Positions 1-64,000 of a DNA stretch of 64,000 nt are shown piece after piece. A program made the translations under genes and the position numbers. The notes beneath the pieces were generated by a model that ran no database searches, was not told where the DNA came from, and worked only from the letters and a program-made list of their open reading frames with translations. The stretch is from contig CM051032.1 of the NCBI GenBank assembly GCA_027627225.1, forward strand, positions 68,421,320 through 68,485,319. Reading direction: 5' to 3'. The stretch's first letter is position 1. Every line of letters begins with the position of its first letter. The stretch comes from Congeria kusceri. Its lineage: Eukaryota; Mollusca; Bivalvia; Myida; Dreissenidae.

Positions 1-124
1 ATCATGGACAACACTTTTCCCAATTTATCGTAGTTTATTTAAACCCAACAGTTATTAGCGTAACTTACTAAGACATTAAATCTAGCATAACTTCAAATCA
101 AACACAACAATCAAAGCAACTTAC

Positions 125-352
125 GACGTAATCCACTTCTTCTGCATTGCTTTTTGACATTTCATTGCCTTCTTCTGTTGAAACTGTAAGCATTTCTTCA
201 TTGCCCTCAATGTGCACGAATACACGAGGAATTAGACCTATAGTTTCATGTTGTGGCCAGATAGGGAGCGGTGGATCTTTCGAAAAGTCATGCTTTGTCT
301 GAAGCTTTCCATCATAAAACAGCTTTGAAGGAAGGTCACATATCTGAGGATG
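125..352 (-). CDS. HELZ2: HELZ2-like exon: helicase domain 2A, motif IV region
   Basis: Starts after a pyrimidine-rich acceptor (AG at 353-354) and ends at a GTAAGT donor (119-124). It encodes HPQICDLPSKLFYDGKL, which completes the QYRMHP motif begun in the previous exon. This motif is characteristic of UPF1-like superfamily 1B helicases. The remaining C-terminal motifs (V, VI) must lie outside the window. Confidence 0.85.
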
Positions 353-3300
353 CTGAAATAAGACGAGAATGGTCAATATATGACGTCGTTTGCCTTTAAA
401 AATGCTAAATAAGCTTTACAAAATACTACTGGGAAACGATAGTGATTGAAGGTCTAGATTAGAAAAGAAGATTTGTACCATTCTGTATTGGTACTCCAAC
501 ATGGTAAAGTTCACATTATTGTCAAGTTTCTTAGTCTTATCCATGCGCGCATATCGTTCAAACAGCGACGTATCCATCCCAAGTTCGGCGGCCTCCTTGC
601 ATTTGATGATCGGTCGTAGCTGCATGTGGTCCCCAATTAGAACAACTTGCTCAGCCTTTGAAGCGATGATCGGAACCAGACATTTTGGTTCCGGGCACAT
701 GCCTGCTTCGTCCATGATAAGCTGTTATAAAAATGCGTCCATAAATAGTCGATATACGATCTTCAAAGGAAATATTATAAACAAACAATATTTACTTCAC
801 GACGCCAAAGTGCCATAAATGTTGTATTAAACAATGAAGGGGTTTCACGGTGCACTAGGAAAAGTAAACACGATATTAATTAACACTGGCTCTGTAATTT
901 GCGAAAAACAATGCTTTATTTTATACTTTTCGGAGGTTTATAGGGAAATATAAGTGAAATAAAATTGGTAATTCACTGTTTTAAAACAGTAAAAAATGCA
1001 ACTTTGATAATGAAACATTTTCACCGGGAAGTTGCAAAATACCAAAAAAATAGCACATGTTCAAGCATAAAATATAAATAAAATTTGTTGGTTTCGGTAG
1101 AATATCAATTTTTGATTCACTCGTGATCATATAAAATATACATTTTTACTCGTGGCTGCGCCACTCGTCAAAATATAAATTTCAATGATCACTCGTGAAT
1201 AAACATCGATATTTTACCGCCGAAACCAACACATATTATATATTTCTTTGGGTTTTGGATTGGTATAATTTTATTGACATTAAAATTATATAGAACTGTT
1301 GATATCGTCCTTAATACCTGTTGAATGTTTAATACTTGGATCAGGTTGTGGTTAGTAGCGACATCAGCAGTGCACAGAATTATGTAGTACTTCTTAATTT
1401 CTTCCTCGCATGCCAAACGTAGCAATTTTTTATATTCCTTTACTTTCTCTGGCATCGGAATATAGTTGTGGTCTTTGAAAAACTTGTCGAAGGTATTGAT
1501 TTCCTCAGCGTGCGGTTTTCCATCTTCGCGAATAAGACGGTGCAAGGAAACACATCTAAGGTCGTATGCAGGCTCTAAGTTCTTGGAGGTGTAGAACCTT
1601 TTGCCAGGTATTGGGAAATCAATGGCTTCGATTGACTTTCCATAAACCCTGACAAATTTGGGAGTGTATATTCCCATCTTTTTTAACATCCATCCTGTTG
1701 AGGTAAACACAGTGTTAAGCAAAAATTTACTGTCTAAAATAAGACGTGTACATTTTCTAAAAAGTACATTATTTATTTTTAAAAGTTAAATATTTAATAT
1801 AACATGTTAATTCACAACGGTGCAGTCCAAATCGATACATATACCTCTTTAATAAATATAATGTATTTCGTCAGGCAAAACGATTCCTGTAAACTTCACC
1901 ATTATCCCCCGTAAGCAAAACATGTAAGACATCTAATTATTGCGCGATAAATGAATGCATGGACTATGTACAGTGTACTGGAATTACAATGATAGTTAAA
2001 ACATACTTGCTACAAGATCCACGGATTTATTCGATGGGCCACAAAATAGGACGCGTTTCCTCTGCAAACACTGGGTACTGATCTTTTCATTGATCTTATC
2101 AAAAAGATAGATTAATTTGATGCCAGTATGTGTTTTTCCAGTTCCTAAAATACAAGTTACCACACAGATACACTGTCCTTGCAAACGTTTTTAAATGCAT
2201 GTAAAACTGATTAACCAAACATATTCGCCCTGCATGATTTTTATGACCATATACTAGTAGTGACAAAATGTAAGGAACTGTCTAAGACAACGTAAAATAT
2301 ATTAAAAGAATATCTGTAAATAATTTGTTTGTCATATTTCTGGAATAAAATCTCGTTAATATTTAATTTCTAATGGCTTTGATAATAGTATATGCGCAAA
2401 ATGTCGTATTGGTAAATAACGCATTGCTTTACAAAATGAAAAAAAAACAAGAAATACCAGGCGGCCCTTGTATCAACGTAAAACGTGATCCCATAGCTTT
2501 GTCAATTGCCTCTTGTTGTTTTTTGTTGTTCCTGGGCATTGCACGCCTTGTTTTGTCCTTTGAACATTCCCCGTAGTGAAGATCCAATGGCATCCCTTTA
2601 AGGGCATCTCGGTAACTGGCATCTGTGAAAGTGGGAAAAAGACACATAATTAACTAGCCCTAAATGTGAATTAAGATATACACATTTTAAGCGCATTGAT
2701 TAAACAAGCAGTACAGAGAAAACATTGTTAGAGAAACTGAAAGTGCAAACCCAAATTTAGTATTCGCCGTTTTACTGCTATTTGTTTTGAAAGGCAATCT
2801 TCTGATGTTTGAAGAACTTGAATGAATCTTTCCGTCCGACTGAAAATAAAATATAAATATAGTAAGAACTGAATAATTTCTTTCGCCCGACTGTAAACAG
2901 AGTATTTCAAATGGTAATTAGCAATGTGCCAATTAAGAGAATTTGTTTTGTACACATCATACTTACCAGTCTACATCTTTCTTCTTTAGTATTTCCACAC
3001 TGCATGGCGAATGGCCACCTGCTATCTCGGAAGGAACACACCCGGATCTGGCACATAGTTTAAACGAAACTATGAGTTTGTCACTGTGTGGTCCTTTCTG
3101 CTTGACACTAGTGACCGCCCCGTGAGCGATCCAGTAGTTCGAAAGTATGTTTGCAACATCTGGTGTGCTAATGCTTGTTGGAAACGGTGCTTTAATGCAG
3201 AGCCAGTCGCAGGACTTTTCAACGAAATCATTTTCATCATGTTTTGTACCTTCTCGTTGTATACCAGATATTTCTATATTTCTTTCATCACAGTGTTTCA

Positions 3301-6300
3301 TTGAAAGTACGAACTTCCCTGTAGTCCCTGACGTATAGTTAATGCTAACATTATTTATGCAAACATTATCATTAGAGCCACCCACTATATTGGAGGCTGA
3401 TTCCATGAGAATGATTGGTAGCCATTCACCGACATACTGGTTCACGCTGCGATGTGATTTCGATACAGCCACCGTAGAGTAATTAGACAGGTGTAACACA
3501 GGATTTTCTGTATGCAACAAACAAAAGGTAATGGAATCGGTCATTTTGAAACACATGGGCTTTGGAACCATTATTCCCCTTAAAGGTCCAGCTGATATTG
3601 GGACAGTTATCACCTGACCTCGTTTGAATTCAATTGAAAATTTCGTGAAAGGTTTTAAGTCCTTTAAATCAACGCTTTCGGTACTGACATCGTCAAAACC
3701 TGGAAAAATGGACGAATGCTGCGCGGATGCAGATTGAATATGTCTTTCGAAATCAGCATTGTGGCCATTTATTGCGGATTTCAGCATGTGGGCCCATGTG
3801 CAAATTGGTATCAGTACTGAGTTTGTGTTTGAATTGAGACGTAAACAGTCCTTATTATCTGTACCTTTTGGATATTTAAATGCATTCCCTTTACTGTCGT
3901 ACAACCGTTTCCTCCAAGTTGCCACCACATACTTTCCTGATTCAGCTTGCTTTAGCTCAGGTTTATAACCCATTTCCAAAAGATTAAAAGCCAGTGTCCT
4001 ATCTTTTCTCATAACATTTCTCAATGTTGGTGTGCAAAAACTTATGCCGCTAGATAATTTCGCAGTTCCAGTGCTCTTTTTAGTAGAGAACAATGTCTTT
4101 TGTACTCATTTGCACGAGTGTGCTTTGAAGACAAATCGACGCAAATTGATTGTATTTCATTTCTTTTATATGGACATGGTTTCTTGTGAAGATACGCCCG
4201 AAGAAGCCTGTGCACCACCAAATCAATGTAACGTCGTATTGGCGACGTAAAGTGAACATATGGGAAGACATTGAGGTCGTAATGCTTACCATCGTCAGCA
4301 TCCGACGATTGTCCATTACAGCAGACATAACCAGCACTTTCTTGAATGGAAAACCAATGCAGGTTGACAACATGCTGCACGGGAAACATCTGGTCGCACA
4401 TGAGTATTTGTTTTGCCATTCTGGTGGACTCTCTTATCGCCTGCCACAGTTTCTTGGGAACAGTCACGTACTTTCCATCCAACGAATCACTTTCCTTCGA
4501 TAAAAGTGTTTGTATACCCCGTACGTTGCCAGCTAAGCACCTGTCTTGTAAGTGAACAACAACATCAATAAATACATCATTTTTTGTCAGAAAGTCGTTC
4601 ATGTTTTCAACTGACGGTGGTGGTTGATATCTTACAGGAACACATTCTGGGAATTTGTCGTACAAAATATTTCCGACAGTTAGGTTGGTGAGAATCATAA
4701 ATTCTTCTACAAGATAATGAGCTTCCGGTGTGTTGTTTTCTCCATTGTCGTCGTCAAACACTTGCTTTGAATAATACATCGCATTTCCTAAACGTTGTTT
4801 GCGCAGTTCTGTTGCAATTTTAAACAGGTTCTTTATGTCATTTTCAATTTTACCCGTCACTATACCCGACGCATCTTTTGTGAGTATGGACTGAACCTCG
4901 GCATATGTTAATTGTTTCCGCGATTTTATAATTGTCTTGGCAACGTCTTGTGCGCTTACATTGCTGGTTTTCAACTTTCCATTTGTATCGAAGCTGTGAA
5001 ACACCGATAAAGCTAATCTACGTTTACCTTCTAGCAAACTACATTTTCTTGTACTAATAGGCTCGGGTAACATATGTCTTGTTCTTCTAATTTCTGAATA
5101 AAAGCTACATGATCGTTCTTTGGCTTCGGCATCACATGCGCCGTCTTTTGGCACGTACTCAGAAACGTCTGTTATGTGTACTCCAACTCGATATTCGCCT
5201 TCATTTTGTTCTAAGCTGATCGCATCGTCCAGGTCTTTCGCATTTGGCGGATCTATTGTGATCGCATCAAGATTTGTACAGTCCCTTCTGCCTTGCTGCT
5301 TTTGAATGCTGGGTTCATCAAATCCCTCTGCATTCCCTAATTTCTTCACTTGTTTCACTGCTTTTTTGCTATAAATGGACGGTACTTCGTATTGCATATT
5401 CAAAATTCTTAGGCCATTTGTTATATTATTTCCCCATGGTAATATTTTAACAACTGCTCCAAGAGGATACGTGAACCTTGGGTTCCAAGTTATCATCACA
5501 ACCAAATACACGAAATGTTGTTCTTTTGGTGTCACAGTCACGTCTTTTGATTTTCTTAAAACTCTTACCCGCTCGTCATAATGATAAAGAGTAAAGGTTG
5601 AGCTGTTTTCGTCGGCCTGCATTGTGTTGGTACGAATTTTAATTTTTGGAACTGTATTACACATTGGTCGCAATAAGTTGCTTCCATTATCATCAATTGT
5701 ACATATAAACACGGGATTTTCGACATTTGGGTATCTATGACGTTTAAGAATTCCTATTACTTTACCATTTTTGTTGTCAGGTTTATTGTTCTGACGAAGC
5801 ATTTCGACAACTACCTCGTCTCCATTGAAAGTTCTGCCTATTTTGGATCGCCCTGATATTTGTATGGCAGAACATCCTTCTATCCTGTCAACAGGGATAC
5901 ACGTTGCATCGTGACAACCTTCGTGATGTATTATACATCTTATGTACTTCTGTGGATCGGAGTCGAGTTTTTCACGCAACTGTTTGTCGTTTTCACAATG
6001 TTCGTATATGTTATCATATTCTGTTTTGGGTTTGAATTGATTGACAAAATGTTGTTGCAAGTCCATCCCTTTGTTTACCGACTGTTCTTCTTCATGACAG
6101 TTCGGTATTTTGTCACCACTATACATACGTAAACTTTGTTCATAAAAATCAATTTCCTCTGTCGTTTCTTCTGTCGATGGTTCCACTTCGTCCATTACAA
6201 ACCCAATGTGTTTATCATCTATTTTTTATGCAGTGTTACACTCTACTTCTAAATCGTCAGAATCAGAATCAGAATCATATGTTTCAGTTCGCACAACTTT

Positions 6301-9300
6301 ACTGAGCCCTAGCTGATGCTTAGCGGATTCACGGTGAGATACATCGTGTAGCAATTGTTCTGGCTGTGAACCTTTCTGGTTAATGTGTGTGATTTGATTG
6401 TTAGATTTGCGCTTCTCTTCCACAGTCTCAGTGTTAGTCTTGGCAGTTCGGCTTTGTTTACTTAGATTTCTGGCTTTGCCTGTACGTAACAATGGTGAGT
6501 GTATTTTTATGTATACATCTTTTCTACTTGCTTACTGTGTAAAATAGTACCTGTATATATATTGACATTGAAACAATTTGTAAGATACAACTAGGTCAAA
6601 AATAATTATTTAGGAGTTTTATTTCGAATACGTACGTTTTCGACATTTCTTGTTTTTCTTCAGTGGTTTAATATCCTAAAATAGAAAAAGCTTGAATAAC
6701 AATTATGTTCATATTTTTTTTCAAAGTATAAAGGAATTAACTTTAAATAAGTATTTTCTTTATGGGGTCTAACGTAATATGCCAAAAAGTGAGTTAGTAA
6801 CATAATACCTTAATACTCGAGTGCGACATTTATATAAATATATTAATTATATCATTTTTTAACAATTTACATTAGTTAATGATGTCAAAAAAAAAACCCA
6901 TATCGATCCGTTTAAAGCCACCAATGCTGTGTTGGAAGTATTCATTTGCATGCGTATTTCTATTCATTAATTCTAAGCTAAATGTGATGTTTTGCTCGCT
7001 TTAACGCGGTTTTAACGATCAATAATTCTATTGATCAATAGTTTAGGGAGCCAATGGTCTTAAGTAGGGCGATTTCGAAATATTGACTTGCGGGACCAAC
7101 TTTTTACTTTGCAGGATACGATGCACTAACAATCGATACCCCCAAGTTTATGCGCTACATCGGCTATTCCGGGCGGTTCAGAATAAGTCAACACGTAAAC
7201 TGTTATGCATATTATTGCGATTGCATTAAGTATTTTGCATACAAACCTATATATCTACCAAGATGTTGAAAGTAGGGAATATAACAAAAGTAGTTCGATT
7301 TGTCTTGTGTAAAAATGGCTTTGCAGAAATTCAATTTCATTCAAACGAATGTGTCCTTTCTGTTACATTATTTTTGCACTCTGTTTCTCCTGATTTTGGT
7401 TTCGTTCCTTTTCTCGCCAGCAGTCTTTCTACGCTATCAGCTTTGATTAACTGTGTATTTGTTTTGTCTTATTCGTGTTGTATATATTCACTATAATGGA
7501 AAACTATCGATTAATTTCCTTACAGGATAACGAAATGTTAACTGGTGTTTATCTGCTACTCATCGAGTTTCATAATGTTTTGAATTAGTATTGTTATTTA
7601 CTAACTTTGGAGTCTTGAACACCTTTATCTGCTTCCGTTTTATTCAATACAGCTTGCAGTGACATCGTCAACAACTGTGTTGCCTCCACGTCGTCTTTGT
7701 TGAAAGTATTCAACACTAAAATAAACTGGGTTTTTTAATCTTTAAAAAGATATAGAAAAATGTCGGTAATGTATACTTAATAAAGTTAATTTCATAGTCG
7801 TGTTTATGTTTGCTACAATGAAAATGATTCAAAACAACATAATATGCACGTGTGAAATGGGCAATAGTAGGCTTACCCGTGCAAGTCAGTTCCAATACTT
7901 CTTTGTGCCGATTCTTCAATTTGACCAGTACAATAATACAAGTGTATTCTAAATATTATGTTACATGTACATGTATAGGATGCAAATATAAATTTTATGG
8001 TATTATATTATGGTATTATATGGTTATATTTTAGTTAAAAGGCTGGACAGGAATATACCATAAAAATAATATAAATATCCTACGTTCATCGATGCAAAAG
8101 TTCAAACGAAGCGTTAACATTGTTAATATATAGGATCTGACACGAGTTGTCATTTCATACCTTATTTATTTAAACGGGTTCAGGAATTGTGTTAGTAAGC
8201 GAGCCTTTGGCAATTACTAACTAACGAATTTCCTGGACGAGTTTAATAAAATATGGTATGACAACGAGTGTCTTTTTTATCACATGCTTTTAAACAAAAT
8301 AAAATCCTTCTTCTGTTACCAAAATAAGTTGGTAAATCATCAAAGTTGTGTACTGACGTGACGTCATTTCATGTTGACGACGTCATTTCACCAAAATAGC
8401 GTCATGCGATTGGTCAGTCAACGAATATGTAGCCAATGAAAACGCTAAAATTGTTATCTTACACATGTGTAAGATAAAAATATCCGTAATGACTGTATTA
8501 CACGGAAAACAAGGTATAGCATGTGATAAAAATGAAATCGTAAGAAAAGATATAAATGGAATAATTCTACCAGAAATATGCTTCTTAATATATCACATAT
8601 TTTGTGAAACAATAAAAAATATTTACCAGTTGAAACAAGCATCTAGCACGTCTCAACAAGAAAGAATACTTGTATTTGTTGTCCAATATAATAGCTGGCC
8701 CGTGGCGGTAACTTCCAAACAGATAGCGATGTTGATTATCTACATCAGTGTCAATGTATAAACACAATTCAAACTTCTTTCGTTTCTCTGCAACGTCTGC
8801 TATGATAGCTAGATCTTCGAACAGATGAAGGATTTCCTACAATAAACACTCATACATTTCAAATTCTTCCCCATTGCATTTCCTTCCTTTCTATAACACA
8901 AAATGTGTGTTTTATCAGCTCTAAAATTGTACGTGTATATTTAAAGGCACAGAGTCAGATTTTAATTAACACTATTTTGAAAAAAGAAATTAATTGTTAA
9001 TTGTATAGAATTGATAAAAATATGTTGCGTTGTGTTGTGCTTTTGAAAAAAATATTCCATACCTAACCATACTGTAAAACAAGTTCATACGAAGTTTACA
9101 TTTGTTGAGATTGTGAATGACCTTGACACGGAATATAAACATTTGGCTTTCAAATTGTTCAGTAAGTAGTATGTGTATATAGATTGTGAATGACCGTGAC
9201 ACGGAATTCAAACCTTTGGTTTTCCAATTGTTCAGTAAGAAATATGTGTATATAGATTGTGAATGACCTTGACTCGGAGAGCAAACCTTAGGTTTTCCAA

Positions 9301-10442
9301 TTGCTCACTAAGGAATATGTGTATATAGATTGTGAATGACCTTGACACGGAATGCAAACCTTTGGTTTTCCAATTGTTCAGTAAGGAATATGTAAATAAA
9401 GTGTTACCTCGAATCTGATACGGGGATTGCCTTGTGAAGGTCCTGGAAGTAGCTTGGTCCAAAGAGACCGTGAGACGGTCGTGTGTGTTTCCGGTGTCCA
9501 TTCGTCATCAAAACATGTTGCTGTGTACATAATCAGTGATGTGAGCATTTTGGTTGTACAACTCAGTTAAGTTTTTGAAAACAATATGTAAAAATTACCA
9601 TCGTGAATTGATCACAAAATTAAAGATCACATTTTGAACATCACATTTTCTACGCAACATTACTAAATCATAAATTAATATAATTTCATGTTAATGTTAT
9701 AATATAAAATTGTTCAGAAGGCATGGATGACGTACCTAAGTAGAAACATTTTGTAGCCAAAAAGTCCTCCTCTACCTGAAAGACGATTCAAACAATGGCT
9801 TTATTCACAACATACAAGTACTAAAAGTACACATGTACAGTCGTGTGTATAATCCTACGAAAAGAAAAGCTAAATGTCCGGAGATAATTTTATTCCTATC
9901 AGCTAACTTACACAAAGTCGTTGCCTATAGCTGTCTGAAAAATAATGTTATCTACTTTTATCAATAACGAGATTAGTAAAAAAAAAATCAAATAATCGAT
10001 TTCAGAACTAAAAAGATATCGGACGCAGAACTTGAGAAATAATTTCTAGTTGACGAAACCTTGTAGACATTTCAATGTTAGCAATTTGTATTACTTTTTG
10101 TTGTACTGAATACAAAAGAAGTGTTAACTGCACAGCGACACTTTAATAAGCACTTTAATAAATGCAATTGAGTTAATTTCTTAGACTGTATTGAACATCT
10201 TTATATTTACGTTCAGTGTTTAATACTTAACACACCCCCGCAAAGATTGCGCAACATTCTCGAAACCAGTCAGTAAGTTTCTCGTCAGTCTCAACAGATG
10301 CACCACTTTGTAGATATTGATTCATTGCTTCTTCCGCTCGCACCTGCGCCTCACGTGCACGCCTTTTGGCCTCCGAAATACGCCCGCACTGAACGTCGTC
10401 CTGTCCTTTGGCTATAAGATCATCAATCTTTGTTTCGCACAT
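125..10442 (-). CDS. HELZ2: HELZ2-like RNase/helicase gene (multi-exon, 3' end beyond the window)
   Basis: At least 14 exons on the minus strand join with matching phases at GT-AG borders: 10236-10442, 9736-9775, 9408-9520, 8627-8836, 7877-7913, 7606-7715, 6636-6675, 2967-6479, 2751-2839, 2458-2622, 2007-2144, 1318-1694, 479-721 and 125-352. The order is helical/TPR-like N-terminus, basic linker, OB/cold-shock region, RNB ribonuclease domain, linker, then a superfamily 1B (UPF1-type) helicase. This RNB-plus-helicase fusion is known from helicase with zinc finger 2 (HELZ2), a nuclear RNA-binding protein that in mammals is interferon-inducible and has 3'-5' exoribonuclease activity; a role in RNA decay or antiviral response here is inference. 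No zinc-finger exons or N-terminal helicase were seen, so the gene is shorter than vertebrate HELZ2 or begins further upstream. Two lesions (stop at 6226-6228, frameshift at 4042-4093) leave open whether it is a pseudogene, two transcription units or an assembly artefact. Confidence 0.8.
479..721 (-). CDS. HELZ2: HELZ2-like exon: helicase motifs II and III
   Basis: Contains MDEAGMCPEP (motif II, Walker B, DEAG variant typical of UPF1-like enzymes), VVLIGDHMQLRP (motif III) and ends in LEYQYRM at a GTACAA donor. The acceptor AG is at 722-723. Reading frame and phase 0 agree with both neighbouring exons. Catalytic Asp-Glu is present. Confidence 0.88.
1086..1232. repeat. Foldback MITE in HELZ2-like intron
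   Basis: Nearly palindromic 147-bp element: TGTTGGTTTCGG at the left pairs with CCGAAACCAACA at the right, and TCACTCGTGATCAT pairs with ATGATCACTCGTGA further in. It sits in the intron between the exons at 479-721 and 1318-1694. No coding capacity. Confidence 0.7.
1318..1694 (-). CDS. HELZ2: HELZ2-like exon: helicase region between motifs I and II
   Basis: Encodes the segment from WMLKKMGIYTPKFVRVYG through IILCTADVATNHNL, where UPF1-like helicases carry motif Ia and the strand before Walker B. Acceptor taken at 1695-1696 because it gives a continuous alignment-like reading; a second acceptor 32 bp upstream (1727) keeps the same phase and would add 11 residues. The donor is CAG|GTATTA at 1317. 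Confidence 0.8.
2007..2144 (-). CDS. HELZ2: HELZ2-like exon: completes Walker A
   Basis: Begins G|TGKTHTGIKL directly after an acceptor (2145-2146). Together with the preceding exon it forms the P-loop GPPGTGKT, so an intron splits the ATP-binding motif in codon phase 1. It then encodes RVLFCGPSNKSVDLVA, the motif Ia region of UPF1-like helicases. The donor is GTATGT at 2001-2006. Confidence 0.88.
2458..2622 (-). CDS. HELZ2: HELZ2-like exon: Q motif and first half of Walker A
   Basis: Encodes NNKKQQEAIDKAMGSRFTLI followed by QGPPG. The Q-x-x-A-I-x-x-A pattern is the Q motif that precedes the P-loop in superfamily 1 helicases. Ends phase 1 at a GTATTT donor and starts phase 1 after CACAG. Confidence 0.87.
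2751..2839 (-). CDS. HELZ2: HELZ2-like exon: linker before helicase
   Basis: An 89-bp exon with acceptor TTTCAG (2840) and donor GTTTGC (2745-2750). It encodes RTERFIQVLQTSEDCLSKQ and a basic stretch; no catalytic motif. Both borders keep phase with neighbours, which is the main support. Confidence 0.78.
2967..6479 (-). CDS. HELZ2: HELZ2-like large exon: OB/cold-shock and RNB (RNase II) domains, with two lesions
   Basis: The exon starts after CAG (6480-6482) and ends at a perfect GTAAGT donor (2961-2966). From the ATG at 6195 a 717-codon frame holds an OB/cold-shock-like part (about residues 120-175) and the RNB domain (about 305 to near the C-terminus). The RNB signature TIDPPNAKDLDDAI gives the four metal-binding aspartates (D315, D321, D323, D324), and YVHFTSPIRRYIDLVVHRLL is the conserved RNB C-terminal motif, so exoribonuclease activity is plausible. 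Upstream codons (6229-6479) are in the same frame but one TAA at 6226-6228 interrupts them. Downstream, the frame closes at 4042 and reading continues in another frame from about 4093 to 2967, with a beta-rich linker containing YVVATWRKRLYDSKG. Confidence 0.85.
6636..6675 (-). CDS. HELZ2: HELZ2-like 40-bp micro-exon, basic linker
   Basis: A CTATTTTAG acceptor and GTACGT donor bracket 40 bp encoding DIKPLKKNKKCRKR. Joined to 6479 it continues into KARNLSKQSRTAK in frame, giving a lysine/arginine-rich stretch that could be a nuclear localisation signal (inference). Confidence 0.65.
7606..7715 (-). CDS. HELZ2: HELZ2-like N-terminal exon
   Basis: A 110-bp exon with TTTTAG acceptor and AAA|GTTAGT donor, encoding a helical segment with VEATQLLTMSLQAVLNKTEA. 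Phase 1 on entry matches the preceding exon; phase 0 on exit matches 6636-6675. No known motif; amphipathic helix content suggests a TPR-like repeat. Confidence 0.65.
7877..7913 (-). CDS. HELZ2: HELZ2-like 37-bp micro-exon
   Basis: Encodes NRHKEVLELTCT and ends phase 1 at a GTAAGC donor (7871-7876). The acceptor choice (AG at 7914-7915) is the only one that avoids stops and keeps phase 0 with the exon at 8627-8836. Short, so the call rests on phase continuity. Confidence 0.5.
8139..8272. repeat. Foldback MITE in HELZ2-like intron
   Basis: The 5' arm (GACACGAGTTGTCAT, then a TTTATTTAAACGGGTTCAGG stretch) is complementary, with mismatches, to the 3' arm ending ATGACAACGAGTGTC. About 130 bp, arms of roughly 50 bp. 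Different family from the foldback at 1086-1232. Confidence 0.65.
8627..8836 (-). CDS. HELZ2: HELZ2-like N-terminal exon
   Basis: A 70-codon exon with TTGTAG acceptor and CTG|GTAAAT donor, both phase 0. It encodes EILHLFEDLAIIADVAEKRK, then a hydrophobic/charged segment with HRYLFGSYRHGPAIILDN, ending in LLRRARCLFQL. Helical pattern and the LRRARCLFQL ending look like a tetratricopeptide-type helix pair; no database match is claimed. Confidence 0.7.
9108..9396. repeat. 73-bp tandem repeat, 4 copies
   Basis: Units begin AGATTGTGAATGACC at 9108, 9181, 9254 and 9327, exactly 73 bp apart. It lies in the HELZ2-like intron just 3' (on the minus strand) of the exon at 9408-9520. The unit does not contain recognisable exon sequence, unlike the arrays near 55-61 kb. 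Confidence 0.9.
9408..9520 (-). CDS. HELZ2: HELZ2-like N-terminal exon
   Basis: A 113-bp exon, ACACAG acceptor and GAG|GTAACA donor. In the phase set by 9736-9775 it encodes CFDDEWTPETHTTVSRSLW and ends RIRFE, flowing without interruption into EILHLFEDL of the next exon. An alternative phase is also open, but it does not join the next exon in frame. Confidence 0.65.
9736..9775 (-). CDS. HELZ2: HELZ2-like 40-bp micro-exon
   Basis: TTTCAG acceptor and GTACGT donor surround 40 bp encoding VEEDFLATKCFYL plus one base. Phase 0 entry matches the end of the 10236-10442 exon; phase 1 exit matches 9408-9520. Confidence 0.6.
10236..10442 (-). CDS. HELZ2: HELZ2-like most upstream exon recognised
   Basis: A 69-codon exon beginning ATG immediately after an acceptor (TTCTACAG). 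It encodes CETKIDDLIAKGQDD, the helix SEAKRRAREAQVRAEEAMNQ and DWFRECCAIFAG, ending at GTGTGT. Without splicing, the frame would stop three codons later. The ATG may be the true start (with an untranslated exon upstream) or an internal methionine. About 80 bp upstream (10510-10525) is a second TTCTACAG-ATG-GATGAAACAAA that resembles this exon start. Confidence 0.65.
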
Positions 10443-10839
10443 CTGTAGAATACCAATTTTAAAAAAAACGCAGTTTAAGAATAAAACTAAACATATTTTA
10501 GACGTCACAAAGTTTTGTTTCATCCATCTGTAGAATTACAAACATAACGCTTTTAGCTTTGAATTAAGCTTACTTTGTATGCAGTAGATATTTTTTTCGC
10601 ATCAAAATTAAAATCTTAGTTTTATCATGGTACCTAATTACTTATCTATTGATCAGTAAGTTCTCAACAGCACCCGTGTTTTCGCAAAACATGTCTTCCT
10701 TACCAAAATGTCCTTAAACTCACGGTTTTAATTTGTTTAAATTTAAAACTGCTCACACAACGAGATTAATTCAACGAGTTAAACATCGATTAAAGTTTAA
10801 AATAAATATGTAAATATTTTCTAGAAATAGATGTTAAGT

Positions 10840-10930
10840 ATAAGATCAATGAAACCACATAAACATAAGCTGGAGAGAAACCCTTATTAATTTCCACTGG
10901 TCCGTTATTATATAGGCAAATACAACACAG
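10840..10930. repeat. Dispersed repeat shared with 54145-54235
   Basis: ATAAGCTGGAGAGAAACCC followed by TTATTAA and a GGTCC(G/T)TTA segment occurs here and again near 54155. The rest of 10443-11016 shows no gene or other structure. Confidence 0.5.
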
Positions 10931-11020
10931 TACAATACAACAATACAACACAATACATAAAGTGATTAAAACTGAGGTCACCGCCTTGATACGGTCAATG
11001 CAAAGCATATTTGATTTTAA

Positions 11021-11286
11021 CCTGGGCTCGTATTCACAAATCTCTTAGGGAAAACTTAAGAAAAATCATTAAATTCATAAAATTCCTTAAGTCTCTGGCT
11101 GTTCCATGTATAGGTCTTTTAACATTAAAATGTTGTAAACTTGTAAATATTGCTTATATGTTTAATATTGCAGCCTTCTTTGTACAGAAATCATTGGATT
11201 TCACATAGAAAATTTGATACGAAATGTTCACTTAAGTACAACTTAAGTTAAGATTTCCTTTAGGAGCTTTGTGAATACCAGCCCTG
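11021..11286. mobile_element. MITE with imperfect terminal inverted repeats
   Basis: The left end CTGGGCTCGTATTCACAAA and right end TTTGTGAATACCAGCCCTG are inverted copies, and the complementarity continues inward for about 45 bp (CTTAGGG..AACTTAAG against CTTAAGTTAAG..CCTTTAGG). About 266 bp, no coding capacity: a non-autonomous DNA element. Confidence 0.75.
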
Positions 11287-11429
11287 ATCTGTAACGGTCA
11301 CATATATCATGTTCACATCATAAATTATTACAATGTTGTGACGTTTTGTTGCAGCACAAAGCAAATACCCAATCTGAATTAGTACACGACCTTGTGCGAG
11401 GCGTAATTACAACCCACTACCAGTAGGTG

Positions 11430-12760
11430 GGGAAGGGCTATACTCTATGTTCTGTCGGTCTGTCTGTCGGCCTGTCCCGAAACTTGTCCGGACTAACTTC
11501 CACGTGCATTGAAGAATTAACTTGGTACAAAGGTTAACCGAAATGAGACTATGTTTTGCATGCAAAAACCTGGTGCATACCTTTGAAGTCAAGGTCATAC
11601 TTCGAGGTCCAACGTCAAAGTAGGGCACTTTATTGTCAAATTAGTGGGGCTCTTACTTATCAATGCATGGAAGGATTTTGAAACAACTTGGCACAAATGT
11701 TAACCTAGATAAGACGGTGTGTCGCGCACAAGAACCCGATGGCTACCTTTAAGGTCAAGGTCATACTTTGATGTCAAAGGTCACAATAGAGCACAATATT
11801 GTTAAAATACTGCTTGTCCGGTCTCTTACTTCCAAATGCATGGAAGGATTTAAAAATAATTAGGCACAAATAACAACATAGATAAGACGATGCGTCGCGC
11901 ACAAGAACTGGATGGCTACCTTAAAGGTCATACTTTGACGTCAAAGTCAAAACAATATGCTTAATTGTCAAAACAACACTTGTCCGAGCTCTAACTTTCC
12001 TATGCATTGAAGGATTTTTAAATAACTTGGCAAATATGTTAACATATATAAGACGGTGTGTCGCGCGCAAGAACCAGATGGCTACCTTAAAGGTAAAGGT
12101 CTTACTTTGAGGTCAAATGTCAAAATAAAGCGCCTTTTTGTTATGCCTGAATGGATTTTAATATAATTCATATTATTATTTCCCATGACTAGACGATGTG
12201 TCGTGCAGTAGACCCATGTTTGTCTGTCAAAGGTCAATTTCACTATTCAAGGTCAAAGGCCAATGTGTACATGTATTTTGTTTCGGCTCCATAAATTCTT
12301 AATGCTTGGAAATATTTTAGTATTACTTCAGATTATTATTTTCTATGACCAGACAATGCGTCGCGTATATGACCCATGCTTGTCTGTCAAAGGCCAGGGT
12401 CACAATTCGCGATCAAATATCGAAAGAGTGTATTTCATTTCCGCTCCGTAACTTCTACCAGTAATTGCCTAGAAGGGTTTTAATATAACTTCAGATTATT
12501 ATTCCCAATAACCAGACGATGTGTCGCGTACATGACCCATGCTTGTGTGTCAAAGGTCAATGTCACAGTTTAAGGTCAAATGTCAAATATTTGTCTGGAA
12601 TATATATTTCCTGACATGGAGGGAGTTTCAAATGACTTGTTAGAAATGAAGGCCATCGTCAGATGGTATATTGTAAGCAAAAACGACGGCTGTAGCCTTA
12701 AGGTCAAGGTCACATTCAGAGATTTAAGGCCACATATAAGAAACAATATGTGTGTTCCAT
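11430..12760 (+). repeat. Degenerate array of about 150-180-bp units with AAGGTCAAGGTCA motifs
   Basis: Successive units share the order: TCTTACTT-like start, ATGCATGGAAGGATTT, a GATAAGACG(G/A)TG(T/C)GTCGCG block, ACAAGAACC..GATGGCTACCTT, then AAGGTCAAGGTCATACTTTGA. Seven or eight diverged units can be followed. The same family lies in opposite orientation at 49780-50530. No coding sequence seen. Confidence 0.75.
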
Positions 12761-12991
12761 GTTGTACCTACAAAGATAGATTCAGCTATAACTTGGAACA
12801 AAGTGCTCACCATCATGAGACGATGTGTCCCAGGCAAAACAGTGTTCTTTGTTAAAGCAATACAACAGCAAACATCATATTTGTCAAAGTGGTATGTGGG
12901 GCTATTAATCAATTGTAGTGATAGCTCTAGTTTAGGATATGACTTTATTCGGATTGAAAATCAACCGCAATGCAATTTAGTAAACACTTAA

Positions 12992-14924
12992 ATACATGTA
13001 CCATCTCCTGCGATGCATCGGTGTGTACATAATTCGGATTTTCTTCCGCTTGCCGTTTGGCTTGTACTCAGCACCCACTGTGCACTTGAGCTTTGCGTGT
13101 ACGTTCGTCCATTAGTGTAGACTGTAAGTCAATCTGCAGCATAGTATTCATACATTTCATATTTAAACATGAAAGTATTTTAGATGAAAAATTTAATAAT
13201 CATATAATTATAATAACTTTAATTTCCGAACGTATCTCATTAAGACAACATATTGATACAAAGTGAAAGTAAAAGTGAAACAATGGTAATCTTATTTACA
13301 ATGAATCATTCAAACAATATATGTATATCAACAAACAATAAATTAATGCGATTATAATCAGACAACTAAACATTCTAATCAATATATTTGACATCGATGT
13401 CATAAAACCGGTTCTGAATTTTAAAATGGAATCCAACTAAAGGCTAATTGAATTGTCAACCGTAGCCGTGGTGTAGACCGAAAATTATTTAAGTTTAAAG
13501 TTTAGTTATAAATTAACAAATTGCTTCACTCATTGGAAATCGCTGAACGAAAAAAAACACTAGCGCCTGTAACGTTCACGAAGGACGAGTGATGACAATC
13601 AAGGACGATAACTCCTTAAGAAACAATATATAAACAAGAATACTATTAACAAAATTTTTATTTACAACATATGTACAATGATATATGAATAATTACATTA
13701 ATAATTACAAATGAAATAATATTAAATTAGTGTTAGTGGCCACTTATATCAACAGTCCGACGTCTCCAACGTTGATCTGTATATGGTGTTGTGGATGAGT
13801 AGAAGTAGTGGTCACGACCTGGACCAGATGTCCAGCCGTCAGTTACTGTAGTATCCCGAACCGTACGCCCGGAACTAAGTTGATCCAGCAAAGTAGTAAT
13901 CCGAGCTGAACGACGCCCGGAAGTGTAGCATCAACCCGAGCTGAACATAGCCCGGAAGTGTAGCATCAAGCCGAGCTGAACATAGCCCGGAAGTGTAGAT
14001 TCAAGCCGAGCTGAACATAGCCCGAATGTGTAGATTCAACGTAGAATCACGTGACCAGCCGTATACCGGTGCTAAACGGCTCCTTAGTCGAGACGCCGTG
14101 CCCGATCACAATTACGAGATGACGTAGACTATGTCAACGAGTATGACGCCCTGTACAGTCTGTAACGCTGCTCTAGTAGCATTGGCGGAACGCTATCTGT
14201 GCGTTCTCGACCTGTAGTATGTACTGTCTACGTATCTCCAAGCAGGAACGGCTAAAATATACAATGTACATGTACCATTTATTTAATACGTGGCCATAAA
14301 AGGCTGTCGTATAAAGTGATAACATGTAAGTATAGAGTGACCTCTGAGGCCATTATACAATGTATAAATGCAATTTAATGCATAAATTTATGCAACACTT
14401 TGTAATACACACTTTCTGATACCCTACCGATACATTATTACTATCTGCCCGGATCATTGTAATTAATACACATACTTCATTACTACTTATTACACAAGTA
14501 AACATCCATTTAATATTCAAAATCAATATATCAAGTTGTATGTCAGTCATTCCATAACAAACGTACATACCCCTGTCCCTGCAAAAAATCTCGGAAATTG
14601 ATGAAGTGATATATATATTTTTTGCTGTCTATAACTGATATATGTTGTAAATTCGAAATCAGATACTTATTTTTGTCATTATTTTAACTTATTAAAAAAA
14701 TAAATACTACAAAAGAACTCCAAATTAATAATTTAGCTGTGTCCCGATCACAGGGTACACTTACATTTGCATGTATTTCTAATCAATATTATGTCGACCG
14801 CTATTTATTTTTGCTGTAATTGTATAGTTAATATAATGTTTGAAATAAAAAAGACAAAAAAACTAATGTCTGTTTGGAGTTGATGATTTTACAACGACGG
14901 ACCAGGTTGTCCCGGTGTTTGGCA
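12992..14924. other. No gene recognised; non-coding
   Basis: Short open frames only, with no recognisable motif or codon structure. Holds a four-copy 35-bp array (separate entry) within a slightly GC-richer block at 13740-14240. Confidence 0.5.
13901..14040. repeat. 35-bp tandem repeat, 4 copies
   Basis: CCGAGCTGAAC starts copies at 13901, 13936, 13971 and 14006; each contains GCCCGGAAGTGTAG or a close variant. Copies differ at a few positions only. Confidence 0.9.
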
Positions 14925-15579
14925 GTCAACTCCGTTACGACGGCTAAATTAATGAATAAATCGATTATTTCCCTTGATACAAAAAAACTGATGACGAAGT
15001 CCGCAAAGATTATGTGGCGCGTAAATATAAAACAAGATGGCAGAGAGGACGACGTGAAATACGTTGAAGAAAATTGTAAAGGTATGTAAGCAATTGCTAG
15101 CGTATGAAATAAATTAGTCAACTCCGTTCAATATTTTTTATCATTTTGTTTCAAAAGGAAAATAAAACAAAGAAAGACATCTATTTATAACCAGTGCATG
15201 TTATGTTTAAGTCTGTTTTTTTACAAAAAATGCTCTCGTATCAGACGGATTCGCGAAAATAAGTGTCAAAATGTCAACTCCGTTACGGTCAACTCCGTTT
15301 CGAGACATTTCGTAACGGAGTTGACGGATTCGTAACGGAGTTGACTTTTTGCTCAAAGGTTTAATTTTGCCGATATTTTGTCAGTAAGAAACATGTGTCA
15401 ATAAGGTATTTAATATCTTGTCTTTGAAAAGATAATGATGCCTTTGATGGAAGTTATTTTCAGCATTTTCTCTTGTAGTTGCCAAACAATCTCTTGAGGA
15501 TAAGGACCACAAATAAGGGGAAAACAGCGCACACAGAACACAAAGGATCAAATTGAGCTATTGAAAAGCCAAAAAAGTC

Positions 15580-16518
15580 ATGGCAAAGTCTGCGAAAGAA
15601 AGGATGGCTGAGTATAGAAGACGGAAAAGAGAAAACCCAGAGGCTTCTGAACAGTATAAGGCCAAGGAGAGAGAACGGTACAGGCAGCGGAAAGCCAAAG
15701 GTGAAATAAAAACCATACAGGAGATGTCTGACCGTGGAAAAAGAAAGCGCCGTCGTCAGTGGGTCATTGCAAAGTGTCTCTCTCGGGAAAGACAGAAGAT
15801 GGATCAGCCAGTCATCCTCAACACACCACCGTCGACACCAGAAAGAAGTAATGAAGAATACAATGTTAGTCCTCCACCAGCAAATTATCGGTCGCTTTCT
15901 ATGAAGAAGGCACACAAAAGGCGAAACAATAAACAAAAATCAGCTTGTTACCGCCTCAAAAAAAAACTTAAAGTGAAATTACAAAACCAAGAGAAACTGA
16001 CCGAAAAATACAAAAAGAGATACAATAGGTTACGAATGAAGTTTACAAAGAATCAGCCTATCCAAGAGTCGGAAAAGTTCCATGGAAAGTCATATAGGCT
16101 GTACCAGACTATGATCATGAACATTAGGAAATGGTATGCAAGAACAAACAGCAGACGTGATAGACGCCTGGTTGCTGACATAATATGTTCCAAGAGGATC
16201 TTAAAGAGATATGGCTTGGGAGCGTACTGTCGCACAGTGTTGGGTATATCGAGGAGGTATATGAAGACTGCTAAGTTAAGCCGTTCTACTTCACTGAAGA
16301 CGTTGAACATGAAACAAAAGGTCCAGGCGTTCCTAGAACGGGACGACAACTCCCGCCTTAAAGCAGATAAACAGGCCACCATATCAAGAAAAGGCACAAA
16401 GAAACAAATACGGCTCCTCAATGATGATTTGAAGACATTACATGCAAAATATCAGCTGGAAGATAACAAAATCTCGTACAGCCTCTTCTGTAAAATTCGA
16501 CCTTTTTTTATATTATAA
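15580..16518 (+). CDS. DDE element, N-terminal basic part (first frame)
   Basis: 312 codons, rich in Lys and Arg; the first 80 residues are predicted long helices, followed by a proline-rich patch (LNTPPSTPERS), another basic helix (MKKAHKRRNNKQKS) and a globular part ending YSLFCKIRPFFIL. The stop directly follows the T7 run, and the reading continues one base out of frame. Likely DNA-binding half of the transposase. Confidence 0.7.
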   Translation: MAKSAKERMAEYRRRKRENPEASEQYKAKERERYRQRKAKGEIKTIQEMSDRGKRKRRRQWVIAKCLSRERQKMDQPVILNTPPSTPERSNEEYNVSPPPANYRSLSMKKAHKRRNNKQKSACYRLKKKLKVKLQNQEKLTEKYKKRYNRLRMKFTKNQPIQESEKFHGKSYRLYQTMIMNIRKWYARTNSRRDRRLVADIICSKRILKRYGLGAYCRTVLGISRRYMKTAKLSRSTSLKTLNMKQKVQAFLERDDNSRLKADKQATISRKGTKKQIRLLNDDLKTLHAKYQLEDNKISYSLFCKIRPFFIL

Positions 16519-19068
16519 AACCAACTGAAAAAGACCGCAGTACCTGTCTATGCAAGATCCATGAAAATATGGCCTTCAAGATCAACGTATGCTATGCCAC
16601 AAATATGATTACAACCAGAGATCCCACTTTATTGATGCAGAAAGTAGTCTGTGACTTGAAGAACAAAGTATGCATGTACCGTGAATGCGAGGACTGTAAA
16701 CATAGAAAGTTGGATGTGGACAATGCCGACGGAGAACAAGTGACATGGAATGAGTGGCAAAATAAGCGGATAGAGAGGGAGAAGGATGGAAAGACCCAGG
16801 GGACAAAGACGACACTAGCAGAAGAATTAAACAATGAGCTGCAGAGGGCATGTCGCCATTTATTCAACATAGACCATCAGTTTCGGGCCATACGAATGCT
16901 GAAAGAAAAGATGAGCCCCGAAGAAGTGTTGTTGCATGTGGATTTTAGTGAAAATTATAACTGTAAGTACGAATCTGAGATCCAGTCCATGCATTTTGGC
17001 GCCTCCAGGAGACAGATAAGTCTTCACACTGGGGTCGCATACATCGATGGCAAGACATACCCATTTTGCACAGCCTCTGACAACCTTAAACATGGACCAG
17101 CAGCCATATGGGCCCACATGGAGCCAGTCCTTCATTACATTAAAACTAGTAAGCCGCTTTCAGCAGTACATTTCCTAACAGACGGACCGACAACACAATA
17201 CAGAAACAAAATGAACTTTTATCTTTGGAACAAGAAAGTTTTTGATCATAGTTTCAAGTACTCGACATGGAATTTCCTTGAGGCATCCCATGGGAAAGGG
17301 GCTGCAGATGGTATAGGAGCGGCAGTCAAAAGGGCTGCAGATCATCAGGTCTGTGTCAAAGGGCTGGACATCAACTGCGCAGCGGACTTAGTGGCCTGTG
17401 TGCAACCAACAAGTTCCGTCAAATTCTTTGTGATTGACGAAGCATCCATATATAGAAGAGACACTACTGCCTAGCACACTGAAACCCATTCCCAGTACAA
17501 TGAAACTTCACCAGGTAAGTTTTGCATTACAGTTTTTTATATAATGCGTTTGGCCTAAGAAGCAATACTCGTCAATCAATAATCGGCTGTATTAGCAAGA
17601 ATTAACTCCCTTAAAAGAATTTGTTCCGTAGCCTGAATTTTGTGTTGACATTTGTGTCGGTACATGTATTCTTATGGAAATCATTGTAGCCTAAAATACT
17701 TTTGTATTTCGACAATAATTTTGGTCTTTCAAGTCGTAAGCAGATCATTATGTCTGTATTTTAGATTGATTCACGGAGATGTGGTGAGGTATCCTGTCGT
17801 GTCTTGTCCTGCTTTTGTAGCCATCCCAACGTTTGTGACTGTTTTCAACCGTCCACTGTTCAGTTTCCTGATACTACAAAGGTAAGAAGTACGAAGTGAT
17901 GAATCGTTATCTTTTATGTAAGCCTTCTAAATGTGAATATTTTGAATTTGGCAGTTTTGTTTGAATGCTTAAATATAAACATATGAGTCACATCGTTGGT
18001 TTTCGCACTAAAAGCGACCGCCAAACAGCGTAGGTCCTGATCAGACCATGCCGTTGCGAGTTGGCCAATATGAGCACACGCTATTCGCAAATGCAGCGTT
18101 ATTGGTTTTGGACAATATATATGCAAAAATACTCAAATTGCGTTTCCAATCAGTGTTGCATTTAATTAGTAGTTAATATTGATCATGTTTTAATGCCATT
18201 TTTACCATGTAATTTATAATTTTTAATGCTCTTATTCTAAGCCAAGTGTACAAGAGCCAGATGCAACTGTTTCAACTGTACTATCTTCCATAAATCAGAT
18301 GACTGCAGTTGTACCTTCATCTGAAGTTCCACAGAGTCTGCCACTGGCTAACTCTTCGCAGAAAGTCTCCCATGATGTCCCAGTCACAGAGGTAACCAGT
18401 TATAATAATTATTAATAACGAGACAAGAATAAGCTCTGGTAATCATTCGCTTGAAGTTAATGACCGTGATTCGAATTTTGCTTATGATACATGTAAATTG
18501 CCATTGTAATATCTATAAATTAAAGCATTCTGAATATTCTACAGCTACTCAAGGTGACATGTGTTGACGAGAGTTTGATCGGGAAGTGGGCTGTGGTTAA
18601 TTATGAAGGACGTCCATATCCTGGGGTCGTAGTTAGCGTTGATGAGGACGATCTGCAGGTACAGGTAAGCATTCTTAAATTGTTGTTCGGAATACTTGCG
18701 ACCGGGTCAACCATTATGAGACAATATTGATAAGCAGCCGTACCTTTCCGTGGCCCTACATATTGCCGTACCTTTCCGTGGCCCTAAATATTTTAATAAA
18801 AACGTGAACTATATACCGCAGCATTTTAATGAATTTTTCAACATTTGCAAATGAAGTTATAAATCTTATCTTTTTTCTTGTATGCTTTCAGGTTATGCAC
18901 AGTGTAGGGCGAAACAGATTCTTTTGGCCAAGAATAGATGATCTGCTTTGGTACAACCCAGACAATGTTGTTACTCTCCTGGACGGTGAACCCAAGCACG
19001 TCACTTCCCGACATTGTGAAGTTCCTCCAAACATTTGGAAACTAATTGAACAAGAACTTGACCTTTGA
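15580..19068 (+). CDS. DDE-like transposase gene, five exons, two frameshifts
   Basis: Exons 15580-17514, 17765-17881, 18242-18391, 18545-18664 and 18892-19068 all have GT-AG borders in phase 0. The N-terminus is a highly basic helical region (MAKSAKERMAEYRRRKRENP) suited to DNA binding. A cysteine cluster (C-x6-C-x4-C-x2-C) is encoded near 16650-16700. The core has HVDFSENY, then FLTDGPTTQYRNK 80 residues later and FLEASHGKGAADG with Glu 33 residues after that: a D-79-D-32-E arrangement consistent with an RNase H-like transposase. The third block is Cys-rich (VLSCFCSHPNVCDCF); the last two exons carry YEGRPYPGVV and VGRNRFFWPRIDD. Frame breaks lie at about 16500-16515 (in a run of seven T) and 17462-17470. 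Similar proteins occur in many invertebrates and fish from memory, largely unnamed. Confidence 0.7.
16569..17474 (+). CDS. DDE element, catalytic core part (second frame)
   Basis: 301 codons from an internal Met; the same frame is open upstream to about 16510. Candidate catalytic residues D125 (HVDFSENY), D205 (FLTDGPTTQYRN) and E238 (NFLEASHGKG). A zinc-binding-like cysteine set is C28, C35, C40, C43. The frame closes at 17474, but a one-base shift opens a continuation to the GTAAGT donor at 17515. Confidence 0.7.
   Translation: MAFKINVCYATNMITTRDPTLLMQKVVCDLKNKVCMYRECEDCKHRKLDVDNADGEQVTWNEWQNKRIEREKDGKTQGTKTTLAEELNNELQRACRHLFNIDHQFRAIRMLKEKMSPEEVLLHVDFSENYNCKYESEIQSMHFGASRRQISLHTGVAYIDGKTYPFCTASDNLKHGPAAIWAHMEPVLHYIKTSKPLSAVHFLTDGPTTQYRNKMNFYLWNKKVFDHSFKYSTWNFLEASHGKGAADGIGAAVKRAADHQVCVKGLDINCAADLVACVQPTSSVKFFVIDEASIYRRDTTA
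18737..18792. repeat. 28-bp tandem duplication in transposon intron
   Basis: GCCGTACCTTTCCGTGGCCC followed by TANATATT occurs twice back to back, within the last intron of the DDE element gene. Confidence 0.85.
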
Positions 19069-19763
19069 ACTTAACAGTCGGGTTAAAGTGCACATTTATG
19101 GACATGATTGATTATTATGATGACAACTACAGTTCGTTGAACGTGACAGTCTGACTCTTCAGATTGAATGTTCTGTTTGTTATACAACGTTAACTGACTA
19201 TTAATTGCACATGCAAATGTTGATGTTTTTCAAGTATATATCTTGGGCACAGCAATTTTTCTGACTATTCGATGTTTTCTTTAATTTACAAGAATATTCC
19301 GAACAAGATTAACATGTAACAGACAATCATATTTTTATGCAAGTGTTAGATAGAAATGATAAAACCTACACATGTCAACTCCGTGACAAAAGGTCAACTC
19401 CGTAACACAATTTCAACTCCGTTACGACATGTAAAATGATAAAAATTTAAGTAACTTTTACTGGTAAAGGTGTTCAACTTGCAAAGTAATAAGGGGTTTG
19501 CAATTTATCATTTTCACACAAACAAAGGTTTTGTAGACGGGTAAAATATTATTTCAGTACTTTGTCAAACATATGAATATTTTTCATAAATTTGGATTAT
19601 GCTTGAAACTTACAGCATTTTTTGGCAAAACATGTTATCAAGACGATTTTATTGCTATTGATCAAAGGAAAGGCATAAATAAGAATAAACAATGCAAAAA
19701 AATACATGAAATCAAGTTATATCTTTCAAAATTTCGTCATTACAGATAAGTAACGGAGTTGAC

Positions 19764-20396
19764 AATTTTGTACCTTAACATGTCCGTGATCATATGTGTG
19801 TCTTAAATACATATAGAACAATAGAAACTTTTACCGAAATGTGAATAAGTAATCATGATACTAATTAATTAAAGCGTTTGAAGAATGGTAGCTGCATTTG
19901 TGGTTTTTGTTTTTCTCATATATCAAAATGTACGTTTTTTATGGAATGACTGATGTATGTTTTAATTTTAATTAATTACACTTGTAAATACAAAGCTGTA
20001 AAATAAAAAATATTACACATCAATCCAACACACATGACAAGTGTACAAACTATTGACAAATATAATTAAAGGCTATACAGTTCCGCCCATAAAAGATTAC
20101 TAAAAGAAATTTCAATTTCTTGCAACATTATTTTCAGTCACAAAACTGCGAGTTTATTTAAAACAAAAATTTAAACAGAAATGTTTAAATTGATCTTACT
20201 CATAAACAGTCAACGAAAAAGAAAAAATCAAGCAACAATTTAATTTCAATTAATAAAACTTGTTTGACAGAATATCAAACATTTACATTAAATAATAAAG
20301 TCACTTACCCTAATGCCGTCTAAACAAATAAATAGTCCCAGTCAATGCAGTCCTCTATAAGTCGTCCCCTCTCAAATGTCTTGATGTCTACACATA
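19764..20396. other. No gene recognised
   Basis: AT-rich sequence with no open frame of note and no repeat that I could identify. Confidence 0.5.
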
Positions 20397-22622
20397 ATAT
20401 ATATGTGTCGCGTCATGGGAAAACCTGCCTTAATGACAAACTTTGCAAACTTCACTTTTTCTAATTTTCTGAACGATGTTTTTCTCAGTAATTTAAATAT
20501 GTAACTTATTTGACGATACGAATATAATAACTGTGCGAAATGAATGTTTTCCGTACCCTATATATTTGATAATTTCTTAAATACGACGCTGTTTTTGACG
20601 TCGCGTCGATTGGGCGTTGATAATGTATTTTGAGGTGCACACGTTTCAGTTAATTTTGGTTTATATTTAACCTATGTATTTGTTTTATTACACAACAGTA
20701 ATTATATGCATCATTTGGAAAATATAGTTTCTAACCCTTTTATAATAGAACATCTAATTTCTAAATGAGTTAATCAAGCCAAGTTTAAAACGGTAACACA
20801 ACTGAACTTTCATCACAGATTTATTTGCAAACGCAAAAAGATCTATCTTTTAATCAGACACTTATTGACTGCAACATCGTTTAAAAGAATCACATTATAT
20901 ATACATGTAATACATATGCAGCATTGAGTTCGATGCGCCACAAAACGCCTCACGGTGCAGCCAAAACATACGGGGAGACCATCTTCGTCAGGTAAGCTCG
21001 ACGCTGTGCAGACAAACCTGCAGAAGCAAGCGTCTGCGGTCTCTCTGTTGTGCTGAAACTGGGTTCTGATGTCAGAAGAATCATTGTCATCGTCACCACC
21101 ACCATTATTATCATCATCATATGATCATTAGTAACAGCAGCAGCAACTTAGGAAGTGCATACATTTACATTACTTGGTAAACATTGTTGGTTTGAACAAA
21201 AAAGAACTTGACGAGTTAGTTAATTGTTCAACACAACTTTAACAGAGAAACACTGAACAATGCTTTAAATAATATAAAATTACATCTTGTTAAGGTTCTG
21301 CTCGCCCACGTTTTTTTTGCTAATGTCCTCATTTTGTAAATCTAAAATGCAATTTCGTTTGGCGCATTGCCAGCAGGTAGGCTGTAGGGTAACTATCTAG
21401 TTTCGGTTGGAACATTGCCAAACAAGGGACAATCTACCGTTTATGTGACTAGTACAACTGTTAAGCAGTATATAAACATACTTTCCAATAATGGTCGCTT
21501 TTTTATTTGTGTTAATAATGTGTATTCAATAAATACGGGTCGGTGTAAATAGAGTTATACTTACATATTGTTTTGAATTTATAGGCATACGTATCTTAAG
21601 CTGGTCTTAGGGATTATGTTATATTGAAAGCTTAAACTGATGATTTATTTAAATCGTTTGATTTACAATTGTAGATATAAATATTTTAAAATGCAATCCA
21701 GTAGACTTCTATATTTATCGGTAGATCTAGATGATTGTTTTGAATCTCCATACAAGGTCACTTAATGTCCAGAGTGTTCATCAAAACATTTGAAATGTCG
21801 ATCTGTTAATCTATGCTTATTTTAGCCTATTCATACAAATTGTCATCGTAAAATATCTAACAAAGGCAAAAATTATAAGAAGCGGCAAACTAAATGACGC
21901 TACACTGGTTGCAGTAGCGTAGCTGACAATGGTTTGATCACGCTTGGTAATCTTTTTATTGTTGAAATAGTTTTCTTTTAAAGTAAAAGCACATACAAAA
22001 TTACGTTCGCATACTAAATAATAACATTTTGACAATGTGACAGATATGTTTTCATCCTAAAATAGTAGTTGTATTGTACAAAGTGTACATTCATTTATTT
22101 ACAATAGCTACGCCGCTGTTTGTGTGCTCAAAGCGAAACACGTCATCACTGGCTGGATTTTAAATTAAATTTTGCCCAATTTTGAATTTCTTTAATCGTG
22201 TTCTCATCGTAAACATCAGTCTCACACAATCCGTAATCATAAAGTCCATAGTTTCTCATTTAGGTTCAATTTAATAATCCAACGGTACGATTTTTGTTTT
22301 GCCAAATTAAGACAATGCTGCACTGTCTTAAAAGTGTCTAGGTATTTGAAACAGAGTCAGACGTGCCGGGCAAAAAGAGAAAGTTATTTTCAATGTAAGA
22401 AAAAGAATAAATATGTGTTGTAGATTCTACTTACCGGTACGTCTAATTCTTGGTCCATATCATCGAAAATCACTCTTGAATTTAAAAATAAACGAATGAC
22501 ATTGAGGTGAAAAACATGTGCGTATTTACACAAAAATACTTTACGTCATTATGTTGCAGTTTTATCGATGACGTTGTTAATGTCATTAAGGCAGGTTTTC
22601 TCATGACGCGTTACATATATAA
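20397..22622. mobile_element. 2.2-kb segment bounded by inverted repeats (non-autonomous element?)
   Basis: GCGTCATGGGAAAACCTGCC (left, with TTAATGACA following) is matched in inverted orientation at 22580-22622. Both ends resemble the outer ends of the palindromic dreissenid-type element at 62056. Inside, 20935-21080 on the minus strand has a short Cys-rich open stretch (CFCRFVCTASSLPDEDG) that might be a relic of coding sequence. Either a long non-autonomous element or two solo ends in opposite orientation. Confidence 0.5.
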
Positions 22623-22629
22623 TCTATAC

Positions 22630-24690
22630 AGTCCGCAATGCGCAATGCGACAAGTTTGGGTCACATCGTGATACATGCTTACCACGGGTAGAAAAACTGA
22701 GCACAATGTAAATTATCCAATGAAAGCTTTACATTTACCTATCACCCGATTGAATATAAATGTAAAATAAGAGGCCCATCAGCTAAAAAGTATTTACCTT
22801 TACAACAATTTCCAAAATAACACAATACTAACTTTCTTATTTCTGAACGAAAAAAAAATTGAAATAAATTTCAAATCTTATATTTTAACACAATAAGTAT
22901 TATACATACCAATATCTTATAACAATCCAACGTTTTTAACATAAACACGGTTCATGACAAAAACTTACATAACTTCGTTATATAAAATTACGTACAAATG
23001 AGACCTTGCATAATCACTATATTTACCAAATTATGGTGTCTATCGTTACAGCGCCACCAAAATATCTAACTAGTTGTGTGTTCATTTATTGAGTGTCGAG
23101 CCCGTTTAAAGTACACCTCATACGCCGTTACCAAGAATAAGAAACCACAGTTTATAAATCTATCAAATGAGCCGCAATAGGAATGCGTACATTGCATAAT
23201 CACTGCTTCATGAGTATATAATTATCATTATGATTTACCATGCATGTTACCTGCATAGAAATGTTATCATTCTGGGGTAATCAATGTATGTGTACTTTTA
23301 ACTAACCGTTGAACATGTATACTAGAGTGCAATCAACAACAAAAACGTTTATATTGTAACTTAAACATTTAAGCTGAAATTATATAAAAATGTTTCAAAC
23401 TGCGTTCAGCAATATCAGTGCTTTAAATATAAATTTATACATTGGGTTTAAAGGTGTATAATATTATTATTCAGAAATACTGAAATTCTTAATATATATA
23501 TGCAAAAGAAACGTGACACTTTTTAATTCAAACGTTGCCTATGTGTTCTTTACATAAATACAAAAGACAAAGCTTTTTATCGCGATATATCGCAACCAAA
23601 CAGGAAGAAAACGCACGATGGCAAACAAAAGTAGCTCCACAAAACGTATTGACTATAACAGATGGCATTCATAATACAATAACTTTTAACTTACAGCTGT
23701 TCACCATGATGTTAACTTTTATTTTAACACAGTCATTGTTAAGGCGTAATGACATTACACAATAAAAAATAAGCAAAGGGCGATAACTATATAGTGCAAA
23801 GTAAGTAAAGGTCCTTGAACTATATTCGTCCTGTTAATGAGTTATTTCGTCTTTTTTATTGTATTTCATTCAAATTATGCTCAAAATATCTGAGGTAGCT
23901 TTCTTTTAACGCAATTCGTCACTTTTGGAAGTTTCATCAGAAGCTCATCATATACAGCTATAGAGTTACGCTCTGTAAACCAAAACTGAACCAAACTAAA
24001 TTACTTTTCAATCCATTCAATAGGTATGGGGTTATGAGACACATAAGACAATACAAGAGACAATAACTCCGTGAACATTTAAGGCATAGATCATATCTAA
24101 ATGTCTAAACAGTGTCAAAATGTGGTAAAGTTCTACAAAGAAAACTAACGTTACAATAAGGCCAAACACTCCAAAAATAAAGGAATAGATGCGATTCAAG
24201 TGCAGATACAGTGCCATATTAATCACTTGTTATGGAGTTGTGTTTTGCAACAAAACAATTACACAGATGAAATAACTCCATTAACATTGAGAACGCACCG
24301 ATAGTTATGGTACTTGTTCTCTGCAAGTTGGCTGCTGACAGTTTTTATATATGTATATGTACCTATGAAAATAGCAAAATACCTTTGAAATAGCGTTTAG
24401 AGTTTATTCCCATGCTCAGAGTTCTCGGTAACGCGTCATTCGGCGTATTTGGAGGCGAACTTTTCCGAAAAGAACGCCATAAAATCCAGGGTTAGATTCT
24501 AGGACGCGTAAATATCCGGTTGCGTACGCATGTTTTTCCAATACACTAAATGCTCGCTCATGCCGATTAACCTTGCTATCAACACCTTCCGTAGTTTGGC
24601 TACTGCTGCAGTATGTCAATTATCGATAAAATATTTCCGTAGTTTTTCACAGTGTGAGCGACAGCATCACAGTCATGGCTCGTTTTAATT
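22630..24690. other. No gene recognised
   Basis: AT-rich sequence; short open frames at 23535-23765 and 24032-24226 have no recognisable motif. No repeats identified. Confidence 0.5.
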
Positions 24691-24881
24691 AATTGAGGGG
24701 CACAGTAAAGGGGGTATTGTTTGTAAAAAGTTCAATTGAGGGGCACAGTAAAGGGGGTATTGTTTGTAACGAGTTCAATTGAGGGGCACAGTAAAGGGGG
24801 TATTGTTTGTAACAAGTTCAATTGAGGGGCACAGTAAAGGGGGTATTGTTTGTAACAAGTTCAATTGAGGGGCACAGTAAA
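24691..24881. repeat. 43-bp minisatellite, interrupted by a LINE
   Basis: AATTGAGGGGCACAGTAAAG units start at 24691, 24734, 24777, 24820 and 24863, exactly 43 bp apart. The fifth copy is broken after CACAGTAAA; its remainder (AGTAAAGGGGGTATTGTTTG) resumes at 27239. Confidence 0.95.
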
Positions 24882-24946
24882 ACTCAAATAATTTCTGGAA
24901 ACACATTAGAAAATTTACTAACAAAACTAATGAGATTTCATCGGAT

Positions 24947-25978
24947 GTGTCTTTACATTACTTCGTGAACCATTTTAAAAATATTTCTAATTCGATTGAA
25001 ATTTCGGGTTTCAATACTGAAAATGTTAATGAGTTTGATGTAAATATCGATGAATTGGATATGGATTTTACGGTCGATGAAGTGGAAAAAACAATACTAT
25101 CTCTCAAGAAAAATAAAAGTGGCGATCTTGATGGAAATGTTTGTGACTTTATTATAGATGCAAAACATTTTATTGCACCTTATCTTGTGGTTATATTTAA
25201 CTACATTTTTACTAATGGTAGCTATCCTGACGCATGGGCCAAGGGTGTTATTGTCCCTATTCACAAAAAGGGCGATACTAAAAATCCTTCGAATTATCGG
25301 GGTATAACTTTAATAAATATTTCAGCTAAATTGTTTTCTCTATTGATCAGAAATCGAATTAATAAATGGTGTGAAAATAACAAACAATTTAATGACTCAC
25401 AATTTGGCTTCAGGGACAATCATAGTACAACGGACTGCATTTTCATCTTACATTTAATTATCCAGAAAGTTTTAGCATCTAATAACAAATTGTTCTGTGC
25501 TTTTATAGATTATGAAAAGGCCTTCGATACTGTAAATCACGATATACTATGGATAAAACTGGTAAAATCAGGCCTGAGCTGTAAGATTATAAACATTATC
25601 AAATCAATCTATTCAAACATAAAAGCATGTGTCCGATCTAGCTCGGACATGAGCTTTTCGGAATTTTTCGACATATCAATTGGCCTAAAACAAGGTGAGC
25701 CACTCTCACCCCTTTTATTTATACTTTTTATTAATGATATCACTGATTATATTGATATTGTAAATCTATCGGACAAAGATATTGAACAGTTGTCATTGTA
25801 TCTTCTGCTATTTGCTGACGACATCGCACTGTTTACCACTAATCCGAAAAGTCTTCAAGCACAACTTAATAGTATATCGCAATACTCTACATCTTGTGGT
25901 TTAAAAATTAATGTTAACAAAACTAAAGTCTGTATTTTGAAAAGCGTAAGAGTCGCCATAATTATCAGTGGATTATAA
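24947..25978 (+). CDS. LINE reverse transcriptase (fingers and palm)
   Basis: 343 codons with RT blocks PIHKKGDTKNPSNYRGITL, SQFGFRDNHSTTDCIF, FIDYEKAFDTVNHDI, GLKQGEPLSPLLFILFINDI and the catalytic LLFADDIALF (FADD box). All three catalytic Asp residues are present. Starts at an internal Met; the endonuclease domain that should precede it is missing through 5' truncation. The frame closes at 25978 and resumes in another frame about 30-40 bases later. Confidence 0.9.
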   Translation: MSLHYFVNHFKNISNSIEISGFNTENVNEFDVNIDELDMDFTVDEVEKTILSLKKNKSGDLDGNVCDFIIDAKHFIAPYLVVIFNYIFTNGSYPDAWAKGVIVPIHKKGDTKNPSNYRGITLINISAKLFSLLIRNRINKWCENNKQFNDSQFGFRDNHSTTDCIFILHLIIQKVLASNNKLFCAFIDYEKAFDTVNHDILWIKLVKSGLSCKIINIIKSIYSNIKACVRSSSDMSFSEFFDISIGLKQGEPLSPLLFILFINDITDYIDIVNLSDKDIEQLSLYLLLFADDIALFTTNPKSLQAQLNSISQYSTSCGLKINVNKTKVCILKSVRVAIIISGL

Positions 25979-26016
25979 GTGAACAAATCATCGAAATTGT
26001 TGACAGTTTTTGTTAC

Positions 26017-26973
26017 TTGGGTGTAAAATTATATTATACAGGTAACATGCGATATGCCGTCAAAGCTCTCTCTGATCATGCCCTGAAAGGATACCATAGT
26101 CTTCTTTGTTTATTTAATAATGTTAAAATGGATGTTAAGACTAAATTATATCTATTTGATTGTATGATTTTACCTATTCTACTGTACGGTTCAGAAATAT
26201 GGGGAATATATAACTCTAAAGAAATTGATACCTTACATTTTAAATTTTTGAAAATAATTCTTGGTGTAAAACAATCAACATCAAATATGGCTGTATTAGG
26301 TGAAACTGGCAGATATCCGTTATCAGTGTTGTGTAAAGAAAGAGCTCTTAAATTTTATGTAAAATTAATGAATAATAAAGACTCTATTATGTTTAGAGTG
26401 CTTGTAAATCAACGGAATCTAAATGCCTTTTGCTGGTTTAAAGCATGCAAATCCTACTTTGAAAGTCTGGGAAATGGTGATCTATTTGAAAATCCTAATG
26501 TCAACATTAATTCTGCTACAGTGAAACAACGGATCCGTGACCAGTTCCAACAAACATGGTTCGAATCCTTATCAAATATGCCTAAATTATTTTACTACTG
26601 TAAATTTAAAAGTAATTTTGAATATGAAGACTATTTAGATTATGTATCACATGAAAAATCAAGAATATCCCTTACAAGACTACATCTGAGCTCACATAAT
26701 TTAGAAATTGAAACTGGCAGATATACTAATGTAGATCGAAGTAATAGAGTGTGTAGATTATGTTCAGCAAACACTGTTGAAAGTGAATACCATTTCTTGT
26801 TATGTTGTACTGCTTTTACTAACATTAGGAAAAAATATCTAGTACATACTTCCTGGCCGTCTATAATTATGTTTATTAATTTCATGTCATCGAAGTCTAA
26901 ACGAAAAATCAGACACATTGCTAAATATTGTCATAATGCTATGATTTTACGTGATACATTGCTTGCTGTGTGA
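26017..26973 (+). CDS. LINE reverse transcriptase thumb and C-terminal part
   Basis: Continues the RT after a frameshift; the frame is open upstream of this Met, with VDSFCYLGVKL as the usual post-palm block. It then has MILPILLYGSEIWG and a C-terminal zinc-knuckle-like CRLCSANTVESEYHFLLCC. This Cys/His motif is common at the end of LINE ORF2 proteins. Decayed copy. Confidence 0.88.
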   Translation: MGVKLYYTGNMRYAVKALSDHALKGYHSLLCLFNNVKMDVKTKLYLFDCMILPILLYGSEIWGIYNSKEIDTLHFKFLKIILGVKQSTSNMAVLGETGRYPLSVLCKERALKFYVKLMNNKDSIMFRVLVNQRNLNAFCWFKACKSYFESLGNGDLFENPNVNINSATVKQRIRDQFQQTWFESLSNMPKLFYYCKFKSNFEYEDYLDYVSHEKSRISLTRLHLSSHNLEIETGRYTNVDRSNRVCRLCSANTVESEYHFLLCCTAFTNIRKKYLVHTSWPSIIMFINFMSSKSKRKIRHIAKYCHNAMILRDTLLAV

Positions 26974-27259
26974 AACTCTGAATATATATATTTGATGTAT
27001 ATATTATGTTTTAATACATTTGGCTAAAGGCAATGTATATGCTTATATGCTAATAAATGTTGTTGTTGTTGTTGTTTGTTGTTGTATATATTATATAAAA
27101 AAAAAGTCATGAGATATGTATGTATATGATTGTGTATATATATGATTGTTGTCTGTATGTCTTGGCCATAATCTTATAAATAATTGTAAATGGCCCAAGG
27201 CAATGCTTTTGCCGTTTTTGCCAATAAACGAAACGAAAAGTAAAGGGGGTATTGTTTGT

Positions 27260-28140
27260 AACAAGTTCAATTTCGGTGTTTGTTCTTTGGAACGTGCTAA
27301 CGGTAGACGTCGAGAGTTAAGACACGGTCTTTAAGAAGTGCAGGTTCGCGACTAATTAGGCTAATAATAATTACATCTTATTTGCTGAAATAATAAAACT
27401 GAGATGGAAGGCGTTAATTGGAATGCTCCAATTTCCAATCGTTTAATTAAACAGATATTGTCAGTTTATATTCAGAATTTGTTTCGTCAGGAAGTTTGTT
27501 TAATTACAGTATATTTTACAGTATATGTTTATAGTGTTTATTTGTGCTTATATTTGTGATAAAGTTATTGCTTTTGCAAAGTGTAGTGAAAAAATGCAGC
27601 AACGGACGTTGCAACAGTTCGGACTCGGAGTTATTAAGTTCTGTGAAATGAAAAAGAGGCGCAAGTGAACAATATTATTGTGAAAGTGGAAATGACAAAA
27701 AAAACTGTGTTATATTTGCCGAAATCGACTTTGAAAGAAATGGAAATGTTTGTTTGTAAAAAAAAAAATTAACACTGAAATGGTTTTATTATGATCTCCA
27801 AATTTTAATGTCATATATTTATGTGTATTTATAAATCACGGTTGTGTGTAGTATATAGGATTGTGTGCGGTGAAATGTGTAGATGGCCATGCTGATGAGA
27901 TGTTGATGTATCATTTTATTGAAATTGATGTCTAATATGTATATTTATGTATTTGTGAAAATGTTGTATGGTATATGAAATAAAAATAAAAATAATTGCG
28001 CTGAAAACGGTGTTTGTAATAGTAATTATTATAACAAAATATTGTTTAAATATGGTTTATTCAATATACATTAGACACACACAAAAATACGAAGATAATC
28101 AAATAATGATCTGGAACGCTTAATTATGGTGGGACTCCTA
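27260..28140. other. No gene recognised
   Basis: Unique-looking AT-rich sequence after the 43-bp array remnant. No open frame with recognisable content. Confidence 0.5.
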
Positions 28141-28145
28141 CTAAG

Positions 28146-28210
28146 GTACGCCTTTTGGCATTGTTGCTTCAATGTATGAAACATCAAAGCAACAATGCCA
28201 AAAGGCGTAC
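28146..28210. repeat. Perfect 24-bp hairpin
   Basis: GTACGCCTTTTGGCATTGTT plus GCTT (28146-28169) is exactly complementary to 28187-28210, with a 17-nt loop. Could be a small foldback element or a small-RNA precursor; nothing in the flanks decides. Confidence 0.9.
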
Positions 28211-28619
28211 ATTTGTATAACAATGCATACATGCATATCGGTAAAATATCATACAAAAGCATGCTTATAAGCACCGTACGTGTGTAATATAAATACGCCA
28301 GTTTGTAAAATAAAACAATGCAAAGCATATAACACACTATCTACAAAAACAGCGCTACTGGGTATTTGCAATACACGAAACAATGTTTTATAGTTGTGAT
28401 AACTAAAACGTTATTATCATTTTAATTTTAACAGTTTAATTACAATTCTTACATGACACGCGCATAAGTTTCTATAGACAAAGAAAAAAATTCACCGTTG
28501 TTTAACTACCAATTAACTACTCGAAAAAATAGTTTTGGAACTGTAAAATATAGTTCGCATTGTAATTGCAGAAAATGTTGTCATGTCATGTTAGAATCGA
28601 AATAATTTTCGCATTTTCG

Positions 28620-28706
28620 TTGTTTATCGGCTTATCAACAACGATTTGTCGTTCTGATGCGGTATATTATTAAACAAATCGTTGTTTATTGGCTGATAAA
28701 CAACTC
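28620..28706. repeat. Imperfect foldback, 28-bp arms
   Basis: TGTTTATCGGCTTATCAACA plus ACGATTTG pairs with CAAATCGTTGTTTATTGGCT plus GATAAACA, about 24 of 28 positions. Loop about 30 nt. A miniature foldback element. Confidence 0.75.
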
Positions 28707-28794
28707 TAAATAGAAAATTATTACTTAAATATATAGCAAACGCCATTACCTTCTAAGTAACTGATGTTATGTTTCCTGTTCAGTTTCAAGTTAC

Positions 28795-30713
28795 TTAGGC
28801 CACAACAAATTGATCAGTTGTTCTACGGATTTTGTCCAAAAAATCTGGAGCGAGCGAGCGAAAAAAAAAAATCCATTTTCGATAAAATCGGAGGCGAGCG
28901 AAAAGCGCAAAATAAAAAAAATCCCATCTTGCCCATAGTGATTAAAAATTGCTGCCAAACGCCATCATAACTTGATATCTTGTCAATAATTTCCTCTTCA
29001 TCTGCTCTAGTCCATAAATTGTTGTGAAAATCAATATATATGTAATAAACTAAGCAACTAATTTCTCCATTTCTTCTTCGACCATGCCCTGAAAAGGGTT
29101 TTGTGCAACAAGTCTTCAATAGTGATTCTGCTATTAAATTAACACCCGGCAGTAAGTACTAAATAGCCATATCTTAACTATAAGAAAGTAGACCTTATAC
29201 AAGGTAATTGTCATTATCAAAATATATATTTGATACACCAAGTCATTCACTATCAACAGTTTAATAACATGAATATAAAATGTCATACAATAAACACAAA
29301 ACAATTTAGGAATGACTAGTATAAGTTCTGTATCTTTAAATGACACGACGAAACAACTGGACGCCACCATTTTTTAAAAACTTAACCAGGGCTCACACTG
29401 GCTTTTATTTTTCTTAAGCGAGTTTATTAATCGACTCGCAACATCGTTGCGTGTTTCCACTCAGGGAATGGTTATATCTTATTGTTTTAATTGTTATAAA
29501 CTTATACTACACTGTGCTGTATATTAATTGCATTATGGCATTAACAAAAGCATTAGTATATTTCGATTTTTATATTAATATTTTAGTTCATTGCAGTAAA
29601 CTTGGATAATTATTTTTATTTAAACATACACTCTTAAAATATCTACAAGATGTTAACAAAATATATCCAAAAATAAATTGAAATTAATTACTAACATAAT
29701 TAATTGGCTTGCCCTGTTAAATGTACCTTAATATATAAAAGCTGAACAAAATGTACACCAAACAGATACGTTGAATTTATAAAATGGACATGTCAAAACA
29801 ACTTATATGAGTGGATATTAGAAGTAAGAAATCAAGGACAAACCGCTGGTCAAAACTGTCCGAAATGTAAACATACCCGATAATCAGTCCATTTGACATA
29901 TTCCGGACATCCAATTTCACACATCCTTTATCCACAAGATAATCATTTAATTCACTGTTGCGTCCGATAATATTACGAGAGCTGGTTAGCAGTCATTTTT
30001 TTGGTAATGAATGCTGACAAACAGCTCGTTGTGTTTTCACATCTTTGATAAAACATGATAAGAAATTGCCGAGTCGAAATACACATTGAAGCTGTGCCAG
30101 ACAGGTTATTGGAGAATAAAGGTTTGGGTCATAAATTATGTGCTAAGAACATAAACCAGTCGCCGCAAAGTGCCTTATTCACGTCTATATCAGTATCAAT
30201 CAGTACTATATCAGCTATGACTTGGCAAACTCCTCGCAGCGGTTACCTCCCCTATCGGTTACTGCCATCACAAGTAAAATCCTTCCAGATTTGGAACGAT
30301 TACGTGTTCGTAACTTTTTTAATGCAACTCAGTGCAATTTTCTACATTATTGGACTTTTTAAATATCGTTTGCTGTCAATAATGAAAACAGAAACAGAAA
30401 ATAACTAATTAAAACCATAAATAATATGTAGAAGATTTAAATCGATCATCTTCACGTGGTTTGTTATGACGGCAGGGATTTGATTAGAGCTATGCTCGGA
30501 AGCAGTCAAATCTCTGCGCGCAGGTTGATGATTGGGGGACACCACGAAGTCGGCGTTTAACGTAAAATGATACTCGTTGATGAAAACTTCTTTTACAAAC
30601 ATCGGGTGCGGGGCAAAATTGTAGGTGCGGGCGCAACATTTTTTTTTTGTTGTTTTTCGATTTTAAGGTGCGGCAAATCCGACGAACATCTGATCAATTT
30701 GTTGTGGCCTTAG
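28795..30713. mobile_element. 1.9-kb segment bounded by inverted repeats
   Basis: TTAGGCCACAACAAATTGAT (28795 on) is repeated in inverted form at 30674-30713, with complementarity over about 40 bp (CAG.TGTTC..CGGATTT inward). The interior has small open frames at 30055-30408 (plus) and 30405-30602 (minus) without recognisable domains. Candidate non-autonomous DNA element. Confidence 0.55.
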
Positions 30714-31002
30714 TCCATATTATTTGATTTACGAAATTCCTTACTCCATCCGTCAATATCACTTGGTTTACAGTCATCATTGCCATAATAATTACCGGTT
30801 CAGTGATCATTTTCTAAAAACATTTGATGGCAAACTCAGTCAAAAGATACAAACATCTGTTAACAAGTCCCTTTAACATGCTGCTGGTTTTGGCAAAAAG
30901 CCAAAAGTACACACTGCAACTACAGGCATTGTTTGTCAATGTATGTTTGCGTTCAATTTAACTTATCAGGTCGGGTAGACTTTCTTTATGTACCACAGAT
31001 AC

Positions 31003-31075
31003 ATATATGAGGTGTGTCGTGGGAAAATCGGGCTTAATCGTCCCAGATTAGCCTGTGCAGTCCGCGGGGACTGGG
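31003..31075. repeat. Fragment of palindromic dreissenid-type repeat
   Basis: TGTCGTGGGAAAATCGGGCT then GTCCCAGATTAGCCTGTGCA and GTCCGC match one arm of the complete copy at 62056-62332. Confidence 0.7.
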
Positions 31076-31469
31076 GATGTAGAATTTATTTTAAATTTTA
31101 CATCATCGTGTCGCATGCGTATTTCTAATTTCTTTTTGATGTGCATGGACAACATTCTTAAATTTCAGATCGGTAAACGAATAGACCAGGATAGTTTCAG
31201 TATTATTTTTGTTTGTCCTTTTTGATAATATCTTGTTACCAAGTAAGTCATTTTTCATGTAAGATTAACAGTTTTAAACTTGCTCGTTCCTGTCTAATTT
31301 AAACATACAAGCTCCTTGAGTTTCCGCTGGTGCGTGACAATGGGTACAATGCAACACAATTTTAAGCACACTGTCAGTTAATGTTTGCCTATAATGATCG
31401 TGCATATGTTGCAAACCAAATCATACAAAAGTAGTTAGAAACAAGTAAATCTAATTCCTGTGTAAACAA

Positions 31470-31500
31470 AAGGGCCAGAGTGGCCCTGGTCGCTCACCTG
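31470..31500. repeat. Short hairpin-type dispersed repeat
   Basis: GGGCCAGAGTGGCCCTGG followed by TCGCTCACCTGAGTACA. From memory, this block is common in bivalve intergenic DNA. Confidence 0.4.
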
Positions 31501-31522
31501 AGTACAGGATATTGGTGGGGTA

Positions 31523-34008
31523 GATATATATGGAGGCTATCTTGTGCCAAAAATGTAATGATGTACAAACATGAAATATAAGCGGAATTTTCAGATGTAT
31601 AAAATCCATTCTCTAAAATAAGAAAGTAAATCATCTAAATTCTATTTTCAAACAAGAAAAGTACATTATTGTGAAAACAAATCGAATTCTTGATTATCAA
31701 CTAGATATCTACATAAAACAGCAGTCCTTTACATTTGGAAACATTAAAATCAGTATACAGTTCTTTATTTTGACCACTCGCATTATTACCCTGCACTTCT
31801 ATTTCTTCTCAACGTACTTATGAAAATGTAAAATAACGATTAAGTTTTGGCATCTGACCAACTTACTTTCACACTTCACCGATTGCGATTCGGTAATGAC
31901 AAATCGCGATTCGGAAATGACAAATCGCAAGTTGCAATTTCACTGACTTCCATATAAGGAAATGCTTACGGAGTTTTCCGAAGTATTCTCCCCGCCCCCA
32001 ATTTTCTCCGGTGTTGTTCTGGATTCACCGTATGCAAATTAATCTAATCGATGAAGTTTGGCCATGAAATGGTTTACCAGTACAATCAAGAGCTCCGTCT
32101 ACAAATCGCGCAAGTTAATTTTCAAAGTACTTGCCTGACAGGACAAGTTGGTAGTCAAGCTAATTAATCTAATGAATGAGTCACTAAACACATATTTAGA
32201 GCTACTGTTAATGTACATTGTATATGTGCTTAACTCAATTTCTGTGTAGGGCCCAACATGTGCTAGAAGCAAATCTGTTACTTGATTTTGGTAAATATCA
32301 CAGTGCCAATAACTCCTCTCATCGCTTTTGATCCAATGCATGAACTTTAACAAAAAAGTTCCACAGAAATAAGTATTTGTCTCAACGACTGTTTCTATTT
32401 TTTTTCATGAAATTGGAAATATATTTTAAATTAAGAAAAAAAGTATCCTAAAGTGCCCTATTTTAAAGCCTTTAAGAACATAAATATGATGTTTCTCTAA
32501 TGCAATTGTATTTTGAAAAATAATACAAAGGTATCACTCAGTAATTTCTTCTTGTTAAAATAAAAACAATAAATTGGCATTCTCTATCAAACAAAGATAA
32601 AATAAAGCCTTTGGTTGCATGCCTTATATAACCCAAAAGAACAAGGCTGTACAGAAATCAGTTAATATTTACATAGAAATAATGAAATTCAGAACATGTT
32701 ATTATATTAAGTTCATTATAATAACAATTAAATGTCATTTTTAAGAACCTTGCATAATTATTGCACATGTACAAGTGTATGTTGTTGTTGTTGTTTTTTT
32801 TTCAGGACATACCCAGTTGTGAATCAAAACATTACCATATACTAGTAACTAGCACAAAGATATAAGTAGGCCTACTGCTTTTTGTGAGTGAACATAATGA
32901 CAATGGAAATGGTCGCTTTTATAATTTTTACACATGTCTTTTCTTAAAGCTTAATATAATTAATACATTTGCCATGAACATACATTACCAATTACTTTTG
33001 ATATAAAATATACACACAATAATTTTTTTAACTGATAAACTAAAATATGTCACAATTAGGTTATGTGACAGATTAAAGTACTGTAGTTAATGTCTTCTGT
33101 ATGACAGAAACTCTCAGAACAGCTTTTGCTCACACTCACAGCCGACACAGGCATTTGTGGAATCAAATATCAGCTTTTTTAACAATTGTCAATATGTATA
33201 CGCCGTGGTAGCTGAAATAATTCGCGTTCAGAATAAATCTGAACAGCAAAAACCATCAAAAGACTCTATGGCGGCAATATATATTGACCAACGCCGTGGT
33301 TTCTGCTGAAATATATCTTACATTACCGAGACAGATAGATGGCTTAATAAATTCCATAGATAATACGAACATATATTTATTTCTGGTGTCCGGATTTACA
33401 TACTGTCCGGATGTATTTACGTAACTTTGCTAGAATGTATATTTGACATAAACGGTCTACAGTACTGTAGACCTTCCACTAAATCCGGTAATTTCCGATG
33501 ATGCACGAGCGTTCGATTGGCTCCTCCCACATTCTTATTGACATTTTCCATATATGGGCATGTGCAAAATTCGATACTTGTTTCTTTCGAGTTTTGTAAA
33601 CCGAGAAATGTAAACGGCGACTTTCCATTTGCGTTGTTCCACTGTCACTTTGTCAGATGAACTTTTTCGCATATTCAAAACATTGAATTAAGTAAAGCTA
33701 GATCTTTTTTATGAGAAATTATTCAATAGAATGGATATTATATAGGATTTTGGTTTTCTACCGATTCCTTTTCCATAACATAACATTAGAAATTGCATAA
33801 AACCATGTTGCGATTAACTAACAGCGAAAGAGCGGAATTATATTTCTTAAAATAAAATCGTATTTCTACAATTGCACGTGTAATCTTGAAAACTGCAAAA
33901 TGTTAGTTAATTTTTAACCGCTTTACATTTGTAATTTGTCGATTTGTACAAAATTTTTCTACAAAACACATTTGTACATTTTTGGCACAAGATAGCCTCC
34001 ATAGATAT
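31523..34008. mobile_element. 2.5-kb segment bounded by inverted repeats
   Basis: TGGAGGCTATCTTGTGCCAA plus AAATGTA near 31531 is matched in inverse at 33974-34000, about 35 bp in all, including ATATATCTA/TAGATATAT beyond. No transposase recognised inside; an open frame at 32099-32353 (minus) has no known motif. Candidate non-autonomous element. Confidence 0.55.
33454..33473. repeat. Perfect 20-bp palindrome
   Basis: GGTCTACAGTACTGTAGACC reads identically on both strands, without a loop. Confidence 0.95.
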
Positions 34009-35089
34009 ATTCATAAGTACTGTCCGTCAACATAAAATTTACCGTTGTACTGAAAACTGGCAAAGTGGCAAAAACAATTCATCTCGTTGGCCTCATTACA
34101 AATACTTTAAAATGCTAAATACTGAATGATATTTAAATTGAGAATATTTACCATTCAAACATAAAGCTATGTTTTTAATTTTAGATGTTCCAATCATATT
34201 TAAATGTTAAGCTAGTGTCACGAAGTGACAATTTCGATTCGAGTCCCTGTCTCTGGAATGTTGTAGTAATGACACATATCAGTAAGGATTACACATAAGT
34301 ACGTGCATTACAAATAATTAAACCTCATGCATGCTTCAAGTTTAATACATTGATTAACAGTTCTTAAAATAACCACGATGTCTATAAAATCGCGAAGGAT
34401 GTACACATTGTATGTGTCATATTTTTAGTCAGTCTAGATCTTGTTTAAACACCATTTATTTTACCTCTAAACGCGAAAGCAGTTACGCGGTATCGGACCA
34501 TATTGGATTTATTTACGGCAGTTGTGGTGATAAGAGAATCATTAATTAGCATGAACAAAAATCATGATCAGATCCACTGCCGATTCACAAAATGCGGATC
34601 ACGATACAGCGGAGTTGTAATAAATTGCTCAGATATTGGTTTTTTTATCCTTCATCTAGGAATAAGTATTGAAAAAGCTGTCGGACGGTCGGACCGATTC
34701 TTGGTAATTAAATGTCGGACCCACTCAAAATTTGCCGATCATGTCCGTCGGACCGACGGTTGTCGGGAAGTCCGATTTAAATATTAATTAAAAATGAAGA
34801 CGTTGAAAGATCATATAAACCTTTGTTTAAATAAATAGTGTATACATTTCCTTGATGATTTTCTATTGCTTCTGTTATATTTATCACAGCTTCTTGAGAT
34901 TGTTTTATTATAATTTGGTTCTCAAACGTATGAAATGGTTTGAGAAGATAGAATTAGATGTAGTTATTAAAAATGAAGATATGTACACTTTCTTGAGTGT
35001 TGTTCCAAATTGCACATCATTTTAAAATTTAGCATTAAAATAAACAAGCGTGGTTATCAATTCCAAAGATATTGACAACATCGTCGAAT

Positions 35090-35475
35090 AGATATCGAAC
35101 CAATGTAGGCTTGCTAGCTGGAACGATATTGGCCCGATGTCTATCCGATAAACGTCCGATAAACAATGCTCCGATATCTATCCGATCAAATGCCGATGGG
35201 CAAAACGTTGATCGGATAGATATCGCGAGCGATATATATCCGAGATATTTAAAACATATCGGATAGATGTCGGACCGATGTAGGCTCGCTTTCTGGGACG
35301 ATATTGGCCCGATGCCTATCCGATATGTATCCGATATGCAATGCTTCGATGACGGCCCGATCAAATGCCGATGGGCAAAACGTTTATTGGATAGACATCG
35401 CGAGCGATATCTATCCGATATTCAGAACATATCGGATAGATATCGGACTAATGTAGGCTTGCTGGCTGGGGACTT
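35090..35475. repeat. About 174-bp tandem repeat, 2.2 copies, with ATCGGATAGATATCGG motifs
   Basis: TGTAGGCTTGCT-like blocks recur at about 35104, 35279 and 35453. Units contain many copies of CCGATATCTATCCGAT in both orientations. The same family reappears at 46540-46860 on the other side of the Ty3 element. Confidence 0.8.
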
Positions 35476-35489
35476 CCTTGAAACAAAAA

Positions 35490-35525
35490 AAATACCATAA
35501 AAGCGGAAAGTGCCGTCCTGGTCTA
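35490..35525. repeat. Fragment of palindromic dreissenid-type repeat
   Basis: ACCATAAAAGCGGAAAGTGC then CGTCCTGG matches the central part of the element complete at 62056-62332. It is fused directly to the end of the 174-bp repeat. Confidence 0.6.
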
Positions 35526-37050
35526 ATGTACATGTAATGTATCAGTATCTTACCATTAAACATTGTCCGAATTCATTCCCTGCCCGAATATTAGTACACA
35601 ATATTATTGTTGCAATTGCTTTTTCTACAAAATGCATTGTTTTAGCAAAATATTGTTCTACAAACGTTAATGAATTTAAATCTTTGTATTTACCTCCTGT
35701 TTAGTCCATTAAACATTGATTGTTGAAAGAATAATCCATATTTGCACAGTACCAACATTCCCTTAATATATGTCAAAATGGCTGCAGCAATGTACATTGT
35801 TTACTACATGCGTAGGAATATGATGGACTGTTATTAAATGCATTTTATCCTTAAATACTTGTCAAGATGTTAATAGTAGCTTTTCTTTGTTCATTATAAG
35901 ATTATTTCTATTATAAATTGCATATTGTTCATGTATGTTTATTGTTAAACCTTAATGGTGCACTGGGAACTATTTGAGACGCGGGTTGCGTAGGAATTAC
36001 GGAAGTTTTCATGATGCACCATTTCAAATTGTATTGTTATAAATGCATATTTAAAGCTACTGATTGTTTTCATGTATAGAGTTTAACGTCTTCTATGATT
36101 TAGAAGTAATATTTATGTGATTGTTAATTTATTGGAATTGTTGTTTTTATTATTGTTATGGCATTACCGCATTACTTACATATATGCTGCAGGGTGCTGC
36201 ACGATTCTGATCGGCTGCAGCCAAATCTGCAGCATCCGAAGAGTATACGCGATAAGGAGGTTTTCCGCTCAGTTTTGGCAACAGTTGCTAACAACAAACA
36301 TCTCTGTTCACATCATCGAAAAACGCTCAAGTAAGAACTATAGAATTGTAAAATCTTTAAATTGGAGTACTTTAGTGCTGATAGTTTATCAATTTGAAGG
36401 CACTTATGTTAATTATGAACATTCAAATTGATTGCCTTCTTACGTCAGCTTGCATAAATGACCGTTTGTGATTAATAAATCTATATTTAGAATTTTGTAA
36501 AAAGGGATGCTTATATTGTTATTAAAACTTAAAATTGTCTTTAATCTGCATTTATTTACTTGTTTTAATAAGCCATTACATAGTGCCAACAGAAAGTGTA
36601 GGAGAAAAAAAATACTTAAAAAAAAATTCGCCCTCCCTCCTCAGTTTTTTGGAAAAAGTGCCTGAGAAACAATTCATTAATTTATTTTAACCTAATTACA
36701 ACATTAAATTTATGGCTAAAAAAAATGCACTCAACTATTTTCTAGTCGCGTCATAATATATTTATACTGCAATCAGCTATTATTATTGAAGTTAAGTAAA
36801 TACTTAAGAATGTTTCGAAGAACTATTTTATGATAAAGATTATGTTATAAATATTATGCAAGTACCAATAAATGATAATTGTTGAAACTTCAATCAATCT
36901 CCGTATTTACTAGAGTTTATTGCCTGACTCAAACTCTTATCGACACTGACTTAAAACCGAGTTCTAAATACTTAAAGCATAATATCTAAGTACGATTTAG
37001 ACCAAGATATGATCAAAGAGTATAAGATCTATCGAGAATCTTCATTGTAA
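35526..37050. other. No gene recognised
   Basis: AT-rich; an open frame at 36117-36431 has no recognisable domain and starts in a low-complexity hydrophobic run. A CTGCAG-rich stretch at 36185-36230 can fold back weakly. Confidence 0.5.
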
Positions 37051-37057
37051 GGTAGCT

Positions 37058-37150
37058 TTCACTGGATTAGCCTGTGCGGACTGCACAGACTAATCTGGGA
37101 CGACACCTTACGCACAGGCATTAAGCCTGGATTTCCCACGACACGCCTCA
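37058..37150. repeat. Half copy of palindromic dreissenid-type repeat
   Basis: GGATTAGCCTGTGCGGACTG then CACAGACTAATCTGGGACGA and, after CACCTTACGCACAGGCATTA, ending CCACGACACGCCTCATAT. Same right half as 62230-62332. Confidence 0.8.
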
Positions 37151-37440
37151 TATAAATACGAGGACTCGATATTCGCTGAAAGTAATTCAATGTTGATTTT
37201 GCTACCAGAGCATGTTGCACTGACATTTATTAATGATAGGATATGATAACAATATTGACACTGCTGTTGAAAAGTAAATAAGACTACGTGAACATTTAGC
37301 CAAAGGCACTTGTTCACAGATTTTCGTACTTTTTAAATGTCAATTAATATCTAAACTGCAAAAACTAAAGCAGTTGGACTAACCAAAGAAACAAAACAAT
37401 TATATTATTATAATGAAAAAAAAAATAATCGAAAAATTTG

Positions 37441-37516
37441 CATGCGCCGGGACTTAAACATGCAACCGCTAGGGTCAAAAATCTTTCTCTTTAACCACTC
37501 GATCGGCCATTCTGAC
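37441..37516 (-). repeat. tRNA-derived SINE head or tRNA pseudogene (divergent)
   Basis: On the minus strand, AATGGCCGATCGAGTGGTT resembles an A box (tRNA Leu/Ser type) and TGTTTAAGTCCCGG a B box, 45-50 bp apart. Acceptor stem does not pair. Confidence 0.4.
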
Positions 37517-40158
37517 CTACAATCATAGTAGTGACTGTTAATGCTATGTGAGTGATACACGTGTTTTCTAAAATATCGATGAAAAGCTTTACACACGCTT
37601 TCTAGTATTACCCATTTCAGTAAATGATTTTTCATAAACGACACTATATTTCCAATATATTTCTTTGTCAGTAGTGTTATTTCGCTTTTTTTTCAACGGT
37701 ATTTTGCTCTTTGGGATCTATGACGCAAATTTTGAAAATTGTCAATTTACCAATCTGTGAACAGGTCCATGAAAGTAGCACTTAAAATTTGTCACTTGGG
37801 TGCCGCTTGTAAAATAAATCGCTATAGTTGTGGATGTTGTCGCAGACAATGGCAATGGATGAGAAACCGATAATGTGATGTATACAAATATTGGATCTGA
37901 TAAGGCGCCAAAAAAAGTTTGTTGGTTTCCGCTTATCCGACCAAATCCCCCCCCCCCCCCACGTTTTTTTCTTCCGACCCTAGAACTTGTTTTGTATATG
38001 AATCATAATCTTTTTCTGATTTTCGGGAATAAAGAGCAGTTTTCACTTTAAGGTACAGTTTCTTTGTTAGAAGGCATTTTAACATGTTGCATATGCACAG
38101 AACAGAACATAAATTTTATTAGCGACTTGTACAAATTCCATCGTCAAAAACAATTCAATACAAATTAGCAAATGTCATGAGATATTAAGCCCAATACACT
38201 AAAACTGTGTGGTGAATATTCGGCGAAGAAAAAAAAAGTTAAAGGAAAACAAAAAGTTATATTTACCTCCCCTCCTAGATTTGTTTGGAGATGTAAGAGG
38301 AAATTAACCATTTTTGGCCTTATATGATGCCACAGCATGTCAAAGAAAGGTTTCCCGATGAACATTTTCATTAGCACGATTATTCAGTAGTACTTTCGAT
38401 TATTTCAGCGCTCAACAAATATTTGCACCCCTAATGCAAATGTAAACAAGCTGGTAAATGAGTATGGATTTTCTTATATACGTTATCAATGCAAACTAAA
38501 TTTTAGATAGCATACATAATTACCTTGCGTGCAAAAACACATATTAATCCAAATTCAATTTTAGTATTCAATAAGTTTTATGCCGTACACAATCTCCAGT
38601 GTTAAGTCCAATACATGTATATTTCGTCACTGCCATTTAAATATCCATGTTATCCCATGCAACAAAACACCTGTCTGATTCTTTTGACACCCTCGACATT
38701 TCACCTTAAACGCTATTTCATTAATGCTCTATCGATAGTGCTTGCATTGTTCAGGTACAGTAGTGTTGATTGATACTTTTATTCACTGCTTCCAACCGCT
38801 AGAGAATGGCTCCAGTTCGGCAGTCACATCAAAGACTTTGAAGTCAAACCGACACCGTTGCCCTGTTTTGTTCTGATGTTACTAACGATTGCAGATTTAG
38901 AAGCCTGGTTAATTTATGACGTCACGCTTTCACTCTTCTCAGTTGTAAGAGGTGTTATTGTCAATGACTGTATTTTTCACGCATTTAATTGTTTGTTCAA
39001 ATTGGAAATATGATTGTAAGGTAATTAGGAATTGATGCAATGATTTTCTTTAATGAAATAGCTATGAATCTAATATGAAATAGATATGAAAATATAACTA
39101 AAATAAAAAAACAACAACACATTCCAGTGGCATGTAAATAATATATATGCGAAATTATTATAACCCTGCCCCTTTTCGCGAAAAGGCCCCCCCCCCCCTG
39201 CCCTTTTTCAGGCCACCCTGCCATTTTTTTAGTCTGGCTAAATCCCTATAGTATCCGATATGTTTTAAAGCAATAGAAAATCATCAAGGAAATGTATACA
39301 CTATTTATTTAAACAAATGTTTATATGATCTTTCAACGTCTTCATTTTTAATAAATATTTAAATCAGTTATGAGTTTGTAGCTAAAAACATTAAAGGACA
39401 TGTCACATTGAAAACTTATAGGTTTGTATAAAAAGTCACTTACAACATGTCAGTGATGTGACAGTAACCAAGAAAAAGCTAAGAAATGCAATTGCCAATG
39501 AAAACAGTTACAAATGCTTTCTATCAACATGTAAGTTATTTATGAATATTAGCATCATCCACCATCATACATGCTATAGAACCAGTGCAACAAAATTGAA
39601 AAAGTTAATAATTCAGCAATACTTAACCGACAATTAATTGTATTAGACATTTAGTATCAAATTGAAATTTCCACATTTAATGACCTTAATTTAGATAAAA
39701 CTAAATATTTAAAAATCATATAAACACACGGAAATCTGATTCGAATCCAATCTGGAAATTAAAACAAAATCGAAGACAATTCCAGTAAAAAGTGTAAACA
39801 CACTGAAATACAAAAAAAACAACAACACATATTTGACAATATTATGCTTCCAAAAGCATCCTTGATGATATGGTATCTTTGTTATCCTCACAACATTTTT
39901 ACATTTAATTTTGCAAATAAAATAAAACTATCATTACTATGGTTCAGTCAAGATTATATATATTAATTACATGTCATTTGTTAGCATCATATATAGGTTG
40001 CAACACACAGACTTCTCGAAAAATTTAGAAAATCATAAAGCGTTTGGAACGCTAAACGATGGAATAATTTGGAGTGTTTCTGTTGTTTTTGTTAAAATTG
40101 CTGACAACACATGGATAGTTTACATAAATTATACCATCATTATAATAAAACATATAAA
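37517..40158. other. No gene recognised
   Basis: AT-rich, with a C15 run at 37946-37960 and a C-rich run at 39187-39200 that follows a CCTTTTCGCGAAAAGG palindrome. The right copy of the 95-bp inverted repeat lies at 39269-39364. No recognisable coding sequence. Confidence 0.5.
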
Positions 40159-40233
40159 GTTTGAATGGCCGAGTGGTTTAGGCGGTAGCTTTTTGATCTA
40201 GAGGTCGGAGGTTCGAACCCCGGTGGGTGCAAC
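40159..40233 (+). repeat. tRNA-like sequence (SINE head or tRNA pseudogene)
   Basis: Has a good A box (TGGCCGAGTGGTTTAGGC) and B box (GGTTCGAACCCC) of Leu/Ser type, followed by a T-rich tract that could terminate RNA polymerase III. The acceptor stem (GTTTGAA against GTGCAAC) mostly fails to pair, and the long variable arm expected of tRNA-Leu/Ser is absent. Best read as a tRNA-derived repeat, not a functional tRNA gene. Confidence 0.5.
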
Positions 40234-40733
40234 TTTTTTCTTGTCTTTTTGTTTCTTTTTTTTCCTCTGCATTATACTTGAGCTTTTTAGTTTCGATGCC
40301 TAAATCAGTTAAGACAATGAATGGCATACTACACAAAAATACAAAAATATGTGAACAAGTCCCTTTAAATATAATGTATACAATACTGTTAAAATTAAAA
40401 TAAATTTAAACTGTAAGCCTTTAAAATACAAATATTTGAAGCATATTGAACCTGTAAAATGTATAAAAAAATTTTTTATCTCGCTGTAAATACTTACATT
40501 CGTAGATATGACAAAACAGTATCGTAATATACTACTAATAATAAACAACACTCGCGAAAATACGTTACATTTCAATAACCTCGATTTTTTACGCCTACAA
40601 GACTTTGAATAGCTGATATAAAGAAACACGATGTCTACAAATAGTCATCAGTACTTACTTCTTGTTTTTTTTTTCTGCGTTGAAGAGGAAACTGAACATT
40701 TTAATGTTACTTTTCCTTTCTGGAGATCAGCGG

Positions 40734-41591
40734 TAGTGTTGTGCCGATTAATCATTTCGTCGATTAATCAACGACTAATAGTTAATGATTAATTAGTTGA
40801 TTAAGATTTGGGATTCGTCGATTAATAGAAGATATATATGCACGAGTTTTCTTTCTTGAAACAATTATAATCCCTTTCTTTTAACTTGAACAAGTGATCC
40901 GATTCATTTATATGTATCAGTGACCAAATAATATAATTAAATAACACAATTGCACATATAATTTAATACATCGTTCAACAGAATAAAATGTACACATTTC
41001 TATATTTTAATATGATTTGTAAACAAATAATTGTCTCTAGTAAAGCTGTTCACTCTGGATTAAAAACAAACAAGTCCGTGATGGTTCCATTCAGTATTGA
41101 TAAATATGGCGATATTACTTTTGTGAAAGGTTTGAACTAAGGTCATAAAAATAAAAATTGCGTAATTCTTCAGACCATTAGCATAACATGTTGTTTTATC
41201 TTTACTATGTAAATTTATTTTTTTAAATAGTTTTTTTGCATTTTCGTACCAAACAGAAGATAAAGTTTATAGTGTTTGTGCGGTTGCTTAGCTTTTCAGT
41301 AATAAAAATTCGGATAATTATGTATCTTGCCTATAGTCCAGCGTGTTAGTAGGATAATGCAGTTCAGAAACTGTATTTACAAAAACATGTTTTATGCTTA
41401 TTTCCTTCATAATTGCTATATAAATCAGACAACTATCTATTTTCAAACTAAATAAAACAATGTAAATCATTGAAACGTTGCAGTCAATGGTGTATTTCCT
41501 TTACTTTTAAGAATCCTGATTAATCGGTTATTTAGTCAGAACTTGTTGCTGATTAATCGACTAAAATTTTGGACACTGATTAACAACACTA
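40734..41591. mobile_element. hAT-type MITE, 858 bp, with 8-bp target duplication
   Basis: Ends are TAGTGTTG and CAACACTA, as in many hAT elements; further inside, both ends carry repeated GATTAATCG motifs. ATCAGCGG occurs directly before (40726-40733) and directly after (41592-41599), a perfect 8-bp target duplication diagnostic for hAT. No transposase; mobilised in trans if at all. Confidence 0.93.
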
Positions 41592-41699
41592 ATCAGCGGT
41601 TCAAGTTCAAACGAACAAGAATTTTGCGCTAACCGAAAGCGACTTTGTTCGACGAAAATAATTTCGAAGCTATTTCAAATAAGATTTGTGAAGGCATAG

Positions 41700-41874
41700 T
41701 GTTCCATATTCCTATGCATGCTAGCCAATCAGAGCTTAATACCTGTATTGCTACAACTGATAAGCACCGCCCACTGTAACTGACCACTTTGATACTCCTA
41801 TGTTAGAGCAGTCTTCGTAAATAAACCATAGAATCAACATCTCTCTTGTTATACCACCAAACCATCATAAAACA
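41700..41874 (+). repeat. 5' LTR of Ty3/gypsy element
   Basis: 175 bp. Nearly identical to the 3' LTR except for two substitutions near the 5' end and a 10-bp stretch (CCAATCAGAG region) absent from the 3' LTR. Confidence 0.95.
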
Positions 41875-42015
41875 TGGTGTCAGAAGTTAAATTCTACAAA
41901 ATGGATTAAAAGTTAAATCAGTGTTAATATCTGGATAAACAGTAAATGTGACACAATTTTTGGGGATATAATTTTGATAAATATCCATTTAATTTTGATA
42001 AATATCCATAAAACG

Positions 42016-43243
42016 ATGGATACACAGTCTAACCCAAAAATGGACTGGGATTCCAAGGACTTGCCAAGTGCATTCAAGCGATTTAAAGAACAATCAGTTC
42101 ATGTTCGGAGGACCCTTAGAGAAGAAAACTGAGGAAGCCAAGTGCAACTACCTTATGCTCTGGGTCGGCGAGAAAGGACGACAAATTTTCTCCACCTGGA
42201 CAGTCAGCGAAGAAGCACGACAACAGCTCATAGCTTACTACAACGGTTTCGAGGCATATTGTGCACCGAAAGTGAACCACATTTACTCCAGATACAAATT
42301 TAAATCACGAATTCAACACGACGGCGAATCATTTGAAGATTTTGTTACAGAACTCAAATGTTTAATAAAGGACTGTGGTTATCCGGATGTGATAACGGAA
42401 GAGATGATCCGGGACCACATTGTGTTCGCCATTCATTCCGCCAAAATCAGAGAGAAGCTGATCAACGAGGGATCAAACCTGACACTTGACAAGTGCATGG
42501 ACATTTGTCGCACACATGAGGTGAGCCAATCGCAGCTCAAGGACATAAGCGGCCATGCCCAATCCGTCAACGCTCTGAGGCAACCTATGCAATCTACACG
42601 ACAGCAGGCTCGTTCAGGCAGACCATTTACAGTGACCGCCTCAGCACCACCAGGACACATCAGACTATGCAACAATTATGGAACCAGCCATTCCAGAGAC
42701 TTAGTGTGCCCCGCACAAGGAAAAACTTGTTTGTACTGTTTCAAACTAAACCATTTTGCTAAAGTGTGTAAGAAACAACTGCAGGACACCCGCAGGAATG
42801 TCAATGAGGTAAACACTACCGATCTTGATTTCAACTCACACTTTGATGAAACTTACTACATAAACACAGTACAGCATGATGAAATTACAAATCAAGCGTT
42901 TGTTAAATTAACAATTTGCAACACTTCAATCCAAATGAAAATTGACACAGGCGCGCAGGTTAACGTCCTGCCAAGGTCCATATTTAAGTCGTTAGGTAAA
43001 ACTGGCCCATTGCGTTCAACACAGAAACGCTTGACTGCATACAATAATCAGCCACTTAAGGTAGATGGTTTCATTAACCTGCCTTGTACACATAAGAGTC
43101 AAGCAGTCAATGAGGATTTCTATGTTGTTGATACAAGTTCAAGCCCCATTCTAGGACTACAAACATGTCTGAAACTTAACTTGATTGAGTTAGTTTTTTC
43201 TACTAGCTGCAACACATTCCTGACTGGAAGAAGTTATCAGTAG
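42016..43243 (+). CDS. Ty3/gypsy gag-protease region (frameshifted near its start)
   Basis: An ATG at 42016 opens a frame that breaks at about 42085-42105; the main frame then runs to a TAG at 43243. Capsid-like sequence comes first, then a zinc knuckle pair: the first is degenerate (a Tyr replaces one Cys), the second is a proper C-x2-C-x4-H-x4-C (CLYCFKLNHFAKVC). The retropepsin active site reads IDTGAQVNVLP (DTGA, catalytic Asp present), about residue 290. Confidence 0.88.
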
Positions 43244-43286
43244 ATACACAGACGTATTTACAGGGGTAGGTAAACTACCAGGTGAA

Positions 43287-44789
43287 TTGAAATTCACTTG
43301 CGTGACAATGTCACACCTTGTACACCATCCACGAAAAGTTCCTGTCACAATAAGAGACAAACTTAAGGCAGAACTAGACAGAATGGAACAAAATGGCATC
43401 ATATGCAAAGTCACAACACCCACCGACTGGGTAAACAGCTTGGTCACGGTTGAGAAACCTAACGGTTCATTAAGGGTATGCCTCGACCCGAAGGATCTAA
43501 ATAACGCTATCAAGAGACCGCACTACCCAAACAAAACATTAGATGACATATTGCCAGAGTTGACAAATGCGACAGTTTTCTCAAAACTTGACGCTCGTAG
43601 CGGTTACCGGTCTATACAATTGACAAAAAAATCCTCTTACCTGACAACTTTCAACAGTTGCTTTGCTAGATACAGATTCCTCAGGTTACCATATGGGTTA
43701 TGTAACGCAAATGACCTGTTCAGTACAAAAATGGAGCAATGTCTAGAGAACCTCCCTGGTGTACAGACTATTGTTGATAACGTAATTGTGTATGGAAAGG
43801 ACAGGACTGAACATGACGCAAATCTCCTCAGACGTACGGAGAGATGCCGAGAAATGGGCATTAGGTTAAACCCAGACAAGACAGAAATAGGTAAAACTGA
43901 AATCCCTTTCTTTGGTCACTTAATCACAGCCCAACACTTAAAAATAGACCCAGCAAAGGTCAAGGCCATAGAGCAAATGTCAGCCCCCACCTCTAGGGCA
44001 GAATTGCAGACCATATTAGACATGGTTACGTACTTACAGAGGTTTGTACCCCAACTCTCTGAAATCACTGCACCCTTACGACAGCTCCTGTCTAAGGACG
44101 TTGAATTTAGCTGGGATTAACCCCAAGAGGAAGCCTTTCAGAAGATTAAAGGCATCATCTGTCAGAGCACTGGTAAGGTACTCGCTTATTCTGATCCAAA
44201 TAAAGAAATTACACTCCAGGTAGATGCGTCAAAGTTTGGGCTAGGAGCCGTACTTCTACAAGATGGGAAGCCAGTGTGTTTTGCCTCAAAACCATTAACC
44301 CCAGCAGAGGTCAATTATGCACAAATCACAAAGGAATTATATGCAATTCTATTTGTATTCACAAAATTCCACCAATATGTTTATGGTAAACATATTACAT
44401 GTCAGACAGACCACAAACCACTCCAAACCGTATGGAAAAAAGGCCTGCACTCTGCACCCCCTCGTTTGCAGCGTATTCTGCTGAACCTGCAAAAATATGA
44501 CATAGATTTGGTCTTTGTCCCAGGAAAAGAAATTCCCTTAGCAGACACCCTGTCACGCAATTTCCTTCCTGACACATACCCGGAAATTGCAGATGGTCTA
44601 GATTCACAAGTTCGTATTGTCATGTCAAATTTGCCAATTAGTGATCAAAAGATGGAACTTGTACGACAGCTTCTAGTTCAGACACTCAATTACAACTTCT
44701 TTCGAAAGTTATCCTTGATGGATGGCTTAATGACCGGTCAGATTGCCCTAAACAATTGCTTGATTTTTGGAATTACAGAGATGAATTGA
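43287..44789 (+). CDS. Ty3/gypsy reverse transcriptase and RNase H, with nonsense codon
   Basis: The frame is open from about 43212; RT blocks include TDWVNSLVTVEKPNGSLRVC and FSKLDARSGYRSIQL. The catalytic box reads IVDNVIVYG, where the second Asp of the usual V/M-D-D is Asn, so polymerase activity should be lost. A TAA at 44118-44120 interrupts the frame between RT and RNase H; the same frame continues with RNase H motifs LQVDASKFGLGAVL, AQITKELYAIL and CQTDHKPLQ. A further frame break follows at about 44700-44760. Confidence 0.88.
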
Positions 44790-44873
44790 CTGTGATTGAT
44801 GGAATTTTCCTGCAAGGCTCTAGAATATTAATTCCCAGTGAAATCAGACCTCTCATGCTCGAGAAACTCACGA

Positions 44874-46074
44874 ATCACACCTAGGTGTCGAAAAATGCAC
44901 AGAGCGTGCAAGACAAATAATGTTTTGGCCCAGTATGACAGTAGACATAAAGACAAAAGTACTGGAATGTCCAATTTGCATAGAACATAGGTGCTCAAAT
45001 GCAAAAGAGCCCCTGCAACATAGTAAAGTACCTGACAGACCATGGCAAATTTGTGCCACAGATTTATTTCACTGGGACAATAAGGACTATATACTGTTAG
45101 TTGACGCCTATAGCAAATACTTTGAAGTAGTTACACTTCAGAACACAAAGTCAAGCACTGTCATTGACAAACTGAAAAGCTTTTTCAGCCGACATGGTAT
45201 TCCGGAAATTGTATTCTCAGACAATGGCCCCTGCTACAGTGCAGAAAGTTTTGCACAGTTTGTAAAACAGTATGACTTCCAGCATATGACCTCCTCCCCA
45301 GGTCATGCATCGGGTAATGGGTTGGCTGAAGTCACCGTCAAAACAATCAAATCATTATTCACAAAATCCAAACAGGCTGGGAAAGACCCCTACCTTGTTC
45401 TCGTGGAATATCGTAATTCACCCCTACAGTGCAGGAAGTCCCCAGCACAACTCTTAATGAGCAGACAGCTGAGGTCTACAATGCCATTAACCTCCCAGCA
45501 ACTTGCCTCTCAGGTACCGGATACAAAGGTCATTAAAGATAAAATGCACCAGTCAATGCACCAGTCAACGCAAAGGTCAAAAGTGTATTTTGACAAATCA
45601 GCAAAGCCTCTCAAGCCTTTACACATTGGAGAAGGTGTACGGATTAAAAATGATAAATGCTGGTTACCTGCTATTGTGCAGCAGAAAGTCAATGACAGAT
45701 CATACATTGTTAAAACACAGGATGGTGGAATATACAGATGTAACCGACAACACCTGCTAAAATCAAATGAAGCTCCCTTTGAAGAAACTGACTCACATGT
45801 TCAGTTTACTTCAGAAAAAACGCATGTAACAAACAGACCAATTACACCACCTGTAATCACGCCTGCAACAACAGTCTCACCTACACCAATCATGACCCCA
45901 GGTCAGTCATGTCAGAGCAATGATAACAAAGCAGTATCGAGTTCTAGTACCACAGTACCGCAGACACCTAAACAAACATCACCAGACAGGAACCAATCGC
46001 TCATGTCAGAACATGACACATATAGAACAAGATCAGGTCGGTATGTTAAACAACCTCAGAGACTTACATTTTAA
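44874..46074 (+). CDS. Ty3/gypsy integrase
   Basis: Opens after a frame break at about 44870 with the end of the HHCC zinc domain (LECPIC). The DDE core has ATDLFHW, VFSDNGPCYS and NGLAEVTVKTIK, supplying all three acidic residues. It ends with an SH3-like C-terminal domain around VRIKNDKCWLPAIVQQKV and a Ser/Thr/Pro-rich tail closing at QPQRLTF. Confidence 0.9.
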
Positions 46075-46257
46075 TACACTGTATTAATGAATGTGTTCTC
46101 TGTTGTTCTGTGCATACTTTAAAATTCAACTGTGAACATTATTGGACTTTTAAATCAATTAATGCCTGATTAATTGACATTGTTCATTTATTGTGTGATT
46201 GTCAATGCTTCAACTTTATGATGTACATGTATTTTGTTTTGTTTCAAAAAAGGGAGA

Positions 46258-46422
46258 TGTTTCATATTCCTATGCATGCTAGCTTAATACCGGTATTGCT
46301 ACAACTGATAAGCACCGCCCACTGTAACTGACCACTTTGATACTCCTATGTTAGAGCAGTCTTCGTAAATAAACCATAGAATCAACATCTCTCTTGTTAT
46401 ACCACCAAACCATCATAAAACA
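46258..46422 (+). repeat. 3' LTR of Ty3/gypsy element
   Basis: 165 bp, directly after the polypurine tract; ends AAAACA followed by the CATAG target duplication. Confidence 0.95.
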
Positions 46423-46539
46423 CATAGAACGCACATTCATTTCAGTAAAATACTCTTTAGTATTGCCGGATTGATCCACATAAATAATTTTAGGAAAATA
46501 AAGAGAAATTACTGCTTGCCATGAACGATATCGGCCCTA

Positions 46540-46860
46540 CGTCGATCCGACATCGTTACTTAAAATGACGACAACGTAACACATATTGAAGAAATGCCAC
46601 TCATATATGGATTAGTTTAACATATATCACATACACTAAATGTATACATCTACTTTTTATTTTTCACCAAAACTATATCGGATAGATAACGAATAGATAT
46701 CGAACTATTATATCGATATCCGACAACTGGCCGATATCTATCCGATATGTACAGTAGGTACATGCTTGCTAGCGATAACGGATAGATATCGGGCCGTTTT
46801 GTCAATGCGATTTTGATATACCGATATCTATCCGATATATGCTTGCTGGCTGGGTAGTAC
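46540..46860. repeat. Diverged copy of the ATCGGATAGATATCGG repeat family
   Basis: Contains GGCCGATATCTATCCGATAT twice or more and ATGCTTGCT(A/G)GC blocks, matching the family at 35090-35475. Confidence 0.7.
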
Positions 46861-47359
46861 TATTGCAAGAACGTTTACGTGTAAAAAACTGTATGTTCTC
46901 TTTTATTATAAGTTTATATTACCAGTGATTTCACATAAAACATCTGTGGATTTGAGGCCTGTAGCCAAGTGGAACTTTTAAATACATTTGTCTTGACGTG
47001 TATAAGTTACTGCATATTCTAAAATATTGTAAACCAGGGCATACAAACATGTAAGGCATTTTGAGCAGACTTTTGCGACTCATTTGCTAACTGATCAAAC
47101 AAAAGTAGAATTAATCGACAGCCATAATATATGGGTGGATTGCTATTTTAAAGAACAAGTGACGAACAAATGGTCACGATTCAAATCAAAATATGATTAT
47201 ACAAAGAGCTGTTTGTAAAACAGGTATGCCCCCCCCCCCCCACATTAGGTCCAAAGCAATCAGTGTACAATACTGTAATGATGACAAGGCCAATGTAAAC
47301 ATTTTACAAACCTAGCCCTAAGGGTTCCATAGTTATTGCATAGATATTATAGTTTTACA

Positions 47360-47830
47360 ACTAATGGTCAGTTTGACCTTGACCTTTAACCCAAGGACTC
47401 AATAATCAATAGGGTCCTTAACTAGTCGTGATCAACCAACCTCACAAGATTGAAGAACGTAGGCATACGGGTTCTGTTGTTATTACCTGGAAAAGTTACT
47501 ATTGGTCAGCTTGACCTTGACCTTTTATCCAAGAATGAAATAATCAAAGGGATAATCTGCTAGTCATGACCAGCCTATCTACCAAGTTTGAAGAAACTAT
47601 GCCAAACGGTTCTGCAGGATTGCCCGAATGTTTTGTAACAATTGACCAGTTTTTACATCTTTTGATCAGATAGACCTTGACCTTTGACCCAATTAAGGAC
47701 CCAATAATCAATTATTGAGATTTGTTTATCTTTTGGTCGGTTTGACATTGACCTTTGACCCACAGACCCCAAAACCAATCTACCTACCAAGTTAGGAGAG
47801 TCCTAATGGTTCTGTAGTTATTGTCCGGAC
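47360..47830 (+). repeat. Degenerate repeats of about 135 bp with TTGACCTTGACCTTT motifs
   Basis: Three or four diverged units share GGTCAG(T/C)TTGACCTTGACC, an AATAATCAA block and a GGTTCTG(T/C) block. A different family from 11430-12760. Confidence 0.65.
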
Positions 47831-49779
47831 AAGGTTTGGTTCACGCTTTTAAGTTGCAAGGGATGTAAACAGCGATGCGTATGAAACTGTCTGGATAACT
47901 GCGTTAAGCGTGATAACGACAATGATAAAACAATGAAGCGTTTCAGTTTGTGATATACATAAATGTCAAAGCAGTATCTCAAACAGTATGTTTCCTTGAA
48001 AAGCATGCACGACATTTTAACATGCTGAGCTAACATCTCAAACAGTATTTGTCCTTGAAATGCACACGTCACTAACTGATAATTGAGCTCACCTTGACGA
48101 CGAAGTAGAACACTCGATATGTGTCTGTTTCTTGAAATAAAAACGGCAATCCAAATATCCACAGTGCAAAATACCCACTGGCTACATAACTAATGCAAGT
48201 ACACATATAGCTGCACGATCTTAAATACATGCAGACAGATAACTTCGACTACCCGGTAAATTGATTTAAAATCGTATGATATTTCAGTCAGTCTAGGCCG
48301 CAAACACGACTGAAAATAATCCGCTATGATAGGAGAGCTACGAACAGTTCGTAAAAATGCAAGTGAGAACCGTTATAAACATGGACTAATTGATATAGGC
48401 AAATAAAACGATTTCAATAACAGACGATAACAGCGTGTTTGTAAACAGAAAACTAAGATTCACCATATTTACAATAAATGGTTGATTCCCTCATTATCAA
48501 CAAAATTTAAACCGACTATAGCAACAGTGTTAACGCTGAAAACACTTGTATTTTAATGTGTGTTACATGATATTACAAATGCACATTTTCCTCATAATAA
48601 GGCGATCGATGTGTTGTATTCAGTTTCTTTATGAGGTGTACAACGCGTACCGGTAATCTGTTTACAGAGCGGTAATCTGTTTACAGATGTCGGTAGTTAA
48701 TTGATACTCTAAATACAATGTAAAGTGGAATAAACTTAGACCAGAATGTTTTGCTTTTCATATCGAAATGTCACTCTTGATTAGGCACTGGTTACAATAA
48801 AAAACAACAGTTCCTGAAACATTTTGTGTAGCTCCCTTATAACCTGGAAAGTCGACGTCATGGGCTTCTATTAAACCGGTATTTTTAATTACCACGTGGA
48901 ACTAATATATACCGATCGTTGTCTGATTGTAGGCATCTTATACATCGGTAGACTTTAAATTGCAACGGGATTCTTAAAAACATGTAATACATGTATTTGA
49001 CGTTGACTCTTTAAAGTTCTTATACATCGGTATTTTTTAATCAACTCCGGCAATATTTACCGATAATATTTGACATCACCGAATGCTTCTGTTTTTAATC
49101 CAATCGAAATTCTTGGGTACCGGTATACTTCGATACTACTGTGGGATTCAAGTTGTAGCTGTGATAAGAAAAACATGCCCCAAACCACACTCTGCTCTAT
49201 ATACCTATTGTTAACCCAGACTGTACGATCTAGGACGTAGGTGTCGTGACAGAAGTTCGACTGTAGTGTGTGCTTTCACCCATTATACAAAGTCGCAGCG
49301 CTTGTTGAAGAAAAACTAACTCGTCATGCCACTTATATAACCAAATAAGACATAAACTGCCCAATTTAATGACAAACAACATAACGACGAGGACAAAATA
49401 TACAACATTTTCCGCGATGCATGACAGCATGCACGTGCACTGCGTATAACGATGCCGACAAATCGCTTTGACAGACAGACAGACAGACGGACGGACGGGC
49501 AAACAGACAAAGTTTGGAGATTGTGAAGTTTATCAAACGTACATGTATTTGTTTCAACCCAGACACCTGCAATTGCTATCTGAAGTATACCTCCCCGATT
49601 TTGTTACAATAACGAAAATGAGACTATATATAAAGATAGTCTCACTCATCTTTAATAATATATAATTGTATATATCATTAAGGATCGCAGTTTTGGTGCT
49701 TTGAGACACAGAACAATAATTTGACTGAAAAATGACCTGCATAGGAGGAAACTGGGCTTGAAACGCAAGTGTACAATAT
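47831..49779. other. No gene recognised
   Basis: Short open frames only. Contains a duplicated CGGTAATCTGTTTACAGA at 48653-48690 and a GACA/GACG microsatellite at 49470-49498. Confidence 0.5.
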
Positions 49780-50530
49780 GACACATCATTAGGTCATGTG
49801 AAATAATAATTTTAAGTTATATAAAAATCCTTACAGGCCTTTGAGAAGTTATGGAGCGGAAACGAAAAGTAGGATGAACATTTTCATATTTGACCTTTGA
49901 CCACTAAATGTGATACTGACCTTTATGCTACAGACCTGGTTCTTGCGAGGAGCATATTTCTACCAAGTCATTTGAAAATTCGTCAATGCCAGAAAATATT
50001 ATGCTCCAGACAAATATTTGACATTTGACCTGAAACTGTTCTGTACCCAACCCATCATCTTGTCATGAGTAATAATAATCTAAAGTTATATTAAAATCCT
50101 TCCTGGCATTAAGAAGTTATAGAGCAGAAACGAAATACAAATATTTGATTTTTAACCTTGTACTGTGACCTTGACCTTTGACCGACAAGCATGGGTCATG
50201 TTTGGGACACATTGTCTGGTCTTGAGGAATAAAATTTTAAGTAATATTAAAATCCTTTCAGGCATATAGAAATTATGAAGCGGAAATATAATACAAATAT
50301 TTGAAATTTGACCTTGAATTGTGACCTTCGCTCTTTGACAGACAAGCATGGGTCATGTAAGACACCTCGTCTGGTCATGGGAAATAATATTCTGAAGTTA
50401 TCTTAAAATCCGTTTAGGCATTAAGAAGTTATGGAGCAGAAACAAAATACAAATATTTGACCTTGAATTGTGGCCTTGACAAGCAAGCATGGGTCATTTA
50501 CCCAACACACTGTCAGGTCATGGGGAAAAT
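49780..50530 (-). repeat. Inverted-orientation copy of the 11430-12760 repeat family
   Basis: Units with GACAAGCATGGGTCATGT, a TGTCTGGTC..GGAATAATA block and AAAATCCTT.CAGGCAT..GAAGTTATGGAGC are the reverse complements of units near 12200-12560. Four or five copies of about 165 bp. Confidence 0.75.
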
Positions 50531-51591
50531 AAATTGTTCGCAAATTTACAAATTCTGTGATGATGTCAGTGTTTAGTCATCACATTTGTTTAAATGCATA
50601 ATATTCACAATGCATTTGCATTTTTACAGATACATGTATAGAACTTTCAGTTTTTATATAACTCAATGAAGGACCTTTTAAACACAGTTTTATTATTTCT
50701 CTTAGTAATCAACATATTTTATTGGAGACAATATTTTTAAAGTTAAGAGTGTTATATGCTATTAAGTGACACATATGTATGTGTATAATCATGACATGTT
50801 GGTAAATGCATATAGTATATAATTATGAAGACAAACTGTCAACACCCATATCAAGTATATTTTGTATTTGTGACATACAGACAAAACAAGTTCGGCAGCT
50901 GACACAAAAGTTCAAACAATAATATCAACACGCATAAAATATAGACGTTTCTCTATGTAATTATGCATTGAGGTTCAAGGTGCTGGGTGGAAACGCTGGA
51001 ATAATTCTTTGACTTCAGCTGACTACTAAACAATATTTCTTAACCTAGATTTCTTTTTAAATATGTAAAAAGTTGTGACATCATTTGTAATATTGTTTTG
51101 CAAAAATGTATGAAACACAATCAACAGTTTTTCGATTCCAGATGGGCAGCATGGGAGAACCAAAAGGATGCAGCTCCCTGCAATTTAAATCTGAATCTTT
51201 TTCCCCAAATAAGCTACTAAAACACAATTAAAAGTAAAACATAGTTCAGGCACCTTCCGGGAAATATTGATATAAATGTATCACAGAATAGATTGATATT
51301 AAAAAGCACTAACATTTAAACTGTTTGGCATATATCTAGTTATAATAATAACAAATACAATATCAACATTTAAAAAAAATTATTACTTAACATATAAACA
51401 GTTTTAAATAAAACAAAAGCATGAAAAGTATAAAATGAATACGTTCTTAATGTATTTAATACCCTTCATAAATAACAACAAAACATATGTTTATCACAAA
51501 TTCACAAACTAAGGCATCAACAAATTTATGGTGTAATCACTAACAAACATGCAGATATTATTCAACAAATTATATCACACGAATGACAAGT
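50531..51591. other. No gene recognised
   Basis: AT-rich sequence downstream of the coiled-coil gene; probably contains its 3' untranslated region (inference). Confidence 0.4.
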
Positions 51592-51903
51592 TCATGATGC
51601 GACTTGAATGGAACTCGATGATTTCCTTTTCATAGCACGAGCCTCTTTAGCCGCCGCCCTTCGCTCATTTTTCTGCAAATTGTCCCAGGCGGTTTTACGT
51701 ATGGCTTCACCCGTCATCTGAGTCTGAAGAAACTCGGTAATGTTTTTAAGGGCAACGTCCATGCTGGATTGTAACTGGGTGACTTTCTCGCTGTTCTGTA
51801 TGGACATGTCCTCCATGCGAGAGAGCTCTGCGGAGTTGTACAGGCCGCGGTACTTGTAGTACTCCATCATAGCACCATGCATGCGGATCTGTAGGGCTTG
51901 TAA
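51592..51903 (-). CDS. Coiled-coil gene, last exon
   Basis: 104 codons including the stop, after a TTCCAG acceptor. Begins LQALQIRMHGAMMEYYKYRG, continues with a helical region (NSEKVTQLQSSMDVALKNI) and ends in a lysine- and serine-rich tail. The stop codon TGA is followed by AT-rich presumably untranslated sequence. Confidence 0.85.
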   Translation of the reverse strand, partial: LQALQIRMHGAMMEYYKYRGLYNSAELSRMEDMSIQNSEKVTQLQSSMDVALKNITEFLQTQMTGEAIRKTAWDNLQKNERRAAAKEARAMKRKSSSSIQVAS

Positions 51904-54900
51904 CTGGAATGGGAAACAGTCAACAGTTCAGTAGATGGTTATAGATGTAACACCCAAAAACTTCAGCTTTAAAGCTGATCTATACATTAGATAGCATACT
52001 ATAACTCTATATTGGCCTGACACTTCTGGCCCCATGTTCACAAAACAAGTTAAGCCTGATTTTCAGGTTTCAAATGAACTTCAGCCAGATCTTTTAGGAT
52101 CAGGCTCAAAAATGGCGTTCATTAAAAATCTGGATCAATTTTAATTGTTGATCAAATATATATTATACATGATTATGAACTTCTCTTAGCATATGTTTCT
52201 ATCTGATGTGAAGATTTTAATCAAATTGTAACAAAAATGTTTATTTAATCTAGAACAAAAGTTATTTCAAAAATAAAATATTTGTCTGATTCGGCTCAGT
52301 TGAGCTGGAAGATCAATTTGCTTGCTATACATAATACATGCACATGACATCCCAAAATATGAAATGCCTTGATTCTCATGCGGACTGCACAGGCTGATCC
52401 GGGACGACACTTTACGCACGTGCATTAAGGCCGGTTTTCCCACGACGCGCCTCATTTGTAATTTACCTCTCTCACATCCTTTATCGCGTTTTCCAGTTTA
52501 ACGCGATCCTCAAAGTTATTCATATATTTGTCCTTGACCTGCATTTGGTCGTTCTGCAGCGTGCGGTACTGTGAGGCCAGCTCCGTGTTTGTCTGAATGC
52601 TTTTTGTTTTCTGTGCCTGTCAAATAATTAAAGCAAATACAAATTACATGTTTAATCATTTTGAAAAATTACAAACCCTGATAAAGGGTGGTGTTCATAT
52701 AATTAATGTAACTGACGTAAAATGAAAAATGCAAACACTTTGAAAAAGTGAGTACATTATTAACAATATCAATTTCTGCAAAATAATGTAGGTACCATTT
52801 ATTCATTTATTGTTACCATAATATTTTTAGGCACTTCAAGTTAGAAACTAGAGCAAATCACAAAAGGTGAATAATACCCCCACATATTGCTTTGACACGG
52901 ATAAAGAGGTTTGCAGTTGTTGTCTTTAGACACATAATTATTTTTTGACTGGCATAAGAGCAAAAATGGGCTTGAAATGTACACAGAAGAGCAGACATCC
53001 TCTTTATGAGGTCAAGCACTTTGTTCCAAGTTATAGCAGAATCCCTCTATGTAAGTACCGTAGTACGGACATACGGATCAACACACGCGATTCCCATATA
53101 GCCCCCACTTTTTCAAAAAGTGGGGGTATAATAGCTGTCTCCTCTGCAGACTGATGCCAAAAATAGATCAAATAAAGAGGTACCAGCATTATATTATTTA
53201 TTCTATTATACCGATTAAACTGTAACGCCTATTAAATTATTACATTTATGAATTATTTCCCATTACTTCATATTCGAAAGCAATGAACTGATCGTGAATG
53301 AAAGAGAATACTGATATAGTATAATAGTATAGTAGTTTAAATTCAAGATAAATATAAAAAAAATATCATTATGAGTATAAGAAGTTTACAACATATAGTA
53401 ACCTAAACAAATCCATTCTCAACAAAGTCATGTATGTTACATTACACATAAGATTTTTCTAACATTCCTACTGGCGCAACGATGACTTTTTCTGAATTCG
53501 ACATTGTAATAAACGACACAATTATTTTAATTTTTTTGGCAGGGTGCTGTGAAAAATATACCCCTGTGACATAACTTTAGGTATATAGACATTAAATACA
53601 CAAAGCTGTCACGAGCAGTGTAGTAAAAAGACAAATAACGCATATATGATAAACAATCAACACAATTGCAACATCAAATGTAAGGAGTTTTCACCTCCAG
53701 CTCTCGTAGTTTTGTTTTCCGCTCTTCCATCAACTTCCGATGGTTGGCCTGATTATCACGCACACGAGCTGGAAAATATACATACTGGTACCGAATATAG
53801 GCTGTTGTCATGGAAAAAATTTTTTTTTAAGTACTTTAAGATACAAGTGGGTATACGTCTTCGAGGATTAAACAATATGACACATACAAATTGGTACAGT
53901 GTAATTTTATTGTCAGTAACACCAAGAGATGTTTATTACACATTATTTCTGCAATGGACAATGGAAGATTTATATATGTTTTAGTGTCGAATGCCTTGAA
54001 GTTAGGAGAAAATACAAATGTAATACTAGTACACAATTAGGTCAAACAATATGTACACGCGATAAAAGAAAGTATCAAGGTAAAAGACGGAATAAATTTC
54101 AGTAGGAAAACATTACGATGTGGAAGGCATTTAAAAGCTTATTTGTGGGATAAGCTGGAGAGAAACCCTTATTAACATAGTATGGTCCTTTATTGAAGGT
54201 GAGTGACCAGTTGTCCATACTGAGGGACAGTCTGATTTTTATAGATTTATTTCAGGTCTCTTTCCTTACCCACTAACAAAACCCCCTCTTATATAACATA
54301 AAAAACATCAACATCGACAAAAACTCATTTTTTATCAAAAATGCAAATATATATTTTATGTCAGTACAGACCCATTTATTCTAAAGCCACGACTACATTC
54401 GGTTCTGAATGAGAAAGATAGAACTGCGGGTGCGCCTAAATTGATCTGACTTGTCTAGACGATGTATATACAAGTGTATAATAAATCGCTTCGCAGCGCA
54501 GTATTATTCTAGTTTTAAATATCTCTTAATACACATTTCTGAACATAAGTTATTCTTATAATTATTATTATATTATTTAAGAAATATACTGACATTGTTA
54601 GAATCAATGGATCGTTTTACAATATACTAAAAAAATTTGTACAAAATCGTAGTTCCACTTTAACAGCACAATATAAACAACAAAAAAACAAACACAAAAC
54701 ATACATCTCGAGGAGAAGAAACAAAGATAAGGCGGGATAGAGGAAATACAATGAGATGGAGTTCCTGCAAGGCAATGAAATGCAAGAACAGGAATCTTAG
54801 CTTACTGTTAACACTGTTAAACTGGAGCTTTAAGTCAAAGCTACGCTTACTGTTTACACTGTTAAACTGGAGTTTTAAGTCAAAGCTAAACTTACTGTTT

Positions 54901-57900
54901 ACACTGTTAAACTGGAGCTTTAAGTCAAAGCTACACTTACTGTTTACACTGTTAAACTGGAGTTTTAAGTCAACTTAGCTACACTTCTGTTTACATTGTT
55001 AAACTAGAGTTTCAAGTCAAAGCTACACTTACTATTTACACTGTTAAACTGGAGTTTTAAGTCAAAGCTACACTTACTGTTTACACTGTTAAACTGGAGT
55101 TTTAAGTCAAAGCTACACTTACTGTTTACACTGTTAAACTGGAGTTTTAAGTCATCTTCCACCTTCTGGGCTGCCTGCAGCTGTAGATCCAGTTCTGCCA
55201 ACTGGTCACTGAAACAGGACCATACAACTTATGTTAGTTATACATTATAATTTTGCCATATGCCCTTAGATCTCCCAAAAACAAAGAATCCTACAAACAT
55301 TTCTAAGTCCAGATGGCAATCTTGATCACCAAAACCTAATTATTTGTTCATTGGCCAATATCCAACCTTTCCCGAAAATTTTGTGTAAATATTTTCACAA
55401 CATTATACAATGAAAAGAAACAAACAGACAGACAAACCAACACTGGCAAAAACATGACCTCCTTGGTGGAGGTAAAAATGGAACTTGCTTAAGTATACAA
55501 CAGAATTACAAAACTTGATAAACAGTATGTTATGAAATAATTACGAACCAAATATTATCACTCTAAACAGAAAAAAAACATGACTGAAAATGACTGTAAC
55601 ATTTATAAAGAGCACCAAACCTTCATAACCAAATTTTAGGGTAAAAAAGTGTGAGTTATACACAGTCTTTTATGGTACAAATGCTACCTGCGAGTTGGAA
55701 TAGCAGTCTCGGTGCATGCAAGTACATAATTATAAACGCTACCTGACTGTTGTAATAGTGGTCTCCGTGCTGGCAAGTACATATAAACCCTACCTGAGAG
55801 TTGTAATAGTGGTCTCCGTGCTGGCAAGTACATATAAACCCTACCTGAGAGTTGTAATAGCAGTCTCCGTGCTGGCAAGTACATATAAACCCTACCTGAG
55901 AGTTGTAATAGCAGTCTCCGTGCTGGCAAGTACATATAAACCCTACCTGAGAGTTGTAATAGCAGTCTCCGTGCTGGCAAGTACATATAAACCCTACCTG
56001 AGAGTTGTAATAGCAGTCTCTGTGCTGGCAAGTACATATAAACCCTACCTGAGAGTTGTAATAGCAGTCTCCGTACTAGCAAGTACATATAAACCCTACC
56101 TGAGAGTTGTAATAGCGGTCTCCGTGCTGGCAAGTACATATAAACCCTACCTGAGAGTTGTAATAGTGGTCTCCGTGCTGGCAAGTACATATAAACCCTA
56201 CCTGAGAGTTGTAACAGCAGTCTCCGTACTGGCAATTACATATAAACCCTACCTGAGAGTTGTAATAGTGGTCTCCGTACTAGCAAGTACATATAAACCC
56301 TACCTGAGAGTTGTAATAGTGGTCTCCATGCTGGCAAGTACATATAAACCCTACCTGAGAGTTGTAATAGTGGCCTCCGTGCTGGCAAGTACATATAAAC
56401 CCTACCTGAGAGTTGTAATGGTGGTCTCCATGCTGGCAAGTACATATAAATCCTACCTGAGAGTTGTAATAGTGGTCTCCATGCTGGCAAGTACATATAA
56501 ATCCTACCTGAGAGTTGTAATAGTGGTCTCCATGCTGGCAAGTACATATAAACCCTACCTGAGAGTTGTAACAGCAGTCTCCGTGCTGGCAAATACATAT
56601 AAACCCTACCTGAGAGTTGTAATAGTGGTCTCCGTACTAGCAAGTACATATAAACCCTACCTGAGAGTTGTAATAGTGGTCTCCATGCTGGCAAGTACAT
56701 ATAAACCCTACCTGAGAGTTGTAATAGTGGCCTCCGTGCTGGCAAGTACATATAAACCCTACCTGAGAGTTGTAATAGTGGTCTCCATGCTGGCAAGTAC
56801 ATATAAACCCTACCTGAGAGTTGTAATAGTGGTCTCCGTGCTGGCAAGTACATATAAACCCTATCTGAGAGTTGTAACAGCAGTCTCCGTGCTGGCAAGT
56901 ACATATAAACCCTACCTGAGAGTTGTAATAGTGGTGTCCGTACTAGCAAGTACATATAAACCCTACATGAGAGTTGTAATAGCAGTCTTCGTGCTGGCAA
57001 GTACATATAAACCCTACCTGAGAGTTGTAATAGCAGTCTCCATGCTGGCAAGTACATATAAACCCTACCTGAGAGTTGTAATAGCAGTCTCCATGCTGGC
57101 AAGTACATATAAACCCTACCTGAGAGTTGTAATAGCAGTCTCCATGCTGGCAAGTACATATAAACCCTACCTGAGAGTTGTAATAGCAGTATCCATGCTG
57201 GCAAGTACATATAAACCCTACCTGAGAGTTGTAATAGTGGTCTCCGTGCTGGCAAGTACATATAAACCCTACCTGAGAGTTGTAACAGCAGTCTCCGTGC
57301 TGGCAAGTACATATAAACCCTACCTGAGAGTTGTAATAGTGGTCTCCATGCTGGCAAGTACATATAAACCCTACCTGAGAGTTGTAACAGCAGTCTCCGT
57401 GCTGGCAAGTACATATAAACCCTACCTGAGAGTTGTAATAGTGGTCTCCGTGCTGGCAAGTACATATAAACCCTATCTGAGAGTTGTAATAGTGGTCTCC
57501 GTGCTGGCAAGTACATATAAACCCTACCTGTAATAGTGGTCTCCGTGCTGGCAAGTACATATAAACCCTACCTGAGAGTTGTAATAGCAGTCTCCATGCT
57601 GGCAAGTACATATAAACCCTACCTGAGAGTTGTAATAGTGTAATACTTAACCATGCTGGCAAGTACATATAAAGCCTACCTGAGAGTTGTAATAGCAGTC
57701 TCCGTTCTGGCAAGTACATATAAACCCTATCTGAGGGTTGTAATAGTGGTCTCCGTGCTGGCAAGTACATATAAACCCTACCTGAGAGTTGTAACAGCAG
57801 TCTCTGTGCTGGCAAGTACATATAAACCCTACCTGAGAGTTGTAATAGCAGTCTCCGTGCTGGCAAGTACATATAAACCCTACCTGAGAGTTGTAATAGC

Positions 57901-60900
57901 AGTCTCCGTACTAACAAGTACATATAAACCCTACCTGACAGTTGTAATAGCAGTCTCCGTACTAGCAAGTACATATAAACCATACCTGAGAGTTGTAATA
58001 GCAGTCTCCGTGCTAGCAAGTACATATAAACCCTACCTGAGAGTTGTAATAGTGGCCTCCGTGCTGGCAAGTAAATATAAACCCTACCTGAGAGTTGTAA
58101 TAGCAGTCTCCGTGCTAGCAAGTACATATAAACCCTACCTGAGAGTTGTAATAGTGGTCTCCATGCTGGCAAGTACATATAAACCCTACCTGAGAGTTGT
58201 AATAGCAGTCTCCGTGCTGGCAAGAAGGCGGTCCATCATGCCCTGGGACTTGTCCATGTCGCCCATTTGGTTTCTCATTATTTCCGACTTCCAATCAATG
58301 TGGTCCAGGCGCTTGTTCACGTTCAGCAAGTCACCCTGAAGTAGATACGCGGAACATCATTGCAGATGACATCGAGATAGATTTCATTCAACGCCATTTG
58401 GGCAAGTAAAATTTCAGTATGATAATGTGTTCACATTTAACAAGTTAGACAGATGCATGGATCATAATAACAGATGTGATAGATCCATGGATCATTATAA
58501 CAAATGACATCAAAAAAGATTTGCTATACTGCCATTTGGACAAATAAAATCTCAGAATGATATTCCGTTGACATTTAACAAGACACCCTGTGATAGATAG
58601 ATGGAACATAATACCAAAGAACATTGCACAGGATTTGTTAGTTTACCCTTTGAATAACTAAAATTTCAGTACGATTTTCGATTCACATTCAACAAATCAC
58701 CCTGCGATAGACATGTAGAATATCAAAACAAATGACACAGAAAAGAATTTGATACACTTCCATTTGGGCAACAAAAATGTCAGTTTGACAAGTGGTTCAC
58801 ATTTAACAAGTCACTCTGCAATACATACATGGAACATCATAACAAATGACTAAGAAAAGGACTTAGTAGGTAGTCTGCCATTTAGGCACCAAAAATTGTA
58901 ATTATGACAAGTCTCTCTGTCATAGATACGTGGAACATTTTAACAAATGACATGGTGAAAGTCGCCCTGCGATATGTAAAGGGAACAACATAACAATCAT
59001 GTGACACTGAAACAGATTTGGTACACTTCCATTTGGGCAACTAATTTCTCAGCATGATAATCAGTTTGCATTAACCAAGTGACCCTGTGATAGAGATGTG
59101 GGGACATCACAGCAAATGACATGAAAATAGATATGTTCGTCTGCTATATGGGCAACAAAAATGTCAATATGATAACCATGTAAAGTGACATCTCAATGTT
59201 CCACAATTGAATTTCAGTAAAATTTGCAACTAAATCTCAGCATGATAAGCAAGATTAGTAACAACCGGAGAATCCACTGTTTTATTTAATTAACATTCTA
59301 GGCAAGCTAAGATGTTTCTTGAGCCCTTAATCATCTCCTAACCCTAACTCAGGCCCTAACTCATACTCTAGTATTCCTTATAACCTATAACAAAACTTCC
59401 AACCCTAACTCTCAATAACTACTCCTTAAAACATCTGATACAGTATATTAAGGTCAATTTTGATTCTAAGAACTTTTTTTCTTACGACCAACTTTCCTCA
59501 GTCAAGTCAAGCAGCTATCAATCAGATTATAAGACCAAATCTCTACCCAAACTTAACCAACTGCTGATTCTTAACCTCTGAAGCAGAGCATTTGTCAATT
59601 GTATGCCTAAAACTTAGTGTCCAACTCTGAGAGCCTATTAGCATTAGTCTTTACTCTTATACCAGAAAACTTGAGCAACTATCAATCAGCAGGGTCCATA
59701 TTAACAAAACCATTCTTAGACTTAAGACCTAATAAAGAATATTCTTGAAACTGGTTTGTTCCAAAAAGGTCTTTATTTTGAAACTAACTTGGTATTTACT
59801 AACGCTAATTATAGCACATGTATTTAGAACAATTTGTTAATGACATACATGACATCGGCACAAGCACATTTGCAAACACCCAAGTATTATTTTTGAGTCT
59901 AAGTCTATTCTTTATTCTTAAGTCTAAGTCTATTATTTATTCTTAAGTCTAAGTCTATTCTTTATTCTTAAGTCTAAGTCTATTCTTTATTCTTAAGTCT
60001 AAGTCTATTCTTTATTATTAAGTATAAGTCTATTCTTTATTATTAAGTCTAAGTCTATTCTTTATTCTTAAGTCTAAGTCTATTCTTTATTGTTGAGTCT
60101 AAGTCTATTATTTATTCTTAAGTCGAAGTCTATTCTTTATTATTAAGTCTAAGTCTATTCTTTATTCTTAAGTCTAAGTCTATTCTTTATTCTTAAGTCT
60201 AAGAATTAGTTGGCGATTACGGGCCCGGGTTACGAGGAGAGTAAACATACCGTGAGTTGGCGATTACGGGCCCGGGTTACGAGGAGTATGAACATACCGT
60301 GAATTAGCGATTACAGACCCGGGTTACGAGGAGAGTGAACATACCGTGAGTTGGCGATTACAGGCCCGGGTTACAAGGAGAGTGAACATACCGTGAGTTG
60401 GCAATTACAGGCCCGGGTTACGAGGAGAGTGAACATACCGTGAATTGGCGATTACAGGCCCGGGTTACAAGGAGTGTGAACATACCGGGAGTTGGCGATT
60501 ACAGGCCCGGGTTACGAGGAGAGTGAACATACCGCGAGTTGGCGATTACGGGCCCGGGTTACGAGGAGAGTGAACATACCGCGAGTTGGCGATTACGGGC
60601 CCGGGTTACGAGGAGTGTGAACATACCGCGAGTTGGCGATTACGGGCCCTGGTTACGAGGAGAGTGAACATACCGCGAGTTGGCGATTACAGGCCCGGGT
60701 TACGAGGAGAGTGAACATACCGCGAGTTGGCGATTACAGGCCCGGGTTACGAGGAGTGTGAACATGCCGTGAGTTGGCGATTACAGGCCCAGGTTATGAG
60801 GAGAGTGAACATACCGTGAGTTGGCGATTACAGGCCCGGGTTACGAGGAGTGTAAACATACCGTGAGTTGGCGATTACAGGCCCAGGTTACGAGGAGTGT

Positions 60901-61913
60901 GAACATACCGCGAGTTGGTGATTACAGGCCCGGGTTACGAGGAGAGTGAACATACCGCGAGTTGGCGATTACAGGCCCGGGTTAGGAGGAGAGTGAACAT
61001 ACCGTGAGTTGGCGATTACAGGCCCGGGTTACGAGGAGTGTGAACATACCGTGAGTTGGCGATTACGGGCCCTGGTTACGAGGAGAGTGAACATACCGTG
61101 AGTTGGCGATTACAGGCCCGGGTTACGAGGAGAGTGAACATACCGTGAGTTGTTTATGGTGGGGTTCCAGTTTCGTCTTCCGTTCATCGAACTTCTTTTC
61201 CGACTCTGCCATCTGTTTAATGGTCTCATCCCTCCTTGCAGACAAATCACGCTTTTTCTGTTCAAAGACAATTTAAAATAATGGTAATTTACGTACGACT
61301 CTATCACAGAAATTCTATTAAGAATCGAGATCTAATTTCATTGTAAATAAATGTATTATTCTCTTTGAAGAAGCAATCCTAATAACATTAATTTTGACGA
61401 CATACTATAATGTGCAACATTTAGTTTAAACATATTAAGTTAGACAAACAAGAACGTTTTGACATGTCATTATTTATATGTAACATATAGTACACACTAG
61501 ATTATAAAACAAGCATCACTAATGTTTATACTAATTATATATTAAAAATATTTAATATTTAATATACAACATTTAAAATGCAAAAATACGACAGAATGGT
61601 TGCGATAATTGCAACAAGTTTATTGAAGAACATGTCACTAGCTACAAAATGCGTATGTTTTAGTTTATGCTGTTTGTGAGCTTAAAAATCGAATATTGGA
61701 CAATGTTCTAGTACGTATACACCACCTCAGCCCCCTCAACGTTAGCCTAAGCAACCTTTCTGATGAAAAGATTAAAATTTACCCCCAAAAATAACAAATT
61801 AAAATATCAGAAACAGTTACCCTGGTATTACTCTCTTTTGCGGACCTCAGTTTCTCGACCTTTTCTTTGATGTTGCTCACAGCTGTGACCACTTCGTCTG
61901 CCACTTTGGCCGC
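51592..61913 (-). CDS. Coiled-coil protein gene, seven exons, with splice-site minisatellites
   Basis: Exons 61821-61913, 61144-61257, 58190-58335, 55123-55208, 53695-53768, 52467-52616 and 51592-51903 have canonical GT-AG borders and join in consistent phases, giving about 324 residues with the true C-terminus; the start lies further upstream. The product is almost wholly charged heptad-like helix (for example KEKVEKLRSAKESNTR, RKLMEERKTKLRELE), ending in a basic, serine-rich tail (RAMKRKSSSSIQVAS). No signal peptide or membrane segment in the visible part. I do not recognise the family. Introns after exons 61144, 58190 and 55123 begin inside minisatellites that repeat the exon's own donor site. 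Confidence 0.82.
52375..52456. repeat. Half copy of palindromic dreissenid-type repeat
   Basis: GCGGACTGCACAGGCTGATC, then GGGACGACACTTTACGCACG and ending TTTCCCACGACGCGCCTCAT. Sits next to the donor of the exon at 52467. Confidence 0.85.
52467..52616 (-). CDS. Coiled-coil gene exon
   Basis: 50 codons, TTGACAG acceptor, GAG|GTAAAT donor. Encodes AQKTKSIQTNTELASQYRTL and a second charged helix ending ENAIKDVRE. A fragment of the dreissenid-type palindromic repeat (52375-52456) lies only 10 bp into the following intron. Confidence 0.85.
53102..53126. repeat. Perfect 12-bp hairpin
   Basis: CCCCCACTTTTT and AAAAAGTGGGGG around a single C. The preceding CGATTCCCATATAG context recurs, from memory, in other bivalve repeats. 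Confidence 0.8.
53695..53768 (-). CDS. Coiled-coil gene exon
   Basis: 74 bp, TTTCCAG acceptor, GAG|GTGAAA donor. Encodes RVRDNQANHRKLMEERKTKL then RELE. Enters in phase 1, as required by the exon at 55123-55208. Confidence 0.82.
54801..55145. repeat. 45-bp minisatellite built on an exon 3' border
   Basis: Eight units start CTTACTGTTTACACTG or close variants at 54801, 54846, 54891, 54936, about 54984, 55028, 55073 and 55118. On the gene strand each holds 31 bp of exon end, GTAAGT and the next intron bases. The fifth copy has small indels that break the 15-residue periodic frame. The first-copy donor at 55117-55122 is the one that fits the gene model. Confidence 0.93.
55123..55208 (-). CDS. 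Coiled-coil gene exon bordering the 45-bp array
   Basis: TTTCAG acceptor and AACA|GTAAGT donor. Encodes DQLAELDLQLQAAQKVED then DLKLQFNSVN. Its last 31 bp plus the donor and 14 intron bases form the unit of the array at 54801-55145. Unspliced, the frame stays open for three more units, so use of a later donor would add 15 residues each. Confidence 0.85.
55684..58224. repeat. 51-bp minisatellite, about 50 copies, built on an exon 3' border
   Basis: The unit on the plus strand runs ACATATAAACCCTACCTGAG then AGTTGTAATAG(T/C)(G/A)GTCTCC and (A/G)TGCTGGCAAGT. On the gene strand this is the last 35 bp of the exon at 58190-58335, the CAG|GTAGGG donor and 16 intron bases. Divergence is low: mostly alternation at three or four sites. 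Because 51 is a multiple of three, long open frames run through it on both strands, but they are not genes. Confidence 0.97.
58190..58335 (-). CDS. Coiled-coil gene exon bordering the 51-bp array
   Basis: TACTTCAG acceptor and CTCAG|GTAGGG donor. Encodes GDLLNVNKRLDHIDWKSEIM then RNQMGDMDKSQGMMDRLLAS and TETAITTL. The last 35 bp with the donor and 16 intron bases is the unit repeated about 50 times at 55684-58224. In the exon frame the donor itself supplies a stop (TAG), so failure to splice ends translation at once. Confidence 0.85.
58336..59110. repeat. Degenerate array of about 115-bp units repeating an exon 5' border
   Basis: Blocks resembling TTCACATTTAACAAGTCACC then CTGNGATAGA recur near 58437, 58570, 58687, 58800, 58900, 58955 and 59072. 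On the gene strand they read as an acceptor-like CGCAG followed by GGTGACTTGTTGAATGTGAA, the start of the exon at 58190-58335 (GDLLNVN). Other shared blocks are GGAACATCATAACAAATGAC and CCATTTGGGCAA. Much older than the donor-side array. Confidence 0.75.
59898..60203. repeat. 25-bp minisatellite, about 12 copies
   Basis: Unit AAGTCTAAGTCTATTCTTTA then TTCTT, with occasional single-base variants. Ends directly against the 47-bp array. Confidence 0.93.
60226..61150. repeat. 47-bp minisatellite, about 20 copies, built on an exon 3' border
   Basis: The unit is GAGTTGGCGATTACAGGCCC then GGGTTACGAGGAGAGTGAAC and ATACCGT. On the gene strand every unit carries CAACTCACG|GTATGT (or a CGCG variant), the last 9 bp and donor of the exon at 61144-61257, plus 38 intron bases. 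Units also hold the palindrome GGCCCGGGTT-like core. Confidence 0.95.
61144..61257 (-). CDS. Coiled-coil gene exon bordering the 47-bp array
   Basis: 38 codons, GAACAG acceptor and CTCACG|GTATGT donor. Encodes KKRDLSARRDETIKQMAESE and a further charged helix ending HKQLT. The last 9 bp of the exon with the donor recur in each unit of the 60226-61150 array. Confidence 0.83.
61821..61913 (-). CDS. Coiled-coil gene, most upstream exon recognised
   Basis: 31 codons after TTCTGCAG, ending AGG|GTAACT. Encodes AAKVADEVVTAVSNIKEKVE and KLRSAKESNTR. No start codon here; upstream exons were not recognised in 61914-64000. Confidence 0.78.
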
Positions 61914-62055
61914 CTGCAGAAATATCAAATCAGTTTTAATGAATATTCCATTATAACAGAATGAAATGTCTTGTTTGACAGAATATTACATATGCAGGGA
62001 AATGGAAAAATTCGAATAAATAGCTCAGACACATTAACCTGACACTGACTTTTCT

Positions 62056-62332
62056 GCATGAATATATGTGGCGCGTCGTGAGAAAACCGGTCATAATGCA
62101 TGTGCGTAAAGTGTCGTCCCGGATTAGCCTGTGCAGTCTGCACAGGCTAATCCAGGATGGCACTTTCTGCTTGTATGGTATTTTCTGTTTCAAGGAAGTC
62201 TCTTCTAAACATAAATCCACTGTAGGCGGAAAGTGCCATCCTGGATTAGCCTGTGCGGACTGCACAGGCTAATCCGGGACGACACTTTATGCACATGCAT
62301 TAAGTCCGGTTCTCCCACAACGCGGCTCATAT
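62056..62332. mobile_element. Complete palindromic dreissenid-type element
   Basis: About 277 bp, almost fully self-complementary: the left half has GGCGCGTCGTGAGAAAACCG, GTGTCGTCCCGGATTAGCCT and GTGCAGTCTGCACAGGCTAA; the right half mirrors them and ends ACAACGCGGCTCATATTA. The centre carries GGTATTTTCTGTTTCAAGGA. Fragments occur at six other places in the window. Non-coding. Confidence 0.85.
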
Positions 62333-63298
62333 TACGAATCCATAATGAATATATTATTTTCCGTACTGGAATCTAGTTAACTCTATATAAGAGTATCCCT
62401 CTGAAAAATACTGTTATGATATCAATGAACGCATGAAACATGTGCAGGAAAAAAAATTGAGTAGAAATATAGGATCATTCAAGCGTGTTATTTATGCTAA
62501 TAGTGTCCATTTAATGTGTCCAAGCTATATATTTTTAATAAGGCATAAAAAAAATACGTTTGTTTCAGGTTACATGACCAAAAAAAATAAGGTATGTTAC
62601 TAAGGTAGGGATTTTTTATTATTTTATTTATTTATTTATTTTTTATTTAGTAAATGGTCCACTTGAAGATTCGAAAACTGAATTAATATTCAAGACATTT
62701 AAGTAAAATCCTTAAACATTGTTTTAAAGTGGATTCAATCAAAACTGAACACTTATTAAACCAAAAAACATTAAATTATTAAAAAACATAAATATAACCA
62801 AAAAAAAATCTGACAACGTCAATAAAATGTTCTAGGTTTGGGGCATTTTTTCAGGATAGGTCGGGTAACCAAAACAAACACATTTTTTTTTACACTTACT
62901 AAGAACGATAACAATATGTATGGCTTTTATCCATTTCCATCCATGGCACTAACAGAGTGAATATTAGATTACATAAAACGTTTTTACAATTTATTTAATT
63001 TGATTTCGATGTTGTAAGAAACAAGCAACGAAATACTGTATTTATAATTATGAAATTTAAAATACATCATACTATTACATTCTGAAATGCCACAGAACAA
63101 GTTGTCACAAACATGTTAAGTTATTTTTCCATCATTTAATCTCATTTAATATGCGGAATCTATTAATGGCAATGATGAAGCAGTTTTGAACTATTCAGCA
63201 TGTTTCTTGTCTTTCTTTTGAATCACTGCTACAATGCAACATAAAACATACACAAACAGGATTGAATGTTAAGAGACGCAATAACCCTTTCCAAAATG

Positions 63299-63513
63299 TA
63301 CTGTAAAATTATTTTATTTCGCGGTGTCTAATTTTCGTGCATTAGTGAAAACGGCTAACTCGCGCAGTATTAAATTTGCACATATTTTATAATCAATTTT
63401 TTTTAAAAATAATTCCAAAAGAAATATATATGCAGGGTTTTTAATTCGCGCGATGTTCGGAACACAAAATACATGAAAATTAGACCACCGTGAAATAAAA
63501 TGATTTTACAGTA
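63299..63513. mobile_element. 215-bp MITE with terminal inverted repeats
   Basis: TACTGTAAAATTATTTTATT at the left is matched by AATAAAATGATTTTACAGTA at the right, and the match runs on through the CGCGGTG..CTAATTTTC block for about 40 bp. No coding capacity. Confidence 0.85.
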
Positions 63514-63672
63514 TTTCAGCTAATTATTTACCACCTTTTCTATGAAAAGCTAATAAGACATCAACAAGACATTGAACATTAGAACATTTTATATTACACA
63601 CAGTTCTGCATGAATAACATAGACAAACTTGAATTACAGAAAGATTGTTTTCATGTTGATCTGACAACATAT

Positions 63673-63752
63673 TAAACATTGTCGACACAGTTGTACACGT
63701 GTAACAAACAAACATTGTCGCCACACAGTTGTACACGTGTAACAAACACATT
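63673..63752. repeat. Tandem duplication of about 40 bp
   Basis: AACATTGTCG followed by CACAGTTGTACACGTGTAAC and AAACA occurs twice in a row, the second copy with a short CCA insertion. Confidence 0.85.
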
Positions 63753-64000
63753 CAAGAATAGACCATGCTCAGGATTATGCACAAGTGTGTTAGTATACAC
63801 TGGGTTTCATTACTGAACATATATTACTATAGCCATATATAATTTTATATATATTGTTATGATAAATTAACTTTGTGATTATATCTAAAAGCTTCTTTTT
63901 TTCTATTCTCATGACCCGATGGTATTCAATCCAGGCAGGGTTTGCACCAAACTTTCTTCAACCATTATCAATATTTTTTTGATTTCTTTCTTCAAATTTG

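Follow-up and report, generated by a model that had tools for sequence, protein, structure and literature searches.

Border-spanning tandem arrays of the mirage type in a coiled-coil gene of Congeria kusceri and in sampled myosin exons of the same genome

The window analysed here, a 64,000-nucleotide stretch of Congeria kusceri DNA, contains on its minus strand seven exons of a gene for a coiled-coil protein. These are e1 (61821..61913), e2 (61144..61257, ending CTCACG|gtatgt), e3 (58190..58335), e4 (55123..55208, ending AAACA|gtaagt), e5 (53695..53768), e6 (52467..52616) and the last exon, e7 (51592..51903), which carries the stop codon; e1, e5, e6 and e7 were placed by reading frame and GT-AG borders, and e2, e3 and e4 by these plus a coding score. 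Together they amount to 975 nt, or 324 open codons plus the stop, and all six introns within the window are GT-AG. The assigned frame is the sole stop-free one in 6 of the 7 exons, and every exon outscores 2000 random intron windows. On these grounds the assigned exon ends are very likely real borders, and for e2, e3 and e4 the open frame and GT-AG sites bear out, to the base, the ends given in the original prediction (61257-61144, 58335-58190 and 55208-55123).

It is very improbable, in our judgement, that the borders are misassigned or that the arrays described below are assembly artefacts. In favour of misassignment, a sequence search found no homologue of the coiled-coil protein at E ≤ 0.001, Pfam gave only matches below its cut-off (CENP-F_leu_zip and DUF4200), the single match among solved structures had an E value of 0.88, and the codon-usage score of the joined exons is higher for another frame than for the open one (152.9 vs 125.3). 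Against it stand the long open frame over GT-AG exons, the coding scores and the like structure found at the borders of conserved myosin exons; as for assembly, the array copies differ by scattered substitutions, unlike an assembler's copies. Rfam had no matches to the window.

Three tandem arrays, all on the minus strand and delimited by TRF and unit splitting, run out of exon ends across their donors. Array A1 (60208..61152) has 20 copies of a 47-bp unit consisting of the last 9 bases of e2, the GTATGT donor and 32 more intron bases; A2 (55684..58224) has 50 copies of a 51-bp unit made of the last 34-35 bases of e3, the GTAGGG donor and the start of the intron; and A3 (54801..55154) has 8 copies of a 45-bp unit made of the last 31 bases of e4, the GTAAGT donor and the intron start. 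The donor GT survives in 19/20 copies of A1, 47/50 of A2 and 7/8 of A3 (73 of 78 in all). The arrays themselves are certainly beyond chance, because their TRF scores are 611-4131. Thus the unit lengths and copy numbers first proposed are reproduced, with exon parts of 9, 34-35 and 31 bases; three of the six donors within the window are indeed affected; and, judging from the retained GTs, the pre-mRNA would carry more than 70 tandem donors, in line with the 75-80 predicted for the transcript. The proposal that the arrays arose separately under one rule is likewise supported. Exons e1 (at either end), e5, e6 and e7 showed no array in the border check, and a 25-bp array beside A1 (59887..60203, minus strand, TRF) is intronic and spans no border.

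Within the arrays, the exon-side copy does not depart from the consensus. Divergence peaks in the last copy of A2 (11 changes) and of A3 (9 changes); in A1 this edge divergence is weak, with five changes in copy 19 and two in copy 20. A homogenised interior with a diverged cluster edge is therefore seen in A2 and A3, and weakly in A1. A2 contains no block of at least three identical successive units. We also considered A2 as a dispersed repeat and rejected this: all 45 of the listed genome matches of its core fall at 55768-58192. The duplication breakpoints lie 9-53 bases inside the exons, at no single motif.

Exon e3 has a border-spanning array at each end. Its acceptor-side array (58315..59177, minus strand), which the original prediction did not include, is degenerate, with 7 copies, each of about 114 bp, in addition to the real border; the unit is the intron end plus the first 21 bases of e3, the mirror image of the donor rule. 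CAG is kept in 6 of the 7 copies. Mean pairwise identity is 0.64, and this array is older than the donor arrays. Upstream of the window, where exons come from a simple score finder and the start of u6 is rough, the same gene has a 24-copy donor array at u5, with the donor signal kept in 24/24 copies, and one two-copy array. An acceptor match at u3 was not counted, as the part of the query that it covers is wholly intronic.

In A1, A2 and u5, each donor of copies 2-4 adds an in-frame stop, and of the donors tested in these arrays the innermost alone keeps the frame. In A3, the only one of the three arrays in the window with usable extra donors, two of them would lengthen the protein in frame, by 15 or 30 residues. 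The original prediction had suggested that the extra donors might buffer donor mutations; in A1, A2 and u5 the stop codons brought in by the next donors contradict such backup, A3 being the exception. It had also raised selection for many donors, and of this we find no signal: variation in the nine donor columns is about that of the other columns (for A1, A2 and A3, the probability of no more changes than observed is 0.58, 0.81 and 0.87; changes are few, and power is low for A3).

These data also bear on whether the decoys are used, so that donors beyond the first would yield stop transcripts and array length would tune expression via nonsense-mediated decay, or A3 would add 15-residue repeats. 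The stops themselves would suit such a scheme, as would the mostly intact state of the decoys, whose 9-mer matches that of the real donor exactly in 11/20 copies of A1, 40/50 of A2, 4/8 of A3 and 24/24 of u5. Their donor columns, however, are no more conserved than the rest; comparable arrays in lancelets are reported to be harmless to regular splicing in the accounts cited here (PMC3087553, PMC3902484); and the presence of arrays in genes unrelated to one another speaks against a gene-specific role. We regard such use as improbable.

The Congeria arrays are mirage-type minisatellites, a kind already known, although until now mainly from lancelets. The lancelet "mirages" are described in Adh3, in the globins BflGb6 and BflGb9 and in troponin C, with similar repeats in PGBD5; as in Congeria, the tandem units lie across exon-intron borders of both kinds, donor and acceptor, AG/GT survives in many copies, unit lengths are 10-160 bp and the array edge lies outside homogenisation, as set out in PMC3087553 and PMC3902484. 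Polymorphic length and somatic instability are further traits of the kind. Correspondingly, units span a border in A1-A3, the e3 acceptor array, u5 and six myosin cases (below), and the splice dinucleotides are kept as counted above. The Congeria arrays differ in reaching 50 copies, whereas the two BflGb6 haplotypes described have 3 and 6 (PMC3087553), and in coming from a 1.55-Gb non-lancelet genome, with one exon bearing arrays on both sides and a sampled per-border rate. What appears to be new is their abundance in this genome and that doubly flanked exon.

Other relatives are more distant. The 31-bp VNTR of human CBS, c.1444_1467+7(16_21), has a like layout in 16-21 copies, each unit joining the final 24 exon bases to the first 7 of the intron (the 24 + 7 split being read from the notation), but it is one human locus, and the passages concerned describe no recurrence along the gene (PMC2630376). 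Genes in human segmental duplications, among which 27 intron modifications between recent paralogues are reported, have internal tandem repeats at exon-intron boundaries, a possible source of new introns and of alternative transcripts (PMC2812944); the Congeria arrays, by contrast, are long and lie in genes without demonstrated recent duplication. Intron gain by AGGT tandem duplication, the subject of a potato RdRp paper (PMC4974935) and of others, likewise takes a duplicated splice site as raw material, whereas the Congeria arrays show copies and no new intron.

Border-spanning arrays look common in this genome. In a sample from one gene family, myosin (48 exons, about 96 borders), tandem copies straddle a border in 6 of the 48 exons (the donor in four, the acceptor in two), a rate of 6 in about 96 borders (95% interval 2-13%). 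Two further candidates were not counted: L056 adjoins a donor, yet the exon bases it shares are a few at most, and in L044 a 35-bp array stops short of the exon. Arrays were found at both 5′ and 3′ exon borders: donor and acceptor arrays, both at e3, and also in L051 and L073. Among the myosin cases other than L075, which the frame findings leave aside, stops lie beyond the first donor in L046 and L068, and use of the following donor would preserve the frame in L037. Of random sequence from this genome, 12% is tandemly repeated. In the HELZ2-like gene of the window, the earlier statement that it has no array of this kind holds; it does have a 73-bp array whose start lies 14 bases inside the intron that follows the exon ending at 9408, and a single weak upstream copy at the acceptor at 10442 (score 31, where shuffled sequences reached 26 at most; 19 borders were tested).

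A preference of arrays for borders, beyond this genome's high array density, is unproven. With random seeding in the introns of the coiled-coil gene, which was chosen post hoc, the probability of at least four of five arrays spanning a border is 4e-5, and that of at least three donor-side arrays is 2e-4. The genome sample makes a weaker case for border preference than these values. Compared with the density of random stretches, the myosins have 6 border matches where 2.54 are expected (P 0.04), and 4 vs 0.90 for arrays of at least three units (P 0.013); within stretches, units of at most 100 bp give 4 vs 1.26 (P 0.02). It is accordingly possible, if rather doubtful, that exon edges are hot spots of tandem duplication, for example through transcription-linked breaks or chromatin, so that borders are truly enriched and the coiled-coil gene is an extreme. 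Against such hot spots, when all units are taken within stretches, 6 of 14 arrays lie on borders vs 4.55 expected (P 0.27); by one detection method the coiled-coil gene (4/31 borders) does not stand out from the myosins (6/96; Fisher test, P 0.26) and falls to 1/28 without the three borders first noticed; and the breakpoints inside exons share no motif. Because border copies recur in the myosins and tandem repeats are so widespread, the special local mechanism once suggested for this gene is not needed.

We think it probable, from the layout and frames of the sequence, that these are mirage-type arrays produced by ordinary tandem-repeat growth and tolerated since the innermost splice site stays in use. 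A tandem duplication would happen to straddle a border and copy the splice site into the intron; splicing would keep the innermost site (the first donor or last acceptor) and hence the shortest exon, leaving the copies as silent intron sequence; unequal exchange or slippage could next raise their number, with selection on the protein holding the exon-side copy constant. The innermost site is presumably the one used in RNA, exon definition would be the reason for that choice, and array growth would be neutral. The layout, the copy numbers, the restriction of the frame to innermost donors among those tested in A1, A2 and u5, the stops in L046 and L068, the lack of extra decoy conservation and the recurrence in other genes all favour growth. 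We also count for it the mirror-image acceptor array, the arrays upstream and the myosin exons, as well as the consensus exon copies with diverged last copies in A2 and A3, the repeat coverage and the lancelet mirages, which are reported to be harmless to splicing. Counted against it are the border excess in three of the myosin comparisons, which goes beyond uniform seeding alone, and the next donors that keep the frame in A3 and L037.

If the sampled rate holds, this would be an animal genome with border-spanning copies at several per cent of exon borders, and therefore one in which splicing routinely chooses among adjacent sites of nearly the same sequence; the way in which the innermost is selected, and the frequency of failures, could be tested in an unmodified organism. 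The copies would also supply sequence from which introns can be gained by AG|GT duplication, an old mechanism that is seldom caught, and lancelet mirages have already been proposed as a source of new introns (PMC3087553). More tentatively, the genome may hold thousands of mirages whose preference for exon edges reflects a genuine mechanism, and its splicing would then have to select, as a matter of routine, the innermost site from as many as 50 that are nearly the same. Were this so, nature would be testing exon definition ("the shortest exon wins") on a large scale, and new introns and exons would have a permanent stock of sequence to arise from.

The 3′ part of the coiled-coil gene lies on the minus strand of the window in seven exons (61913-61821, 61257-61144, 58335-58190, 55208-55123, 53768-53695, 52616-52467 and 51903-51592), which join into 975 nt, an open frame of 324 codons closed by a stop. 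Each of the six introns within the window is GT-AG, and for six of the seven exons the assigned frame is the only one free of stops. Every exon scores higher for codon usage than all 2000 length-matched random intron windows, but for the joined exons another frame outscores the assigned one (152.9 vs 125.3), so the score indicates exon-like composition rather than frame. As a search for homologues of the protein also found none, the exon borders are predicted from frame and splice signals. A simple exon finder extends the gene upstream of the window, with less certainty.

The original prediction described three arrays in this gene as built from an exon end, its donor (5′ splice site) and the start of the intron. 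Re-measurement of units, copy numbers and exon bases shows that the arrays are real and the description good: A1, at exon 61257-61144, has 20 copies of a 47 bp unit containing 9 exon bases plus the donor (GT retained in 19); A2, at exon 58335-58190, has 50 copies of 51 bp with 34-35 exon bases (GT in 47); and A3, at exon 55208-55123, has 8 copies of 45 bp with 31 exon bases (GT in 7). For each of these minus-strand arrays the mean pairwise identity of copies is 0.93 and the consensus is identical to the exon copy. The most diverged copy is the last one in A2 and A3, with a less clear trend in A1, and all 45 of the genome matches listed for the A2 core fall inside A2.

An array overlooked in that prediction sits at the acceptor (3′ splice site) of exon 58335-58190. 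It comprises seven repeats of about 114 bp, at whose ends an acceptor-like site leads into a duplicate of the exon start, with homology stopping 21 bases into the exon; CAG is retained in six of the seven. This array is probably older, since its mean identity is 0.64. Upstream of the window, donor array u5 follows exon 83289-83136 (window-style numbering, locus L010) with 24 copies of a 129-bp unit that includes 51 exon bases, and the same donor is present in all 24; the exon ending near 83933 has a single degenerate donor copy (z 11). Altogether, a sensitive search finds 6 of the 31 borders of 16 exons duplicated, five of them by arrays, whereas the stricter search used for the myosins below finds 4 of 31 because it detects neither the acceptor array nor the two-copy donor near 83933.

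The suggestion that the extra donors serve as backups, buffering donor mutations, is argued against by the reading frame. Splicing from the donors of copies 2, 3 or 4 in A1 and A2 would run into a stop at residue 75 or 118, numbered along the in-window protein, and in u5, as in the myosin stretches L046 and L068, a stop is reached ahead of the second donor. Decoy donors could add 15 or 30 residues in A3 and 15 in the myosin stretch L037. Selection for many donors finds no support either, as the nine donor columns of A1-A3 are about as variable as the rest of the unit. Use of the inner donors followed by transcript decay is compatible with both the stops and this variation, and may occur.

Similar arrays are found at myosin exons of the same genome, which has 82 myosin-head matches. 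We fetched 46 stretches holding 48 of these; the matches outside the sample include three copies on contig C65. Tandem copies span a border in six stretches: four at donors (L037, 45-47 bp units; L046, 65 bp; L068, 88-90 bp; L075, two copies of 150 bp) and two at acceptors (L051, 8.6 copies of 36 bp; L073, two copies of 113 bp). In all six, conserved reading extends to the innermost site, the exact border being inferred from GT or AG. Three cases come from the first batch of 35 stretches, whose matches lack internal stops, and three from the second batch of 11, ten of them with internal stops; the first is biased against duplicated exon ends and the second towards them, because a match reading on into a copy contains stops. 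Two further stretches are near misses: a 77-bp array in L056 begins at the donor itself, and in L044 a 35-bp array lies within the upstream intron and stops short of the exon. Contigs C15 and C65 (G000) carry identically scoring myosin matches, which suggests either two haplotypes or one duplicated cluster, and their comparison could reveal differences in array length.

Support for an excess of such arrays at borders varies with the comparison. In 18 random 10-kb stretches (180 kb), 61 tandem arrays occupy 12% of bases; the chance that a randomly placed seed would overlap a particular border is 0.0265 (0.0098 for 20-135 bp units only). Given random seeding, at least four of five arrays on borders in the coiled-coil gene has P 4e-5, for a gene chosen for this pattern. 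With about 96 myosin borders, assumed at two per exon rather than individually proven, 6 are hit vs 2.54 expected from random-stretch density (P 0.04), and for arrays of at least three units 4 vs 0.90 (P 0.013). Among the 14 arrays within the myosin stretches themselves, 6 are on borders vs 4.55 expected (P 0.27), or 4 vs 1.26 for units up to 100 bp (P 0.02), and 10-11% of random points are covered by repeats, exceeding the rate at borders. By one detection method, comparing the coiled-coil gene (4/31) with the myosins (6/96) gives P 0.26, and without the three originally predicted borders the gene has 1/28 by the stricter method. These mixed results make enrichment at borders possible but unproven, and the gene is not clearly exceptional in borders hit; its copy numbers are high.

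Elsewhere in the window, a HELZ2-like gene (1-10442, minus strand, exon calls rough) includes ORF 4042-6225, with RNB and OB_HELZ2 domains, and ORFs 98-415 and 416-724, with AAA helicase domains. Its 73-bp array (9108-9393, 3.9 copies) starts 14 bases into the intron that follows the exon whose end lies at 9408, close to the donor without spanning the border, and at acceptor 10442 there is one upstream look-alike of the intron end plus exon start (10442-10540; score 31, shuffle maximum 26). On the plus strand, a 43-bp array (4.4 copies) immediately precedes an ORF with a reverse-transcriptase domain (24691-26973), and a row of ORFs at 42002-46074 reads like what we take to be a gypsy-type retroelement.

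The closest relatives of these arrays are the lancelet mirages, minisatellites with units spanning exon-intron borders, which share the array layout, both border kinds, retained AG/GT and a diverged edge, and which are reported to leave splicing undisturbed (PMC3087553, PMC3902484). The notation used for the human CBS VNTR implies a unit of 24 exon plus 7 intron bases (PMC2630376), and repeats at boundaries, able to form introns, are described for human segmental-duplication genes (PMC2812944). For molluscs we recognised no report of border-spanning arrays in the open literature, a weak negative. Uniform seeding combined with tolerance at the innermost splice site would account for most of the pattern, and the arrays belong to this known kind, which seems common in the Congeria kusceri genome.
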